A DNA stretch of 64,000 bases. Origin: an uncultured Lachnospiraceae bacterium. GTDB taxonomy: Bacteria > Bacillota > Clostridia > Lachnospirales > Lachnospiraceae. The stretch covers positions 17,788-81,787 of the forward strand of contig CANQGL010000001.1 of the NCBI GenBank assembly GCA_947623185.1. Direction: 5' to 3'. Shown here piece by piece: positions 1 to 64,000 of this stretch. The notes under the pieces were generated by a model that worked only from the letters and a program-made list of their open reading frames with translations, had not been told where the DNA came from and did no database searches. The translations under genes and the position numbers were made by a program. Positions within the stretch are counted from its first letter, which is position 1; every line of letters begins with the position of its first letter.

Positions 1-609
1 ATCTTTTCTTATGACAATACCTCGTGGCAAATAGAAATCTGTATTTACGATACAGTTTGCCAGTGCTTCCCGGATCGCTTTATGCACAGGGGTATCGTCC
101 ACCCGGATTCCGCCTTCAAGCTTAAATGGAACTTTCACCTCTTTTACCAGTTTCCCATAGACGCGGAAATAAAAATCAAACAGATTTCCCGTCCAGTCGC
201 CGGAGCTTGACTGAAGCCGGTCTGTCCATCGAATTGTTGGATCCAGCATTTCCCGATAGTCCAGAAAATATTCAGGGAATTCATATAGAATCCTATACTC
301 CTGGCCGAACATCAAAAGGCCTGCGGCGGTCGGATGCAGCTTTCCGTCTTCCTTTGCTATGCGGGCAGCACCGATTCTTTCCAGATATTCGTGATCTTCC
401 AGTTTTTCCCATATGTGCTCCCTGCGAAACACCATGTGGCGGTTTCGGTAACCATGTACTGTTTCTATATCTAAATCCGACATGGACATATCGGAAAGCA
501 CCTTCATATCCATGGTTTCCTCGGGCGTGTCACGCAACATTGCCAGAACTTCGCTCCGGGTACAATGATAATCTCCTTCCCAGTTTCGGCGAAATGTTCC
601 ATTGAACAT
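1..609 (-). pseudogene. 5'-truncated ATP-binding protein (AlbA/RecG C-terminal-like, HATPase_c_4 type), runs off the window edge
   Basis: Minus strand translates as MFNGTFRRNWEGDYHCTRSEVLAMLRDTPEETMDMKVLSDMS...GIRVDDTPVHKAIREALANCIVNTDFYLPRG; 'IREALANC' motif typical of the family; in-frame TAG just upstream and no N-terminal AlbA domain. Confidence 0.6.
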
Positions 610-779
610 ATCATCTTTGAGAAGAATACCGTGCTATATCTGACAAAAACAATCGTTTCTTCTTATGGACGAAATCCTGACAATAAACAAATTCAATGAA
701 ACCTCCTAGCCACATTGTAAAACAAAGGGGACTCAACATGCTGCGGCTAATTTTACCACGCGTATTTTGTCCGTACTTA

Positions 780-808
780 TTGACAAAACCTGATTTCTTT
801 TGTAAAAT
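780..808 (+). promoter_or_regulatory. sigma-A promoter for the EPS operon leader/loaP
   Basis: TTGACA (780-785), 17-nt spacer, TAAAAT (803-808). Confidence 0.65.
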
Positions 809-844
809 TCCATTAAACAAAGCATTTAATTTTGCTTGTTGCAG

Positions 845-1034
845 TTCGCAGAAAAGAGTGTTCTGCGGACGTCAAGAACCGGGATGGAGGCTGCGCGCCC
901 GAGACGGCATCTTCCTGAAAGGGGTCATACCAGCCATGCACTTTATGGCGTTTTGCTGATTGGGCTGATTTATTTATGCGGCCCGAGTGGCGAAGCATTG
1001 TCCCTGTTAGCCAAATTCCCGGAAGCGAACAGGG
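845..1034 (+). promoter_or_regulatory. structured 5' leader of loaP/EPS operon (two hairpins)
   Basis: Hairpin TTCGCAGAA-AAGAGTG-TTCTGCGGA (845-869) and CCCTGTT...AACAGGG (1002-1034) between promoter and LoaP ATG. Confidence 0.45.
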
Positions 1035-1044
1035 GGCAGTCTTA

Positions 1045-1824
1045 ATGCAGTGGTATGTAATGCAGACGTGGACCGGAAAGGAAGAGCAGCTGGTAGAGAT
1101 GGTCCGCAGAGTCGTTCCAAGGGAATGCTACGGCGATTGCTTCGTGGCATACTATGAACGCCTTTTCTGGCGGCAGCAGAAGAACCTGATCCATGTGGAG
1201 CGGTCTTTCCCCGGCTATGTATTCATCACCTGCGACGATCCGGACGGACTGTTTTTCAGCCTGAAAAACGTCCCGAGCATGTCAAAAATAATCGGTGACG
1301 GGAATTTTACGTTCCTTCCGCTCGATCCGAATGAGGCGTTATTTTTAAACGAAGTCATGGATGCGGATCATGTGATGCGCCTTTCCTACGTTTCGACGGA
1401 CGGAAAGAATCATGTCCGTCAGATCTCGGGGCCGCTTAAGGCCTGCGAGGAGAAGATCGTGCGCTGGCGTTTCAGGGAACGGTATGTGAACGTCAATTTA
1501 AAGCTTCTGGGAAAAGAAAAAAACGTCATGCTGGGGATCGTCTTAAACGAGGATATCCGGCGCGAACTCTTATACGGTAAGGTCGAGGCGCCGATCATGG
1601 TGCCCGAGCATTACGTCTTACCGTTTGTGGGTACGGACGCAGACGGCAAGGCGGCGGAGCTTTCCGCAGGCGATCCGGTCACGGTGGTGGACGGTTCGTT
1701 CGTGGGGATGCCGGCGGTGATCTATCAGGTAAAAAGGAATACGGTAAAAATCGGCGTCCGTTTGTTCGGCCAGGATATGGCTGTGGAGGTGCCGATCGGA
1801 ACAGTGAGAAAGACCGTTGCATAG
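1045..1824 (+). CDS. loaP: LoaP-like specialized NusG paralog (antiterminator)
   Basis: MQWYVMQTWTGKEEQLVEMVRRVVP...NusG N-domain, RSFPGYVFI, C-terminal KOW-like (GDPVTVVDGSFVGMPAVIYQV); first gene of EPS cluster. Confidence 0.85.
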   Translation: MQWYVMQTWTGKEEQLVEMVRRVVPRECYGDCFVAYYERLFWRQQKNLIHVERSFPGYVFITCDDPDGLFFSLKNVPSMSKIIGDGNFTFLPLDPNEALFLNEVMDADHVMRLSYVSTDGKNHVRQISGPLKACEEKIVRWRFRERYVNVNLKLLGKEKNVMLGIVLNEDIRRELLYGKVEAPIMVPEHYVLPFVGTDADGKAAELSAGDPVTVVDGSFVGMPAVIYQVKRNTVKIGVRLFGQDMAVEVPIGTVRKTVA

Positions 1825-1836
1825 ACGGTCTTTTTT
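1810..1836 (+). terminator. intrinsic terminator overlapping the loaP stop codon
   Basis: AAGACCGT-tgcatag-ACGGTCTT followed by T-run; stop TAG (1822-1824) lies in the loop. Confidence 0.75.
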
Positions 1837-1953
1837 CGTGCGCTGAATTCGGACTCATCCTGAATGAGAACGCGGTGGGAGAAGCCCATACGGCGGCAAA
1901 AAGTGTGATGCGGTGATCACTGCAGATCATGAGGAGTTGACAGAAGCAGGAGA

Positions 1954-3459
1954 ATGGAGAAGAAGAAATTTAATATCGACAGTCTGAAATCATACTGTCA
2001 GATCAATAACATGAAAACTTTATATGTCAGAAACATCCTGCTGGATCTGTGGGAGGTAAGAAAAAAAGCCGCGATCTTCGTGGCTTTTTGTGTGTTTATC
2101 GCTGTTGTTCTGGCGCTCCGCCCGGGAACGCCCGCCAATCTCTCCGCCGAGCAGAAGAAAGAACTAGCGGATTATAACAGTCAGATCGAAGAATACGATA
2201 CGGCGATCGATGATCTCAAGACCAGCATTGAGGACAATAAAAAGCAGGTCAGCGAGCTGAAGAATTACGTCGATAACGCGATCTATATGCAGATTGATCC
2301 GCAGAATATCCAGACCTCGGTCGTCCAGTACAGCCTGCAGACCGGCGGGAACGTGGGAAATATACTAAACTCCTTTATTACCTATATCAATGACGGCGGA
2401 CTGCGGGAGTCGGTCTCCGAGGAGGATAAGGACCTGCAGCCGGAGTACTGGCGGGATATCATCGGAGCCTACTTAAACAGCAACATCATCAACATCACGG
2501 TCGTCCACTATGACGCTGAGAAATGCGCGCGCATCATGGAGATCGTAAAGCAGAGGATCCAGGAGCATGTGCCGGAGGTGAAGGCGGCGCAGGGCGATTT
2601 CACACTGACCGAGCTGGAGACATCACAGTTCGTGAAGGCGGACGCCGGGATAGTGAATGGCCAGAACGGCCACCGGAACAATCTGAAGAACTATGAGGCA
2701 GGGCTGGCGGACCTGCGGAACCGGCTGGTCTCCTACCGGACGAATAAGGCCAACTACATCAAGAACAACGAGCCGGACTTTGCCCCAAAAGCGGAAGAGA
2801 GTCCGGTCATTCGTGTGATCAAATATCTCCTGGTGGGGATCATCATGGGCGTCGTGATCGCCTGTGCGGCGGTAATGTTGCGTTATATCTTAAGTGATCG
2901 CCTGCGGTCGGCCGCGGATCTCAGGGATTTTGGGTTGAACGTGCTGGGGATCTGCAGGATCCGCAGCGAAGAAAAGAAAGAGGACAAGACAGATCTCCCC
3001 GGTGGTAGGGAGGACCCGTTTGGAGATAAAGAATCAGATAGGGCAGAGACACCAGACCATGATACATCTGCCGATGCTGAAAAAACACTGGAAACGGCAG
3101 GTAGCAGTTTGACTTTCCACCCTGAGCCCGCAAGGGCGGCGATGGATATCAAAGTCCTTGCCGAAGCACGGAGCAGGATACGGGAGACGAATGCGGTATC
3201 CATCGATCTGCTGCATGAGGACGAGTTCTGTATCCAAGCTGCGACAGCTTATACAGAAGCTCTTTCGGAAGCCGGAATGACAGCCGGGTGTGTGAGCCAC
3301 ATCATGGACAGCGCGGAGAATCTGAAAAAGATGGTCGAGGCCGGAGCTTGTCTGCTGGTGGCAGAGGCTGGTAAGACGACATATCAGGATCTGAAGCAGC
3401 ACATCGAACTGTGCGGGCGGTATCAGATCACTGTGCTCGGCTGTGTGGTGATCGAATGA
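1954..3459 (+). CDS. Wzz-like polysaccharide chain-length determinant / co-polymerase membrane protein
   Basis: N- and C-terminal TM segments flanking coiled-coil-rich region; position in EPS operon; C-terminal cytosolic extension. Confidence 0.6.
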   Translation: MEKKKFNIDSLKSYCQINNMKTLYVRNILLDLWEVRKKAAIFVAFCVFIAVVLALRPGTPANLSAEQKKELADYNSQIEEYDTAIDDLKTSIEDNKKQVSELKNYVDNAIYMQIDPQNIQTSVVQYSLQTGGNVGNILNSFITYINDGGLRESVSEEDKDLQPEYWRDIIGAYLNSNIINITVVHYDAEKCARIMEIVKQRIQEHVPEVKAAQGDFTLTELETSQFVKADAGIVNGQNGHRNNLKNYEAGLADLRNRLVSYRTNKANYIKNNEPDFAPKAEESPVIRVIKYLLVGIIMGVVIACAAVMLRYILSDRLRSAADLRDFGLNVLGICRIRSEEKKEDKTDLPGGREDPFGDKESDRAETPDHDTSADAEKTLETAGSSLTFHPEPARAAMDIKVLAEARSRIRETNAVSIDLLHEDEFCIQAATAYTEALSEAGMTAGCVSHIMDSAENLKKMVEAGACLLVAEAGKTTYQDLKQHIELCGRYQITVLGCVVIE

Positions 3460-4715
3460 GACGGATCATCGATACAGTATCGGTGCGCGTCAGAACGCTC
3501 CCTCAGAGGAGACCTTTGGGAATGTATTTCGATGAGGTGGTCCGAAATAGCGACCATACAGGAGAGCAGCTCTTCTTAGTGAGCTTTGCGATCTATCAGG
3601 CCATGTGCATATGGGATACGACTATGTTCCCGCTGCCGTTTTGGGCGGAGCTTCTGGGGAAGGCAGTCGCGCTGGGGATCGTAGTGGTAAAGATCCTGCT
3701 GTACGACGGATACAGTCCGGTGAAACTGGTCGTACTTGTTACCGCGGCCGCCTGTACGGCATTTACGGCTTATTCAGCAAGGTATATCCCTGCTTTTGTC
3801 TGGGTGGTATATCTTGCGGGCAGCAGGAACGTATCGTTTAAGAAGATCTTGGAAGTATATCTGGTCGTTACCTGTGCCGGGATGATCATGGCATATGCGG
3901 CGTCGATGATCGGAACGATCGAGAACCTGCAGTATATTTCCGAAAAGAGAGGAATACGGAACTCATTTGGGATCATCTATACGACAGACTTTGCGGCACA
4001 TATCTTTTACATGCTGTTGACTTGGTTTTATTTAAAGGGAGAAGATCTGAAAGGTATCCACTATCTGGGAGCAGTGATCACAGCGACGCTGATCTATCTT
4101 TTCTGCAGCGCCCGGCTGGACAGCGTAAGTATCTTGATGACTGCAGCATTATTCTGGATCGGAAATGCGATCACCCGGTCACGATATACCGGAGACAGAG
4201 TAAAGAGACTCTGGAATCAGGGATGGGCGAAGATCAGCCCATTCATCATGCCGGTTTGTCTGGCAGTGGCTCTGGGAGCGACATATGCATACGGCGCAGG
4301 AAACGGCCCGAGTCAAAAGTTGATAGAATTTGACCAGATCTCTGGAGGAAGGCTCCGGCTGGGCTGGGAAGGAATCGAGAAGTATGGCCTGCACTTATTG
4401 GGCAGATATGTCCCGATGATCGGAAACGGCGAAACAACAAAGTTCCAGACCAATTACTCGTTTGTGGATAGTTCTTATATCAATCTGCTCTTACGGGCCG
4501 GGATCCTGTTCATGGCAGCTGTCCTGATTCTGTATGCCATTTCCTGCCGGAAGAACAGCCGCGATCTGTATTTCCTGTATGCGGTCGCACTGATATCCGT
4601 AAACAGCATGATCGCCCATCATCTGGCAGAGCCTGCTTATAACCCGTTGCTGCTGGCAGCGTTTACGGGATGCGTTCGGGAGACGGGAGATCGATATAAA
4701 ATAAGCTACCGATGA
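3456..4715 (+). CDS. O-antigen polymerase-like (Wzy) multi-pass membrane protein
   Basis: Many hydrophobic helices; start ATG overlaps upstream stop (ATGA); locus context. Confidence 0.6.
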   Translation: MRRIIDTVSVRVRTLPQRRPLGMYFDEVVRNSDHTGEQLFLVSFAIYQAMCIWDTTMFPLPFWAELLGKAVALGIVVVKILLYDGYSPVKLVVLVTAAACTAFTAYSARYIPAFVWVVYLAGSRNVSFKKILEVYLVVTCAGMIMAYAASMIGTIENLQYISEKRGIRNSFGIIYTTDFAAHIFYMLLTWFYLKGEDLKGIHYLGAVITATLIYLFCSARLDSVSILMTAALFWIGNAITRSRYTGDRVKRLWNQGWAKISPFIMPVCLAVALGATYAYGAGNGPSQKLIEFDQISGGRLRLGWEGIEKYGLHLLGRYVPMIGNGETTKFQTNYSFVDSSYINLLLRAGILFMAAVLILYAISCRKNSRDLYFLYAVALISVNSMIAHHLAEPAYNPLLLAAFTGCVRETGDRYKISYR

Positions 4716-4727
4716 GGTGAAGCAAAA

Positions 4728-6146
4728 ATGTACACACGGAGCATGAGCGGATGGGGAAAACATCTGGATTTCCTTATCCTTGATGCGGTCATGCTTGAAA
4801 TTGCATTATTCATGAGCTACGGGATCCGTCATGACTGGTCCTATCAGGGATTCAGCAATATCTACCAGACACTTGCTCTGCTCTTGGCGATGTCCAGCAT
4901 CTGTGTCGGAATCTTAAGAGAAAGCTATCATGGGATCTTAAGAAGAGACGCCTTCCGGGAATGCAGGGAAGCCTTCAGTCATGTGACAGCGGTGGAAGTG
5001 ATTCTGATCGCAGCGGCATTCTTTTTAAAAGAATTTTCCTACTCTCGAGAAGTGTTCCTTCTCTTATGGGTGATCGGGACAGCACTTTGCTGGTCGGAAC
5101 GCTGCCTTTGGAGACAGGTGCTGAAAAAGATTGGAGTCGGTAAGAGAAAGCGCCGTCAGGTGCTGTTGATAACGACCTTCGATTTGGCTGAGACCGTTAC
5201 GAAAGAATGGAAAGAGCAAGACATTTTTGACTGCGAATTGTGTGGGATCTGCCTTGCCGACAGAGGCGAAGAGGGCTGTAGTGAACCGGATAAGGTCGAT
5301 GGGATTCCTGTGACGGGAAGTATCACGGAGATTCGGGGATACCTATTAAAACATGTGGTCGATGAAGTCTTGGTCCGGCCGGGTGCGATCCTGACCGGAG
5401 ATCAGATGGACGAGCTTTTGCAGGCAGGATTGACAGTACATATCAATGTGGAAGATCTTACACAGTCATCGGTCCCGACATATCTGGAGACCTTCGCAGG
5501 CTCTGTGGTACTGACTTCAGCGATCCGGATCGTAAAGCCATGGGAGATGTGGGCAAAGCGACTGATGGATATCTTAGGGAGTCTGGTTGGTCTTGTGATT
5601 ACAGGGATCGCCTGTATCTTTGTTATTCCTGCTATCAAGCTTGCCGATCCGGGACCGGCATTCTTCAGTCATATCCGTGTCGGAAAGAACGGAAGAAGAT
5701 TTCGTATGTATAAGTTCCGCAGCATGTATCAGGACGCGGAGGAACGAAAGAAAGAACTGATGGCTCAGAACGAGATGAAAGGCGCGATGTTCAAGATGAA
5801 AGATGATCCGCGGATCATCAAGGGGATCGGGCATTTTATCAGGAAGACGAGCATCGACGAGCTACCGCAGTTCTGGAACGTCCTTAAGGGAGATATGAGC
5901 CTTGTAGGCACAAGACCGCCGACAGAGGAAGAATACGATTCCTACGAGATGCGGTACATGAGACGGTTGGCAATAAGACCGGGCATCACCGGGATCTGGC
6001 AGACCAGTGGACGGAACAGTGTGAAGGACTTTGATGATGTCGTGAGGATGGATACGGAGTATATCAACCGCTGGAGCCTGATGCTAGATATCAGATTGCT
6101 GTTTAAGACAGTGAAGGTAGTGTTTATGGAGGATGGGGCAGCGTAA
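4728..6146 (+). CDS. exopolysaccharide biosynthesis polyprenyl glycosylphosphotransferase (WbaP/bac_transf type)
   Basis: KRLMDILGSLVGLVITG...GPAFFSHIRVGKNGRRFRMYKFRSM...SIDELPQFWNVLKGDMSLVGTRPPTEEE...RPGITGIWQ. Confidence 0.93.
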   Translation: MYTRSMSGWGKHLDFLILDAVMLEIALFMSYGIRHDWSYQGFSNIYQTLALLLAMSSICVGILRESYHGILRRDAFRECREAFSHVTAVEVILIAAAFFLKEFSYSREVFLLLWVIGTALCWSERCLWRQVLKKIGVGKRKRRQVLLITTFDLAETVTKEWKEQDIFDCELCGICLADRGEEGCSEPDKVDGIPVTGSITEIRGYLLKHVVDEVLVRPGAILTGDQMDELLQAGLTVHINVEDLTQSSVPTYLETFAGSVVLTSAIRIVKPWEMWAKRLMDILGSLVGLVITGIACIFVIPAIKLADPGPAFFSHIRVGKNGRRFRMYKFRSMYQDAEERKKELMAQNEMKGAMFKMKDDPRIIKGIGHFIRKTSIDELPQFWNVLKGDMSLVGTRPPTEEEYDSYEMRYMRRLAIRPGITGIWQTSGRNSVKDFDDVVRMDTEYINRWSLMLDIRLLFKTVKVVFMEDGAA

Positions 6147-6189
6147 GCTTAATAGGACTTGAAAATTTTAAAAAGGATAGGCTGAAAAC

Positions 6190-6960
6190 ATGAATGAGGA
6201 TTATACTTTTCCAAGAAACTTTCTCTTGTGGGGGAAAGTTGGGTTTTGTGCAAGTAATAAAGAGATAGCAGTAAAAAATATAATGTCACTGCAAACTTAT
6301 CCTAAAAGCGCTACGGTCGGTTTTGTTGGTATACCGGCGTCTGTAATATGTATGGAAAATGAGAGCGTTTCTAAAGTATATAGAAATTTGACATATGTTT
6401 CTGTTGACGGAATGCCTATCATAAAGAAATGTAGACGAGTAGGAATCTCATGTGAGAGATGCTCAGGGCCAGATATCATGATGAGAATTATTGAAGAGGG
6501 CATAAAACCAGGAAAAACACATTACTTCTATGGAGGGAAAGATTATTCTATCTTAGAAAAAATGAAAAGCAATTTAGAAGTCAAGTATCCAGGAATTAGT
6601 ATTGTAGGGATGTATTCGCCACCGTTTCGAGATTTAACTGAAGAAGAAGATAAAAAAGTATGTAATGAGATTAATAGTTTACATCCTGATTATGTATGGG
6701 TTGGTATTGGACAACCTAAACAAGATTATTGGGTTGAACAACATGGGCAATTGCTGAAGAATACAACTATTCTAGGTGTAGGCGCTGCATTTGATTTTAT
6801 TGCAGGCTCTTTAAATAGGGCTCCCAAGATTATTCAGGATGCCGGATTAGAATGGGTGTATCGGTTCATCAAAGAGCCTGGTCGCTTGTGGAGCCGTTAT
6901 ATTATTGGAGGATTAAAATATTTAATCTATAACAGGAAATATAAAGATTTGGCAATATAA
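6190..6960 (+). CDS. WecG/TagA/CpsF family glycosyltransferase
   Basis: SVDGMPI..., GGKDYS, WVGIGQPKQDYWV, GVGAAFDFIAGSLNRAPKIIQDAGLEWVYRFIKEPGRLWSRY. Confidence 0.93.
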   Translation: MNEDYTFPRNFLLWGKVGFCASNKEIAVKNIMSLQTYPKSATVGFVGIPASVICMENESVSKVYRNLTYVSVDGMPIIKKCRRVGISCERCSGPDIMMRIIEEGIKPGKTHYFYGGKDYSILEKMKSNLEVKYPGISIVGMYSPPFRDLTEEEDKKVCNEINSLHPDYVWVGIGQPKQDYWVEQHGQLLKNTTILGVGAAFDFIAGSLNRAPKIIQDAGLEWVYRFIKEPGRLWSRYIIGGLKYLIYNRKYKDLAI

Positions 6961-6983
6961 ATGTGTTAAAAAGGATAAAAAGT

Positions 6984-9900
6984 ATGAAGACAGACAAATT
7001 TTTTGCACAAGGCTATGAAGATGCGCTAAAGGATTATTTATATTCATGTACTAATATATGTAGCGACAGATGGGATTGGATCGTGTTGACGGCATCGAAT
7101 GAATGTCAAGCGCATGCATACCAGATGCAGATTGATAGGAGAATTGCTGAAAAACGTTTACCATTAGGGACGTCTTTTTGCGTCGTTCCAGACTATAGTA
7201 ATAAAAGGATTGGTTCGGGAGGAGCCACATTAAATGTTATTCGTTGCCTTGCTGAAAAAATCGGGATTGAAGAAGTATATAAGCAGAAAATTCTTGTGAT
7301 CCATTCAGGTGGGGACAGCAAACGGATCCCGCAGTATTCCGTGTGTGGGAAGATTTTTGCGCCGATACCGCGATTGCTTCCTAACGGATATGTATCAACT
7401 ATCTTTGATGACCTTGTTATTGCAGCAATTGATATTCCTAACAGATGCGGTAAGGGGATGATGATATTTCCAAGTGATACAGAACTGTTATTTAACTCAC
7501 GTCAGATTGACTTATTATCATGTGATGCTGCGGGATTATCAATAAAAGCTCCTGTTTTGGAAGGACAGGAGCATGGGGTATTTCTTCAAGGAAACAGGAG
7601 CCACGATCATAGAAATAATGACGTGGCTAGGTTTTTGCATAAGCAATCGGAAATTGTACTTAGAGCCAGAGGGGCTGTTGATGAATTAAATCAAGTAAAT
7701 ATCGATACAGGGTGTATTTGGTTTAGCGATAAAATCATAAAAGAAATGTATGAGCTTATATCGACGAAAGGGATATACGATCAGGTAAGATTTGATCAAT
7801 TTGTTAATTCTAAAGTGTGTCTGAACCTTTATTCTGACTTTGTATATCCATTGGCATATGAAGGGACATGGGATGAGTTCTGTCAGGAAACCCCTGAAAA
7901 AGGATATTCAAATGAATTGTCTAAATGCCGGGAGGAGATCTGGAAAAGATTCCACAAATATGGGCTTGCCCTAGTAAAAATGATGCCAGCAAGATATATT
8001 CATTTCGGAATGACACATGAGATGTATAATCTCTGGGTAAGCAATATCAACAAGTACAAATATCTCGGTTGGAATTCAAAGGTCATTACTAATGCCAAGA
8101 CAGGAACAGTTATAAATAGTTATATTTCAGAAGATTCTGAGTTGGCTGATAACTGTTACATTGAAAACGCTGTTATAACGCATAGTATTGTAAGCGAAGG
8201 AACAGTATTATCTAATGTGGATATTGATGGTTTTATTATACCGTCTAATGTGGTTATGCATGCTTTAAAGCTAGAAAATGGGAAATATGTTTGCCGGATT
8301 TATGGAAGAAATGATAACCCGAAAGAGTCATATACTTCGAATTTTTTAGAAAGTTCTTTATCAAAATTAATAAGCTTAACTGGAGTCGAAAAGAAAGCTA
8401 TTTGGAATGGAAGTACTGCATCAATTTGGAACGCATGCATCTATCCTGAGTGTGATTCTATGAAAGAAGCTGTAGAATCAGCACTCTTACTATATGATAT
8501 TATAACCGAAAAAGCAAGTGAAAAAGATATTTTGAAATGGAAAGATTCTAAAAAACATAGTTTGGCCAGTAGTTATAATAAAGCTGATGTACTTGCTGCT
8601 ATCAAGAGGGGAAATGAGATTTCAAGAAAAATAATGTTAGAGGAGTTCATCACTGAAATTGAAAATGGTGCAGACATGTCAAAAGCAGTTGCTGCTTTAA
8701 ACTTTAAAGAAGATATAGCAACTGAGCTTATCTTAGAGCTAAAAGATATTGCTGCCGCAAGGTGTTTTCCTCAAAATATGAGATTATATATGGCATGTGC
8801 GGATATATGTAGGAAATATTCAATAGAATCACCAGATATAAATTATTTATCTTTTGAAAACTTGGCATACAGCGTTATCTGTAAAACAATCATAGAGGCA
8901 ACTTTTGATAAATATAAAGTGGATTTCAAAAAATTACATTTTGTGCACGAAAGCTGTACTGTTGATCTCCCAGTCAGAGTAAATTTTTGTGGAAGCCCGT
9001 CAGATGCTGCACCATATTGCCTGGAACATGGTGGTACAATGATTGACGGAGCACTTCTTCTCAATGGAAAAATGCCAATTAAAGTTACTGTAAGTAAAAT
9101 TCCTGAACATGAAGTTAGGCTTGGCAGTTTAGATCAGGATTGTATGGGAATTTTTACAAATTTAGAAGATATTAGGAATTGTAAGAATCCGTCTGATCCT
9201 TATGCTTTACATAAGGCGGTTTTAGTTGCAACCGGGCTTGTCCCGATACAGGCGTCAGGGATTTCTATGGCAGATTTCTGTGATCACCTGGGAGCCGGGA
9301 TTGAAATGATAACAGCCGTTAATGTCCCAAAAGGATCAGGATTAGGGACCAGCAGTATTATTGCGGCTGCTGCAGTTAAAGCATTGAATGAACTTTGTGG
9401 GATTAGAGTGACAGACGAGATGATATATGCACAAGTCTTTTTAGCTGAGCAATTAATGACGACTGGGGGAGGTTGGCAGGATCAGGTTGGGGGACTTACG
9501 AAAGGAATTAAATATTTCACTTCAAGACCAGGTAAGTATCAGAAAATAGAAGTTGATCATCTGAACATTTCAAGTGACATATTGGAGGAACTAAATAGCA
9601 GATTCGCATTAATCTTTTCTGGTCAAAGAAGACTGGCTAGAAATGTACTTAGGGAAGAGATGAACCAATGCATTCGAAATGACAAGTCTGCACTTGATGC
9701 AATAAGTAATATACAGGAATATTGTGCGGTTATGCGGTATTACTTATTGAAGGGCGATATTACATCATTTGCTAAGTATATTTCAAAACAATATGAACTG
9801 GTGAAGGTATTAGATAAGGGAGCGTCCAATTCTTTTATTGAATACATTTTTGACATTTGTGATGATCTTTTAGATGGTAAATCAATTTGTGGAGCTGGCG

Positions 9901-10019
9901 GTGGAGGGTTCCTACAGGTGATTTTGAAAAAAGGAGTTACAAAAGAAATGCTCAGGAAGAGAATTCAGGAAACATTTGCTGACTGCGGTGTGGAAGTATG
10001 GGATTGCGAATTGATATGA
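6984..10019 (+). CDS. Fkp-like bifunctional L-fucokinase/GDP-fucose pyrophosphorylase family protein (possible alternative substrate D-arabinose)
   Basis: N-terminal pyrophosphorylase (DWIVLTASNECQAHAYQMQI...GSGGATLNVIRC...HSGGDSKRIPQYS), C-terminal GHMP kinase (VDLPVRVNFCGSPSDAAPYCLEHGG...VPKGSGLGTSSIIAAA...GGGWQDQVGG...GAGGGGFL). Confidence 0.88.
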   Translation: MKTDKFFAQGYEDALKDYLYSCTNICSDRWDWIVLTASNECQAHAYQMQIDRRIAEKRLPLGTSFCVVPDYSNKRIGSGGATLNVIRCLAEKIGIEEVYKQKILVIHSGGDSKRIPQYSVCGKIFAPIPRLLPNGYVSTIFDDLVIAAIDIPNRCGKGMMIFPSDTELLFNSRQIDLLSCDAAGLSIKAPVLEGQEHGVFLQGNRSHDHRNNDVARFLHKQSEIVLRARGAVDELNQVNIDTGCIWFSDKIIKEMYELISTKGIYDQVRFDQFVNSKVCLNLYSDFVYPLAYEGTWDEFCQETPEKGYSNELSKCREEIWKRFHKYGLALVKMMPARYIHFGMTHEMYNLWVSNINKYKYLGWNSKVITNAKTGTVINSYISEDSELADNCYIENAVITHSIVSEGTVLSNVDIDGFIIPSNVVMHALKLENGKYVCRIYGRNDNPKESYTSNFLESSLSKLISLTGVEKKAIWNGSTASIWNACIYPECDSMKEAVESALLLYDIITEKASEKDILKWKDSKKHSLASSYNKADVLAAIKRGNEISRKIMLEEFITEIENGADMSKAVAALNFKEDIATELILELKDIAAARCFPQNMRLYMACADICRKYSIESPDINYLSFENLAYSVICKTIIEATFDKYKVDFKKLHFVHESCTVDLPVRVNFCGSPSDAAPYCLEHGGTMIDGALLLNGKMPIKVTVSKIPEHEVRLGSLDQDCMGIFTNLEDIRNCKNPSDPYALHKAVLVATGLVPIQASGISMADFCDHLGAGIEMITAVNVPKGSGLGTSSIIAAAAVKALNELCGIRVTDEMIYAQVFLAEQLMTTGGGWQDQVGGLTKGIKYFTSRPGKYQKIEVDHLNISSDILEELNSRFALIFSGQRRLARNVLREEMNQCIRNDKSALDAISNIQEYCAVMRYYLLKGDITSFAKYISKQYELVKVLDKGASNSFIEYIFDICDDLLDGKSICGAGGGGFLQVILKKGVTKEMLRKRIQETFADCGVEVWDCELI

Positions 10020-10033
10020 GGGGGACATAAGAT

Positions 10034-10996
10034 GTGAATAAAAAAATACAAATAGGGCGAAATGTTTTTGAAAACGAGATTGCGGTATTACTATCTGTTA
10101 AGGAACAGCTGGGAGAGGCTTTTCTGGCTATAGTTTCCGAAATAATGAACTGCAAAGGCAAAGTGATTTTCATTGGAATGGGAAAAAGCGGCCATATAGC
10201 AAAAAAAATTGCGGCAACTATGGCTTCGCTGGGAACTTGTTCCATTTCTCTTCATCCAGGCGAATGTATGCATGGTGACCTTGGAATGATCCAGAAACAG
10301 GATATTGTTGTATTAATTTCCTATTCTGGCGAGAGCGATGAGATAATACGAATTATTCCAAGTATAAATATTATTGGAGCAACAATATTGGGAATCACAT
10401 GTAATGCTGCTTCAACATTAGCAAGATCCTGCAAAGTAGTACAAGTAATGAATAATGTTAAAGAGGCTTGCTATTTGGGATTGGCACCCACCTCCAGTAC
10501 TACAGCAGTTATGGTATACGGGGATGCTCTTGCTATAACAGTTTCAAGAATTAAGGGATTCCGAAAAGAAGATTTTGGTGTATTTCATCCTGCCGGATCT
10601 CTTGGAAAGAAGCTGATAACCCGATCTATTGATTTGATGAAACCGCTTAAACTAGAATCTCTTATCAGAGAAAATACGACGGTTCTAGAGGCGATAAAAG
10701 TAATGATTAGTACAGATACTGATATGATTACTGTTGTTAATGACGATGAAAAGCTGATAGGTATTGTGACAAATGGCGATTTGAAGAGAAATATATCTGA
10801 AGAAGATATCAAGACAAATGATGTTAGAAGCTTCACTCATTATTATCCTTATTTTGTAGATGTGTCTTCTATGGCAGTAGAAGCGCTAAGAATCATGACA
10901 GAAAATGGTGTGCATGCCCTCCCGGTTGTTAAAGAAGAAAGGCCGGTAGGGGTTATTGAAAAGAGAACCATCCTTAACTGCGGAATATATTTATAA
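10034..10996 (+). CDS. KpsF/GutQ family SIS + CBS sugar-phosphate (arabinose-5-phosphate) isomerase
   Basis: VIFIGMGKSGHIAKKIAATMASLGT...HPGECMHGDLGMI...SYSGESDEI...APTSSTTAVMVYGDALA; C-terminal CBS pair; GTG start. Confidence 0.9.
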   Translation: MNKKIQIGRNVFENEIAVLLSVKEQLGEAFLAIVSEIMNCKGKVIFIGMGKSGHIAKKIAATMASLGTCSISLHPGECMHGDLGMIQKQDIVVLISYSGESDEIIRIIPSINIIGATILGITCNAASTLARSCKVVQVMNNVKEACYLGLAPTSSTTAVMVYGDALAITVSRIKGFRKEDFGVFHPAGSLGKKLITRSIDLMKPLKLESLIRENTTVLEAIKVMISTDTDMITVVNDDEKLIGIVTNGDLKRNISEEDIKTNDVRSFTHYYPYFVDVSSMAVEALRIMTENGVHALPVVKEERPVGVIEKRTILNCGIYL

Positions 10997-11270
10997 AAAC
11001 GATAGTACCTCTTTTGTGGGATTTAAGTCGGTCATGCGTGCGAGGCATTCCATCAGTTTGACGGCGTGCTCATGGGAGACTGTTGTCTGATTTTTCAATG
11101 GGGGCTTTACAGTGGCTGCCGACAAAAGGGGTTACATCAAAGGGTTTGCCGGTATGATCGAGCATGTAACAGATGATGGAGCATGCGGATTTGCCGAAGA
11201 CTCGCTGAGGCCAAGTAAAGATGTGTCTCATAACCGCGGCGATGCCCTTCACAAAAAGGTGGCTTATAAT
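10996..11270 (-). pseudogene. relic of an IS110-family transposase
   Basis: Minus strand: RVFGKSACSIICYMLDHTGKPFDVTPFVGSHCKAPIEK, frameshift, TVSHEHAVKLMECLARMTDLN; resembles the central region of IS110-type transposases. Confidence 0.5.
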
Positions 11271-11271
11271 T

Positions 11272-12120
11272 ATGAAAGAAATAAAGTTATTGGCTTTGGA
11301 TTTAGACGGAACATTAACAAATTCATATAAAAAGGTTTCAGAAAAAAATAAAAGATATATAAAATGGGCACAGGAGAAAGGAGTCAAAGTGGTTTTGGCT
11401 TCAGGACGACCTGTTATAGGGATAAAAGGTATTGCGGATATCTTGGATTTGTGGAATAGAGGCGGGTATATTTTGGCATATAATGGAGGTCAGGTTATTG
11501 ATTGTGTAACACAGATAAATTTGGTGAAACAAACTATACCGTCAAAATACATACATGATATTTGTGAAGTTGTTAGGAAATTCAACGTATTTCCTCTTTC
11601 ATATAATGATAGAGGAGTTATATGCGAAGCTGATACGGATCCCTATGTAAAAAAGGAAGCCTATAATAATGGGATTGAAATTATAAAGGTTGATAATCTT
11701 GAAAAAGAAATTACAGAGCCAGTTGTCAAGTTCATGGTTGTAGGGGCACCTAACGAACTGAATAAAGCTTATAGGTACCTTCAGGAACTATTTAATGGAA
11801 AACTAAATATCTTTTTTTCAGAACCGTATTTTTTGGAAATAACCCCATTGGGGATCGAAAAGGCAAGTGCCTTATTAAAGCTGGCTGACACTTTGGGGTA
11901 CACGAGTGAGAATATCATGGCATGCGGTGACGGATTAAACGATATACCAATGTTAAAGATTGCCGGTGTATCAGTAGCTATGGGAAATGCGTATGATGAA
12001 ACCAAAAGATATGCGGATTACATATCTGCTTCAAATGACTTGGATGGTGTAGCTGTTGCAATTGACAAATTTATTTTAAAGGGTGTTTCAGAAATATCTT
12101 GGAACGGGTTTGTCGATTGA
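11272..12120 (+). CDS. Cof-type HAD hydrolase
   Basis: LLALDLDGTLTNSYKKVSEKN...VVLASGRP...ACGDGLNDIPMLKIAGVSVAMGNA. Confidence 0.9.
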   Translation: MKEIKLLALDLDGTLTNSYKKVSEKNKRYIKWAQEKGVKVVLASGRPVIGIKGIADILDLWNRGGYILAYNGGQVIDCVTQINLVKQTIPSKYIHDICEVVRKFNVFPLSYNDRGVICEADTDPYVKKEAYNNGIEIIKVDNLEKEITEPVVKFMVVGAPNELNKAYRYLQELFNGKLNIFFSEPYFLEITPLGIEKASALLKLADTLGYTSENIMACGDGLNDIPMLKIAGVSVAMGNAYDETKRYADYISASNDLDGVAVAIDKFILKGVSEISWNGFVD

Positions 12121-12223
12121 TACAGGGATTGCGGAGGTTGTTTAGACGATATTTGACCACAAACTGCAAATATATTTATGAAATAATGATTAAGGGAAAT
12201 TAACAAGGGAGATATAATAAGCA

Positions 12224-13447
12224 ATGGAAAGGAAAGAAAAGATACTGATTGTCCACAATTATTATCAAACTCCTGGTGGTGAGGATACCGTTGTTAAAAA
12301 TGAAAAAAGGCTTTTGGAAGAGCATGGACATCAGGTTATTCTTTATAGTAGAGATAATTCTGAAATTACACATTTTTCACTTTGGAGAAAAATGTGTCTT
12401 CCGTTTTCAACGATATTTTCTTTGAAGACTTATAAAGAAATAAGAAGGATAATTTATAATGAACAGATTGAAATTGTTCACGTTCATAATACATTGGCCT
12501 TAGTCAGCCCTGCGGTTTTCTATGCAGCTGTATCTCGAAATATACCAGTTGTTCAGACACTTCATAATTTTAGAATGCTCTGCCCAAATGGAATGTTTTA
12601 CCGGGCTGGACATATCTGCGAAGATTGTGTAAAAAGGGGACTTTGGTGTTCGATAAAACACAGTTGCTACAGAGACAGCAGACTTCAGACGCTTGTTTGT
12701 GCGGCTAATATGAAAATTCACAGAATGACAGGTATATATGGGAAAATCAATTATATTTGTCTGACAGAATTCAACAAAGAAAAACTGCTAGAAATTAATA
12801 GGGTAACAGGAAAGGAGTTAATAAAGCCCAACAGGGTGTTTATAAAACCAAATTTTACGTTTATAATCTCGTCCGAAAATGATGTGTAAATTTAATTATA
12901 CCAAATCGAATGATGAGGATAGAAAAGGTTAAAGAGAAAGATGAATTTTATTTTTGCAGGAAGGATTACCGAATCTAAAGGAATAGATATGCTGCTGAGA
13001 GCGTGGGAATTAATGAAAGATACTGCACCAGAATTAATTATATGTGGCTCGGGGCCTTTGGAGAATTGGTGCAGGCGGTATATAATAGAGCATAAGTTAA
13101 ACGTTAATGTATTAGGATTCCTTTCTAATACAGAGGTAAAAAAAAGAATTGCTGATAGTGAGGCCCTTATATTACCCACACAGTGGTATGAAGGCTTTCC
13201 GATGATAATTGTCGAGTCATACTCTGTAAACACACCGGTTATCTGTACTGACTTAGGTAATGCAGGATCTATTGTAATTGAAGGGATAACGGGCTGGAAG
13301 TTTCATAATGCAGAAGAACTAATTGATTGTATACATAAGGCGGAACAAACAGACCTGGGAAAAAACATAAGGAATTATTATCAAAAGAATTTTTCTTCTG
13401 AGGCTAACTATAGGATGCTATCAAGTATATATGATTCTTTGAAATAG
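12224..13447 (+). pseudogene. glycosyltransferase family 4/1, split into two ORFs (12224-12889 and 12941-13447)
   Basis: First ORF: GT-B N-half (HNYYQTPGGEDTVVKNEKRLLEEHGHQVILYSRDN...TLHNFRMLCPNG); second: C-half (FIFAGRITESKGIDMLLRAWELMK...LPTQWYEGFPMIIVESYSVNTPVI). Stop at 12887-12889 and a T-run frameshift near 12944 separate them. Confidence 0.75.
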
Positions 13448-13462
13448 TTTTTGGAGGTAACT

Positions 13463-14653
13463 ATGTCAGAAGTAATAAGAAGCATGAGAATGCTCTTAAA
13501 GATAGTGATAATATATTTAATCCGAATTTTTAGCAGGGTTTTTTCTATAATACCCTTGAAAAACAACCAAATTGTTTTCTCTTCGCAAGGGGGTGAGACT
13601 TATGGCGATAATGCACGATATATATCTGATTATCTCAGAAATAACTATTACAATAAGTTTCATATCATATGGCGATTTAAAGAGCCTTCAAAATATAAGT
13701 ATTTAAAAGAAAAAGGCATACTTGTAATAGGTTATCAGTCATTGAGAGGTCTCTACTACTGTTGCACTTCGAAAATTATAATAAATACAACAGGGCCTCA
13801 GTCATGGTTTAAAAGAAGAGTAGGGCAAACCATTATAGAAACTTGGCATGGGGGTGGCGCATATAAAAAATCGGGATTGGATATCAATAACTTGCGAAAA
13901 GGCTTTTGGGGCGAAGAGCTTACGAAAAAATATTCATATAAGAACATTTCTATTTTCCTTTCTTCTTGCCATGCCTTTTCTCAAATAATAAGGAATAGTT
14001 TTCAATATAATAATGAGATTATGGAATGTGGCATGCCAAGAAACGATTTTTTGATGAGAGCAAAAGACGATGAATTGTTTTTTCAAATCAAGAGAGATCT
14101 AGGAATCCCGGTAGAAAAAAAAGTACTTCTATTTGCGCCAACGTGGAGAGATGAAAATGTAATTTATCATATACCAGATGATTTTGTAAAGCTACCTATT
14201 ATACTAAACATGCGGTTCGGGGGCGAATGGATTATTTTGGTTCGATCACATTATTTTAGCGTGTTCGACAAAGAAGATAGAATTTTTTTTGATGCGTCAA
14301 AATATCCAGATATGCAGGAATTGCTATATATTTCAGATGTGCTGATTACAGATTATTCTTCATGCATGTGGGATATGTCGCTGATGTATAAACCGATTTT
14401 TTTATATGTTCCTGACTTGGAACTCTATGACCGAGAACGAGGGTTTTATACGGATCCTTATTCGTGGGGATTTCCGCTGTGCAAAACATATTTTGAACTG
14501 AAACAAGCTATTTTAGAATATGATGAAATAGAGTACCATGACATTGTAAAAAAGCACCAAGCTGATTTAGGAATATGCGAAACAGGCCATGCAACAGAGC
14601 TGGTATGTGAACGTATTTGTGAGGCATGCAGAATAAATGGAGATGGTAAATAA
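13463..14653 (+). CDS. CDP-glycerol:poly(glycerophosphate) glycerophosphotransferase (TagF/TarF-like) family protein
   Basis: GDNARYISDYLRNNYYNKFHIIWRFKEPSKYKYLKE...QTIIETWHGGGAYKKSG...CGMPRNDFL...LFAPTWRDENV...DVLITDYSSCMWDMSLMYKPIFLYVPDLELYDRERGFYTDP. Confidence 0.88.
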   Translation: MSEVIRSMRMLLKIVIIYLIRIFSRVFSIIPLKNNQIVFSSQGGETYGDNARYISDYLRNNYYNKFHIIWRFKEPSKYKYLKEKGILVIGYQSLRGLYYCCTSKIIINTTGPQSWFKRRVGQTIIETWHGGGAYKKSGLDINNLRKGFWGEELTKKYSYKNISIFLSSCHAFSQIIRNSFQYNNEIMECGMPRNDFLMRAKDDELFFQIKRDLGIPVEKKVLLFAPTWRDENVIYHIPDDFVKLPIILNMRFGGEWIILVRSHYFSVFDKEDRIFFDASKYPDMQELLYISDVLITDYSSCMWDMSLMYKPIFLYVPDLELYDRERGFYTDPYSWGFPLCKTYFELKQAILEYDEIEYHDIVKKHQADLGICETGHATELVCERICEACRINGDGK

Positions 14654-14823
14654 TAAAGTAGAAAGCTGTTAATAAACATAGACGAGTTTTAAATATGCGG
14701 AGAATAGTAAAGAAATAACATACAATTAAAAGCATAAATAAGTATCCACAATTTTCTGTTATGGGAATGATACTACAATCTATTTGATACTCCAAATTTT
14801 ATAATAGTATGAAGGAGAACTAT

Positions 14824-15474
14824 ATGGAATTTTCAGCTTCGATGATGTGTGCGAGATACGAAAATCTTAAAGAAGAAGTCGAGCTTTTGGATTGTGCAGG
14901 GATAGATACATATCATATAGATATTATGGATGGCGTGTTTGTACCAAATCTGGGCATGGGGCTTCAAGATATCCAATGTATTAGAAAATACACAAAAAAG
15001 CCACTTGAAGTTCATTTGATGGTTAAAAATGTACCAGCATATCTGGAAGTGTTAAGAGGAGTAAATGTAAATAAAATATATATCCACCCAGAGGCGGATC
15101 AACATCCTTTTACTACTTTACAGAAGGTTAAAGATTTGGGAATTGAACCGGGCGTCGTTATTGACCCGGGGACTTCTGTTGAAATGGTACGGGAGCTATT
15201 TAATATTTCTAAATCAGTTTTAGTCATGACGGTTACACCAGGATTTGCAGGGCAGGCTTTTTTACCTTATGTTTCTGAAAAAATTGAGTACCTTGCTGAA
15301 TTAAAGAAAAGGTATCAACTGAGGTTATATTGGGACGGATGCTGCAAATGGGATAAGATTAAAACATATAGCAAGAAGGGAATGGACGGATTTGTTTTAG
15401 GAACCAATGTATTATTCAACAAATCAGAGAGCTATGAGAAAATAATTTCGAAGGCGAGAAAGATCTCGGAATGA
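14824..15474 (+). CDS. ribulose-phosphate 3-epimerase family protein
   Basis: SASMMCARYENLKEEVELLDCAGIDTYHIDIMDGVFVPNLGMG...LEVHLMVKNV...VLVMTVTPGFAGQAFLP...WDGCCKWDKI. Confidence 0.9.
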   Translation: MEFSASMMCARYENLKEEVELLDCAGIDTYHIDIMDGVFVPNLGMGLQDIQCIRKYTKKPLEVHLMVKNVPAYLEVLRGVNVNKIYIHPEADQHPFTTLQKVKDLGIEPGVVIDPGTSVEMVRELFNISKSVLVMTVTPGFAGQAFLPYVSEKIEYLAELKKRYQLRLYWDGCCKWDKIKTYSKKGMDGFVLGTNVLFNKSESYEKIISKARKISE

Positions 15475-15696
15475 TTGCCGCTTTGGAGAGAAGATTTAGA
15501 GAAAATATGCCATTTTATAAGGAATACTATAAAAAAAGAGCTGACAATTGCTGTGGAAATGTAGGAAATAATGAAATGGATTAGTACTTGAACAAGTTTA
15601 TAAACCAATTGCTAAGACTGGTAGTGTAGATATTTGATAAGAAAATAAAACTGCTACGACTCAAATACAATTAACTAAGCATAGGAGTGTAAGTTT

Positions 15697-16392
15697 ATGG
15701 TAACTGCGATTATTTTATCTGGTGGCATAGGAACTCGTATGGGTACTGAATGTCCCAAACAGTATATCGAAATTGAAGGCAAGCCGATTTTATGGTATTG
15801 CTTATTAACATTTGAGCAACACCCTTTGATAGATCGTATTTTCATTGTAGCGACATCAGTTTGGCAGGATTATATAGGCGAAATCGTTAGGGATCTTGAA
15901 ATGAAGAAATTCAGTGGATTCGCTGATGCGGGAAAAAGTCGCCAACAGTCTATCTATTATGGATTGCTTAAAGTGGAGGAGGCAGGAGAAGATGATGATA
16001 TTATTATAATTCACGACGCGGTTAGACCCTGTGTCAGCAGTAAGCTTCTTTCAGACTGCATATATATGATTAAAGATGCTGATGGTGCAATGCCTGTGTT
16101 GCCAGTAAAGGATACCGTTTACAGAAGCTTGGACGGGATTTATATTACAAATCTTTTAAATAGGGATGAAATTTTCGCGGGGCAAACGCCAGAGAGTTTC
16201 CGATTCCGGAAGTATTTAGCGATTCATAAAAGCCTGTCAGAAGAAGGGCTGGCTTCTGTACATGGTAGTAGTGAAGTCGCTTTCAAAGCGGGAATGAAGA
16301 TACAGATTTTTGAGGGTGATGAAAATAATTATAAAATAACGACTCCAGATGATTTGGAAAAGTTCCGCCAGCAGATAAAGTGTAAAAAGTGA
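15697..16392 (+). CDS. IspD/TarI-like cytidylyltransferase (CDP-polyol pyrophosphorylase candidate)
   Basis: AIILSGGIGTRMGTECPKQYIEIEGKPILWY...AGKSRQQSIYYGL...IIIHDAVRP...ATTPDDLE-like KITTPDDLEKF. Confidence 0.9.
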   Translation: MVTAIILSGGIGTRMGTECPKQYIEIEGKPILWYCLLTFEQHPLIDRIFIVATSVWQDYIGEIVRDLEMKKFSGFADAGKSRQQSIYYGLLKVEEAGEDDDIIIIHDAVRPCVSSKLLSDCIYMIKDADGAMPVLPVKDTVYRSLDGIYITNLLNRDEIFAGQTPESFRFRKYLAIHKSLSEEGLASVHGSSEVAFKAGMKIQIFEGDENNYKITTPDDLEKFRQQIKCKK

Positions 16393-16402
16393 GGAAAAAG
16401 TA

Positions 16403-17428
16403 TTGAAGGCGTATGTATTGTACGGGATAGCTGATTTAAGATATGAGGAGATTCCAATGCCACGTTGCCCTTCCGGATGGGGGATTGTGAAAATCAAAGC
16501 TGCAGGAATCTGTAGTTCGGATGTCCCTCGAATTATGAAAAAGGGGACATACCATTTTCCGACAATACCCGGTCATGAGTTTTCGGGGATTGTAGAGTCG
16601 GTAGCGGATCAAGACAATCAGCATCTTATTGGAAAGAGAGTAGGTGTATTTCCGCTAATTCCTTGTGGAAAATGTAACCAATGCTTGACAGGACATTATG
16701 AAATGTGTAGCAACTATGATTATCTTGGATCGCGAAGAAATGGAGGGTTTGCAGAATATGTGGCAGTTCCAGTGTGGAATATGGTGGAACTGCCTGATAG
16801 TGTACCATATGAAGAGGCGGCTTTATTAGAACCACTTGCGGTTGCGCTCCATGCAGTGAGAAGGGCTGGCGGACTTCATGGAAAAAGAGTGTCGGTAATT
16901 GGCACAGGGATGATTGGAATTGCAGCTGCGAACTGGGCTATAACCCAAGGGGCGTCCGAGGTTTATGTGGTAGGACGCAATGAAGAAAAACGAAAGTTTG
17001 CAGAGCATTTTTCAGGGATTGCTTACGTTAATAGTTTAGAAGGAAACCCTCCAGATTCGGATATTATTATTGAAGCAGTAGGAACTCCGACTGCAATAAA
17101 AGAAGCCGTGGAATATGCGATTCCTGGAGGGACGATAGTTCTTGTAGGGAATCCCTCTGGTGACATCAATTTTACACAGGATAACTACTGGCGGATCCTA
17201 CGAAAGCAACTTCAATTATTGGGGACTTGGAACTCATCTTTTGGAACGGGCTCTATTTCGGATTGGACGGAGGCAATATCAATACTTATTGAAAAAAAGA
17301 TTGATGTTGCTTCGCTCATTACGCATAAATATAGACAAACCAATTTAAGGGATGGGCTGAAGATTATGCAACAGCATAGTGAATCTTATTGTAAAGTAAT
17401 GACTATTTGGAATAATGAAGAGCTTTAA
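16403..17428 (+). CDS. zinc-dependent medium-chain alcohol/polyol(-phosphate) dehydrogenase
   Basis: AGICSSDVPRIMKKGTYHFPTIPGHEFSGIV...PLIPCGKCNQCLTGHYEMCSNY...LLEPLAVALHAV...VIGTGMIGIAAANWA; TTG start. Confidence 0.88.
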   Translation: MKAYVLYGIADLRYEEIPMPRCPSGWGIVKIKAAGICSSDVPRIMKKGTYHFPTIPGHEFSGIVESVADQDNQHLIGKRVGVFPLIPCGKCNQCLTGHYEMCSNYDYLGSRRNGGFAEYVAVPVWNMVELPDSVPYEEAALLEPLAVALHAVRRAGGLHGKRVSVIGTGMIGIAAANWAITQGASEVYVVGRNEEKRKFAEHFSGIAYVNSLEGNPPDSDIIIEAVGTPTAIKEAVEYAIPGGTIVLVGNPSGDINFTQDNYWRILRKQLQLLGTWNSSFGTGSISDWTEAISILIEKKIDVASLITHKYRQTNLRDGLKIMQQHSESYCKVMTIWNNEEL

Positions 17429-17699
17429 GTTGCGAGGTGAAACAATAGTAAAAATTGCCAAATATTGACTGTTGACGGGTGTGATGCAATGCATTTAAAA
17501 GTAATATGGTCAGTTTCATATTGCCTAATGAGCATGTATCATGAATTATAGATAAGGTATTAACGATAAAAGATATGCCTTGAGAACATTTGCATTGCGC
17601 TATCATGATACAGACTTTTTTAAAATATTTGCTTTGAATTTCCACTGAAAAGGTAGAGCTAGGAAATTTTTTTTGAATAAAACAAAGGAAAATGAGAAA

Positions 17700-18710
17700 A
17701 TGGAGAAAATTTTGACCATATCTATAGCAGCTTATAATATGGAGCAATATATCGAGCATACACTTAATTCTCTGATTGATGAGCATATCATTGATCTGTT
17801 GGAAATTTTCGTGGTAGATGACGGAAGTATGGATAGGACATTAGAGATTGCCATGCAATATGCCAAACGATATCCTCAAAGTATTTACCCTATTCATAAG
17901 GAAAATGGCGGATACGGTTCTACAATTAATACAAGCGTTAAACTAGCAACGGGAAAGTATTTTAAACTATTGGATGGGGATGATTGGTATGCAAAAGAAA
18001 ATCTTCCGGCATTCATTAGTTTACTTTCCAAAATAGATGCAGATTATGTTATTAGTCCATATATAAAAAATTACGCAACAAGTAAAACAGAACAAATGAA
18101 AGACACATTGGATTATTACCCTGAAGGTTTATATGACATTGATCATATGGAGTTTAAAAATATTGTTAATATGCATTCTTCAGTATTTAGGACATCATTA
18201 CTTAAAATGATACCGTTGCATATCACTGAAAAATGCTTATATACGGATTGGGAATTTGTATGTACTCCGATACCATATGTTCGTACGGTTTATGTATGGA
18301 AGAAACCAATATATGTTTACTATATTGGTAGAGAAGGACAAAGCACGAGCATATCAAGTATGAAAAAACATTATAAGGAACTCGAACAAGTTATTGCAAA
18401 AGTTCTTCTTATATATAAAAAAATAGATCCGGCACTAAAAGCTAAAAGACAGTTCATTACGGATAGATTGGCTTTAGAAATAGTAGCTTATCTGCAGACA
18501 TTATGTTTCTTCGATTTTTCCAGATTAAAATACCAAGAAATGAAAACCTTTATACGGCAGATAAAAACAGATTCACCTGAGCTCATAGAGGCAGCAGTTT
18601 CATGTAGTAAAATAGCAAAAGCAAGCGTCTATTCGAATTGCTTGCTTTATCCTTTATTTGTTTGCTGGTATAAAATAAAGTATCTTACAAATGACCAGTA
18701 TATGAAATGA
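17700..18710 (+). CDS. glycosyltransferase family 2
   Basis: LTISIAAYNMEQYIEHTLNSL...EIFVVDDGSMDRT...KENGGYGSTINTSVKLATGKYFKLLDGDDW. Confidence 0.9.
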   Translation: MEKILTISIAAYNMEQYIEHTLNSLIDEHIIDLLEIFVVDDGSMDRTLEIAMQYAKRYPQSIYPIHKENGGYGSTINTSVKLATGKYFKLLDGDDWYAKENLPAFISLLSKIDADYVISPYIKNYATSKTEQMKDTLDYYPEGLYDIDHMEFKNIVNMHSSVFRTSLLKMIPLHITEKCLYTDWEFVCTPIPYVRTVYVWKKPIYVYYIGREGQSTSISSMKKHYKELEQVIAKVLLIYKKIDPALKAKRQFITDRLALEIVAYLQTLCFFDFSRLKYQEMKTFIRQIKTDSPELIEAAVSCSKIAKASVYSNCLLYPLFVCWYKIKYLTNDQYMK

Positions 18711-19017
18711 AAAACATAATGCATATTACAGTAGAGTATATATTTTTTATGCATATGTCAAAAGTGATGACAAGGTAGCCTTTAAATAGAGTTTTTCAGC
18801 ATAGAGGGGCATTGTCAGTATAGCGTATCTGAATAGTATATTGATGCTAGTTGTACTTTCCACTAGAGTTAAGTCTGGTATGATTAATCCATTAACTATT
18901 GCGTTTTGAATTCAGATATAAAAGGATTTTTAGGAAGACTTATGCATGAATGATATATGCGTTATATATGTATTTTTCTTTTAAAATTAGAAATATTGTA
19001 TACAAGGAGACAAAGAT

Positions 19018-20253
19018 ATGTGCGCCAGAATAAAATATCGACGAGATTTTGTCGAGCAGTATTTGATGGTATTCTTTTTTGTGGCTTCGGTTGTATTGGA
19101 AGGAAGTGTGTGGGCATCAAGACCAGAGGGTATTGTTAACTCGGCAGCATTGATATTAAAAACTATGCGGTACTTTTCATATTTTTTGGCTGTACTTATT
19201 ATCATAAAAAAACCGTTCTATTATAAGAAACTATTATCTGCCATAATATTTGCAATAACAATAATTACAATAAGCATGCTGGCCAGTACTTCAAAAACTA
19301 TGCTTTTATATATGCTTATATTTGTTGCAGCACTTAATATGGAATCTGAAAGACTGATTAAATGTACTTTTATTGCACAGGCAAGTCTACTATTGCTTAT
19401 TGTAGGCTGTTCAATGTTGGGGATTGTACAGGATTATATATGGATAGAAAGTGGTAGCAGATTGAGACATTTTTTGGGCTTTAGCTGGACAACAATAGGC
19501 CCAGTACTTTATTTCTATCTTCTATTACAGTATATCTTTTTGCGGAAAGGCAAAATAAATATTATTGAATATGCTATCTTTATGATGATTGATATATTTT
19601 TTTTTAAAATGACAAATACTAGAACGTGTTTTTATGTATCCATTCTGTTTTTGACTTTCTTTCTTGTTTATTCTTTTACGAAGTCCAAAGGACGCTTGGT
19701 AAAAAAAATAAAATATTTATGCATTATTACACCATTTATATCTGCAGGAATTTCTTTATGGTCAGCCATGTCATATGATGCAAATAATTATCTGTGGAGA
19801 TATTGGGACATTTTTTTTAATGGCCGCTTAAGTCTGGGACGTAAAGGAATGGTAGATTATGGGATTACATTATTTGGACAGCCGGTAAAATGGGTAGGGA
19901 ATGGACTTCAGGTTTTATTAAATGGGTATTCAGCCGAATATAATTATGTTGATAGTGCTTATTTACAAATTTTATATCAATATGGTTGCCTTCTGCTAAT
20001 TTTAATCTTAATTGTGTTTTCAGCCTTGGTTTACATATCAATAAAAAGAGAAAAATTTTATTTAACATGGATTCTTTTAATTATCTCGGTGTATTGTATT
20101 ACTGAGCCAAGACTAGTTAATCTTACATATAATCCGTTTATCCTTTTATGTGCCACAGAATGGACTGAGTATTATAAACATTGTGATATAGAACAAAGAA
20201 TCATGGGGAGCATTGAACGCGATATACAATGTGATGGGAAACTTTATGAATAG
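19018..20253 (+). CDS. second O-antigen polymerase-like (Wzy) membrane protein
   Basis: Hydrophobic multi-pass protein; similar late pattern to the first Wzy-like ORF (GRLSLGRKGMVDYGITLFGQPVKWVGNG...YNYVDSAYLQILYQYG). Confidence 0.65.
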   Translation: MCARIKYRRDFVEQYLMVFFFVASVVLEGSVWASRPEGIVNSAALILKTMRYFSYFLAVLIIIKKPFYYKKLLSAIIFAITIITISMLASTSKTMLLYMLIFVAALNMESERLIKCTFIAQASLLLLIVGCSMLGIVQDYIWIESGSRLRHFLGFSWTTIGPVLYFYLLLQYIFLRKGKINIIEYAIFMMIDIFFFKMTNTRTCFYVSILFLTFFLVYSFTKSKGRLVKKIKYLCIITPFISAGISLWSAMSYDANNYLWRYWDIFFNGRLSLGRKGMVDYGITLFGQPVKWVGNGLQVLLNGYSAEYNYVDSAYLQILYQYGCLLLILILIVFSALVYISIKREKFYLTWILLIISVYCITEPRLVNLTYNPFILLCATEWTEYYKHCDIEQRIMGSIERDIQCDGKLYE

Positions 20254-20369
20254 ACTAACTATTAAAAGCCAATCGTTTTTTGAGAAATATTTTAAATTTC
20301 TTAAAAGTAGTCTTTTGGAGCAGTTGTACCTTGAAAATCGCATGACAAACAGAGCATCGTGACCGGTGC

Positions 20370-21575
20370 TCACAAGGAGTGTTTTATATCAGAAAATGTC
20401 ACGCGAGCTTTTATGTAAGGTTTCCCGGATTTTTCCATTGCGTAAATAAGTCGCACCAGCTTTTTGGTGGCGTGAGTGATGGAAACATTATAATGCTTGC
20501 CCTCCGATCGCTTCTTTGCGAGATAGGCTTCAAAAGTCGGATCCCATAGATAGACATATTTAGCCGCATTGATCAGAGCATAGCGCAGATATCTGGAGCC
20601 GCGTTTCTCCATGCGGGAGTATGAGGATTCCAACTGGCCGGATTGGTAGGTGGAAGGCGATATTCCTGCATAAGCGAGGAGCTTGTCCGGTGAGTCAAAG
20701 CGGGAGAAGTCGCCAACCTCTGCCAGGATCATGGCACCCATACGATAACCGATGCCTGGGATCGTCAGGATTGGGGAAGATATCCCGTCCATGATCTTTA
20801 GGATTTCTGATTCGATTTCATCGATTTCAGAGTCCAGTTCACCGAGCAGCTTGATTGTATGCTTTAATTCAAGCGATTTGGCGGGTATGCTGGAACCGAT
20901 GGAGGTTCTCGCGGCATCCCGGATTTCAATGGCCTTATCCCGGCCATAGCGTCCTTTGGAAGCTGTTTCCAGCAGATTCACCAGATTTGTTAGGTGACAG
21001 GCAGCAATCTGGTGTGCGTCCGGTAATTCGCCAAGGAGCGCATAAACAGAGGCTATGTGGAGAGAGGGGACCAGCTTTTCCAGTTCAGGGAACAGGATGG
21101 TAACGAGCCTGGAGACAGACTGTTTCAGGCGTGCTCGTTGCTTTATCTTATCAAAACGGTAACGGGTGAGTGACTTTAGCCCCTCATTGTGGTATGATGT
21201 GTCTGAGTAGGACTGCATGTCCACGTCAGACATTAACATCATAGCAATGGTTCGAGCATCGACCTTATCCGTTTTCGTCTTTCTAAGACTGAGACTTTTT
21301 CTGAAAAGATTTGTGTGAAGCGGGTTGATGACGAAGGTGGTCAGACCTTTGTCAAGGAGATAACCGAGCAGGTTGTAGCTGTAATGTCCAGTGGCTTCCA
21401 GTCCTACTTTTATATTGGACATATCAGAAGAGAGGGAATGGATCTTTTGAAACAGATCTTCAAATCCCTGCCGGTTGTTCTGGAAAGAGAAAGCCTTAAA
21501 GAGGACTTCACCGTCTGAGTTTGTGATGAAGCAGTCAGGCTTATCCTTAGCGACATCAATTCCAACATAAATCAT
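20370..21575 (-). CDS. IS110 family transposase
   Basis: MIYVGIDVAKDKPDCFITN...GLEATGHYSYNLLGYL...KTKTDKVDARTIA...ILTIPGIGYRMGAMILAEVGDFSRFDSPDKLLAYAGISPSTYQSG...RGSRYLRYALINAA. Confidence 0.95.
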   Translation of the reverse strand: MIYVGIDVAKDKPDCFITNSDGEVLFKAFSFQNNRQGFEDLFQKIHSLSSDMSNIKVGLEATGHYSYNLLGYLLDKGLTTFVINPLHTNLFRKSLSLRKTKTDKVDARTIAMMLMSDVDMQSYSDTSYHNEGLKSLTRYRFDKIKQRARLKQSVSRLVTILFPELEKLVPSLHIASVYALLGELPDAHQIAACHLTNLVNLLETASKGRYGRDKAIEIRDAARTSIGSSIPAKSLELKHTIKLLGELDSEIDEIESEILKIMDGISSPILTIPGIGYRMGAMILAEVGDFSRFDSPDKLLAYAGISPSTYQSGQLESSYSRMEKRGSRYLRYALINAAKYVYLWDPTFEAYLAKKRSEGKHYNVSITHATKKLVRLIYAMEKSGKPYIKARVTFSDIKHSL

Positions 21576-21600
21576 AAGAGTACTCCTCTGTAATAGATTT

Positions 21601-21758
21601 GATACTGTTTAGGGCCACAGAGCTCTTTGCGGTTGTAACCTCGTTCTAAATAAACCGTCATGCGGTATCTAACTGATCAACGAATGTACAAAGAGACTGT
21701 GGCTGTAGCCTATTCGAAACCATCGAGTGGTAGGAGGCAGTAACCAGTTCACAGTATC
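21601..21758 (-). ncRNA. candidate IS110 bridge RNA
   Basis: On minus strand: outer 8-bp closing IR GATACTGT (21758-21751)/ACAGTATC (21608-21601); inner 13-bp stem CCACAG-t-CTCTTTG / CAAAGAG-ct-CTGTGG; two stem-bulge-hairpin loops (ACCA-CTCGA-TGGT within GCCT..AGGC; ACCG-CATGA-CGGT within TCGTT..AACGA); located immediately upstream of transposase ATG as in IS110 group. Confidence 0.65.
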
Positions 21759-21827
21759 TTAAATAGAATAGCCCAACCTGTAGAAAAGGTAAAGAAAGGC
21801 TATGACTATATAATACAAGGAGACACT

Positions 21828-23438
21828 ATGCAAAATCAGATATCAAGAAAAGCAAAAACGACTATTGTTTTTCTATATAGCGCATTCGTAGCTTTTTCAT
21901 GTATAAACGACTTTTTCTTCTTTGATTTTTCCCATACAGAAAGAACATCATATTATGTTGCTTCAGGGAATCCATATGCAGTTCCATTTTATCTTTTAAT
22001 AAAGGCAGTGTTTTGCATTTTGGTATTTTTTTCTTTTAGATATATCGAAAGAATTAGGAATAAAAAGGCAGATAAAGGGAAAGCTCTTTTTATACTTGCA
22101 ACACTGATCGGGTATATATTGGTTTTTTTACATATTTCGCCAGGAATATGGTGGTGTAATGGAGCTGATGAATTTACAACATTAAGCTTTGCAAAACACT
22201 TGACAATACAATACCACCAAGGCGTTATGGCAAGCGTTGCATATATCTTGGCATTAATGTGTTGGCCTTCCCCAGAAATGATTGTATTATTTCAAATGCT
22301 GATTGGGGCTGTTATTTTAGGATCAATAGCTTATGACTTATATAAAGAGAAACCACAAAGTGAATTTGCGTTTATAGCATTGATTTTTTCACCAGCAGCA
22401 TTATATTTTTCTGGCTATCCCATGAGAGCATATCTTTTTTCTGTATTTTTTTTGGCGTTTATTCATTACTTTTTAAAATTAGACTCAGAATCTGCCACAT
22501 GGAGTGAAGTTTGCAAAACAACATTGCTATTATGCATTGTTATTAATTATCGCATTGAAGTTGTTCCCTTGCTGGTAATTTATCCTTTCTTATTAAGTTT
22601 AAAGAAATGTAAGCTTAATTGGATAATTAAAGCGATAAGCTTATTGTTAAGCTCTTTAATATTAATATCCACGGTTAACAAGTTGGGATATCAGGCAAAC
22701 AGTAAAGCGCATAACACTATTATGGTTATTGGTCCTTTAAGCGAGTTTTTATCTGATGAGACACGTTCAAAAGAACAGTACGAAGAAGATATTCTAGATA
22801 TTGATAAAGTGTTGGATGTTAATTTCTTGAAAGAGAATCATAGCTATACGCTTGCTCAAGGAGAACGTCCTGATTCAGAATATACAGATGAAGAATATGG
22901 AGATTACTTAAAAGCCGTAATAAATATTTTGACGCGAAATCCAGACATTTATATAAAATGTAAAGTAAAGGGCGCTATGGATTCGTTAGGTTTATCGAGC
23001 TATTCTTGGCTGGGCTTTGCATTTCCTGAAAATGTAATGCCGACAGAAGTTGCAGATAATTTTGATAATATAGATATTGAGAACCATAATATTTTCACGC
23101 GTATATTGAGCGGGCAATATAAAGTAGGGGCCATAAAAATGTATTATATTTGGTATTCATTTTGGATTCCATGTCTACTTATGCTTTGCATTGTAATTTG
23201 GGGAGGGAAAAGAAAGAATTCATTGCGGATTGCAAGTGGTATTATGCTAGTTCACTTGGTACTAACTATTTTTTTTGCACCGTCACGTTATCAAATGTAT
23301 TATTTCGCTGAATACTTTGTTGGTTGGTATCTTGTTATTAGAGTATTAGATATCAATGCTGTCGGTGCGGCTAAGAATTTATACTTAAGAGGAAAGCATT
23401 TTTTAAGAAAATATAAAGCCCTTGGTACTAGTGATTGA
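21828..23438 (+). CDS. multi-pass membrane protein, probable GT-C-type glycosyltransferase
   Basis: ~11 predicted hydrophobic segments; flanked by GT2 and GtrA-like genes. Confidence 0.5.
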   Translation: MQNQISRKAKTTIVFLYSAFVAFSCINDFFFFDFSHTERTSYYVASGNPYAVPFYLLIKAVFCILVFFSFRYIERIRNKKADKGKALFILATLIGYILVFLHISPGIWWCNGADEFTTLSFAKHLTIQYHQGVMASVAYILALMCWPSPEMIVLFQMLIGAVILGSIAYDLYKEKPQSEFAFIALIFSPAALYFSGYPMRAYLFSVFFLAFIHYFLKLDSESATWSEVCKTTLLLCIVINYRIEVVPLLVIYPFLLSLKKCKLNWIIKAISLLLSSLILISTVNKLGYQANSKAHNTIMVIGPLSEFLSDETRSKEQYEEDILDIDKVLDVNFLKENHSYTLAQGERPDSEYTDEEYGDYLKAVINILTRNPDIYIKCKVKGAMDSLGLSSYSWLGFAFPENVMPTEVADNFDNIDIENHNIFTRILSGQYKVGAIKMYYIWYSFWIPCLLMLCIVIWGGKRKNSLRIASGIMLVHLVLTIFFAPSRYQMYYFAEYFVGWYLVIRVLDINAVGAAKNLYLRGKHFLRKYKALGTSD

Positions 23439-23597
23439 TATTAGGAAATCTCAAAAAACCAGAGGTTCAAAGACAAGCGAGCATTAAAAATGCATAATAT
23501 ATGGTTCATAGTGGTATGTTCAAATGACGATGATAAATAATAATTATTATTTGACATGATTTTGATGAGAAGATTATTCTAATATAGGAGAATTGAG

Positions 23598-24404
23598 ATG
23601 CAAGAAAGAATTTTACTATTCATTCCCATGTACAACTGTGAGAAGCAGATAGTTAGAGTCTTCAATCAGCTAACCCCAGATATTTGTCAATATTTGTCCG
23701 AGGTAATCGTAGTAAATAATCGTAGTACTGATAATGGGGAGCGGATGGTATTAGAACATTTAAGACAGAATAAAATTACGATTCCGGTTAAGGTTCTTCG
23801 GAACAGGCAGAACTATGGTCTAGGTGGATCTCATAAAGTCGCTTTTCGATATGCAATTAATCACGGATTTGACTATGTTATTGTAATGCATGGAGACGAT
23901 CAAGGGAGATTAGCAGATTTTATTCCGTTATTAAAGAAACATCACTATAAGGAATATGACTGTTGCCTTGGAGCGAGGTTTATGAGGGGATCAAGGTTAC
24001 AGGGATACTCTAAAGTGCGGATATTGGGAAATTATGGCTTCAACCTGCTTTTCTCAGCAATCGCGCGAAAGCGGATATATGACCTTGGTTCAGGCTTGAA
24101 TTTATATAAAGTAGAAACGCTCAAGTCTGGTTACTTTATGAAATACCCGGATACGTTATATTTCAATGATTGCATGATATTAGCATCCTGCTATTATGGA
24201 CATAAAATACTATTTTGCCCAATTAGTTGGCGAGAAGAAGATCAAATATCAAATAATAGAATATTTAATTTTGCTTGTTCACTTTTAAAAATGCTTGGAA
24301 ATTATATATGTAGAAGGAAAACATTTATGGAGTCTGATATGAGAGCAGAGCAAATAGAAGAATATAAAGCTGATATAATTTATTGCGAGGAGGCGGAAAG
24401 ATGA
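23598..24404 (+). CDS. glycosyltransferase family 2, polyprenyl-phosphate sugar synthase (GtrB/DPM1-like)
   Basis: LLFIPMYNCEKQIVRVFNQL...VIVVNNRSTDNGERMV...NYGLGGSHKVAFRYAINHGFDYVIVMHGDDQGR...GARFMRGS. Confidence 0.82.
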   Translation: MQERILLFIPMYNCEKQIVRVFNQLTPDICQYLSEVIVVNNRSTDNGERMVLEHLRQNKITIPVKVLRNRQNYGLGGSHKVAFRYAINHGFDYVIVMHGDDQGRLADFIPLLKKHHYKEYDCCLGARFMRGSRLQGYSKVRILGNYGFNLLFSAIARKRIYDLGSGLNLYKVETLKSGYFMKYPDTLYFNDCMILASCYYGHKILFCPISWREEDQISNNRIFNFACSLLKMLGNYICRRKTFMESDMRAEQIEEYKADIIYCEEAER

Positions 24405-25429
24405 AAATAATGATTACCGGAGCTGCTGGGTTTATTGGTTCGCAGCTAGCTCATGATTTGTGGGAAAAAGGAGCTGAATTGATTTTAATTGATAACTTTT
24501 CTTATGGCTCATTGGATAATCTGATATTTCCGGATCACAATTTCTCTAATGAAATCATTCATATGGATGTCCGTGACAAGAAAGGGATTAGGGAACTGCT
24601 GAAGTTGGGAGATGTTGATTATATCTATCACTTGGCGGGGATAGCACCATTGCCGGATTGTCAGACAGATCCTCAGGAGGCCGTGGCTGTAAACGTAGGA
24701 GGAACTGTAAACATACTGGAGAATTCGCGACGTTGCGGAGTACGGAAAATTATTTTCGCCAGTACTAATGCCATGTATGAAAATGCAGAGATTTTCCCAA
24801 CAACAGAGACTGTTTTTGGACTGCCGTCTCTGATTTATCCGAATACCAAATATGCAGCAGAACGTTTCTGCCAGTCCTACTGTGATACTTACGGAATGAG
24901 CGTGACCTGTTTGCGTTTTGCTAACGTCTATGGCCCCCATATTGATTGCCTAAGAAAGCAGCCGCCTCTTGTTGGATATATGATACGGGAGTTATATTAT
25001 GGAAGGACACCGGTATTTCATTCAGATGGTACCCAAAAGCGGGACTATGTTTATGTTCAAGACTTGATCGATCTTGCTGTGCTAGCTCAGCAAGGTAAAG
25101 GGTTTGACTGCGTGAATGTTTGCTCTAACCATGCATATTCTGTTAATGAATTGTATGATATCGCTCAAGAATTGATGGGAAAGCAGATTCCGGCTGAGTA
25201 TGCATTATCACAAAGTTATTGGAAGAAATACCCTCAATTATATGAAGGCGCTTATACTATCCGCTCCAAAGTGCTTGAGAAAGAGGTAACAAAATACACG
25301 CTTTGTTCCTATGAACATGCCAAAGAAAAGTACGGCTGGGAGCCTAAGATATCCATTTTTGAGGGTATGAAACGTTCTATTGACTATGAGATTTCGCTGT
25401 TTGAAAAGATTGAGAAACGGAAAGAGTGA
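24401..25429 (+). CDS. NAD-dependent epimerase/dehydratase (SDR extended)
   Basis: MKIMITGAAGFIGSQLAHDLWEKG...YHLAG...NVGGTVNILEN...YPNTKYAAERFCQSY. Confidence 0.92.
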   Translation: MKIMITGAAGFIGSQLAHDLWEKGAELILIDNFSYGSLDNLIFPDHNFSNEIIHMDVRDKKGIRELLKLGDVDYIYHLAGIAPLPDCQTDPQEAVAVNVGGTVNILENSRRCGVRKIIFASTNAMYENAEIFPTTETVFGLPSLIYPNTKYAAERFCQSYCDTYGMSVTCLRFANVYGPHIDCLRKQPPLVGYMIRELYYGRTPVFHSDGTQKRDYVYVQDLIDLAVLAQQGKGFDCVNVCSNHAYSVNELYDIAQELMGKQIPAEYALSQSYWKKYPQLYEGAYTIRSKVLEKEVTKYTLCSYEHAKEKYGWEPKISIFEGMKRSIDYEISLFEKIEKRKE

Positions 25430-25433
25430 GGAA

Positions 25434-26186
25434 ATGAAACAAAAGCTTCATTTAGTTATGCCTATGGGAGGAAGAGGATCTCGATTTTTTGATGATGGAT
25501 TTACGATCCCAAAACCGATGATTATGTTGGCCGGAAGGCCTTTTTTTTATTGGGCTGTACAGTCGGTAGTCAAATTCATTGAAGTTGCGGATATTACATT
25601 TGTAGTGCTTCAGGAGCATATTGACAGTCATCATATTGATTCTGAGATCAGAAAAATCTATCCGACTGCCAGGATTGCGGTAATTCCAGCAGTTTTGGAC
25701 GGAGCTGTACTTACCTGTCTTGAAGGAATCAAAGATATTAGAGATAATGGTCCAGTCCTTTTTAATGACTGTGACCACATGTTTATAAGTAAAAGCTTTA
25801 ATGATTTTTGTGCAAATAGGAATTTCAGAAGCATTGACGGGGCGCTTTTGACTTTTGAATCACACGATTCAAAATATAGCTTTTTGGAATATGATGCCCT
25901 GGGAAAGTTCACTCGGACTGTGGAAAAAGAGGCAGTAAGCAGCCATGCTATCTGCGGAGCATATTATTTTAAAGACAGTGACACCTTTCAGAGAGCATCA
26001 AATGAATATCTGAAAGAATGCAGTTACAATGAGTTTTATGTAAGTGGTGTATATAATGTACTTAGCCGAAAGGGAAAAAATGTTCTGGGATTTGAAACAG
26101 ATATTCATATCCCTTTTGGCACACCTGAGGAGTATTATATTGCAGAGAAGGATACAAGGCTGCAATTGGTGAAAGAAAACGCATGA
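25434..26186 (+). CDS. sugar/polyol nucleotidyltransferase
   Basis: LHLVMPMGGRGSRFFDDGFTIPKPMIMLAGRPFFYWAVQSVV...FNDCDHMF. Confidence 0.82.
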   Translation: MKQKLHLVMPMGGRGSRFFDDGFTIPKPMIMLAGRPFFYWAVQSVVKFIEVADITFVVLQEHIDSHHIDSEIRKIYPTARIAVIPAVLDGAVLTCLEGIKDIRDNGPVLFNDCDHMFISKSFNDFCANRNFRSIDGALLTFESHDSKYSFLEYDALGKFTRTVEKEAVSSHAICGAYYFKDSDTFQRASNEYLKECSYNEFYVSGVYNVLSRKGKNVLGFETDIHIPFGTPEEYYIAEKDTRLQLVKENA

Positions 26187-28123
26187 TAAAATGGATATTT
26201 CTTGTGGGGGCTGTTTTGATGCTCTTATTGGGGCACTATCTCCGGATACTTCGGTGGGAGAAGTTTATAAATCTGTATGAAAGACCGCCAATAAGCGCTA
26301 TGTTCCGCTCTTTGTCTCTGGGCTATGCTTTAAATCTGATTCTACCGGTGCGAGCTGGAGATATTTTTAGGACAGCATATTTAGGACGCCGCTTGAGAAA
26401 CGGAATGGGTTTTTCCCTGGCTACGATTATTCTTGACCGTTTCATGGATATCGTTGCTGTTGCAGTAATATTTCTTATCCTTCATACGCTGGGAGTGACA
26501 AAGGCTGCCATAACTGGTTCTGTGATGCTATACGAGATTGCGGCTATCGTTATTGGGACGGGACTGATTGTTTGCAAGCTTTTCAGTCCGCAAATAAAAC
26601 AGACTGCCGCGGCTGTATGCGCCTTTTTTAACGATACAATTCGACTTGAGGGATTGAAATTTTTCTGGTCACTGATCAATGCATTTCGCGATTTGAACAA
26701 GATAGATGTGGCTAAAGTATCAGTCATTACCGTGGTTATGTGGGCAGCATACCTTAGCTCATATGGACTATTTGCTTTGGCTATTTCCGGACCCGGGGGA
26801 TTCTCAACTGTGTTTATCACCTTATTTTCTGGTTCTAGCTTGGGAATGACAGCATTGGGGAGTATGAAAAAGCTGGGCAAAAGCACTACCCCTATTGGAA
26901 TGGTAGAGAGTCTCATCTATACGCTAACTCCAGTTTTTGCTCTTTATGTAGTGACCCTCTTTCCAGATGTATTTCGTAAGCCAATGGGGCGGACTGCAGG
27001 TCTGAGTAATGATGTGAAAGAGGAGAATTACCTTAATATCCTGCCGCAAGTAGATCCTCGTGATCAAATGCAGTTTTTAGAGGACTATTTCAGTTCTTCT
27101 AATAGGAAATTCATAGATAAATTCATCGAACTGAACAGGGGCATTAGTATTTTGCGAGATTATTCTGCGGGTTCAAATGCTACAACGATGCTGTGCATGG
27201 ATAGGGAAAAAACTTTCTACCGGAAGTATGCTTTTGGAGAGGCTAGTGAGAAACTGAATGAACAGCTGGTCTGGTTAGAAGAACATCAGGGAGTAATTCC
27301 TATTTGTGATATCCTTCACAAAGATTGCGGAAATGGGTGGTGTTGCTATGATATGGCATATGTGGGCAACGCTTATGGAATGTTCCAGTACATGCATTCT
27401 CAACCATTTGAACGATCATGGTCTATTCTTAAGTCGATCTTAGATACCTTGTGCGACCACCTTTATACTTTAGATCGAAGGAAACCAGATGAGAATAGTA
27501 TGAAGCAGTATTTTACAGAAAAGGTGGACAGAAACATGGAGAAGATACAAGGATCCAGAATATTGACTGACTTCATACGGCAAGAATATATCATTATTAA
27601 TGGAAAGAAGTATAAGAATCTACCAGAAATGGATGAGCTATTTGACTATGAATATTTGCGGAACGTATTTTCCAATGACAATTACAGTGATATTCATGGG
27701 GATTTGACTATTGAGAACATTATTTGCTTGGATAATGAGAGGGATCCATCGAAGGCGTATTATATCATAGATCCCAACACCGGCAATATACATAACTCTT
27801 CCTTCTTGGACTTTGGGAAGCTTTTGCAGTCTCTACATGGAGGCTATGAGTTCATGATGATGACGAAAAATGTGAAGGTGAATGGGAACCGTGTAGACTT
27901 CCTTTATACTCGCTCAACTATATATGATGAGATGTTAGAGAAGGTAAAAGGATATCTAAGAGAGAGATTTACAGAAGCGGGGGTACGAAGCATCTTCCAT
28001 CATGAATTAATTCACTGGTTAAGGCTGATGCCATATAAATTGGAAAATGATAAAAAAAGGGCAGCCATGTTTTATGCAGGCTTGGTCATGGTTGCAAACG
28101 ATATCGAGGAATGGTATGGATAA
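26183..28123 (+). CDS. fusion: LPG-synthase-TM/flippase-like membrane domain + APH-like small-molecule kinase domain
   Basis: N-terminal TM region (GHYLRILRWEKFINL...YALNLILPVRAGDIFRTAYLGRR...ATIILDRFMDI); C-terminal kinase with Brenner-type HGDLTIENIICL and YYIIDPNTG. Confidence 0.75.
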   Translation: MIKWIFLVGAVLMLLLGHYLRILRWEKFINLYERPPISAMFRSLSLGYALNLILPVRAGDIFRTAYLGRRLRNGMGFSLATIILDRFMDIVAVAVIFLILHTLGVTKAAITGSVMLYEIAAIVIGTGLIVCKLFSPQIKQTAAAVCAFFNDTIRLEGLKFFWSLINAFRDLNKIDVAKVSVITVVMWAAYLSSYGLFALAISGPGGFSTVFITLFSGSSLGMTALGSMKKLGKSTTPIGMVESLIYTLTPVFALYVVTLFPDVFRKPMGRTAGLSNDVKEENYLNILPQVDPRDQMQFLEDYFSSSNRKFIDKFIELNRGISILRDYSAGSNATTMLCMDREKTFYRKYAFGEASEKLNEQLVWLEEHQGVIPICDILHKDCGNGWCCYDMAYVGNAYGMFQYMHSQPFERSWSILKSILDTLCDHLYTLDRRKPDENSMKQYFTEKVDRNMEKIQGSRILTDFIRQEYIIINGKKYKNLPEMDELFDYEYLRNVFSNDNYSDIHGDLTIENIICLDNERDPSKAYYIIDPNTGNIHNSSFLDFGKLLQSLHGGYEFMMMTKNVKVNGNRVDFLYTRSTIYDEMLEKVKGYLRERFTEAGVRSIFHHELIHWLRLMPYKLENDKKRAAMFYAGLVMVANDIEEWYG

Positions 28124-28721
28124 AAAGAAAAAGCTTATTATGGTCGATTTGGATGGCACTTTAGTCGACTCGTTGGAAGCCAACTATCTGGCTTACAGAA
28201 AAGCATTAAACGAACTGGAATACAATATCTCTTGGGAAACTTATGCAAAGAAGTGTGACGGAAAGTCTTACAAGGATTTTCTGCCAGAATTACTAAAAGG
28301 AAATATAGAGCACATGGAAGAAGTCCATGAGAAGAAAAAAAAATACTACCCAAAGTACCTAGAATATATCAAGTTGAATGTTCACCTTGTAGCCATCTTA
28401 CAAGCTATAAAAGATCAATACTATACGGCACTAGTGAGTACTGCATCAAGAGCAAACGTAGAGATCATATTAAATCATTTTGATTTGATGGGGCTGTTCG
28501 ATTGGGTAGTAACTCAAGAGGATGTAAAAAAGAGCAAGCCTGATCCGTCTTGTTATATCATGGCAAGAGAACATTTTGGACTGAACGCAGACGAGGCAGT
28601 TATTTTCGAAGATTCTGCGACAGGCTTGGCGGCCGCCTTAGCAAGCGGCAGCGATGTTTATATGTTAAAAAGGCAAGGGCGAGTATCTGAAAATGAAGAA
28701 AATGTTCCTTCAGTTTGTTAG
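28116..28721 (+). CDS. HAD family hydrolase (beta-phosphoglucomutase-like phosphatase)
   Basis: LIMVDLDGTLVDSLEANYLAYRKAL...ALVSTASRANVEIIL...KSKPDPSCYIMA...IFEDSATGLAAALASG; start overlaps upstream stop. Confidence 0.9.
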   Translation: MDKKKKLIMVDLDGTLVDSLEANYLAYRKALNELEYNISWETYAKKCDGKSYKDFLPELLKGNIEHMEEVHEKKKKYYPKYLEYIKLNVHLVAILQAIKDQYYTALVSTASRANVEIILNHFDLMGLFDWVVTQEDVKKSKPDPSCYIMAREHFGLNADEAVIFEDSATGLAAALASGSDVYMLKRQGRVSENEENVPSVC

Positions 28722-29112
28722 ATTTATAGGAATCTCTGGTGTGGGCTGGTGCATTGATTTTTCATTGTATTTAATGCTTACGTCTGTATTTCGTTGGCCG
28801 GTATTCATTTCTAATTGCCTAAGTGCTGTACCAGCAGTGACATTGGTATTTTCAGTATCTACCGCGAAGATTTTTCGTAAAGCGCCAGGGAAGATTCCAG
28901 TATATGCTAAATATGTGATCTATCTTATTTACCAGTTTATTCTTCTTCTAATTGTTTCATCACTGGGGCAGTGGTTGTCAGACGTTATTATTCTGAAAGC
29001 AACCATGCGATTAATAGTTGACTTGTCAAAAGTGATTGCAAAAGTGATGATAACACCGGTAACTATGGTAATGAATTTTTTGATAATGAAATTATTGTCA
29101 GAGAACTGCTGA
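28693..29112 (+). CDS. GtrA-like small membrane protein
   Basis: FVRFIGISGVGWCIDFSLYLMLTSVFRWPVFISNCLSAVPAVTLVFSVSTAKIF; four TM segments. Confidence 0.75.
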   Translation: MKKMFLQFVRFIGISGVGWCIDFSLYLMLTSVFRWPVFISNCLSAVPAVTLVFSVSTAKIFRKAPGKIPVYAKYVIYLIYQFILLLIVSSLGQWLSDVIILKATMRLIVDLSKVIAKVMITPVTMVMNFLIMKLLSENC

Positions 29113-29549
29113 TGCTAATGGTATATTATGTCTCGACTTATTCTGAAAAGGTAAAGATTTTTGGATACCAATCGTGGATAAGCTAGGCTATAGGGATTAA
29201 CGCTGTGAAAATATTTTATTTATGCTATAGAAAATAAAATTTACGATTTACTTACTAAAACTAGAAATGAAAAGGAACGGGTGGTTTTTGCAATAGAAGC
29301 GATATAAAATGGTAACAAGGGGTTATGATCAAATCTGCTATATGATCAGCTTTAATTCTTTTAATGGTAATGCATATACTGTGCTTTTATCTGCACTTGC
29401 AATAATCAGTTGGTTCCATTCAGCAAGAACAGTAACTATTATACATCAGAGCAAAATCGGGTCAAATGAAATTATTATTTTAAACAGAAATGAATTATTA
29501 CATACCAATAATTTTTGAGACGAGACATAGCAGGAAAGGGCGTTAGATA

Positions 29550-31583
29550 ATGACTATCCAGCGAAAAATCAAGAATGTGGTCAAGCAAACAAAAGCTTGT
29601 CAAAAATATCTGTTGCTAAAGCGGGTTTACAAAGGCATATCCAAACAGCAGACGATAACAAAACAACAGTTTTTAAAAGAAAATTTTACAAAAGTTAAAG
29701 CTATACCAGAATACAAAACAAAAGCCGATCAGCTTTTTCATTTGATGGAACAGGTTAGCATTAGACCGGAGCATAATAACCATTTTTTATATGCACCGGA
29801 TTTTTTTGTTATGCCATACAATCGCAATGGCGTACTGGGTAATTATACTGTTGATTATAGTATAGCCATAAATGGCGACTTAAAGTCACTGTATGAATTA
29901 TACGCCAGAGAGGATACTGTTTTTGGTGAGAGCGCACGATGCATGATTGATGCGTTGGCACTATATGTAAAACGTCTTGAAGCGAATGATACAATATCGG
30001 AACAGTATAAGGCAGCAATCGTTGCGATCCGATCTATGTTTCAACGGCAGGCAAATACATTGTTTGAAGGTTTGCAGCGGATACTTTTCCTGAATCAGAT
30101 GCTTTGGCAAACAGCTCGAAATCTAATTGGCTTGGGGCGACTGGACAAGCTTTTGACGGATTTGTATGCCAAAGATATCGAGGCAGGTGTTTTGACCAGG
30201 GAAATGGCCAAACAAATGCTAAAGGATTTCTTCAGCGTCCTGCATGAGTATTGTGGCTTTAAAAGCAATTCTCTGATGGGTGATACCGGACAGATCATCA
30301 TCTTGGGTGGACGAGAGGCAGATGGCAGTTACTTTTGTAATGACCTCACATATCTTTTTATTGAAACAGCCAAAGAAATGCACCTGCCTGATCCAAAAGT
30401 TCTGCTGCGTTGCACGGCAGATATGCCAGAGAACCTTTTGGAACTGGCATTGGAATGTATCGCCACAGGTATCGGTGCGCCGCTGCTTTCCAATGACGAT
30501 GCTGTTGTCCCGGCAATGATAAGCTCTGGTTTTTCGGCGGAAGATGCTTATAATTACTGTACAGCGGCCTGCTGGGAGCCGTTGGTTCCCGGCATTAGTT
30601 GCGACGCAAACAACGTAGCTTCACTGAATTTTTCTATCCCGTTGACACAAATGATGACTACGTCTGAATTCCTGGCGGTGAATTCAAAAGAGAAATTGCT
30701 GAAGTTGTATAAAATGTATTTACAAGAGTACATCGAAAAGCTATTGACACCTTTGACTGGGTATGAATTTGAAGAAGATCCACTGCTGACACTCTTGAGC
30801 CCTTCGGCGCGGGAACGGCACTTGGATATTGTACATGGCGGCGCAAAATACAACAATCTTGGTCTTACTTCTGTTGCACTGGGGACAGTTATTAATTCAA
30901 TTTTAAATATCGACAAGCTTGTTTTTACACAAAAGAGGTATACGCTTGAGGAGCTTGAACAGAAGCGCCGTAACAATTTTGCTGACTGCGAAAAACTGGT
31001 CAAGGAGCTGAAAGATCTGGCACCAGCATATGGCAGTGATGCCCCTGAAGTGGTCGAGTTGACAAAACAGATCATGGCATTCACTAGTACGGAAATGGCC
31101 AAGTATAAGACAAAACATGGCGGTAGATTCAAAATCGGATTAAGCTCTCCAAGTTATATTAGCGGAGCTGATAAGGTTCCGGCGACCTATGATGGCCGCA
31201 GAAATGGTGCTCCCTTTACTGTTCATATTTCTTCTGCCAAAGCACTACCGGTCACAGAGCTGCTTCATTTTGCAATGCAACTGGATTATAATGACAACCG
31301 TCTTAACGGCAATGTGATTGATTTTTTCACGACTCCAGGATTGCTAAAGCAAAATCTTAGTAAATTTGCGGCTTTGCTGCGTGCTGGATTTGCCGGCGGT
31401 ATCTTTCAGCTGCAGATGAATGTAGTAGACAGCAAGACCTTGATCGCGGCGAAAGCCTCTCCCGAGTTGTTCCCGGATCTGGTCGTACGGGTATGGGGCT
31501 TCAGCGCGTACTTCAACGATTTGCCAGAGGAATACAAGGATGTACTTATAGCGAGGGCTCTTGAGAGTGAAAAGGTGGCGTGA
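29550..31583 (+). CDS. glycyl radical enzyme, eliminase/dehydratase-like branch of the pyruvate formate-lyase superfamily
   Basis: Catalytic CWEP (Cys341-x-Glu343, DNA 30570) and C-terminal glycyl loop RVWGFSAYF (Gly650 of 677); GQIIILGGREADGSYFCNDLTYL...IGAPLLSNDDAVVPAMISSGFSAEDAYNYCTAACWEP. Confidence 0.9.
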   Translation: MTIQRKIKNVVKQTKACQKYLLLKRVYKGISKQQTITKQQFLKENFTKVKAIPEYKTKADQLFHLMEQVSIRPEHNNHFLYAPDFFVMPYNRNGVLGNYTVDYSIAINGDLKSLYELYAREDTVFGESARCMIDALALYVKRLEANDTISEQYKAAIVAIRSMFQRQANTLFEGLQRILFLNQMLWQTARNLIGLGRLDKLLTDLYAKDIEAGVLTREMAKQMLKDFFSVLHEYCGFKSNSLMGDTGQIIILGGREADGSYFCNDLTYLFIETAKEMHLPDPKVLLRCTADMPENLLELALECIATGIGAPLLSNDDAVVPAMISSGFSAEDAYNYCTAACWEPLVPGISCDANNVASLNFSIPLTQMMTTSEFLAVNSKEKLLKLYKMYLQEYIEKLLTPLTGYEFEEDPLLTLLSPSARERHLDIVHGGAKYNNLGLTSVALGTVINSILNIDKLVFTQKRYTLEELEQKRRNNFADCEKLVKELKDLAPAYGSDAPEVVELTKQIMAFTSTEMAKYKTKHGGRFKIGLSSPSYISGADKVPATYDGRRNGAPFTVHISSAKALPVTELLHFAMQLDYNDNRLNGNVIDFFTTPGLLKQNLSKFAALLRAGFAGGIFQLQMNVVDSKTLIAAKASPELFPDLVVRVWGFSAYFNDLPEEYKDVLIARALESEKVA

Positions 31584-31605
31584 CCGATGTAATAAAGGTG
31601 TTCTT

Positions 31606-33039
31606 ATGGAAAGAAAAAGCATAAAAAAGAATTATATACTCAATGCAGCGTATCAAGTACTGTTGTTGATCACGCCGCTGATTACAGCGCCGTATCTTTC
31701 CCGTGTGCTGGAAGCAGACGGTATCGGAACCGTCAGCTTTGCTGAATCTATTGTATCGTATTTCACACTGGTTGCTACGATGGGGATCAATACCTATGGG
31801 CAGCGGGAGATATCTTATGCACAGGATGATATCGAGAAACGCAGTGAACTTTTTTGGAATACTAAGGTTCTGGGCTTTTGTACTTCAGGTCTGACCTTGC
31901 TCATATATCTGCTTTTCGTATTTTGGAAGCAGGGCGCATCAACGATTTATTTATTCTTGTCACTGAACTTGGTGTCGGTCTTTTTTGATATCACATGGTT
32001 TTTTCAGGGGCTGGAGGAATTCGAGAAAACCGTCATACGCAACGCTATTTGCAAAGTAATGAATATTCTTTATATCTTTGCATTTGTCAAAAGCAAGGAA
32101 GATTTGCTGCTATATGCATTGGGCCTAGGTTTGTTCACATTGTTGGGTAACTTATCACTTTGGGCCTATCTACCCAAATTTATTCAATTACCGCAGCGCT
32201 CAAAGCTCAAACCATTCCGAGATATAAAGGTCGTATGGGCTTTATTTGTTCCTACAATAGCCATTCAAATTTACACCGTGCTCGACAAGACGATGATTGG
32301 TGTGATCACGAACAACTCATTTGAGAACGGATATTACGAACAAGCTTCGAAGATATCCAAAATGGCGTTGTCCATTGTAACAGCGCTGAGTACAGTTATG
32401 GTACCTCGGGTCGGGTATCTTTTCAGCCAAAATCGCACGGAAGAAATGCGTGGATCAATGTACCGGAGCTATCGGTTTGTATGGTTTTTGGGCATACCAC
32501 TTTGTTTTGGGGTGTGCATGACAGCGCCTAGTTTTGTACCATGGTTTTTGGGAAGTGGATATGGAAAAGTCGTTACACTGCTGCAGATTCTTCCTTTTTT
32601 GATATTGGCCATTGGCATCAACAATGCAACGGGGATTCAGTATCTAATCCCTACAAAGCGGCAAAATCTTTTTACGTTGACAGTGATTATTGGGGCCTGT
32701 ACGAATTTCTGCTTGAATGTGGTATTGATTCATTACTTTCAAGCAACCGGTGCGGCGGTGGCCTCGGTTGCGGCGGAAAGCACGATTGCCATTGTGCAGC
32801 TGATTTTTGTACGCAAAGAACTGTCGCCGTGGAGAATCGTAAAGAGTGGGGCGCATTATTACATTGCCGGTGCAGTGATGGCACTAACGCTATGGCCGTT
32901 GAGATGTAGTCTGTCGCCTTCCTCTCTGCACACGATGTGCATGGTCCTGTGCGGAGCGGTAGTCTACTTTTTGGTGTTGATTTTCTTCCACGACGATTTT
33001 CTGCTTGATAATGTTCAAGATCTGCTGAAGCGAATCTGA
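31606..33039 (+). CDS. Wzx-type oligosaccharide flippase
   Basis: KNYILNAAYQVLLLITPLITAPYLSRVLEADGIGTVSFAESIVSYF...NTYGQREISYAQ...FDITWFFQGLEEFEKT. Confidence 0.92.
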   Translation: MERKSIKKNYILNAAYQVLLLITPLITAPYLSRVLEADGIGTVSFAESIVSYFTLVATMGINTYGQREISYAQDDIEKRSELFWNTKVLGFCTSGLTLLIYLLFVFWKQGASTIYLFLSLNLVSVFFDITWFFQGLEEFEKTVIRNAICKVMNILYIFAFVKSKEDLLLYALGLGLFTLLGNLSLWAYLPKFIQLPQRSKLKPFRDIKVVWALFVPTIAIQIYTVLDKTMIGVITNNSFENGYYEQASKISKMALSIVTALSTVMVPRVGYLFSQNRTEEMRGSMYRSYRFVWFLGIPLCFGVCMTAPSFVPWFLGSGYGKVVTLLQILPFLILAIGINNATGIQYLIPTKRQNLFTLTVIIGACTNFCLNVVLIHYFQATGAAVASVAAESTIAIVQLIFVRKELSPWRIVKSGAHYYIAGAVMALTLWPLRCSLSPSSLHTMCMVLCGAVVYFLVLIFFHDDFLLDNVQDLLKRI

Positions 33040-33053
33040 AAAAGGAGTGAAAA

Positions 33054-33854
33054 ATGGAAAAGAAAATCCTTTTGACGAATATCCAACGCTTTTCTCTGCA
33101 TGACGGGCCAGGTATTCGGACGACGGTTTTCTTAAAAGGATGCTCGCTGCGTTGTCCTTGGTGTGCTAATCCGGAGAACATAGAGCCGCATGTACAGCAA
33201 TATTGCAAAGATGGACAAAAAGGAACTTACGGCAGGTACTATACCAGCGGTGAACTGCTTGCTGAGCTGCAAAAGGACAAGGTATTCTATACTCAAATGG
33301 CGTCAGAGACCACACTGGGGAAACTTCCGGGTGGTGTGACTTTTTCCGGCGGAGAGCCGTTGCTGCAATTTGCAGCGCTGGAACCAGTGCTGCGGGAATT
33401 GAAGGCTGAGAAAATCCACATTTGCATAGAAACCTGCCTGTTTGCTCCCAGGGAAATGCTGGAGCTTGCCTTGCGATATGTGGATTTGTTTTATGTGGAT
33501 ATCAAGATACTCAATGCAGTGAGGTGTAGAAATATCCTTTGCGGAGATACGGAGCAGTATCTTTCAAACATAGAACAACTGTTTAAACTCCATAAGGATG
33601 TCATATTCAGGATACCGGTGATCGGGGGATACACCGATGGGGAAGAAAATATAGATGAAATCGTCAGTTTTTTGTTGCAATTCAAGCCACTAAAAATTGA
33701 GCTGATAAAAGAACACAATCTCGGCAAAAGCAAGTACCTGTCGCTAGGCAAAAAACCACTGGAATTGAATTGCGTTTCAGACGAACAAATGGAACGCATA
33801 AAAGCAGCACTATTTGATATCACAAAATTGCCGATAGAGATTTGTAAGGTGTAA
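33054..33854 (+). CDS. glycyl-radical enzyme activating enzyme (radical SAM)
   Basis: RFSLHDGPGIRTTVFLKGCSLRCPWCANPENI (CxxxCxxC), GGVTFSGGEPLLQ, IETCLFAP; no obvious 8-Cys ferredoxin insert. Confidence 0.92.
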   Translation: MEKKILLTNIQRFSLHDGPGIRTTVFLKGCSLRCPWCANPENIEPHVQQYCKDGQKGTYGRYYTSGELLAELQKDKVFYTQMASETTLGKLPGGVTFSGGEPLLQFAALEPVLRELKAEKIHICIETCLFAPREMLELALRYVDLFYVDIKILNAVRCRNILCGDTEQYLSNIEQLFKLHKDVIFRIPVIGGYTDGEENIDEIVSFLLQFKPLKIELIKEHNLGKSKYLSLGKKPLELNCVSDEQMERIKAALFDITKLPIEICKV

Positions 33855-34214
33855 AAGCGCCCACAACACATAGGCACCATGGATATAGAAGTACAATATC
33901 TAAGGAGCATAGTATGCAGTTAATTCACATACTTCTCATCGGCGTCACAGATGTTGTTGTAATAATTTAGCCAAGCGATTACTTTACTGTGCTGAAATAA
34001 GATATTGAGTGTCATAAAAAATAAAGATTAACAGCTGAGAGCGAAGGCTAACTAAAACTAGAGGCATAGCTATGGTAGCTGTTTTACCCTGTGCCGTTAA
34101 TAAATATTTGGAAATGAGTGATGTCAATCGCAAAGGTGTGAGCAATTGGCGCTTTTGGATAGATTATATAGAAAATGGGCAATAGATCCGTCATCAGCAG
34201 CTTGAACTCCCCGT

Positions 34215-34963
34215 AGGATATAATCTTCGTTGTATTACGGGAGCAGGGGACTGGGGAGACCGTTCAGGATAGACAGCCAGAACTTGGCGCATTCATTCAG
34301 ACCGACATACATTCCCAGCACATCTTTGCGTCCGTTCATATCGATTCCGATCGCGATATAGACAGTACGCTTTTCAATACGCCCTTCGTGACGGATATGG
34401 TAATGGATCGCGTCCATGAATACGACCGCGTAGATTTCTTCTGGGGACCGTTCCAGCTCTGTGTGCTGTGCTATACCATTCTTTTACTACAGGAAAGATC
34501 TTATCAGCGATGCGGCTTATAGTACTGTCATATATCTCTATGCTATAAAGCTGGCGCATATGGCATTTGATATCGTTTTCAGTCATGTCTTTTGCATACA
34601 TGAAGAAGAGTTTTTCCTCCGTATCCTGTGTGACAGTGATTTTTTTGGCTGGGCCGGGGCTCAAACTTGCTTTTGCGGTCCCTGGGGATGCCGAGTCCCA
34701 TATCCCCATAACTGATATGCATGGTCCTTTGAGAGTGGATGTTCCAGAAGCTGTCTGTATCTTTGTTGCGGTAAATCATACTTGGAATATCCCAGTTCTT
34801 CATCCAATTCCTCGTCCAAGGAAACTTCCAGGTTGAGGCCCATCATATCGTGCATGATGGAATTGACGTCCTCCCCATCCCTGATTTTTACACTATTCTT
34901 CATAAAAGAGCCTGTCATTTTACAAAAAGCTGCCTTTTGTGGAGAATCCTTTTTCCTAGCCAT
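34215..34963 (-). pseudogene. degraded IS256-family (mutator) transposase
   Basis: Minus strand fragments in several frames: NSIMHDMMGLNLEVSLDEELDEELGYSKYD...SYGDMGLGIPRDRKSKFEPR...NDIKCHMRQLYSIEIYDSTISRIADKIFPVVKEW...MDAIHYHIRHEGRIEKRTVYIAIGIDMNGRKDVLGMYVGLNECAKFWLSILNGL; frameshifted and 3'-truncated. Confidence 0.88.
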
Positions 34964-35093
34964 AATAAAACCTCCAAACTGTGTAGTTTTATCCCACATT
35001 AGTTTGGAATTAACACAATTTTTGGGATAAACCCCATTTCCTCTGCAACTTCTGGTATGAAACCTGATCACCCGAGAAAGGCGCGGACGCTGA

Positions 35094-36602
35094 TTGGATC
35101 ACTATGATTCTTCCCTCAAACTCAACTTCATCATGAATGCCATCTTGGCGTCAGCCACAATCCTGTTTCCCCTGATCACTTTTCCCTATGTCTCCCGGAT
35201 ATTACTGCCGACCGGGACCGGAAAAGTATCTTTCGCGGTATCGCTGATCTCCTATTTTAACCTGTTTGCCCAGCTGGGTATCCCGACTTACGGGATTAGG
35301 GCATGTGCAAAAGTAAGAGATGATAAAACGGAACTCACAAGGACATCTCATGAACTGCTGTTCATCAGCCTGTCCATGAACGTTTTATCTTATATTGCTC
35401 TGGCTATAGCAGTGACCTATATACCAAGACTGCAGGAAGAGCGGCTTCTGTACTTTACTGTCAGCGCGTCGATCTTCCTTAATGCCATCGGCATGGAGTG
35501 GCTCTATAAGGCACTGGAGAGGTATGCATATATCACTGTACGGTCAGTGGTCTTTAAGCTGATCGCGGTCATGGCTATGTTCCTGATGGTGAGAAAAACG
35601 GAAGACTATATCATCTACGGAGGAATCACGGTCCTTGCGTCCTCAGGATCATACATTTGCAACCTGTTCCACGCGCGCCGATACATCTGGGTACACCCGA
35701 TAGGCGGTTATGAGATCCGTCGGCATCTGAAAGCTGTGATGGTGTTCTTCGCCATGACCTGTTCGACGCTCATCTATACCCAGCTCGATACGGTGATGCT
35801 GGGCTTTATGAAGACGGATGTAGATGTGGGCTATTACAGTGCTGCAGTGCAGATCAAAACGGTATTGGTCAGTATAACTGCTTCTTTAGGGAATGTGCTG
35901 CTCCCGCGTTCGTCATATTACATTGAACAGGGAAAGCTGAATGCGTTTCATAACCTTAACCAGAAGGCGTTAAATTTTGCTTTTGTTGTAGCGTTACCCA
36001 TGACGCTGTTTTTTATTCTCTTTGCCCCCTATGGGATTGGCTTCTTGTCCGGGCCCTCATATGCAGCCTCGATCCCCGTGATGCGGATTATCATGCCGAC
36101 TGTTCTGTTGATCGCGGTCACGAACATCCTGGGGATCCAGATCTTGGTGCCGCTGGGACGCGAAAAAGTGGTGCTTAAATCCGAGATCGCGGGCGCGGTG
36201 ACGGATCTGGTCTTGAATCTGATCCTGATCCCCAGGTATGCGGCGGCCGGAGCGGCAGTCGGGACGATGGCAGCGGAAGCAGTTGTTCTGGGTGTACAGT
36301 ATACTTCGTTGAGAAGCAGTATCAAGGAAATGGCCCAGAAGATCCAGTTTCGTAAGATTTTGATGGCTTTGTGTGTTGGAGGTTCTATTGCGTTATTCAC
36401 CACTAAGATACTGCTTGCAAGGGCTTTAAATGAGATGATCAGCGTCCATAACGCTCTTGGATGTTTCGCAGGACTTGCAGCTTCTGGTTGCGCTATGTTC
36501 GGGACTTATGCTATTATTTTGGCCCTGACAGCTGAGCAGCTGACTATTGAAACGATGAAATGGTTGGTCAGAGGCCTCCGGCAAAGAAAAGCTAAAGGTT
36601 AG
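35094..36602 (+). CDS. second Wzx-type oligosaccharide flippase
   Basis: SLKLNFIMNAILASATILFPLITFPYVSRILLPTGTGKVSFAVSLISYFNLFAQLGIPTYGIRACAKVRDD; TTG start. Confidence 0.92.
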   Translation: MDHYDSSLKLNFIMNAILASATILFPLITFPYVSRILLPTGTGKVSFAVSLISYFNLFAQLGIPTYGIRACAKVRDDKTELTRTSHELLFISLSMNVLSYIALAIAVTYIPRLQEERLLYFTVSASIFLNAIGMEWLYKALERYAYITVRSVVFKLIAVMAMFLMVRKTEDYIIYGGITVLASSGSYICNLFHARRYIWVHPIGGYEIRRHLKAVMVFFAMTCSTLIYTQLDTVMLGFMKTDVDVGYYSAAVQIKTVLVSITASLGNVLLPRSSYYIEQGKLNAFHNLNQKALNFAFVVALPMTLFFILFAPYGIGFLSGPSYAASIPVMRIIMPTVLLIAVTNILGIQILVPLGREKVVLKSEIAGAVTDLVLNLILIPRYAAAGAAVGTMAAEAVVLGVQYTSLRSSIKEMAQKIQFRKILMALCVGGSIALFTTKILLARALNEMISVHNALGCFAGLAASGCAMFGTYAIILALTAEQLTIETMKWLVRGLRQRKAKG

Positions 36603-36614
36603 GGGGAAAACACC

Positions 36615-37702
36615 TTGGAAATGATCAGGGAGATCAAGTCAGAAGAAAACAGAAAAGTGTATTTGGATTTTCTTAGGATAATGGCAATTTTTATGGTCCT
36701 ATATAACCATACAGGTACCAGAGGCTATGTATTATTCACTATTGCCCAAGGATCACCATTATATTGGTCCTATTTGTTCTTTTCCATTTTCATAAAAATC
36801 AATGTGCCTGTTTTCTCTATGATATCAGGCGCATTGCTTTTACCTCGTCAGGAGTCAGCAGGGCAGGTGGCGTATAGGCGTATAACGCGGTTTACTGCCG
36901 CTTTGGTTTTATGTTCTATGGTGGGATACCTGTACCAGTTACATTTAGATCTGTCTAAGTTTTCATTGGAATATTTTTTTAGGACACTGTATTCAAACAG
37001 ACTTACCAATGCATCATGGTATTTGTATGCATACCTTGCCTTTCTTGTTGCACTTCCTCTTCTTCAAAGTTTTGCAAAGTCATTGAGCTATAAACAATAT
37101 ATTTACATGATAGAGGTATATCTTGCATTTCAATGCCTAAGTATCTTTGAATACATTTTTGAGCCGGGGGGGGGGGTATTTCTCATAATGGCTATTTCAA
37201 CTTCTTCATGGCGTCCCAAAATGTATTATACCCGATGATTGGATATTTTCTGGAAGAACGGCTGCCTTATAAGCATTATACATGGAAAAACTTTATCTGT
37301 TTGATCATTGCCAGTATTCTTGCCACGGGGGTATGTTGCGTTTTAACGAATCACTATTGTACGCTGAATAACGCTTGGACAGAGGGAACCTGCCAAAAAT
37401 ATATGGGAACGCTAACTGTGATTCCCACGATAACAGTTTATTATGGAACAAAGCTATGGTTTATGCATCATAAGCTGTCTTCCCGGATGGAAAAGACCAT
37501 CATAATGTTGGGTGACTGTACATTTGGTATCTATCTGTTCGAGCAGATCTATAGAGGAAGAACAGTATGGATTTACGATATGCTATACCCAGTTCTGCAT
37601 AGCTTTCCGTCCTGCCTGTTATGGATTGTAGCAGCTTGTCTTCTGGGTACTGCTGTAACACTGATTTTGAAAAAGATTCCTGTTTTAAGAAAGATACTGT
37701 AG
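36615..37702 (+). pseudogene. acyltransferase 3 family protein, out of frame at a G11 homopolymer (possible phase-OFF allele)
   Basis: ORFs 36615-37238 (RKVYLDFLRIMAIFMVLYNHTGTRG) and 37208-37702; frames join through the G tract at 37166-37176 (..EPGG/GISHNGYFNFFMASQNVLYPMIGYFLEE..). Confidence 0.85.
37166..37176 (+). repeat. poly-G tract (11 G) inside acyltransferase coding sequence
   Basis: gagcc-GGGGGGGGGGG-tatttc read directly. Confidence 0.95.
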
Positions 37703-37734
37703 ATTCTTTCAAGGTAGCTACAGGACAGAAGAAA

Positions 37735-38815
37735 ATGACCACTGAAAAAACCCGGATCCAATATATCGATATTGCAAAAGGTATCTCGATCATCTGCATT
37801 ATCCTGGGCCATCTGAACAGTTGGCAGATCACCCGGGTTGTGTTTACATTCCATGTGCCTCTTTTCTATTTTATCACGGGGTATTTTACCGATGACCGTC
37901 TGCCGGTAAAAGCATTCATAAAACATAAGGCACGAACGCTTCTGATACCATATGCTTTCACCTGCATGGTGATCATTCTTCTGGCCGCGCTGGAATACGG
38001 TCTGTTCTTTGGCGTGGAGGCGGCATGGAGGGCAGCCCTGGACTGGTCCTACGCGGCTGCTTACGGGGCCGGGGATTCTTATACCAGCCCGTTTTATATC
38101 AAGTCGATCGGCGCCATATGGTTCCTGTGGGCGTCGTTCTGGGGGGAGCGTTTTTCTGCGTGCTTTTCTTGCACTCGGGAAGTGGCAGCGGATATTGGCG
38201 ATCGCGGCCATTTTTTTCTTCGGGTACGCGTCCAGGGCCCTGTTCTGGTTCCCGTGCAGCATCCAGGCCGGATGCTGCGCTGCGCTTTTCCTATATATAG
38301 GCTGGCTGGTAAAGAGAGCTGAAGGATGGTTAAAAGACGCGCCCGGCGAAGTGAAGGCGGCCGCGGCAGTATTAGCTCTTGCTGTATGGCTGTCATTCAT
38401 AAAGAACTTTCAGTCATTCTGGCTCGTCCACTGCGATATCGGGCGGGGGATCATAGATATCATCGGCTGTATGTGCGGAAGCGGCATCGTCCTGCTGGTT
38501 TCCCGGTATATAGATAGGCGTTTTCCAAAAACGGCGTGCGCATTGCGCGCCGCAGGCCGTTACAGTCTGCTCGTGCTGTGCCTGCATATCGTGGAACTGG
38601 ATACTTTTCCATGGTGGCAGTTAACTGACGAACTTGTCCGGCGCGGTTTACCGGCTTGGCTGCAGATCTATGTCATAATCGCAGGAAAGGCACTGCTGAT
38701 CTTCCCGTCGGCTTTTATCTGCCTGAAATGGGAATGGGTCCGGAGGCTGTTCGGATATGAACGGTTTCATGAACGATCCGGTTTCGGTCACAAATCAGGC
38801 CCAAAAGGAGCATGA
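37735..38815 (+). pseudogene. second acyltransferase 3 family protein, frameshifted around 38141-38200
   Basis: MTTEKTRIQYIDIAKGISIICIILGHLN...IGAIWFLWASFWG then continues in another frame (SVFLRAFLALGKWQRILAIAAIFFFGYASRALFW...). Confidence 0.75.
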
Positions 38816-38821
38816 CCGCTT

Positions 38822-40207
38822 ATGCACGATCTTAAACACGATATCTCTCTGCGGGCGGCGGAAGCGCTGAACGCAGTCCTCATCACGATCCCGTTCATCG
38901 CATGCTGGTACGGCTACTATGCTCCGCGCCTGTATTCCCCGTTCTACCGGAAGGGAAACTGGGCCGTGATCGCCCTGTTCGTGGCCGTATATCTGACTTA
39001 TGCAAAGGTCTATGACGCCCTCCAGGTGTCTTTGAGCCGTATCCCGGAGATGACCTACAGTCAGGGACTGGCTGCCTTCATCACCGATGCGATCTTATAT
39101 GTGGTCACATACCTGCTCACCAAATTTATCCCTGACCCGCTGCCGCTCATGGCAGCGTTTATTTTTCAGGTCGTTTTTGCGTTCTTGTGGTCTATCGCGG
39201 CCAACAGGTGGTATTTCTTCATGTTCCCGCCGAAACGGACAGCCATCGTCTATGATAAGAGGCCGGAGCTGGAGGCGATGATCGGCCGCTACCGGATGGA
39301 AAAGAAGTTTGATATCCTGGCGGCCGTGACGGCGGCGGAATGTCTTGGGGACCTCTCTATGCTGGAGAACATGGAGGTCGTTTTCCTGGGCGGTGTGCAC
39401 AGCCATGACCGGAACACGGTCCTCAAGTACTGCATGGAACACGGGATCGACGCCTATGTGATCCCGAGGATCGGGGATACGATCATGAGCGGTGCGAAAC
39501 AGACGCACATGTTCCATCTGCCGATCTTAAGTGTGGACTGGTGCCATCCGCGGGTGGAATACCTGTTCATGAAGCGGGCGATGGATATCGCGGTCTCCGC
39601 GGCGGCGCTGGTACTTGCATTACCGCTTATGCTGCTCACGGCGGTGTTCGTCCATTTCTCCGACGGAGGGCCGGTCTTCTATAAACAGGAACGGCTCACG
39701 AAGGACGGGAAGAGGTTCCGGCTGATCAAGTTCCGCTCCATGTGCGTGGACGCGGAGGAGGACGGCGTGGCGCGACTATCGACTGGGGGAAATGACCCGC
39801 GGATCACGCCGGTCGGAAGAGTGATCCGAAGGTTTCGGATCGATGAGCTCCCGCAGTTCTTCAACGTGCTGAGAGGAGACATGTCGTTAGTGGGCCCGAG
39901 GCCGGAGCGCCCGGAGATCGCAGAGCTCTATACAGAGGAGCTTCCGGAGTTTTCCCTGCGGCTAAAGGCAAAGGCCGGTCTTACCGGGTATGCGCAGGTG
40001 TACGGGAAATACAATACGGAACCTTATGATAAGCTGCAGATGGACCTGATGTATCTGGCTCACCCGAGCATCATCGAGGATCTGCGGATCCTGTTCTCAA
40101 CAGTGAAGATCCTGTTCATGCCGGAGAGCACGGAGGGGATCGAAGAGGGGCAGACGACGGCGGTCAGGAACGAACTGCCGGATGCATGCAAGACCAAAGA
40201 GATATGA
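38822..40207 (+). CDS. second initiating phosphoglycosyl transferase (sugar transferase, bac_transf)
   Basis: KRAMDIAVSAAALVLALPLMLLTAVFVHFSDGGPVFYKQERLTKDGKRFRLIKFRSM...RIDELPQFFNVLRGDMSLVGPRPERPE...KAGLTGYAQVYGKYNT. Confidence 0.94.
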   Translation: MHDLKHDISLRAAEALNAVLITIPFIACWYGYYAPRLYSPFYRKGNWAVIALFVAVYLTYAKVYDALQVSLSRIPEMTYSQGLAAFITDAILYVVTYLLTKFIPDPLPLMAAFIFQVVFAFLWSIAANRWYFFMFPPKRTAIVYDKRPELEAMIGRYRMEKKFDILAAVTAAECLGDLSMLENMEVVFLGGVHSHDRNTVLKYCMEHGIDAYVIPRIGDTIMSGAKQTHMFHLPILSVDWCHPRVEYLFMKRAMDIAVSAAALVLALPLMLLTAVFVHFSDGGPVFYKQERLTKDGKRFRLIKFRSMCVDAEEDGVARLSTGGNDPRITPVGRVIRRFRIDELPQFFNVLRGDMSLVGPRPERPEIAELYTEELPEFSLRLKAKAGLTGYAQVYGKYNTEPYDKLQMDLMYLAHPSIIEDLRILFSTVKILFMPESTEGIEEGQTTAVRNELPDACKTKEI

Positions 40208-40226
40208 TCCATAAGGATGGAGATAA

Positions 40227-41009
40227 ATGCAGGAGACACCTTTCATCAGCATCATCATGCCGGCGTTCGATGCCGAAAAGACGATCCGCGATTCCGTACA
40301 GTCTGTTTTGGACCAGACATACCGGGATTGGGAACTTCTGATCATAGATGACGGTTCGTCAGACGGGACCGGGCGTGCGGCAGAGTCGTTGGCGGAATCG
40401 GATCCGCGGATCCGTGTTTTTACGAATCGGGTGAATCAGGGAGTCTCGGAGAGCCGGAATATCGGTATCCGGAACGCGCGGGGAGAGTGGATCGCGTTCC
40501 TCGACAGCGACGATCTCTGGACGTCCGTGAAGCTGCAGGAGCAGGTCGAGTTTGTCGGAAATGACCCATCGGCCGATCTGGTCTTTACGGGGAGCGCGTT
40601 CATGAACGGCCGGGGCGAGCGGGCAGAGTATATCCTGAAGGTCCCTCAGACGGTATCGTACCGGGAGCTGTTCAGGCAGAACATCATATCCTGCTCGTCG
40701 GTCCTGGTGCGGAAAGAACTGATGCTGAGATACCCGATGGGACACGACGGGATGCATGAAGACTACGCCGTCTGGCTGCAGATCCTGAGGGACGGGGGCT
40801 GTGCGAGAGGGATCGATGAGCCGCTCCTGATCTACCGCCTGTCTGCGGGCTCGAAATCTGGAGATAAGAAGAGAGCGGCACTCATGACATACCGGGTGTA
40901 CCGGTTCATGGGCCTGGGACCGATTCGGTCCCTTTATTATTTTGCGTGTTACTGCTTCCGCAGCATGAAGAAGTACTATAACATAAGACGGACGATAGAG
41001 GAGAATTAA
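40227..41009 (+). CDS. glycosyltransferase family 2
   Basis: PFISIIMPAFDAEKTIRDSVQSVLDQTYRDWELLIIDDGSSDGTG...NQGVSESRNIGIRNARGEWIAFLDSDDLW. Confidence 0.95.
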   Translation: MQETPFISIIMPAFDAEKTIRDSVQSVLDQTYRDWELLIIDDGSSDGTGRAAESLAESDPRIRVFTNRVNQGVSESRNIGIRNARGEWIAFLDSDDLWTSVKLQEQVEFVGNDPSADLVFTGSAFMNGRGERAEYILKVPQTVSYRELFRQNIISCSSVLVRKELMLRYPMGHDGMHEDYAVWLQILRDGGCARGIDEPLLIYRLSAGSKSGDKKRAALMTYRVYRFMGLGPIRSLYYFACYCFRSMKKYYNIRRTIEEN

Positions 41010-41026
41010 GCTTGCAGAAAGACCGA

Positions 41027-42496
41027 ATGAAGATCTTTTTCATTAATCCGCCGTTTAAAGCCGAATACGGAAAGTTTTCAAGGGAGTCCAGAAGTCCTGC
41101 CATAACGAAGAGCGGCGCGCTTTATTACCCTCTCTGGCTGATTTATGCCGCAGCCTACTGCGAAAAACAGGGATTCGAAGTCGGCTTTCTGGACGCGCCT
41201 GCAAAGCAGTGGAATGAAGATAAGAGTCTGGAATACATAGAGAAAAACGGCGCCGACAGCGGCCTGTTTGTTTTGGATACCAGCACTCCGTCAATAAACA
41301 GCGATATTAAATTTGGGGAAGTTTTGAAAGAACGGTATCCGAATGCATTTGTCCTCCTTGTAGGAACGCATCCTTCGGCTGTCCCGGAAGAAACGCTGAT
41401 GATCGGGAGCCGGATCGACGGGGTAGCCCGCCGGGAGTATGATCATACCGTTTCGGAGCTTGCCTTTGCGCTTGAGAAGGGGAACGGCCCTGATGCGGTA
41501 AAGGGTATATCATACCGGCTGGGCAGCAGGATCATTCACAATCCGGACAGGGAATTTATACAGGAGCTGGATGAGATTCCTTTTGCGGCAGAGTTTATAC
41601 ATCGGTATCTGGATCTCCGGGATTATTTTTTCGCGGCAGCTCATTATCCTTCTATTCAGATCTTCACGGGGAGAGGCTGCCCGAGCCGCTGCAATTTCTG
41701 CGTTTATCCGCAGACCATGCACGGTCATCAATACCGTCTTCGGTCGCCCGAAAATGTGGTCCGGGAATTTCAGTATATCGCGGAAAACTTCCCGGATGTA
41801 AAGGAAGTAGTGATCGAGGACGACACGTTTACCGTCAATAAGGAACGGGTCACGGATATCTGCCGCCTGATCATCGAAAGGGGATTGCAGAAACGGTTAA
41901 AATGGCTGTGCAACGCCCGTGTGAATCTGGATCTGGAAACGATGCAGTTGATGAAACAGGCAGGATGCAGGTTGATCATTCCGGGGATCGAAAGCGGAAA
42001 CCAACAGATCTTAAACAACATTAAAAAGGGGATCACGATTGAGCAGATCGAGAACTATGTGAAAGATGCCCAAAAAGCCGGTTTGCTGATCCATGCCTGT
42101 TATATGGTGGGCAATAAGGGAGAAACGCGGGAAACGATGGAAAACACACTGGCGCTGGCCTTGCGGCTGAACACGGATACCGCCCAGTTTTTTCCATTGA
42201 TCCCGTATCCGGGAACGGAAGCCTATGAGTGGGCGAGAAGCAGCGGATATATCAAAGCCGGATATGATCATTACTGCAAAGAAGACGGGACGCACAACTG
42301 CGTGCTGGATCTGCCAGGACTGTCGTCACAGGAGATGGTCGATTTCTGCGACGAGGCGAGGAGGAAATACTATATGCGGCCGCGTTACTTTGCGCATCGG
42401 CTCGCTGTCGGGATCAAGGATCCGTCGGATCTAAAGAGAAGCCTGAAGGCGTTTGGGAGACTAAGGAGATATTTAGTCAGGAAACGGGAGGAGTAA
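41027..42496 (+). CDS. B12-binding-domain radical SAM protein
   Basis: MKIFFINPPF...YPLWLIYAAAYCEKQGFEVGFLDAP (cobalamin-binding-like N-domain), TGRGCPSRCNFCVYPQ (CxxxCxxC), EDDTFTVNKERV...IPGIESGNQQILNNIKKGIT. Confidence 0.92.
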   Translation: MKIFFINPPFKAEYGKFSRESRSPAITKSGALYYPLWLIYAAAYCEKQGFEVGFLDAPAKQWNEDKSLEYIEKNGADSGLFVLDTSTPSINSDIKFGEVLKERYPNAFVLLVGTHPSAVPEETLMIGSRIDGVARREYDHTVSELAFALEKGNGPDAVKGISYRLGSRIIHNPDREFIQELDEIPFAAEFIHRYLDLRDYFFAAAHYPSIQIFTGRGCPSRCNFCVYPQTMHGHQYRLRSPENVVREFQYIAENFPDVKEVVIEDDTFTVNKERVTDICRLIIERGLQKRLKWLCNARVNLDLETMQLMKQAGCRLIIPGIESGNQQILNNIKKGITIEQIENYVKDAQKAGLLIHACYMVGNKGETRETMENTLALALRLNTDTAQFFPLIPYPGTEAYEWARSSGYIKAGYDHYCKEDGTHNCVLDLPGLSSQEMVDFCDEARRKYYMRPRYFAHRLAVGIKDPSDLKRSLKAFGRLRRYLVRKREE

Positions 42497-42549
42497 AGCA
42501 GCAGAGGTTTAATGTTTGCTTTGCGTATATTAATTACAAGGAGAGCAAA

Positions 42550-43563
42550 TTGGACTCAAAAGTATTATCGATCGTAGTTCCCTCATACAATACCTCGGGT
42601 TTTCTCGATAAAAATATAAGAACGCTCTTGGACAAAAGGATCTTAAAAGAGCTGGAGGTGCTGATCGTCGATGACGGGAGCACGGATGATACAGCTGAAA
42701 AGGCGAAGAGATATGAAGAGCTCTATCCGGACACGGTGCATGTCATCAGCAAAGAGAACGGAGGGCACGGATCCGCGATCAATGTGGGGATTGAGAGGGC
42801 ACAGGGAGTTTATTTCAAGGTCGTCGATGGAGACGATTGGGTGGATACACAAAATCTTTGTCAGCTGATCAGGGATCTGGAGGGACAGGATTCGGACCTC
42901 GTAATAAACCCTTATAACAAAGTGTGCAGCGGATCATCGAAGGTCAAAAAGATCACACTGGCATCTGATTACGGGAAAGGGACCCTTTTCGATACAGTCT
43001 GTTCCGATTATCCGCAGCTTGAGATCCATAGCATTACGATCAAAACAGATCTGCTGCGGGATCACGGTATCCGTGTCAGGGAAAGATGCTTTTATGAAGA
43101 CAGTGAATATGATCTGTTTCCCACTCCCTTCATAAATACAGTCACAGTTCTTGATTATCCGGTGTATCAGTATCTGGTCGGACAAACAGGGCAGAGCATC
43201 AGTGCTTTTAATGCGCTGAAGAACCATAGAATGCACTTTCAGGTTATTCAGGACTGCATAGGGTTTTATGAGAACTGGAAGGGGAAGATCTCGGAGAACA
43301 AACGCATCTATATGCGAAATGTTATTTTTAAATTGATCCGTACTCAATACAATATATATCTGCGCAATGGACCCCGTGAAGGCAGTTATGAAAAAATGGT
43401 GGAATTCAGTGAGGACCTGAAAAGCAGATATCCGCTATATCATCAGGAAGTATCGCGAAAATACGGGTATATTCGGTTATTGCAGAGCAAAAGAAAACCG
43501 GTTTTCCATATCTGCTCCTTTAGTGTGAGGATTTATAAGAAGATATTCCATGGATCGGGTTAG
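42550..43563 (+). CDS. glycosyltransferase family 2
   Basis: LSIVVPSYNTSGFLDKNIRTLL...LIVDDGSTDDTAEKAKRYEELYP...KENGGHGSAINVGIERAQGVYFKVVDGDDW; TTG start. Confidence 0.92.
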   Translation: MDSKVLSIVVPSYNTSGFLDKNIRTLLDKRILKELEVLIVDDGSTDDTAEKAKRYEELYPDTVHVISKENGGHGSAINVGIERAQGVYFKVVDGDDWVDTQNLCQLIRDLEGQDSDLVINPYNKVCSGSSKVKKITLASDYGKGTLFDTVCSDYPQLEIHSITIKTDLLRDHGIRVRERCFYEDSEYDLFPTPFINTVTVLDYPVYQYLVGQTGQSISAFNALKNHRMHFQVIQDCIGFYENWKGKISENKRIYMRNVIFKLIRTQYNIYLRNGPREGSYEKMVEFSEDLKSRYPLYHQEVSRKYGYIRLLQSKRKPVFHICSFSVRIYKKIFHGSG

Positions 43564-43619
43564 AGATATCCGGAACGAGCCAAATGCTGGGGTAAGGGAT
43601 CAGAAGAGATGTTGATTTT

Positions 43620-43656
43620 GCCGGACAGGGGTGTGTTTCTCTGCCCGGCTTTTTTC
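43620..43656 (+). terminator. intrinsic terminator at end of EPS locus
   Basis: GCCGG...CCGGC followed by TTTTTT. Confidence 0.7.
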
Positions 43657-43721
43657 GTTACAGGCATTATGGTCTCGCTCTGTGATTTGGATCGATATCT
43701 CTCAAAATGATTTGAACTTTT
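43633..43721 (+). repeat. ~89-bp dispersed direct repeat copy A
   Basis: CTGCCCGGCTTTTTTCGTTACAGG...TTGGATCGATATCTCTCAAAATGATTTGAACTTT aligns by eye with 48331-48419. Confidence 0.75.
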
Positions 43722-43829
43722 GCCGGTTTTCTATTTTCGCTGGTTTTTCCATTTTCTCCTTGTCTACTGCCATATGACATGATATAGTAGTCTCAAGCAA
43801 AGTTTCTCCTGCATTCATTCTGATCACAC

Positions 43830-44132
43830 ATGAAGACTTGTTTGAGAAGGACGGAGATCATTGTAAAAGATGAACGGATCGTAAAGCTGGATCAAATCGT
43901 AGCGGAGGTAAAGCAGTCGGAGGAATGGGAGGAATTGAAAGTGAGTTATTATTCAGTTGTTCTGCAACGCGGAGAAGAAATCGGAAGGAAAAAGGGAGAA
44001 GAAACTAGTCTGAAGGCCATGGTAAAGACGCTGAAAGGCCTCCTTCCTGACGTCGAATCGGTCTGGAAAGCTGTGATCGAAAACGATATTTACAAAGACG
44101 TAAGTCTGGGAAAGATCAAACAACTTTATTGA
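43830..44132 (+). pseudogene. C-terminal remnant of Rpn/PD-(D/E)XK-nuclease-type transposase-related protein
   Basis: ERIVKLDQIVAEVKQSEEWEELKVSYYSVVLQRGEEIGRKKGEETSLKAMVKTLKGL resembles tail of Rpn-like proteins; N-terminal catalytic part absent. Confidence 0.45.
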
Positions 44133-44345
44133 TTTAATACTCCTCGATGTACGGGCCGTCTGCTTGGGCAGGCGGCTCGCTTACGTTTCCGGCGCAAATG
44201 CGCGGTCTGCTGTCCGCTCAGGACCTGCTTATGTCTTTCTGAACTTCGTGCTTTCCATCCCTTCAAAACTATGGTAGAATAAATACCAACAGGATTTATC
44301 ATTGCTTTTGGAGGCGGGAATGTGTTCAGTGGGAGGTGACTGCGG

Positions 44346-46085
44346 ATGTTGCCGAATTCGGATAAAAAGCCGCTTGCGGTTGGGACGGAAGACTTTGCAG
44401 AGATGCGAAGATCCGGATGTTACTATGTCGATAAGACAAGACTGATCGTCAATTTACTGCTCAGTCCGGCGAAAGCGACTCTTTTTACCCGGCCGCGACG
44501 GTTCGGGAAGACGCTGAATATGAGCATGCTGAAAAGTTTTTTTGAGATTGGCGGAGATCCGGCGCTTTTTGATGGACTGGCAGTCTCGCGGGAGACAGGG
44601 CTGTGTGAAAAATATATGGGGAAATTCCCTGTGATTTCCATATCTCTTAAGGATGTCGCGGGCGGTCCTGGCCAGCCGGGATTCCTGCTAGCCAGGAATT
44701 TGCTGTGCGATATCATAGGAGAAACGGTATCGCAGTTCCGTTTTTTGCTTGACAGTGATCGGTTAAATGCAGATGAAAAGGAAAAATATCGGAACCTGAC
44801 TCGCGTAGATGGAGGCTCCGGGGGTCAGTACTCGATGACGGACGCCGTGCTGTCTGGCAGTTTGCGGACACTGTCCGTCCTGCTTGAGAAACATTATGGA
44901 AAAAAGGTTGTCCTCCTCATTGACGAATATGATGTGCCGCTGCAGAAGGCGTTTTACGGTGGATATTATGATGAGATGGTGCGGCTGATTCGAGGCATGT
45001 TCAGCCAGGCGCTGAAGACAAATCCAAGCCTGCAGTTTGCGGTGCTGACCGGCTGCCTGCGGATATCGAAAGAGAGTATCTTTACAGGAATGAACAATCT
45101 TCGTGTAATGACGGTTGCGCATGAAGAATTCTCAGGATGCTTCGGATTTACAGACCGGGAGGTGCGGGAACTTCTGGAGTATTATGAACTGGCTGACTGC
45201 TATGGGACGGTAAGGGAGTGGTACGACGGGTATCGGTTTGGCAGTGCGGAAGTGTATTGCCCATGGGATGTGGTCAATTATGTGAGCCGCCTTCTAATGA
45301 ATCCAAAGGCGCGGCCGGAGAATTTCTGGGCGAATTCCAGCGGCAATGATGCAGTGAGAGAATTTGTGCAGCGGCTGGATACCGGCTCAACCCGGAAGGA
45401 ATTGCAGCTGCTAGTGGAAGGCGGTACGGTCCGCCGGGAGATTCGGCTGGAACTCACATATCGTGATATGTATAGTTCTGTCGAGAATCTTTGGAGCCTG
45501 TTGTATATGACCGGTTATCTGACCGGAGGCCCGGCGGGGGATGATGGGATTGGCATATCCCTTTATGATCTCTTTGTTCCCAACACGGAAATTCGCGGGA
45601 TTTTTATGAGCCAGATTATGGAACTGTTTCGGGAGGAGACGAAGAAAGACGGCGAATCGCTGGAAAGACTCTGCAGAGCACTGGCGGACGGAGATGCTGC
45701 CGGAGTGGAGAAATCGTTTGACTTCTATCTTCGGAGGGTAATCAGCGTTCGCGATACGTCAGCGCGTAATGATCGGAAGGAGAACTTCTATCACGGAATA
45801 CTGCTTGGCGTTTTGTCTTATAAAGCGTCATGGATCGTGTCCAGTAACCGTGAGACAGGGGACGGTTATGGTGACATCCTGGTGGAAGCGGAGGACGGAA
45901 GCATCGGAATCGTGATCGAGGTAAAATACGCTCAAGACGGTAATTTGGATAGAGGCGTGGAATTGGCGCTTCAGCAGATTGAAACACGCCGCTATGACGA
46001 AAAGTTGCGTGACGACGGAATTGAAAAGCTGCTGAAATACGGCATCGCCTGCTATAAGAAGCGGTGCAGGGTGGCGTTGGGATAA
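44346..46085 (+). CDS. AAA-ATPase-like / PD-(D/E)XK nuclease superfamily protein
   Basis: LAVGTEDFAEMRRSGCYYVDKTRLI...TLFTRPRRFGKTLNMSMLKSFFEI...VVLLIDEYDVPLQKAF...C-terminal GDGYGDILVEAEDGSIGIVIEVKYAQ. Confidence 0.92.
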   Translation: MLPNSDKKPLAVGTEDFAEMRRSGCYYVDKTRLIVNLLLSPAKATLFTRPRRFGKTLNMSMLKSFFEIGGDPALFDGLAVSRETGLCEKYMGKFPVISISLKDVAGGPGQPGFLLARNLLCDIIGETVSQFRFLLDSDRLNADEKEKYRNLTRVDGGSGGQYSMTDAVLSGSLRTLSVLLEKHYGKKVVLLIDEYDVPLQKAFYGGYYDEMVRLIRGMFSQALKTNPSLQFAVLTGCLRISKESIFTGMNNLRVMTVAHEEFSGCFGFTDREVRELLEYYELADCYGTVREWYDGYRFGSAEVYCPWDVVNYVSRLLMNPKARPENFWANSSGNDAVREFVQRLDTGSTRKELQLLVEGGTVRREIRLELTYRDMYSSVENLWSLLYMTGYLTGGPAGDDGIGISLYDLFVPNTEIRGIFMSQIMELFREETKKDGESLERLCRALADGDAAGVEKSFDFYLRRVISVRDTSARNDRKENFYHGILLGVLSYKASWIVSSNRETGDGYGDILVEAEDGSIGIVIEVKYAQDGNLDRGVELALQQIETRRYDEKLRDDGIEKLLKYGIACYKKRCRVALG

Positions 46086-46202
46086 GATGGATTTGACTAT
46101 TGATAGACTCTGACGGGACGATAACATTCAACGGATAGGAGGTAACGCTGTTCTGAGCATGTGCCTGTGTGGACCGGCCCATCCGCTCATTCCGCAAAGA
46201 AC

Positions 46203-46265
46203 ATTCCGCAATATATCAAAAATTTTCCGCAATATATCGAAATCGCATTGATATATTGCGGAAAA
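46203..46265 (+). promoter_or_regulatory. repeated TTCCGCAATATATC boxes forming a perfect 16-bp stem hairpin upstream of the HTH-AAA gene
   Basis: ATTCCGCAATATATC (46203-46217), TTTTCCGCAATATATC (46223-46238), inverted GATATATTGCGGAAAA (46250-46265). Confidence 0.6.
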
Positions 46266-46447
46266 AGTGATATAATATTCATGAAATCAATGAGCCGGTC
46301 GAAGCCTGACAAGGAGGAAATTGCCCATGCTTGCATGAGGGAATTTCGGAACTGGACGAATTCATCGGGCGAAGCCTGCGAACGAGGGAGATGTAAGTTT
46401 CCCGAGTATCCCGGCAGAGCACAAACCAAACGGATGGAGCTGATCAT

Positions 46448-48307
46448 ATGAAGACATGTAAACAGATCGCGCTTGAATGGGGAATTTCAGAGCGCTCGGT
46501 AAATAGTCTTTGCAAGGGTGGAAGAATTCCCGGAGCACAAAAGATCGGCAAGGCATGGCAGATCCCTGATGATGCTGTGAAACCTTTCGACAAAAGGGAG
46601 GTGTCCGGGAAATACAGGAACGGAAGAGCGGCAAAAAAACCGCTCCCGATTGGGGTTTCCGATTATGTGCGGGCACAGTCGGAATATTACTATGTTGATA
46701 AGACTTTGCTGCTGAAAGAATTCCTGGACCAAAAGCCATTGGTATCCTTGTTTACCAGACCGCGGCGGTTCGGAAAGACTTTGAATATGGACATGCTCAG
46801 AGTTTTTTTCGAAATATCGGATACGGATACAAGCATATATTTCAGAGACAAAGCCATCTGGAGGTGCGGTGAAGAATACACGAAACATCAGGCAAAGTAT
46901 CCGGTTATCTTTCTGACTTTCAAAGATGTGAAGCTGGATTCCTGGGAGGCGACTCTGGCCAAGATCGGCGGTCTGTTGCAGGTTGAGTTCGGAAGACATA
47001 TGGATCTGCTGGACAGCGACAGAGTGGCGGAATATGAGAAGGACTTTTTCAGGCGTATTCTTGACGGCAGCGCAACGGAAGTGGATCTGGTCTCTGCTCT
47101 GGAAAATCTGTCAAGGATGCTGACAGAGCATTATGAAAAACCTCCGGTCATCATCATTGACGAGTACGATACGCCGATTCAAGAGGGGCATGCGAAGGAT
47201 TTTTACGATGAGATCATTGTTTTTATGCGGAATTTCTTTTCCGGGGCTTTTAAGGATAATCGCTGCCTTTCCTACGGCTTTCTCACTGGGATCCTGCGTA
47301 TTGCGCAGGAAAGCGTGTTCAGCGGATTGAACAACCTGACGATCAATTCGGTCATGGACGAAGAATATGACCGGTTCTTTGGATTTACCGGCCCGGAAGT
47401 ACACCGGATGCTTGAATATTACGGCGTGTCTGACCGGGAGGAGGAACTAAAAAGCTGGTACGACGGCTATCTTTTCGGGAGCACGGAGATCTATAATCCG
47501 TGGTCGGTGATCAATTATATATCAAAAGGTTGTATTCCGCAGGCGTATTGGGCCAATACAGGTCGAAACGAGATACTTGAGGAAGTGATCCGTGCAGCAG
47601 CTGATGATGTACCGGAAAAGATGTTTAATCTTTTGCAAGGAGGAAAGACTGTAGCAAAGATAGATCAGAACATACTTTACCGTTCCCTGAACGATGATCC
47701 GATAAATGTATTCAGTCTGCTTCTAGTCGCCGGATACCTGAAGTACACAAAGAAGGAGATTCAGGCAGACGGGACGTATTTATGCGAGCTGCTGATTCCG
47801 AACCGGGAAATCGCCGCTGTTTATAAAAGCGAGATCCTCTCACATATGATGTCGATCGGAGCGCTCAACAGAATGATAGCTGACAGGATTGCCGAGAGCC
47901 TTTATACAAAAGACATAGAAAAGCTGCAGCAGGCAATTACGGAATATCTGGACACGTCGATCAGCTTTCATGATTACGGTTCTGAAGGCTTTTATCATGG
48001 ACTGGTTCTCGGCTTGGTTGCACTGCTGGCTGACCGGTACAGGATCAGATCAAATAGGGAGTCCGGAACGGGAAGATATGACATTAGTTTGATCCCAAGG
48101 GACAGAAATCTTCCGGGAATCATAATGGAATTGAAATCGGGGGCGGGATTGTCCGACGGAGCCCTGCAGCTGCTGACAATGACAGCGTTGGAGCAGATCG
48201 AAGCCAGAAATTATGACACCGAGATGCGGGATATCGGGATTGAGAATATTCTCAAATTTGGGATTGCCTTTTCCGGAAAGAGCGTAAAGATCAGAGCCGG
48301 GAAATGA
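46448..48307 (+). CDS. AAA-ATPase-like / PD-(D/E)XK protein with N-terminal helix-turn-helix domain
   Basis: MKTCKQIALEWGISERSVNSLCKGGRIPGAQKIGKAWQIPDDAVKP (excisionase/MerR-like HTH) then YYVDKTLLLKEF...LFTRPRRFGKTLNMDML...PVIIIDEYDTPIQEG; C-terminal GIIMELKSG. Confidence 0.9.
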   Translation: MKTCKQIALEWGISERSVNSLCKGGRIPGAQKIGKAWQIPDDAVKPFDKREVSGKYRNGRAAKKPLPIGVSDYVRAQSEYYYVDKTLLLKEFLDQKPLVSLFTRPRRFGKTLNMDMLRVFFEISDTDTSIYFRDKAIWRCGEEYTKHQAKYPVIFLTFKDVKLDSWEATLAKIGGLLQVEFGRHMDLLDSDRVAEYEKDFFRRILDGSATEVDLVSALENLSRMLTEHYEKPPVIIIDEYDTPIQEGHAKDFYDEIIVFMRNFFSGAFKDNRCLSYGFLTGILRIAQESVFSGLNNLTINSVMDEEYDRFFGFTGPEVHRMLEYYGVSDREEELKSWYDGYLFGSTEIYNPWSVINYISKGCIPQAYWANTGRNEILEEVIRAAADDVPEKMFNLLQGGKTVAKIDQNILYRSLNDDPINVFSLLLVAGYLKYTKKEIQADGTYLCELLIPNREIAAVYKSEILSHMMSIGALNRMIADRIAESLYTKDIEKLQQAITEYLDTSISFHDYGSEGFYHGLVLGLVALLADRYRIRSNRESGTGRYDISLIPRDRNLPGIIMELKSGAGLSDGALQLLTMTALEQIEARNYDTEMRDIGIENILKFGIAFSGKSVKIRAGK

Positions 48308-48330
48308 TCCCAGTGTGCCGGGCGGGGCTG

Positions 48331-48419
48331 TATTTCTCCTGCCCGGCTTTTTTCGTTACAGGAACCATGGCCTTGCCCTATAATTTAAATTGATATCTCC
48401 CAAAACGAATTGCCACTTT
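48331..48419 (+). repeat. ~89-bp dispersed direct repeat copy B (includes terminator)
   Basis: CTGCCCGGCTTTTTTCGTTACAGGAACCATGG...ATTGATATCTCCCAAAACGAATTGCCACTTT. Confidence 0.75.
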
Positions 48420-48475
48420 ACATCCAACTTCGGTTGTTCTAAAATGAAAATATAAGCAGCTGGAGGAGGCGGAAT

Positions 48476-49417
48476 ATGGAAAGTTTTCTGGTTGCGGCAA
48501 ATGCGGTGATCCCGTTTTTGATCTATCTGACATTCGGGTATCTGGTACGGACATTCGGAGTGGAAACGGAAGAATTTATGAACAGGCTGAATAAGATGGT
48601 ATTCCGCCTGTTTTTCCCGTGCATGACTTTTTACAATATCTACAAAGCCGATTCGGATTCGGCTCCCAGCATTAAGTTTCTGATTTTCCTTGCGGCAGGG
48701 ATCCTGATCTCGGAGGTGATCCTGCTTCTTATCGTTCCCAGGATCGTAAAAGAGAATTCCCGTCGCGGGGTGATCATACAGGCGACGTGCAGGAGCAATT
48801 TTATCCTGTTCGGCCTTCCGCTCACCGTTTCGGTATTCGGAGATATGGCTTCTTCGGCCGCGGCCATGGTGATCACGGAGGTCAGCGCCATTTTCAATAT
48901 TACGTCGGTGATCATTCTGGAGATCTTCAACGGAAAGGGGCTGAGCAGTCCGAAAAAGCTGCTGATCAGCCTGGCGAAGAACCCGCTGCTGGAGGGCGCG
49001 TTCGTCGGAATTATTTTCTTTGTGCTGAAGCTCCGGCTACCGGACGCGGTCGTGGAACCGATCGCCGCCTTCGCCGGTATGACTTCGCCGCTTGCTCTGT
49101 TTATCCTGGGCGCGACGCTGCACTTTGATGCGATCGAAAAGAACCTGAAGTATCTGGTCCCCTCGATCTTTGTAAAGCTTGTGGTTCTGCCCGGTGCCAT
49201 GCTGACTGCGGCGTATCTTCTGGGATTCCGCAGCCTCGAACTGTTTTTCATGATCACGGTGTTCGCGACGCCGGTCGCGACCGCTTCTTATCCGATGGCG
49301 CAGAACATGGGCGGAGACGGAGAGCTGGCGGGGCAGTTCGTGGTGATCAGCACGGTCGTTTCCGTGGCGACGCTGTTTTTCTGGATCTTTGGTATGAACA
49401 GCCTTGGGTTGATCTGA
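48476..49417 (+). CDS. AEC (auxin efflux carrier) family transporter
   Basis: Hydrophobic; MVFRLFFPCMTFYNIYKAD...ATCRSNFILFGLPL...NPLLEGAFVGIIFF...FATPVATASYPMAQNMGGDGELAGQFVVIST. Confidence 0.9.
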   Translation: MESFLVAANAVIPFLIYLTFGYLVRTFGVETEEFMNRLNKMVFRLFFPCMTFYNIYKADSDSAPSIKFLIFLAAGILISEVILLLIVPRIVKENSRRGVIIQATCRSNFILFGLPLTVSVFGDMASSAAAMVITEVSAIFNITSVIILEIFNGKGLSSPKKLLISLAKNPLLEGAFVGIIFFVLKLRLPDAVVEPIAAFAGMTSPLALFILGATLHFDAIEKNLKYLVPSIFVKLVVLPGAMLTAAYLLGFRSLELFFMITVFATPVATASYPMAQNMGGDGELAGQFVVISTVVSVATLFFWIFGMNSLGLI

Positions 49418-49426
49418 AAAATTTGG

Positions 49427-49487
49427 GAGCGGGTCCTGACTGATATTCCCTGTATACGGGGCATATCGGCCAGGGCCCGCTCTTTTT
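49427..49487 (+). terminator. intrinsic terminator
   Basis: GAGCGGGTCCTG...CAGGGCCCGCTC-TTTTT. Confidence 0.75.
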
Positions 49488-49634
49488 GTTTTCGCGGGCA
49501 TTGAACCAGTCTTGCGATGACATTATGCAAGTGGTTTCTCGCTGCGGCGGGAGATCAAAACGTTATTCGCATATATCGATACGACGAGAATTAAAATATT
49601 ATCTTGAATAAATTGTGAATTTATCACAAAAATA

Positions 49635-49663
49635 TTGACATAACATTAAAAAACAAGTATTAT
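49635..49663 (+). promoter_or_regulatory. sigma-A promoter of rloAB-like pair
   Basis: TTGACA-N17-TATTAT. Confidence 0.65.
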
Positions 49664-49688
49664 AGCTAATATAAGGAGGCAAGAGGAT

Positions 49689-50885
49689 ATGCTGGTTCAG
49701 TTTTCATTGAAGAATGTACTGTCATTTAAGGAAAGAACGGTTCTTGACATGACAGCCGTCAGTGCATATAAGGAACATCCGGATAACCTGATCGATATCG
49801 GGTTAAAAGAAAAATTTCTTCGTGTGACGGCAATTTACGGAGCCAATGCCAGCGGGAAGTCAAACCTGAATCTGGCTATGTTCTATTTTGGCAATATTAT
49901 CAGAGGATCTTTTGATAATGTGCGGAACGGCGAGAGCACGGTGATCAAAAAGTATTACAAGCCTTTTCTGTTTGATGAGGAGAAAAATGAAGACTCTGAA
50001 TTCGAAGTGGTGGAGATCCTGGATGGTTTCGAATATCGATACGGCTTTGAATATAATGCGAACAGTATAGAAGCGGAATGGCTTTACGGGAAAAATCTGA
50101 AGACGAATAAGCGCTCAACCATTTTCGAGAGGAGCCGGTCGGAGATCAGCTTCGGAGCGACTGTTCGGAAGGAGTGTTCTCTGTACCAGAAGCAGATCCC
50201 AAAAGAAACGCTGGTCCTTTCCTTTTTTAATAAACTGACCCTTAAAACAGGCGTTTTTCAAAAAGTCTACAGCGGGATCTTGGATACTCTGGTCATACAG
50301 GCGGACTTCTGTGAGGATAGAAGCTTGCTGGAGGCATTGTTGCCTCGGGTGATCGATAATGAGAAGGAAAAGCTGCTTAAATTCCTGAGCGCCATCGATG
50401 TGGGGATCCGGGACATCAGGTACGAAGACAGCGATAATAAAGTCAGGTTTATCACATATCACAGAGGGAAGGACGGAGAGGACCATCCGCTGCCTCTGTA
50501 CTATGAGTCGGAAGGAACGATCAAGAGCATTCTTTTGTTCATCTACGCTCAGATAGCGCTGAAGAGCAATGCGTCAATGTTTGTTGATGAATTGTATGCA
50601 AAGCTTCATCCGCTCCTGTTCAAATTTATCATTGATCTTTTCTACGATGAAAGATCAAAAGCGCAGCTGATCTATACGACACACGACCCGACACTGATGG
50701 ATAAGAGGTTTTTCCGCCGGGATCAGATCTGGTTTGTCGATAAAGATGAAAACGGATGTTCGAAACTGGTCGCGCTTTCGGATTATAAGATTCGGTCGGA
50801 TGCTTCTTTTAAAAAAGACTATCTGGCCGGCGTGTATGGGGGGATCCCGCTACTGAAAGAGTTTGATATGAAGGAAGGTGAATGA
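49689..50885 (+). CDS. RloA/AbiLi-like AAA ATPase (OLD/SMC-type)
   Basis: FSLKNVLSFKERTVLDMTA...VTAIYGANASGKSNLNLAM...GTIKSILLFIYAQIALKSNASMFVDELYAKLHPLL...LIYTTHDPTLMDK. Confidence 0.88.
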   Translation: MLVQFSLKNVLSFKERTVLDMTAVSAYKEHPDNLIDIGLKEKFLRVTAIYGANASGKSNLNLAMFYFGNIIRGSFDNVRNGESTVIKKYYKPFLFDEEKNEDSEFEVVEILDGFEYRYGFEYNANSIEAEWLYGKNLKTNKRSTIFERSRSEISFGATVRKECSLYQKQIPKETLVLSFFNKLTLKTGVFQKVYSGILDTLVIQADFCEDRSLLEALLPRVIDNEKEKLLKFLSAIDVGIRDIRYEDSDNKVRFITYHRGKDGEDHPLPLYYESEGTIKSILLFIYAQIALKSNASMFVDELYAKLHPLLFKFIIDLFYDERSKAQLIYTTHDPTLMDKRFFRRDQIWFVDKDENGCSKLVALSDYKIRSDASFKKDYLAGVYGGIPLLKEFDMKEGE

Positions 50886-51569
50886 GTGGGGACAGACGAC
50901 CTGTTTAAAAAGAGGCGAAAAGAACGGAGACAGAGACGCCATGAATACCTAACGCCAAAGGCCAATTCTTATCTGATCGTTACGGAAGGAAAATGCACGG
51001 AACCGCAGTATTTTAAAGGGATCCGGAAGAGCATTGAGGAAACGATCGGCGGCCGGATCGATGTCGTCGACGCGCCGGTCATACAGATCGAAGGAGAAGG
51101 CGCGTCAACAGGCAGGCTGATCGAGATCACAGACAGGTTGGTAAAGAAGGCGAAAATCCTGTACCAGAATGTGTGGATCGTATTAGATAAGGACGATTTT
51201 TTGGATTTTGATCAGGCGATAGAAGAAGGAGAACGGAAAGGATACCATGTGGCATGGAGCAACCAGTCGTTTGAATACTGGCTGTATCTTCACTTTGATT
51301 ACTGTGATTCGGCGCTGCACAGAGATACATGGAATGAGAAGCTGAACGAGCTGTTTAAAGAACATGATATCGGAGATGGCCAGTACAAAAAGAATTACGA
51401 AAACATCTACGATCTGATCAATACATATGGGAGCACGGATGCGGCGATCCGGCACGCAAAACGCAGGATGGCCGGGTTCAACGAAAAGAAATGCAGTCCT
51501 TCTGCGTATGATCCGGGGACCACGGTATATCTGCTTGTGGAAGAATTGCTGAAAATGAAAGGGGAATGA
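50886..51569 (+). CDS. RloB/AbiLii-like protein (Toprim-like)
   Basis: SYLIVTEGKCTEPQYFKGIRKSI...NVWIVLDKDDF...VAWSNQSFEYWLYLHFDYC; GTG start directly abutting rloA stop. Confidence 0.88.
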   Translation: MGTDDLFKKRRKERRQRRHEYLTPKANSYLIVTEGKCTEPQYFKGIRKSIEETIGGRIDVVDAPVIQIEGEGASTGRLIEITDRLVKKAKILYQNVWIVLDKDDFLDFDQAIEEGERKGYHVAWSNQSFEYWLYLHFDYCDSALHRDTWNEKLNELFKEHDIGDGQYKKNYENIYDLINTYGSTDAAIRHAKRRMAGFNEKKCSPSAYDPGTTVYLLVEELLKMKGE

Positions 51570-51661
51570 GCGGGGTGTGATGCGTTCATTCCTCTCTTGC
51601 AAATCTTTCCTTCTCTGTTATAATAAAAGAGTCGATTTTCAACGGAAAGCGGAGGAAACAT

Positions 51662-52168
51662 ATGTACAACGAACTGACGGAGATGGACATAAAGAAGATC
51701 GAGGAAGAGATCGAGTACCGCAAGCTGGTTGTGCGGAAGGAAGCGATTGAAGCGGTAAAGGAAGCGCGCGCGCAGGGGGATCTGAGCGAGAACTTTGAGT
51801 ATTACGCCGCCAAGCGCGATAAGAACAAGAACGAGAGCCGGATCCGCTATCTGGAGCGGCTGGTGAGAACGGCGAAGGTCATAGAGGACAGATCGAAGGA
51901 GGACGAGATCGGGCTTTACAACACGGTGGACGTCTATTTCGTGGACGACGACGAGACCGAGACGTACAAGATCGTGAGCACGGTGCGCGGCAATTCGCTG
52001 AAGGGGCTCATCAGTTCGGAGTCGCCTCTGGGGAAAGCCCTGCTCGGTCACAAGGTGGGCGATAAGGTCCATGTGGCGCTTGCCGAGCAGCAGAGCGGCT
52101 ATGATGTGATCGTAAAGCGGATCGAAAAGACGGTGGACGACGGAAGCGACGCGCTGCGGAGCTATTAG
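51662..52168 (+). CDS. greA: GreA/GreB-family transcription elongation factor
   Basis: EAIEAVKEARAQGDLSENFEYYAAKRDKNKNESRIRYLE...SPLGKALLGHKVGDKV. Confidence 0.93.
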   Translation: MYNELTEMDIKKIEEEIEYRKLVVRKEAIEAVKEARAQGDLSENFEYYAAKRDKNKNESRIRYLERLVRTAKVIEDRSKEDEIGLYNTVDVYFVDDDETETYKIVSTVRGNSLKGLISSESPLGKALLGHKVGDKVHVALAEQQSGYDVIVKRIEKTVDDGSDALRSY

Positions 52169-52197
52169 GAACCGGTGTGAGAAAGGCAGGTCATAAG

Positions 52198-53475
52198 ATG
52201 GGAGCGGAAAAGAAAGACGCAGTAAGGATCGCGGGATTCCCGCCCAAAATTTATCTGATCATACTGGTGCTTACGGTCGTCTGCATGTACATGGGTGTGA
52301 TCCCTAAAAGTCTGGTGCCCGCATTCTTTGTCGTGATGGTATTGGGCGAGGCTTTGAATTTTATCGGAAACACGGTCCCGATAGTCAGGACCTATCTCGG
52401 CGGTTCCGTCATCTGCATCCTGGGCGCGGCGGCGCTCCGGGCGGTCGGACTGATCCCGCAGCAGTCCCTCGAGACGATGGATTATTTTATCAATGACAGC
52501 GGGTTTTTGATTTTTTACCTTTCGGCGCTGATCACCGGAAGCCTTTTTAATATCGACCGCGATCTGCTCCTTCGGGCGACCGTGCGTATCCTGCCGGTAG
52601 CTGTCGCGGCGGTAGGCGCGGGCATTCTGGCCTCGGGGATCTTCGGTATCCTCCTTGGAGACGGCTTCTGGGACGGGATCCTTTACATCGGAGTCGCCAT
52701 GACGAGCGGCGGTATGACCGCGGGTACAGTCCCGCTTTCGAGCATTTATTCGCAGACGCTGGGCGTCGACGCGTCGGTGATCCTTACCCGGATGGCCCCC
52801 GCGACGGTGCTCGGAAACTGCATCGCGATCATATACGGCGGTCTTTTAAATAATCTTGGAAAATCACATCCGAAACTGACCGGAAACGGAAAACTGGTAA
52901 ACGACGGTACGGTGGCGACTCCGATGCCGCCGATGAAACCGACGTTCGCGCTCCTTTGCACCGGACTTTTTATTTCGTTGGCGTTTTATCAGTTCGGCGC
53001 GCTGTTGCATTCGGTCGTCCCGGTCGTCCCGACATACGCCTGGATGATCATTTCCGTGATCATCGTAAAAGGAACCGGCGTCCTGTCCGCCGAGCTTGAG
53101 GACGCGGCGAGAGAGTGGGGCCAGTTCGCGATCCACAGCTGGACCGCGGCCGCGCTGGCCGGTCTCGGCTTTACGCTGATCGATCTCGGGGAGATCTTAA
53201 AAGTGCTGACGCCGCTTTATCTGATCGCGATCCTTGTGATCGAGACGGTCATCACGCTGACGGCCGCCGGTCTCGGAAAGCTGGTCGGCTTTTATCCGCT
53301 GGAATCGGCGATCGCGGCGGGCATGTGCACGACGAATATGGGCGGCTCCGGCAATGTCGCCGTCCTAAGCAGTTCGCATCGTATGGAGCTTCTTCCCTTC
53401 GCGCAGATCGTGACCCGCTCCTGCGGAGCTTTGATGCTGACGCTGGGCGGGATCCTGGTGCAGATCGTCGGATAA
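52198..53475 (+). CDS. 2-hydroxycarboxylate transporter (2HCT) family protein
   Basis: LGEALNFIGNTVPIVRTYLGGSVICILGAAAL...GVAMTSGGMTAGTVPLSSIYSQTLG...APATVLGNCIAIIYGGLLNNLGK...AGMCTTNMGGSGNVAVLSSSHRMELLPFAQI. Confidence 0.88.
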   Translation: MGAEKKDAVRIAGFPPKIYLIILVLTVVCMYMGVIPKSLVPAFFVVMVLGEALNFIGNTVPIVRTYLGGSVICILGAAALRAVGLIPQQSLETMDYFINDSGFLIFYLSALITGSLFNIDRDLLLRATVRILPVAVAAVGAGILASGIFGILLGDGFWDGILYIGVAMTSGGMTAGTVPLSSIYSQTLGVDASVILTRMAPATVLGNCIAIIYGGLLNNLGKSHPKLTGNGKLVNDGTVATPMPPMKPTFALLCTGLFISLAFYQFGALLHSVVPVVPTYAWMIISVIIVKGTGVLSAELEDAAREWGQFAIHSWTAAALAGLGFTLIDLGEILKVLTPLYLIAILVIETVITLTAAGLGKLVGFYPLESAIAAGMCTTNMGGSGNVAVLSSSHRMELLPFAQIVTRSCGALMLTLGGILVQIVG

Positions 53476-53487
53476 GAAAGAACAATA

Positions 53488-53529
53488 AAAACACCGCTGC
53501 CTCCCCATCGGGGTGATACAGCGGTGTTT
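53488..53529. terminator. bidirectional terminator between convergent operons
   Basis: AAACACCGCTG...CAGCGGTGTTT. Confidence 0.8.
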
Positions 53530-53546
53530 CCGTGTTTATTCCATTC

Positions 53547-53948
53547 TCACAACCGATCGAAGGCCTCGACCCATCCGTCCAGCCGCTGGTAATCGACGGT
53601 GTCGCCCGCGACGCACATGAGCCCGGGGATCGTCGTATTGCTGACCGGGACTTCCCGGACAACGGCGTTCATGATCCGTTCCTGCTCCTTCGGATCGGAG
53701 GTCAGCGCGGTCCCGAACAGGACGACGGTCTTGCCGTTCAGCTTCTTTAGAAAGACTTTCGTCCGTTCGTCGCACATCTCATCTTCCGTACGGAACCCCA
53801 CAAAGACGAGATCGGACTCGACCTCCAGCGCCTCCCGCGAGGGGTAACCGAAATACAGGCAGTCCTCGTCAGGCAGCAGGCTGCGCAGCCGGTCCGCGAG
53901 CGCGGCTGTGTTTCCGGTCACGCTGGAGAAAACGATCGAGTAAGTCAT
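53547..53948 (-). CDS. flavodoxin family protein
   Basis: MTYSIVFSSVTGNTAALADRLRSLL...SDLVFVGFRTEDEMCDERTKVFLKKLNGKTVVLFGT. Confidence 0.85.
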   Translation of the reverse strand: MTYSIVFSSVTGNTAALADRLRSLLPDEDCLYFGYPSREALEVESDLVFVGFRTEDEMCDERTKVFLKKLNGKTVVLFGTALTSDPKEQERIMNAVVREVPVSNTTIPGLMCVAGDTVDYQRLDGWVEAFDRL

Positions 53949-53984
53949 AACCCCTCCCCCTTTACGGTTTACTCTGCCGGGAGT

Positions 53985-54146
53985 TTATTCCACGACTTTG
54001 AACTGATCCTTTCCTACGGAGCAGAGCGGGCATTCCCAGTCGGCCGGGAGATCTTCCCACTTCGTTCCCGGAGCGATCCCGTTATCCGGATCGCCGGCCG
54101 CTTCGTCGTAAATGTAGCCGCAGACTTCGCATTCATATTTCTTCAT
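53985..54146 (-). CDS. rubredoxin
   Basis: [49 protein letters not shown]. Confidence 0.97.
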
Positions 54147-54279
54147 GATCTTGTCCTCCTGAAAAAGTATTCGTGATAAGGATACTTTTTTATCCTTTCC
54201 GATATAGTATAGCACAAATAGTAGTTACAAGTACAGACCTATTTGTAAAATATTCACACAGTTACCGGACGAACGGTCC

Positions 54280-55485
54280 TTACTGCCCGATCGCCTCGCA
54301 GAGCGCCGCGGCCAGTTCGTCGATCCCGGCGGCCTGCTCGTCCTTTAAGGCCGACTTAAAGGACAGCGTGGGTTCGAGAACGGTGCAGTTCTTGAGACCG
54401 CCCAGCTCCTCCCGGATCTGCTTCGCGCAGGTGGGAGCCCAGGAGCCGTTCTCGATGAGCGCGACCGTGCGGTTCTGCAGGTTATGGGCGACGAGCTGAT
54501 GAACGAGCGTGTCCATGTTGCAGAAGATCCCGTTGTTGTAGGTGATCGACGCCAACACGAGAGCGGAGCAGCGGAACGCCTCGCCGATGATGTACGAGGG
54601 ATGCGTCTTGGAGACGTCGAAGACGGAGATATGCCGGATCCCGCGCTCCGCAAGCTTTGCGGCGAGGAGATCGGCGGCCTTTTCCGTGTGCCCGTAGACG
54701 GACGCGTAGGCGATGACGACGGACGCCTCCTCGGGCGCATAGGAGCTCCACTTGGAATACTTGTCAAGCAGCCATGCGAAATCCTGACGCCAGACGAGAC
54801 TGTGCAGCGGGCAGATCAGGCTGATCTCAAGTCCGGCGGCCTTCTTCAGCAAAGCCTGGACCTGCTGTCCGTACTTTCCGACGATGTTGGTATAATAGCG
54901 TCTCGCCTCGGCGAGCCACTCGCATTTATAGTCGATTTCGTCGGCGAAAATATTTCCATCTATTGAACCGAATGAACCGAACGCGTCCGCGGAGAACAGG
55001 ATATGCGCGGTTTTTTCGTAGGTGACCATGACCTCCGGCCAGTGGACCATCGGAGCCATCACGAAAGTGAGCTCGTGTGCGCCGAGCGAAAGCGTATCGC
55101 CCTCCTTGACGGTCTGGACCAGATGATCCACGTCAAAATCGAAAAACTGCTTCATCATGGCCGCGGCCTTTGCCGTGCAGACGATCTTGACCTGCGGGTA
55201 GTGGTCGACGATATCGGCGATGGAAGCGCAGTGATCCGGCTCCATGTGGTTGACGATCAGATAGTCGAGCGCGCGGCCGTTAAGGACATGGTCCACGTTC
55301 GCGAGCAGCTCGTGCGTGAAGCCCGCGTCGACCGTATCGAACAGGGCGCACTTTTCATCCGTCAGGAGATAGGAATTATAAGAGACTCCCTTCGGGACCG
55401 GGTATACGTTCTCGAACAGCGCGATCCGCCTGTCGTTGACGCCCACCCAGTACAGGGAGTCTGCGATCTTTCTGGAATAGTTCAT
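54280..55485 (-). CDS. FprA-family A-type flavoprotein (O2/NO reductase-like)
   Basis: Metallo-beta-lactamase-like domain (NHMEPDHCASI...) plus flavodoxin domain (VVIAYASVYGHTEKAADLLAAKL). Confidence 0.93.
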   Translation of the reverse strand: MNYSRKIADSLYWVGVNDRRIALFENVYPVPKGVSYNSYLLTDEKCALFDTVDAGFTHELLANVDHVLNGRALDYLIVNHMEPDHCASIADIVDHYPQVKIVCTAKAAAMMKQFFDFDVDHLVQTVKEGDTLSLGAHELTFVMAPMVHWPEVMVTYEKTAHILFSADAFGSFGSIDGNIFADEIDYKCEWLAEARRYYTNIVGKYGQQVQALLKKAAGLEISLICPLHSLVWRQDFAWLLDKYSKWSSYAPEEASVVIAYASVYGHTEKAADLLAAKLAERGIRHISVFDVSKTHPSYIIGEAFRCSALVLASITYNNGIFCNMDTLVHQLVAHNLQNRTVALIENGSWAPTCAKQIREELGGLKNCTVLEPTLSFKSALKDEQAAGIDELAAALCEAIGQ

Positions 55486-55618
55486 TTAGATTTCCTCCGT
55501 TTCTGAAAATAAGTAAAAATGATGCCGGTCAGCCGAAGCGCATACCGGCGCTGTTACCATTGTAAAGTGTAAACGGAATGATTTCAAGATATTTCCTGCA
55601 AATTGTGAAAAATAACGG

Positions 55619-55647
55619 TTGACAATTCGACAGGGCGGACGTATAAT
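55619..55647 (+). promoter_or_regulatory. consensus sigma-A promoter of feo operon
   Basis: TTGACA-N17-TATAAT (perfect consensus hexamers). Confidence 0.85.
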
Positions 55648-55656
55648 ACAACTGAA

Positions 55657-55675
55657 ATTGAGATTCGTTTTCAAT
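55657..55675 (+). promoter_or_regulatory. Fur-box-like operator
   Basis: ATTGAGATTCGTTTTCAAT just downstream of feo -10. Confidence 0.65.
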
Positions 55676-55771
55676 TACGATCAATCAGGATCCATTGCAA
55701 CGGCAAGCACGCGGCCGCCCGGAGACACGATTCGGAGCCGGCCGGAGGATGCGGGAACAGGAGGTGCCGCT

Positions 55772-56002
55772 ATGAGCCTGATCGACGGACTGATCGTCCT
55801 TGCGGTTGCCGGACTTGCGGTCGCCGCGTTCCTGAGCCTGAAAAAGCAGAAAAAGAACGGCGGATGCTGCGGAAGCTGCGCGGGATGCGCCGGGTGCGGA
55901 AGCTGCGGAATCGATCCGGGCAGGGGAACGGACCTGAATAAGAGTACCGGCCCGAACATGGGAGCCGGTCCGGGTAAAAAGGAGGAAACACCATGCCGAT
56001 GA
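55772..56002 (+). CDS. FeoB-associated Cys-rich membrane protein
   Basis: Single TM then GGCCGSCAGCAGCGSCG. Confidence 0.8.
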   Translation: MSLIDGLIVLAVAGLAVAAFLSLKKQKKNGGCCGSCAGCAGCGSCGIDPGRGTDLNKSTGPNMGAGPGKKEETPCR

Positions 56003-56202
56003 CTTTTTTGCGCCCCGGTGAAAAGGGGACGATCAAACGTGTCGGAGGAGCCGAGGATACCAAGCGTTTTCTCGCGAACCTCGGTTTTGTCGGAGGCAGC
56101 GAAGTGAGCGTGATCTCCGAACTGAACGGGAACCTGATCGTGAACGTCAAGGATTCCCGCGTCGCGATCAACCGCGAGATGGCAAAGCATATTATGGTGT
56201 AG
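55993..56202 (+). CDS. feoA: FeoA domain protein 1
   Basis: 70-aa SH3-like FeoA; FLANLGFVGGSEVSVISELNGNLIVNVKDSRVAINREMAKHI. Confidence 0.9.
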   Translation: MPMTFLRPGEKGTIKRVGGAEDTKRFLANLGFVGGSEVSVISELNGNLIVNVKDSRVAINREMAKHIMV

Positions 56203-56209
56203 TCCGAAA

Positions 56210-56359
56210 CCGCCCAAAGGCGGCGCAGGCTGCGCCAAAATATTTCCCCAACGGTTAGCCTAGACAAACCACACGCATGGGGGAGGGGGGGATGGAAGCG
56301 AGACGCAAGCCCTCCCTGCGAAATACCGGGATAAACCGCGTACATAGGCGGTTTTCCGG
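56210..56359 (+). other. structured intergenic region between the two feoA genes
   Basis: Successive inverted repeats: CCGCC-CAAA-GGCGG, GGCGCA-ggc-TGCGCC, CGCAtggGGGAGGG...CCCTCCCTGCG, AAACCGC...GCGGTTT. Confidence 0.5.
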
Positions 56360-56442
56360 CCATGGGTTAGTCGCTGCAAACTGAATTTACGGGGATCAAT
56401 GCCGCCTTATTTTCATCGGGACGGCAGGAAAGGAGAGAGTAT

Positions 56443-56667
56443 ATGACATTACGGGAAGTGCCGGTAAATTCGACGGTATCCGTCGTAAAGGTCGGCGGTG
56501 AGGGCGCGTTCCGCCGCAGGATCATGGACATGGGCATCACCAAGGGCGTTCAGATCTACGTCCGCAAGGTGGCCCCGCTCGGCGATCCGGTCGAGGTTAC
56601 GGTCCGCGGCTACGAACTGTCCCTGCGCAAGGGCGACGCGGAAAGCATTGAAGTACAGAATGCATAA
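56443..56667 (+). CDS. feoA: FeoA domain protein 2
   Basis: RRRIMDMGITKGVQIYVRKVAPLGDPVEVTVRGYELSLRKGDAESIEV. Confidence 0.93.
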   Translation: MTLREVPVNSTVSVVKVGGEGAFRRRIMDMGITKGVQIYVRKVAPLGDPVEVTVRGYELSLRKGDAESIEVQNA

Positions 56668-56691
56668 CAGGATAGAATCAGGAGGAAAGAA

Positions 56692-58875
56692 ATGGCTTTA
56701 AGAATTGCACTGGCGGGAAACCCGAACTGCGGCAAAACGACCATGTTCAACGCCCTCACGGGCGCGAACCAGTATGTCGGAAACTGGCCGGGGGTCACCG
56801 TTGAGAAGAAAGAGGGCAGACTAAAGGCTGCCAAGGGAAGCGAGGAGATCATCATCACCGATCTCCCGGGAATTTATTCCCTGTCCCCCTACACGCTGGA
56901 GGAGGTCGTAAGCCGTGATTATCTGGTAAAGGAGAAACCAGACGCGATCATCAATCTGGTCGACGCAACCAATATCGAGAGAAACCTTTATCTGACAACG
57001 CAGATCCTCGAGATCGGGGTTCCGGTCGTCATCGCCTTAAACATGAGCGACCTGCTCGCAAAGAGCGGCGATCAGATTGACACAAAGAAGCTGGGACAGA
57101 TCTTAGGGTGTGAGATCGTCGCGACCTCGGCCCTTAAGGGAACCGGCCTTAAGGAGGTTGTGGAGCGCGCCGTAAGCGCGGCAAAGAAGAATGCGTGGAC
57201 TGCTCCGGAGCATGTTTTCCCGGTCGCTCTGGAGACCGCGATCGGCAGGGTCGAGGAAAGCATCGACGGTCTGGTCGACGGAACGAACCGGCGCTGGTAC
57301 GCGGTCAAGCTGCTTGAAAAGGACTCCAAAGTCATCGAACAGCTCGCGCTTCCGGCTTCCGTCATGGCTCAGATCAACCGCGAGGTTTCTTCCCTTGAAA
57401 AAGAGATGGACGACGACACCGAGAGCGTCATCACCGACGCCCGCTACGGCTACATCTGCGACGTGATCGAGAAGGCGGTCAAAAAAGCCCCGAAGGCGCT
57501 CACGACCTCCGACAAGATCGATAAGATCGTCACCAACCGGATCCTCGGCCTGCCGATCTTCGCGCTGGTCATGTGGTTCGTCTATTACATATCGGTCACG
57601 ACCCTCGGCACCATGGGGACCGACTGGGCGAACGACACCTTTGTCGGCGGCATCATGGAGGCCGTCTCCGGACTGCTGGAAGGCGCGGGAGCGAGCCCGC
57701 TGATCGTCGGTCTGGTCGTGGACGGGATCATCGGCGGCCTGGGCGCGGTGTTCGGCTTCCTGCCCCAGATGGCGATCCTGTTCCTGCTCCTTTCGATCCT
57801 TGAGGACTGCGGCTACATGGTCCGCATCGCGTTCGTCATGGACCGCGTGTTCCGTCACTTCGGGCTGTCCGGCAAGAGCTTTATCCCGCTTCTGATCTCC
57901 TCCGGATGCGGGATCCCCGGGATCATGTCCTCGAAGACGATCGAGAACGATAACGACCGCCGCCTGACGATCATGACGGCGACCTTCGTTCCCTGCGGCG
58001 CAAAGCTCCCGGTCATCGCCATGCTCGGCGGCATCCTGACCGGCTGGGCGACCGGCAACTATGAGGCGGCCGGTTATGTCGCCCCGCTCATGTACTTTAT
58101 CGGCGTCATCGCGGTTTTGGTCTCCGCGATCATGCTAAAGAAGACGAAGCCGTTCTCCGGCGAAGCCGCGCCGTTCGTCATGGAACTTCCGGCTTACCAT
58201 ATCCCGTCCGCCAAGACGGTCCTTATGCACACATGGGAGCGCCTGTGGGGCTTCATCAAGAAAGCCGGAACGATCCTGTTCCTTGCCTGTGTCGTCATGT
58301 GGGTGCTGTCCACCTTCGGTTTCGAGAACGGCGGCTTCGGGATCGTCGAGGACGTTTCCAACAGCATCATGGCGATCCTTGGCGGCGCGATCGCATGGCT
58401 GTTCACTCCGCTCGGCTTCGGCAGCTGGCAGCCGGTAGCGGCCTCCATCTCCGGTTTCTCGGCGAAGGAAGCGATCGTTTCCACGATGGGCGTTCTGGCG
58501 AACGTCGACGAGGAGCTGGTCGAGGAGACCACGGTCGTTGCGGCGGCCGTAAAGTCCTGGTTCCCGAGCGCGATCGCGGCGTTCTCGTTCCTGCTCTTTA
58601 ACCTGCTCGACTCCCCGTGCCTCGCGGCCATCGCGACCATGGCGCAGCAGATGCAGTCCAGGAAGTGGTTCTGGTTCGCGATCATCTATCAGAACGTGTT
58701 CGCCTATGCGGTGTCGCTCTGCGTTTACCAACTCGGCACGGCGGCGACGGGCGGACCGATCGGGATCGGCACCGCGGCTGCGGTGATCGTCCTTCTGTTC
58801 ATGCTTTACATGCTGTTCCGTCCGGATCCGTACAGGAACCGGAAACAGACGGTCAAACGGTCTGTGGCGGCATAA
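56692..58875 (+). CDS. feoB: ferrous iron transporter FeoB
   Basis: IALAGNPNCGKTTMFNALTGANQYVGNWPGVTVEKKEG...DLPGIYSLSPYTLEEVVSRDYL plus Gate/core TM domains. Confidence 0.98.
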   Translation: MALRIALAGNPNCGKTTMFNALTGANQYVGNWPGVTVEKKEGRLKAAKGSEEIIITDLPGIYSLSPYTLEEVVSRDYLVKEKPDAIINLVDATNIERNLYLTTQILEIGVPVVIALNMSDLLAKSGDQIDTKKLGQILGCEIVATSALKGTGLKEVVERAVSAAKKNAWTAPEHVFPVALETAIGRVEESIDGLVDGTNRRWYAVKLLEKDSKVIEQLALPASVMAQINREVSSLEKEMDDDTESVITDARYGYICDVIEKAVKKAPKALTTSDKIDKIVTNRILGLPIFALVMWFVYYISVTTLGTMGTDWANDTFVGGIMEAVSGLLEGAGASPLIVGLVVDGIIGGLGAVFGFLPQMAILFLLLSILEDCGYMVRIAFVMDRVFRHFGLSGKSFIPLLISSGCGIPGIMSSKTIENDNDRRLTIMTATFVPCGAKLPVIAMLGGILTGWATGNYEAAGYVAPLMYFIGVIAVLVSAIMLKKTKPFSGEAAPFVMELPAYHIPSAKTVLMHTWERLWGFIKKAGTILFLACVVMWVLSTFGFENGGFGIVEDVSNSIMAILGGAIAWLFTPLGFGSWQPVAASISGFSAKEAIVSTMGVLANVDEELVEETTVVAAAVKSWFPSAIAAFSFLLFNLLDSPCLAAIATMAQQMQSRKWFWFAIIYQNVFAYAVSLCVYQLGTAATGGPIGIGTAAAVIVLLFMLYMLFRPDPYRNRKQTVKRSVAA

Positions 58876-58899
58876 AAACCAAAAACTGCGAATTTTATC

Positions 58900-58938
58900 G
58901 GGCCATACCTGTATAAAAAGGTGTGGCCCTTGTTTTTT
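58900..58938 (+). terminator. intrinsic terminator after feoB
   Basis: GGGCCATACCT-gtataaaa-AGGTGTGGCCC then T-rich. Confidence 0.85.
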
Positions 58939-58974
58939 TATACACAAAAATGTAAATTAATAACGATTCTTCTA

Positions 58975-59003
58975 TTGACAAGAGGGCGAAAAGTATTTAA
59001 ACT
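58975..59003 (+). promoter_or_regulatory. sigma-A promoter of peptide-transport operon
   Basis: TTGACA-N17-TAAACT. Confidence 0.55.
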
Positions 59004-59138
59004 AGGAAAAGTAACAAAAATCCGGCGGGACGCTTGGGGGAAAGAGGTCCGGAAAGCCGCCGGGAAAGAATCTTTATACAAACGGAAGAAAGGAAGCATA
59101 TGGCGCTTCGCTTTCCGGTGTCCATATGGATGAGAGTT

Positions 59139-60851
59139 ATGAAAAAAATCTTTGCAATGCTGCTTTCGGTATCTCTTGCGGCGACACTGATGACCGGATG
59201 CGGCGGATCGGACTCCGGTTCCGAACCGGCTGCTACGACTGCGGCGGCGGAAAATGCCGGCGGCAGCGCTGCCGAAACGGAGGCCGCTGAGGCTGCGGAG
59301 GGCGAAGGAAGCTCGATGACGGTCGCTTTCCATTCGTACTTCACGACGCTTGATCCGGCTTTAAACACCGAGACGGTCAACTCCTATGTTCTGACCCACC
59401 TGTATTCCGGAATGTTCCGGAAGGACACAGACGGTTTCGCACAGCCGGAGATGTGTGAGGACTACACGGTCTCCGACGACGGACTGGTTTATACCTTCAA
59501 TCTTCGCGACGACATTTACTGGAGCGACGGAACGCCGGTCACCGCACAGGATTTCGAGTACTCCTATCTGAGAGTGCTTTCCTACGGCGCGGACAACGCC
59601 TGGGGCTCCAACGACTTTGTAAACTTTATCGAGGGCGCTGCCGAGTACAACGAGAAAGCGCTTACCGCGGGCAATTCCTTTGATCTGACGACCGAGGATC
59701 ACAGCGGCGTCGGCATCGAGGCCGTCGACGATAAGACCTTCGTTCTTACGCTCAGCAAACCCTGCCCGTACCTTCCGGGTCTGATGTGCAGCAACGGCTG
59801 GCTGCCGGTCCCGCAGGGAACGCCGCAGCACGATTCGCTCTGGGCGTTCGAGGCCGGATATCCGACCAACGGACCGTACAAGCTGACCGAAGTCAACGAG
59901 ACCGAGAAGGCCGAGCTTGTCAAGAACGATCAGTATTTCAAGGCCGACGAGATCACGATGGACGCCATCACGATGCTCTGCATGCCGGAGCAGGATGCGA
60001 AGGCGCTTGCCTTTAAGTCCGGCGAGATCGACGCTGCGACCGACGTCTCCATGGACACGGCTTCCGCTTATGTTGGGACCGACAGTTTCTGGATGATGAA
60101 CATTTACTGCAACTACTTCCTGGCGATCAACTCCGGTTCCACGGGACCCGAGTGGGCGAAGAACGCCAATATCCGCCGCGCCCTTGCCCTTGCCATCGAT
60201 AAGGACGCCCTTAGCGATATCCTCGGCGGCGCGGAATTCTACCCGCCGTTAAACGGTTATGTCCCGCACGGCTTAAACGGCGTGAGCGGAGATTTCCGTG
60301 AAGAGGGCGACGCGGACGGCTATACGCTTTCCTACGATCCCGACGAAGCGATCGCTCTCCTTGCCGAAGCCGGCTACACGGAGGACAATCCGCTTTCGAT
60401 CACCTATAAGTATTCCAACAACGGTATCCACGGCGACGTCGCCACGGCTCTGGAGCAGATGTGGAAAGCGGTCGGCATCAACGTGACCTTCGAGGCCGTC
60501 GAGTCCGGAGTTTACTACGATCAGCTCGACCAGGGCGATTTTGAGATCTGCCGTTACGGTTACAGCGCGGCCGATTCGCCGATCCAGTTCCTTGAGCTCT
60601 GGACCACCGGTATCCAGGTCGTCGCGGCGGTCGACGATCCCGAACTGGATCAGATGTGCGAGGACGCCCGCCATATCGTGGATCCCGAAGAGTACGCGCA
60701 GAAGCTCCATGAGATCGAGGATTACCTCGTCGAGGAGAACGTGTATGTGATCCCGCTGTTCGATTTCCCGACTCCGGCCCTGATCCAGAACGTCACCGGC
60801 CAGGAGATGAACGGAACCAACCCGTTCTTCGGACACTGCACGATGAAGTAA
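59139..60851 (+). CDS. oligopeptide ABC transporter substrate-binding lipoprotein (OppA-like)
   Basis: Lipobox LMTGC; SMTVAFHSYFTTLDPALNTETVNSYVLTHLYSGMF...DDIYWSDGTPVTAQDFEYSYLRVL. Confidence 0.93.
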   Translation: MKKIFAMLLSVSLAATLMTGCGGSDSGSEPAATTAAAENAGGSAAETEAAEAAEGEGSSMTVAFHSYFTTLDPALNTETVNSYVLTHLYSGMFRKDTDGFAQPEMCEDYTVSDDGLVYTFNLRDDIYWSDGTPVTAQDFEYSYLRVLSYGADNAWGSNDFVNFIEGAAEYNEKALTAGNSFDLTTEDHSGVGIEAVDDKTFVLTLSKPCPYLPGLMCSNGWLPVPQGTPQHDSLWAFEAGYPTNGPYKLTEVNETEKAELVKNDQYFKADEITMDAITMLCMPEQDAKALAFKSGEIDAATDVSMDTASAYVGTDSFWMMNIYCNYFLAINSGSTGPEWAKNANIRRALALAIDKDALSDILGGAEFYPPLNGYVPHGLNGVSGDFREEGDADGYTLSYDPDEAIALLAEAGYTEDNPLSITYKYSNNGIHGDVATALEQMWKAVGINVTFEAVESGVYYDQLDQGDFEICRYGYSAADSPIQFLELWTTGIQVVAAVDDPELDQMCEDARHIVDPEEYAQKLHEIEDYLVEENVYVIPLFDFPTPALIQNVTGQEMNGTNPFFGHCTMK

Positions 60852-60868
60852 ATATTTGACTGACAAAG

Positions 60869-60904
60869 CGATGGGAGGTCAGAGGAACGGCCTCCCGTCG
60901 TTTT
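60869..60904 (+). terminator. intrinsic terminator/attenuator after oppA-like gene
   Basis: CGATGGGAGG...CCTCCCGTCG-TTTT. Confidence 0.7.
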
Positions 60905-60990
60905 ATGTATACCTCTTTACGGGAGGGCGGAGACGCCCGTCACATGCGGAGACGGCTCCGCGGGAATAAACGTTTAAAGGAAGATTGGTT

Positions 60991-63000
60991 ATGGACAGGA
61001 TCTTGATCGAGGATATCGCGCGCATCCGCTGCGCCGGAAAGGTCCGGATGAGCCCGGACGGCGCTTACGCCGCTTTCGTGGTGGAAGAACCGGATCATGA
61101 GAAAAACGATTATACGGACAACATCTGGCTTGCGGACCCGAAGACCGGAAGCTGCGGCCCGCTTACGTTTTCGGGGAAGGACGGAAACTTTATATGGGAC
61201 GACGGGAGAACGCTCCTGATCCCCACCGTGCGGACGCCGGAGGACAAACCGGAGGAGCCGGAGGAAAAAACGGTGTTCTACCGCCTGCCGGTCTGCGGCG
61301 GCGAGGCGCGGAAGGCGTTTTCGGTCCCCGCGAACGTGACCGGGATCGAAAAGATCGAAGACGGCCTTTACTGCATGGCGGTCCTCACGGATCGTTACCG
61401 CCCGGATCCGAAGACCGCAAAAAAGGAGATCTGCCTGGAAGAACAGGATTATCATGTGTTCGAGGAGCTGCCGATCTGGGGCAACGGCAGGGGGTTCGTC
61501 GCGGGCAAGCGCACGGCGCTGTTTCTGTATGACGAGGCCGCCGGGAGCCTGACCCGACTGACCGGAGCGGACACGGACGTATCCGGGTTCTATGTGAGCG
61601 GCCGCGAGATCCTCTGGATCGCAAAGACCTGGAACGGCGTGATCCCGGTCTGCAGCGAGGCGGCTGTCTATGACCTGGATACGGGAAACACCGAATGTGT
61701 GGTGGAAGCCGGGAAGATGAAGATCTCTCACGCGGCGTTCTGCGGCGGCGGGATCGTCCTGACCGCCACGGACATGGAACCGTGGGGGACCGGCCAGCTC
61801 TGCGATTTTTACCGCTACGACCGAAAGACGCGCACGCTCGCGAAGGTCTGCGGACATCAGGATCTTCACATCGGGAACGATCTGCTGCTCGATACGCAGG
61901 CGATCGGCGGGAGCGAATGGAGAGCGGTCGGCGAGGACGTTTACTTTACCGGCCAGAGCAGGTTCAGCAGCGATCTGTACCGGCTGACCGCAGACGGCAG
62001 GATCGAGAAGGCGCTCGATTTTGCGGGCGGATGCATCAGCTGTTTCGACACCGACGGAAAGACGGTGTACTTTGTCGGAAGCGCTCCGGATTCCTGCGGG
62101 GATCTGTACCGCGCCGCTCTGGGTGAGCATGAAAACGCCCCGGAGGCCCCCTGCCGCCTTACCGATTTAAACGATGAGCTCCTGGCCGGGAAATACACGG
62201 CGAAGGCGGAATACCTGTCGTTTACGGACAGCGACGGTTATTCGATCGACGGCTGGGTGCTGAGACCGATCGACTACGATCCCCAGAAGAAATATCCGGC
62301 GGTCCTTGAGATCCACGGGGGACCGCGGTGCGCCTACGGGGCCGTTTTCTTCCACGAGATGCAGGTCCTTGCGTCCATGGGTTATTTTGTGTTCTACTGC
62401 AACCCGAGAGGGAGCGAGGGATACGGCGAGGAGTTCGCGGACCTGCGCGGAAAGTACGGCACGATCGACTATAAGGATCTGATGGAATTCACCGATCATG
62501 TGCTGGCGCGGATCCCGCAGATCGATCCGGCCCGCATCGGCGCGGCCGGCGGTTCCTACGGTGGCTTCATGTGCAACTGGATCGAGGGCCATACGGACCG
62601 CTTCGCGGCCATCGCCTCCCAGCGCTCGGTATCGAACTGGGTCGCGGACTTCGGCGCGAGCGAGATCGGCGTCACCTTCGACCGGAACGAGATGGGGGCC
62701 ACGCCGTGGAACGGCATGGAAAAGATGTGGGAACAGTCCCCCTTAAAATATGCCTGCAACGCGAAAACGCCGATCCTGTTTATCCACTCCCTGTGCGATT
62801 ACAACTGCACGATCGACCAGGGCGTCGAGATGTTCGCGGCGATGAAATACTTCGGGGTCCCGTCCCGCATGTGCGTGTTCGAGGGCGAGAATCACGAACT
62901 TTCCAGAAGCGGGAAACCGAAACACCGGATCCGCCGCCTGCGCGAGATCACGGACTGGTTCGAACGATATGTAAAAGAAGGAGGACGGGCAGATGGCTAA
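60991..63000 (+). CDS. S9 family prolyl oligopeptidase / acylaminoacyl-peptidase
   Basis: C-terminal alpha/beta hydrolase: YPAVLEIHGGPRCAYG...GAAGGSYGGFMCNWI...TPILFIHSLCDYNCTIDQGVEMF...FEGENHELSRSGKPKHR. Confidence 0.93.
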   Translation: MDRILIEDIARIRCAGKVRMSPDGAYAAFVVEEPDHEKNDYTDNIWLADPKTGSCGPLTFSGKDGNFIWDDGRTLLIPTVRTPEDKPEEPEEKTVFYRLPVCGGEARKAFSVPANVTGIEKIEDGLYCMAVLTDRYRPDPKTAKKEICLEEQDYHVFEELPIWGNGRGFVAGKRTALFLYDEAAGSLTRLTGADTDVSGFYVSGREILWIAKTWNGVIPVCSEAAVYDLDTGNTECVVEAGKMKISHAAFCGGGIVLTATDMEPWGTGQLCDFYRYDRKTRTLAKVCGHQDLHIGNDLLLDTQAIGGSEWRAVGEDVYFTGQSRFSSDLYRLTADGRIEKALDFAGGCISCFDTDGKTVYFVGSAPDSCGDLYRAALGEHENAPEAPCRLTDLNDELLAGKYTAKAEYLSFTDSDGYSIDGWVLRPIDYDPQKKYPAVLEIHGGPRCAYGAVFFHEMQVLASMGYFVFYCNPRGSEGYGEEFADLRGKYGTIDYKDLMEFTDHVLARIPQIDPARIGAAGGSYGGFMCNWIEGHTDRFAAIASQRSVSNWVADFGASEIGVTFDRNEMGATPWNGMEKMWEQSPLKYACNAKTPILFIHSLCDYNCTIDQGVEMFAAMKYFGVPSRMCVFEGENHELSRSGKPKHRIRRLREITDWFERYVKEGGRADG

Positions 63001-63913
63001 ATACCTGGTTAAACGGATCATCCTCGGCGTGGTCACGCTGTTTACGCTGGCGACGATCACCTTTTTCCTCATGCACATGATCCCCGGCTCGCCGTTTGCC
63101 GGAGAGACCAGCAAGCTTCCGGCCGCGGTCAAACAGATCCTGATCGAGAAATACGATCTCGACAAGCCGCTCCTGGTCCAGTACGGAAAATACTTAAAGA
63201 ACGCGGCGACCGGCGACTTCGGCACGTCGCTCAACCGCAAGGGGATGGCCGTCATGGACATCATCGGAAAGGGCCTTCCCTATACGGCCTCGCTCGGCGC
63301 GGTGGCCTTCTGCGTGGCGATCGTCGTCGGGATCTTCCTCGGGACGGTCTCGGCGTTTACCAAAAAACAGTGGGTGAACAGCATCGTGGCCTTTATCGCC
63401 ACGATCGGCGTCAGCGTGCCGAGCTTTCTGATGGCGCTGCTGTTCATGCTGCTGTTCGGCGTGATCCTGCACGCGCTGCCGCTGATCGGCCTGACCTCGT
63501 GGAAGCACTACATCATGCCCTCGGTCGCGCTCGCGCTGGCTCCGATCGCGATGATCTCCCGTCTGACCCGCTCAAGCCTCAGGGAGGTCATGCGCCAGGA
63601 CTACATGGTACTGGCGAAGAGCAAAGGCACCTCGCGCATCAGAGTCATCGTGCGCCACGCCTTAAAGAACGCGATGATCCCGGTCATCACTTACGCGGGC
63701 CCGCTCCTGGCGACGCTCCTGACCGGTTCCTTCGTTGTTGAAACGATGTTTTCGATCCCCGGGATCGGCTCGGAGTTCGTCTCCAGCGTCTCCAACCGTG
63801 ATTATACGCTGATCATGGCCTTAACGATCCTGTACGGTTCATTTATCATTATCGCCAATATCGTGACCGACATCATCATTGCCATCGTCGATCCGAGAGT
63901 GCGGCTGAAATAG
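62993..63913 (+). CDS. oligopeptide ABC transporter permease (OppB/DppB-like)
   Basis: MAKYLVKRIILGVVTLFTLATITFFLMHMIPGSPF...EKYDLDKPLLVQYGKYL...ARSKGTS-like LAKSKGTSRIRVIVRHALKNAMIPVITYAGPLLATLLTGSFVVETMFSIPGIG. Confidence 0.95.
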   Translation: MAKYLVKRIILGVVTLFTLATITFFLMHMIPGSPFAGETSKLPAAVKQILIEKYDLDKPLLVQYGKYLKNAATGDFGTSLNRKGMAVMDIIGKGLPYTASLGAVAFCVAIVVGIFLGTVSAFTKKQWVNSIVAFIATIGVSVPSFLMALLFMLLFGVILHALPLIGLTSWKHYIMPSVALALAPIAMISRLTRSSLREVMRQDYMVLAKSKGTSRIRVIVRHALKNAMIPVITYAGPLLATLLTGSFVVETMFSIPGIGSEFVSSVSNRDYTLIMALTILYGSFIIIANIVTDIIIAIVDPRVRLK

Positions 63914-64000
63914 GGGGTGTCGAGGTCGTAGTTGATGATGAGGTCGCCCTCGCCGCTGAGGCCCTCCTCGTCAAAGACGGCTATCTTCTGGCTCACGGCG

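What the first reader, a model, noticed from the sequence alone, without database searches (positions are those of the whole stretch)
21601..21758. IS110 bridge-RNA candidate with two stem-bulge-hairpin loops
SEEN: directly upstream of an intact IS110 transposase (minus strand) the noncoding segment has an 8-bp closing inverted repeat (GATACTGT/ACAGTATC, 158-nt span) and a 13-bp inner stem (CCACAG-CTCTTTG / CAAAGAG-CTGTGG). It also has two separate loops with internal bulges: GCCT[CCT]ACCA-CTCGA-TGGT[TTCGAAT]AGGC and TCGTT[GATCAGTTAGAT]ACCG-CATGA-CGGT[TTATTTAG]AACGA. KNOWN: IS110 elements (e.g. IS621) encode a bridge RNA in the end adjacent to the transposase start, with target- and donor-binding loops in bulged stems. 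INFERENCE: the bulges are the guide segments; this element could be a programmable recombinase.
Basis: partly seen in the sequence, partly recalled or inferred. Interest (0 to 1): 0.7.

Follow-up and report, generated by a model that had tools for sequence, protein, structure and literature searches.

The report
IS110 bridge RNA targeting ribosome-binding sites
This is a jumping gene whose own guide RNA steers it into the ribosome-binding site just ahead of other genes; the guide RNA itself is a known kind, but landing at ribosome-binding sites, and carrying a replacement ribosome-binding site in its tip, appears new.

Summary
Window 20252-21820 (1569 bp, minus strand) is a complete IS110-group insertion sequence with intact DEDD + Ser recombinase residues and a bridge RNA at 21601-21758. 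The structure covaries in 74 relatives (12 pairs with double changes against 3.3 in shuffles). Guide-target and guide-donor pairing also holds across relatives. Left target guide against left flank gives z = 12.8, right target guide against right flank z = 15.9. The left donor guide equals the right-end hexamer in 76/76 elements. The window's own guide matches its insertion site at 9/12 positions; none of 69 other guides does.

An ATG-started ORF begins 5-15 nt outside the left end in 46/70 sites, against 2/70 at the right end. Seven empty sites in one genus read AAAAGGAG(G)...ATG. The left-end tip (CGAGG-AG) strengthens the predicted anti-Shine-Dalgarno pairing in 48/51 sites. Guide sequence alone does not explain this placement, so selection or another determinant must contribute. 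No experiment was possible, and no empty site was found for the window's own copy.

The parts
20252..21820 (-). complete IS110-group element, 1569 bp (right end at 20252, left end at 21820)
   Evidence: flank divergence of relatives at both ends; coordinates
20370..21575 (-). IS110 recombinase gene, 401 aa; catalytic D7, E60, D103, D106, S312
   Evidence: Pfam PF01548 and PF02371; alignment to IS621, residues located; IS621 catalytic residues from PMC11208158
21576..21820 (-). left end (LE), 245 nt non-coding, carries the bridge RNA
20252..20369 (-). right end (RE), 118 nt non-coding, ends TTGGCTTTTAATAGTTAGTCT
21601..21758 (-). bridge RNA core (structured segment)
21735..21741 (-). left target guide ACTGCCT (includes core CT); matches 5 of 7 bases of left flank AGTGTCT
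21710..21716 (-). right target guide CGAATAG; pairs with right flank (CT)ATTC, 4 of 5 flank bases
21669..21674 (-). left donor guide AGTTAG; identical to the RE terminal hexamer
21639..21644 (-). right donor guide ACGAGG; pairs with LE tip CCTTGT (one G-T wobble in this copy)
20255..20260 (-). left donor half-site AGTTAG in RE
21815..21820 (-). right donor half-site CCTTGT, the LE tip; on the + strand ACAAGG, part of the substitute Shine-Dalgarno AAGGAG
21821..21827 (-). left target half-site AGTGTCT, adjoining the start codon of the + strand gene at 21828
20247..20251 (-). right target half-site ATTCA (end of the upstream + strand ORF; its TAG stop is regenerated)
21765..21770 (-). -10-like box TATTCT 6 nt before the bridge RNA start
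   Evidence: TANNNT at this place in 69 of 70 distinct upstream sequences
21828..23438 (+). gene (536 aa) whose ribosome-binding site the element displaces and replaces

Best explanation
It is an IS110-group insertion sequence. Its left end encodes a bridge RNA that brings the circular element and the target DNA together for recombination by the element's own DEDD/serine recombinase. The first loop of the RNA reads the target (7 + 5 nt) and the second reads the element's joined ends (6 + 6 nt). In this clade the target loop mostly spells an AGAAAG-G(A)-like sequence. Surviving insertions sit mostly just 5' of the Shine-Dalgarno core of a gene, with the left end facing that gene. The gene keeps its own AGG(A) and gains the LE tip (A)CGAGG/ACAAGG directly ahead of it, so a strong ribosome-binding site is rebuilt. 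Shown here by sequence: element ends, RNA structure, guide-target and guide-donor covariation, position relative to start codons. Inferred: RNA expression, recombination activity, and that the rebuilt ribosome-binding site keeps the gene translated.
For: Intact recombinase related to IS621 and ISCro4. RNA covariation. Target guides: 85 left and 76 right sites, z 12.8 and 15.9, p <= 5e-5; the window's guide is the best of 70 for its own site. Donor guides: left donor guide equals the RE hexamer in 76/76 distinct left ends across three variants AGTTAG/AGTTAA/AGTTTG; the right donor guide follows LE changes CCTCG/CCTTG/TCTCG/CACTCG. ATG + ORF 5-15 nt outside LE in 46/70 against 2/70 outside RE, 5.8% at random positions; 37/68 against 1/68 and 1.2% with the stricter first-ATG rule. 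Seven empty sites, all directly upstream of the homologous start codon at AAAAGGAG(G). Predicted anti-Shine-Dalgarno energy median -3.8 before, -8.4 after insertion, stronger in 48/51, shuffled tip -4.0. Copies at 37-44% identity on Enterococcus, Lactococcus and Leuconostoc plasmids mostly lie next to annotated CDS starts in the same orientation.
Against: At equal motif score, random genomic positions lie at ribosome-binding sites only 2-12% of the time, so the guide alone does not explain the placement. About a third to half of insertions have no clear ATG at 5-15 nt. The window's own target (GAATAG-ACACTATG) is a weak Shine-Dalgarno, and no empty site for it was found in 60 other genomes. 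Donor-guide variants represent few independent events.
Confidence: 0.9

Rival explanations
1. The bridge RNA is real, but the ribosome-binding-site placement is only survivorship: the element inserts at many guide-like sites and only insertions that spare coding sequence and rebuild a Shine-Dalgarno are kept.
For: Motif or guide match alone predicts 2-12% of positions at ribosome-binding sites against 54% observed; the rebuilt Shine-Dalgarno would make such insertions nearly harmless.
Against: Identical, hence recent, copies within one genome already show it: G185 4/4, G819 4/4, G322 3/4 (but G144 1/4, G586 1/4 by the ATG rule). Target consensus itself is Shine-Dalgarno-like.
Confidence: 0.45
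2. The structured segment acts mainly as a 5' untranslated leader or attenuator regulating the recombinase gene rather than as a guide.
For: It lies directly upstream of the gene; the IS110-family element ISPpu9 has regulatory small RNAs and leader structure (PMC8450116, abstract listed).
Against: Loop bases covary with external target and donor DNA, which a leader would not require.
Confidence: 0.04
3. The stems are chance inverted repeats.
For: Folding with flanks is not unusual (z -1.2).
Against: Covariation in 74 relatives.
Confidence: 0.01

Closest known systems
IS621 bridge RNA system (IS110 group; PMC11208160, PMC11208158)
   Same: Bridge RNA in the long left end upstream of the recombinase; target loop then donor loop; guides pair with bottom and top strands; DEDD + Ser active site; short AATA/TATT sub-terminal repeat around the donor (ATA/TAT in IS621 relatives); the top-strand cut described for IS621, just after the core, explains why the left core follows the target and the right one the donor.
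   Different: IS621's CT core is highly conserved at both ends; here RE ends CT in all parsed elements, but the target core varies (53 of 86 CT; also TT, AT, CA, CC, TA, TC, GT) and the left target guide equals the target core in 14 of the 33 non-CT cases. LE is longer (245 against 191 bp). Targets are ribosome-binding sites; the abstract of PMC8450116 describes ISPpu9 in repetitive extragenic palindromes, and reference 11 of PMC11208160 gives those palindromes as IS targets.
ISCro4 recombinase (PDB 9t56)
   Same: Solved IS110-family recombinase, E 5.5e-23 to the window protein.
   Different: Only sequence similarity over part of the protein was tested; its target was not examined here.
ISEc21 / seekRNA systems (PMC11187229)
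   Same: RNA from the non-coding region guides insertion; each element has its own target.
   Different: That paper reports a 74-nt seekRNA for ISEc21; the structured RNA here is about 158 nt. A word search for Shine-Dalgarno plus IS110 found no report of such targeting.

Membership tests
IS110 group of IS110-family elements | DEDD (RuvC-like) domain plus Tnp domain with catalytic serine | tested here: met
   PF01548 and PF02371; D7, E60, D103, D106, S312
IS110 group of IS110-family elements | Long non-coding left end upstream of the gene, shorter right end | tested here: met
   LE 245, RE 118 nt
IS110 group of IS110-family elements | Short (2-3 bp or so) sub-terminal inverted repeats around the donor, not 7-17 bp as in IS1111 | tested here: met
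   AATA/TATT in 81 of 93
Bridge RNA | Structured RNA with two internal loops, conserved by compensatory change | tested here: met
Bridge RNA | First loop complementary to target, both strands | tested here: met
Bridge RNA | Second loop complementary to donor (RE-LE) | tested here: met
Bridge RNA | Shared CT core in target and donor | tested here: inconclusive
   donor CT in all parsed elements; target CT in 53 of 86, otherwise variable, partly following the guide; the window copy has CT in both
Bridge RNA | Transcribed, binds the recombinase and directs recombination | not testable with these tools
   only a -10-like box at a fixed distance in 69 of 70 sequences

The most novel reading that the evidence does not exclude
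A clade of RNA-guided IS110 elements, spread over Clostridia and Lactobacillales, uses Shine-Dalgarno sites as general safe landing places. Its bridge RNA guides lean towards the Shine-Dalgarno sequence and its left-end tip, which is also the right donor half-site, rebuilds the ribosome-binding site of the displaced gene.
Probability: 0.6. Interest if true: 0.7.

Novelty: new variant of a known kind. Interest (0 to 1): 0.58.

Why it matters
It adds a natural series of about 70 distinct bridge-RNA guide pairs with their targets, and a target class present ahead of most genes in these bacteria. If the left end really restores translation, this is a mobile element that avoids killing what it interrupts, and a ready-made way to insert cargo between a gene and its upstream region without losing its ribosome-binding site. 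The variable target core also bears on how strict the core requirement is.

Tried and rejected
Rfam at gathering thresholds: no family hit in the window. Single-sequence folding with flanks: uninformative. Alternative pairing of 5' CUGUGG with CCACAG: fits as well (98.6% paired), so the junction topology is left open. Empty site for the window: none in 60 other genomes; none for G185 or G322 because no congeners are held. Hypothesis that guide sequence alone creates the ribosome-binding-site preference: not supported. My first control for start codons counted internal methionines; the stricter count is. A junction promoter across RE-LE (TTGACT in RE, TATTAT in LE) has a 20-nt spacer and was not pursued. 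Viral contigs gave one relative. A search of Enterococcus plasmids with the L184 left end gave 25 near-identical records, not followed site by site.

Full report
The observation. The ORF directly downstream on that strand (20370-21575, 401 aa) carries both IS110-family Pfam domains. It aligns with the solved IS621 and ISCro4 recombinases, and the residues corresponding to IS621 D11, E60, D102, D105 and S241 are D7, E60, D103, D106 and S312.

Element ends. I collected 54 relatives from the genome collection, more from whole genomes at family, order and class level, and a few from phage, plasmid and viral collections. Their flanks diverge sharply at the same two places. The left end starts CCTYGTATTATA and the right end stops TTGACTTTTAATAGTTARTCT. 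This puts the window's element at 20252-21820, 1569 bp. It is the only copy in the 2.75 Mb assembly.

Structure. The 158-nt segment has a mean column identity of 80% over 74 distinct relatives, with the main variation in two short stretches of the first loop. Counting a named structure on this alignment gives 98.2% paired cells and 12 pairs with changes on both sides in 77 cells (shuffles: 3.3 and 13.4; slid versions far lower). The covarying helices are the outer stem, the base of the first loop (UUGG/CCAA, changing to UUGU/ACAA, UCAG/CUGA and UUAG/CUAA), the first hairpin (ACCA/UGGU to ACCG/CGGU) and the CUCUUUG/CAAAGAG stem. Whether CCACAG pairs with the 5' or the 3' CUGUGG cannot be decided. 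A TANNNT box, like a -10 box, lies 6-8 nt before the first base of the structure in 69 of 70 distinct upstream sequences; this is a hint of a start site, not proof.

Target guides. Reading the flanks outward from the fixed ends, the seven bases before the left end match the 5' side of the first loop at 49-92% per position (31-76% in shuffled pairings). The first five bases after the right end match the reverse complement of the 3' side at 99, 89, 86, 76 and 57% (71, 59, 53, 33 and 28% shuffled), z = 12.8 and 15.9. Excluding pairs where both sides are of the common TTC type leaves the signal intact. Clear natural re-targetings include (CT)CCCGA in Faecalibacterium phage Roos, GTCGGG in L153, ACTCG in L075 and ATAAC in L114. 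The window's guide scores 9 of 12 on its own site; the best of 69 other guides scores 7.

Donor guides. The hexamer of the second loop equals the terminal RE hexamer in all 76 distinct left ends that could be parsed, in three variants (AGTTAG 68, AGTTAA 6, AGTTTG 2). The other side of the loop pairs with the LE tip and follows most of its changes (CCTCG/CGAGG, CCTTG/CAAGG, TCTCG/CGAGAA, CACTCG/CGAGTT). The window's LE tip has CCTTG against CGAGG, one wobble.

Core. The RE end is TCT in 92 and ACT in 1 of the elements, while the two bases left of LE vary and follow the left target guide in 14 of 33 non-CT cases. This fits the cut described for IS621, just after the core on the top strand (PMC11208158): the left core then comes from the target and the right one from the donor.

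Where the element lands. An ATG opening an ORF of at least 50 codons begins 5-15 nt outside the left end in 46 of 70 sites with both flanks, against 2 of 70 outside the right end, and 5.8% of random positions. Requiring the first ATG of the ORF and 60 codons gives 37/68, 1/68 and 1.2%. The target consensus in gene sense is AGAAAGG(A). For one insertion (L145, genome G586) seven species of the same genus keep the empty site. Each alignment runs straight through the junction, and the site is AAAAGGAG(G) followed by the start codon of the same gene. The element therefore enters just 5' of the AGG core of a Shine-Dalgarno without visible loss of bases. In the window it lies 7 nt from the ATG of the gene at 21828, between two ORFs of what looks like a polysaccharide locus, and regenerates the TAG stop of the upstream ORF.

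What the left end adds. Read outward, the LE tip is TATAATACGAGG (TATAATACAAGG here), followed by the target's AG(G). Predicted pairing with the 16S anti-Shine-Dalgarno goes from a median of -3.8 to -8.4 kcal/mol, stronger in 48 of 51 sites; shuffled tips give -4.0. On Enterococcus, Lactococcus and Leuconostoc plasmids, copies of only 37-44% identity mostly also face an annotated CDS start, several with an AAGG-containing tip.

Limits. The guides and the target motif by themselves would place only 2-12% of insertions at ribosome-binding sites. Either selection removes other insertions, or something besides the guide contributes; these data do not separate the two. No experiment was possible. 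The window's own empty site was not found.

Comparison and novelty. The RNA, the recombinase and the pairing scheme are those of IS110-group bridge RNAs (PMC11208160). Targeting of ribosome-binding sites, their rebuilding by the element end, and the freely varying target core were not found in the papers searched. That library lacks most subscription journals and all preprints, and supplementary tables could not be read.

Noticed in passing
L161-L163 (three copies in genome G800): This element's guides and flanks differ from the rest: all three copies sit in the same repeated sequence TTTGCATCACACCCA (core CA), so it seems re-targeted to a genomic repeat instead of ribosome-binding sites.
   Followed up: partly
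L142 (Faecalibacterium phage Roos, PP479939.1, 22432-23607): A phage carries an intact copy of this IS110 clade, annotated as a hypothetical protein; its right target guide matches the flank CCCGA exactly.
   Followed up: partly
L010, L011, L013, L014, L066, L086, L099, L102 (left ends of about 293 nt): These left ends hold two hairpin-plus-promoter-like modules in a row ahead of the bridge RNA, as if the promoter region had been duplicated.
   Followed up: no
window 21758-21820: An inverted repeat (ACCT...AGGT, extended in relatives as CATAGCC...GGCTATG and CATACCC...GGGTATG) overlaps the -10-like box before the bridge RNA; it could be a 5' stem-loop of a longer transcript or a regulator of the promoter.
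   Followed up: no
window 20330-20375: A GAGCACC...GATGCTC-like hairpin after the recombinase gene is conserved in many relatives (gagcacc...gatgctctgtttgtcatgc); role unknown.
   Followed up: no

Follow-up and report, generated by a model that had tools for sequence, protein, structure and literature searches.

A poly-G tract as a probable phase-variation switch in a surface-glycan acyltransferase gene of an uncultured Lachnospiraceae bacterium

Discussion of phase variation in gut bacteria centres mostly on DNA inversion, and that of switches working by slippage mostly on pathogens (Neisseria, Campylobacter, Haemophilus). The repeat in the oafA gene of Haemophilus influenzae is a tetranucleotide, not poly-G. 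The oafA product is a phase-variable acyltransferase-3 enzyme that O-acetylates a surface glycan (reviewed in PMC9558356). In Neisseria meningitidis, a poly-G tract located between the -35 and -10 boxes of porA tunes the expression of a surface protein stepwise, with 11G, the longest of three tracts compared, giving the strongest expression; slippage was measured in that system (PMC3639595). For the sortase-dependent pili of Bifidobacterium breve UCC2003, an intragenic G10/G11 tract was described and its slippage measured, and G-tracts in promoter spacers were also mentioned (PMC9187656).

Here we describe a G11 tract in an acyltransferase gene of a Lachnospiraceae genome, found in a window of 64 kb (the whole stretch of DNA analysed). 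The locus resembles that of the B. breve pili in that an intragenic G-tract splits a surface-structure gene of a gut commensal, with the frame set by tract length (PMC9187656), and differs in that B. breve is an actinobacterium with measured slippage, while the present case concerns a glycan acyltransferase in a member of the Lachnospiraceae and is argued from sequence. The porA arrangement resembles four promoter tracts elsewhere in the same genome, whereas the window tract lies in coding sequence; the organisms are unrelated. Compared with oafA, the glycan is not a lipooligosaccharide but a polysaccharide of a Gram-positive-lineage cell. The Campylobacter poly-G phasome (PMC6321876) likewise places numerous G-tracts in the surface-related genes of a single genome, in an unrelated organism. 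The mechanism proposed here thus belongs to a type already known from Neisseria porA, Bifidobacterium pili and Haemophilus oafA. A search limited to the open-access literature found no description of such a poly-G set in Lachnospiraceae.

A preliminary description held that eleven consecutive Gs split an acyltransferase-3 ORF into two frames, and this is borne out by sequence, run statistics and frames at positions 37166..37176 (+ strand). The tract is the only G-run of at least 8 in the window, where ~0.03 runs of at least 11 would be expected by chance from the window's own dinucleotide frequencies. The frame entering the tract (36615..37238, + strand, likely ATG at 36621) is open for 187 codons up to G11 and reaches a stop 19 codons past it. 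It encodes the N-terminal half of an acyltransferase-3 protein (PF01757, E 1.6e-12, profile positions 2-176 of 326), scoring 47.6 bits against a curated cut-off of 31. The frame leaving the tract (37163..37702, + strand) comprises ~180 open codons, with ~174 stop-free codons beyond G11, and encodes the C-terminal half of the same acyltransferase. The two frames fuse into one ORF if the number of Gs is divisible by 3, and the earlier arithmetic, by which a gain of one G (G12) or a loss of two (G9) restores the ORF, is right. Tract length therefore sets the reading frame of a single gene. The tract was also considered as a promoter spacer of the porA type and ruled out, since no fitting -35/-10 pair surrounds it.

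That the two halves belong together is seen from the homologue L022, a single 357-aa ORF that matches both in one frame, with the junction at G11. The N half is 42% identical to L022 (alignment end at nt 1489) and the C half 39% identical in the frame of the N half (alignment start at nt 1500). The C half by itself has no Pfam match, and its family assignment comes through L022. No orthologue of the window gene was found in the two sister genomes discussed below, no relatives in GTDB contigs or IMG/VR using back-translated peptides, and no match in a distant DNA search of phages. The flank of the gene was not found in viral contigs, and a sequence comparison of the N half with solved structures gave no match.

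The gene is part of a surface-polysaccharide cluster spanning approximately 976..43563 (+ strand, limits set by judgement). Its upstream neighbour is a polysaccharide flippase (PF01943, 35094..36602, + strand). Directly downstream is a second acyltransferase-3 gene (37741..38815, + strand), followed by a sugar-phosphate transferase (PF02397, 38822..40207, + strand), the flippase and this transferase being identified by Pfam. The cluster also encodes a NusG-like protein, a GT4-type glycosyltransferase, a glycerophosphotransferase, a glycyl-radical enzyme with its radical-SAM partner and, judged by eye, GT2-like ORFs; in all it contains two PF02397 sugar transferases and two flippases. The PFL-like glycyl-radical enzyme and its probable radical-SAM activase (29550-33854) stand on either side of a flippase, which is an unusual location. 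Two short minus-strand ORFs (34374-35071) that separate the radical-SAM gene from the second flippase resemble transposase remnants by eye.

Two other genes of the cluster are broken, so that decay of the cluster is possible. In the second acyltransferase gene the frame breaks near a G6 run (38141-38146), which is too short for an obvious switch, and we claim none there. The GT4-type glycosyltransferase gene (12224-13447) is split by stops into two ORFs in the absence of any homopolymer. On this evidence the window gene could be a pseudogene, in which a frameshift in the G-run was never reversed. Against this, a G11 is improbable by chance and the frame behind it has stayed free of stops over its whole length. 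Two further lines of evidence, from the rest of the genome and from sister species, bear on the same question.

Across the whole genome (2.75 Mb in 170 contigs), G-runs of at least 7 comprise two G7, no G8, six G9, two G10, two G11 and one G12. The lengths are bimodal, with a gap at 8 and eleven runs of 9-12. Such a distribution is unlike that of chance runs, and matches what would be expected of tracts maintained by selection. The window tract, itself beyond chance in length, falls in the upper mode, as would be the case for a poly-G phase-variable gene; the eleven long tracts and the missing G8 also speak against a single decayed gene. We rejected the idea that loss of mismatch repair produced the long tracts: this genome encodes the MutS_I domain, as do the five other genomes tested. 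The presence of MutS would also slow slippage, which is a point against a switch.

Four of the other ten tracts sit exactly between the -35 and -10 boxes of promoters upstream of genes, as in porA: TTGACA-20-TATAAT (contig C7), TTGACA-20-TAGAAT (C12), TTGACG-18-TATAAT (C49) and TTGACA-18-TATAAT (C54, a G9 tract). The first genes behind them encode three secreted choline-binding-repeat proteins and, for C54, a TctC receptor with its transporter operon. Three tracts are intragenic: one in a radical-SAM gene (C25), in frame as assembled; a G9 in TctB of a tripartite tricarboxylate transporter (C31:6049-6057, L215), out of frame; and one in a PAPS-reductase-like gene, probably out of frame. Two are intergenic, one upstream of a LysR-type regulator (C31) and the other on C68. 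The last, a G12 (C57:16646-16657, L218), lies at a contig end and precedes two large ORFs of exported or surface type. The contig breaks off inside this G12, which fits a tract that stops assembly, and the start of the first ORF is signal-peptide-like. From the TctB tract and the TctC promoter tract, it appears that transport, beyond surface glycans, may be switched too.

The breakage of contig C57 inside a G-tract is also a reminder that such tracts are hard to sequence, and in B. breve the reference length was unlike the culture majority (PMC9187656). The G11 length could accordingly be an assembly or sequencing error in a gene that is intact and constant. A one-base mistake would nevertheless leave the long tract, which is the unusual feature, in place, and most of the large ORFs around the gene in the cluster are intact. 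Tracts are moreover found at conserved positions in the independently assembled genomes of sister species, described next, and we regard an error of this kind as very improbable indeed.

Two congeneric species (G001 and G002) contain 34 and 26 G-runs of at least 8, respectively. They share a locus, 82% identical in DNA, encoding PseF, PseC, PseI and PseG above the NCBIfam cut-offs, the enzymes of pseudaminic-acid synthesis, and this locus carries three G-tracts at conserved positions. The first (G12/G12 in the two species) is in an acyltransferase gene whose C part weakly matches PF01757; the second (G9/G12) is in a gene that looks acyltransferase-like by eye, the pieces of which have no Pfam match; and the third (G12/G11) is at a GNAT/formyltransferase junction with a poorly aligned upstream flank. 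In the assemblies, all six alleles read out of frame. The frames downstream of the tracts nevertheless have dN/dS values of 0.23, 0.26 and 0.07, respectively, as against 0.72-1.95 in the other two frames of the same DNA, values that pertain to the sister-species genes and not to the window gene. Sequence that is apparently untranslated in both assemblies is, by this measure, under protein-level selection. The third site is the weakest of the three, since its downstream gene could have its own start. Tract length differs between the species at two of the three sites; lengths of 9 and 12, like 12 and 12, share a frame phase, so a change in length does not by itself prove an ON state in these species.

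Selection persisting past OFF tracts fits reversible switching or recoding better than decay. Taken with the genome-wide tracts, the purifying selection on sister-species genes with similar tracts makes the pseudogene explanation of the window gene unlikely. Recoding would join the frames with no change in DNA, as RNA polymerase slips or the ribosome shifts frame at the G-run, and short and full-length product would then occur in a fixed ratio. Recoding through frame transitions at slippery runs is known (PMC3711429), and selection on six alleles that are all OFF is what some residual reading of the OFF frame would lead one to expect. The variation in tract length between species (9 versus 12) argues in the other direction, as do the promoter-spacer tracts of the window's genome, which fit slippage of DNA instead.

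Tracts were also found in more distant relatives. Among ~28 other homologues of the window gene, three contain G-tracts of at least 9 inside the gene at unrelated positions: a G11 in L040 (genome G062, OFF), a G9 near the C-terminus in L025 (G119, OFF) and a G9 at about codon 5 in L032 (G284, ON). At the family-wide tract density ~0.03 would be expected (Poisson P ~3e-6), a probability that rests on average density and is truly larger, G062 being rich in tracts. G-tracts seem to have arisen repeatedly in acyltransferases. The in-frame allele in G284, together with that of the radical-SAM gene on C25, is a further point against recoding, which we consider a very unlikely explanation. Over all coding tracts, we read 11 as OFF and 2 as ON, an excess that is not significant against an expectation of one-third ON.

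We therefore favor the reading that G11 is a phase-variable switch in a surface-glycan acyltransferase gene, captured in the OFF state by the assembly, and place its probability at roughly 0.8. The preliminary proposal of a poly-G slipped-strand switch with an OFF allele is supported by the bimodal tract set of the genome, by the -35/-10 spacers in which G-tracts precede genes for exported proteins, by the tracts that two sister species conserve in acyltransferase-like genes while selection persists in the OFF frame, and by the independent tracts in further homologues of the family. The tract first noticed is one member of a larger set in the genome.

In the mechanism that we propose, replication would slip at the G-run, mostly by one base per event. 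Lengths that are multiples of three would yield a full acyltransferase-3 membrane protein of ~360 residues, and other lengths, including the assembled G11, would lead to the early stop past the tract and a product lacking the C-terminal half. Judging from its family and gene neighbourhood, the enzyme would add an acyl group, probably acetyl, to the polysaccharide made by the surrounding cluster, and a clone would then be a mixture of decorated and undecorated cells. Among the eleven tracts of at least 9 in the genome, some would switch genes by frame in this way, and others would tune promoters through the -35/-10 spacing.

Poly-G promoters are also present in other genomes. The exact pattern TTGACA-N-G7-TATAAT occurs at 12 sites in 9 of 299 family genomes (0 for the reversed control), and at least 118 stretches with poly-G-spacer promoters were found in GTDB contigs. 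Among the GTDB matches listed, most are from assemblies of gut Clostridia and Bacilli, with others from Saccharibacteria, spirochaetes, Streptobacillus and further groups. By a crude hydrophobicity test, an export-like N-terminal segment is encoded by 75 of 98 first ORFs behind these promoters, compared with 91 of 396 control ORFs from the same loci (Fisher 1e-22, among the matches listed). The poly-G spacers peak at 15-16 and 18-19 bp, with only 7 of 125 at 17 bp (L093-L210, L051-L062), whereas the commonest length of non-G spacers from these loci is 17 bp (14 of 27; Fisher 6e-8, both among the matches listed). Allowing one mismatch in the boxes, the contrast persists but is weaker (P 1e-4, among the matches listed), and in the search of the family genomes, which was complete, none of ~10 distinct sites has a 17-bp spacer. 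Either most populations are off the optimum, or the geometry of G-tract DNA shifts it.

The G-tracts of the family are mixed and not all of them are switches: where one tract was sampled per family genome, convincing promoter spacers numbered 2 of ~30. The median family genome (200 examined) has one G-run of at least 9, and some have 20-30. One genome (G148, L253-L268) has 126 such runs. In the 314 kb of it that was read there are six G7, 33 G8 and 30 G9; no run is longer, TA follows most of them, and several lie in apparent housekeeping genes. Because their length stops at 9 and they occur in such genes, these runs were left out as frame switches, and may represent a motif, another phenomenon or an artefact.

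We give an even chance to the broader proposal that gut Clostridia and Bacilli possess a widespread, so far undescribed poly-G phasome. In it, surface-glycan acyltransferases would be switched through recurrent intragenic tracts and exported proteins tuned through poly-G promoter spacers mostly off the 17-bp optimum, with bulk populations largely in low or off states from which escape to ON is ready. As the tracts are short and exact, the claim is testable with existing sequencing data. A multi-locus poly-G set in Lachnospiraceae, the sister species and many gut Clostridia and Bacilli would let tract lengths in metagenomes reveal surface variation in major commensals, and poly-G switching of the surface bears on recognition by phages and by the immune system.
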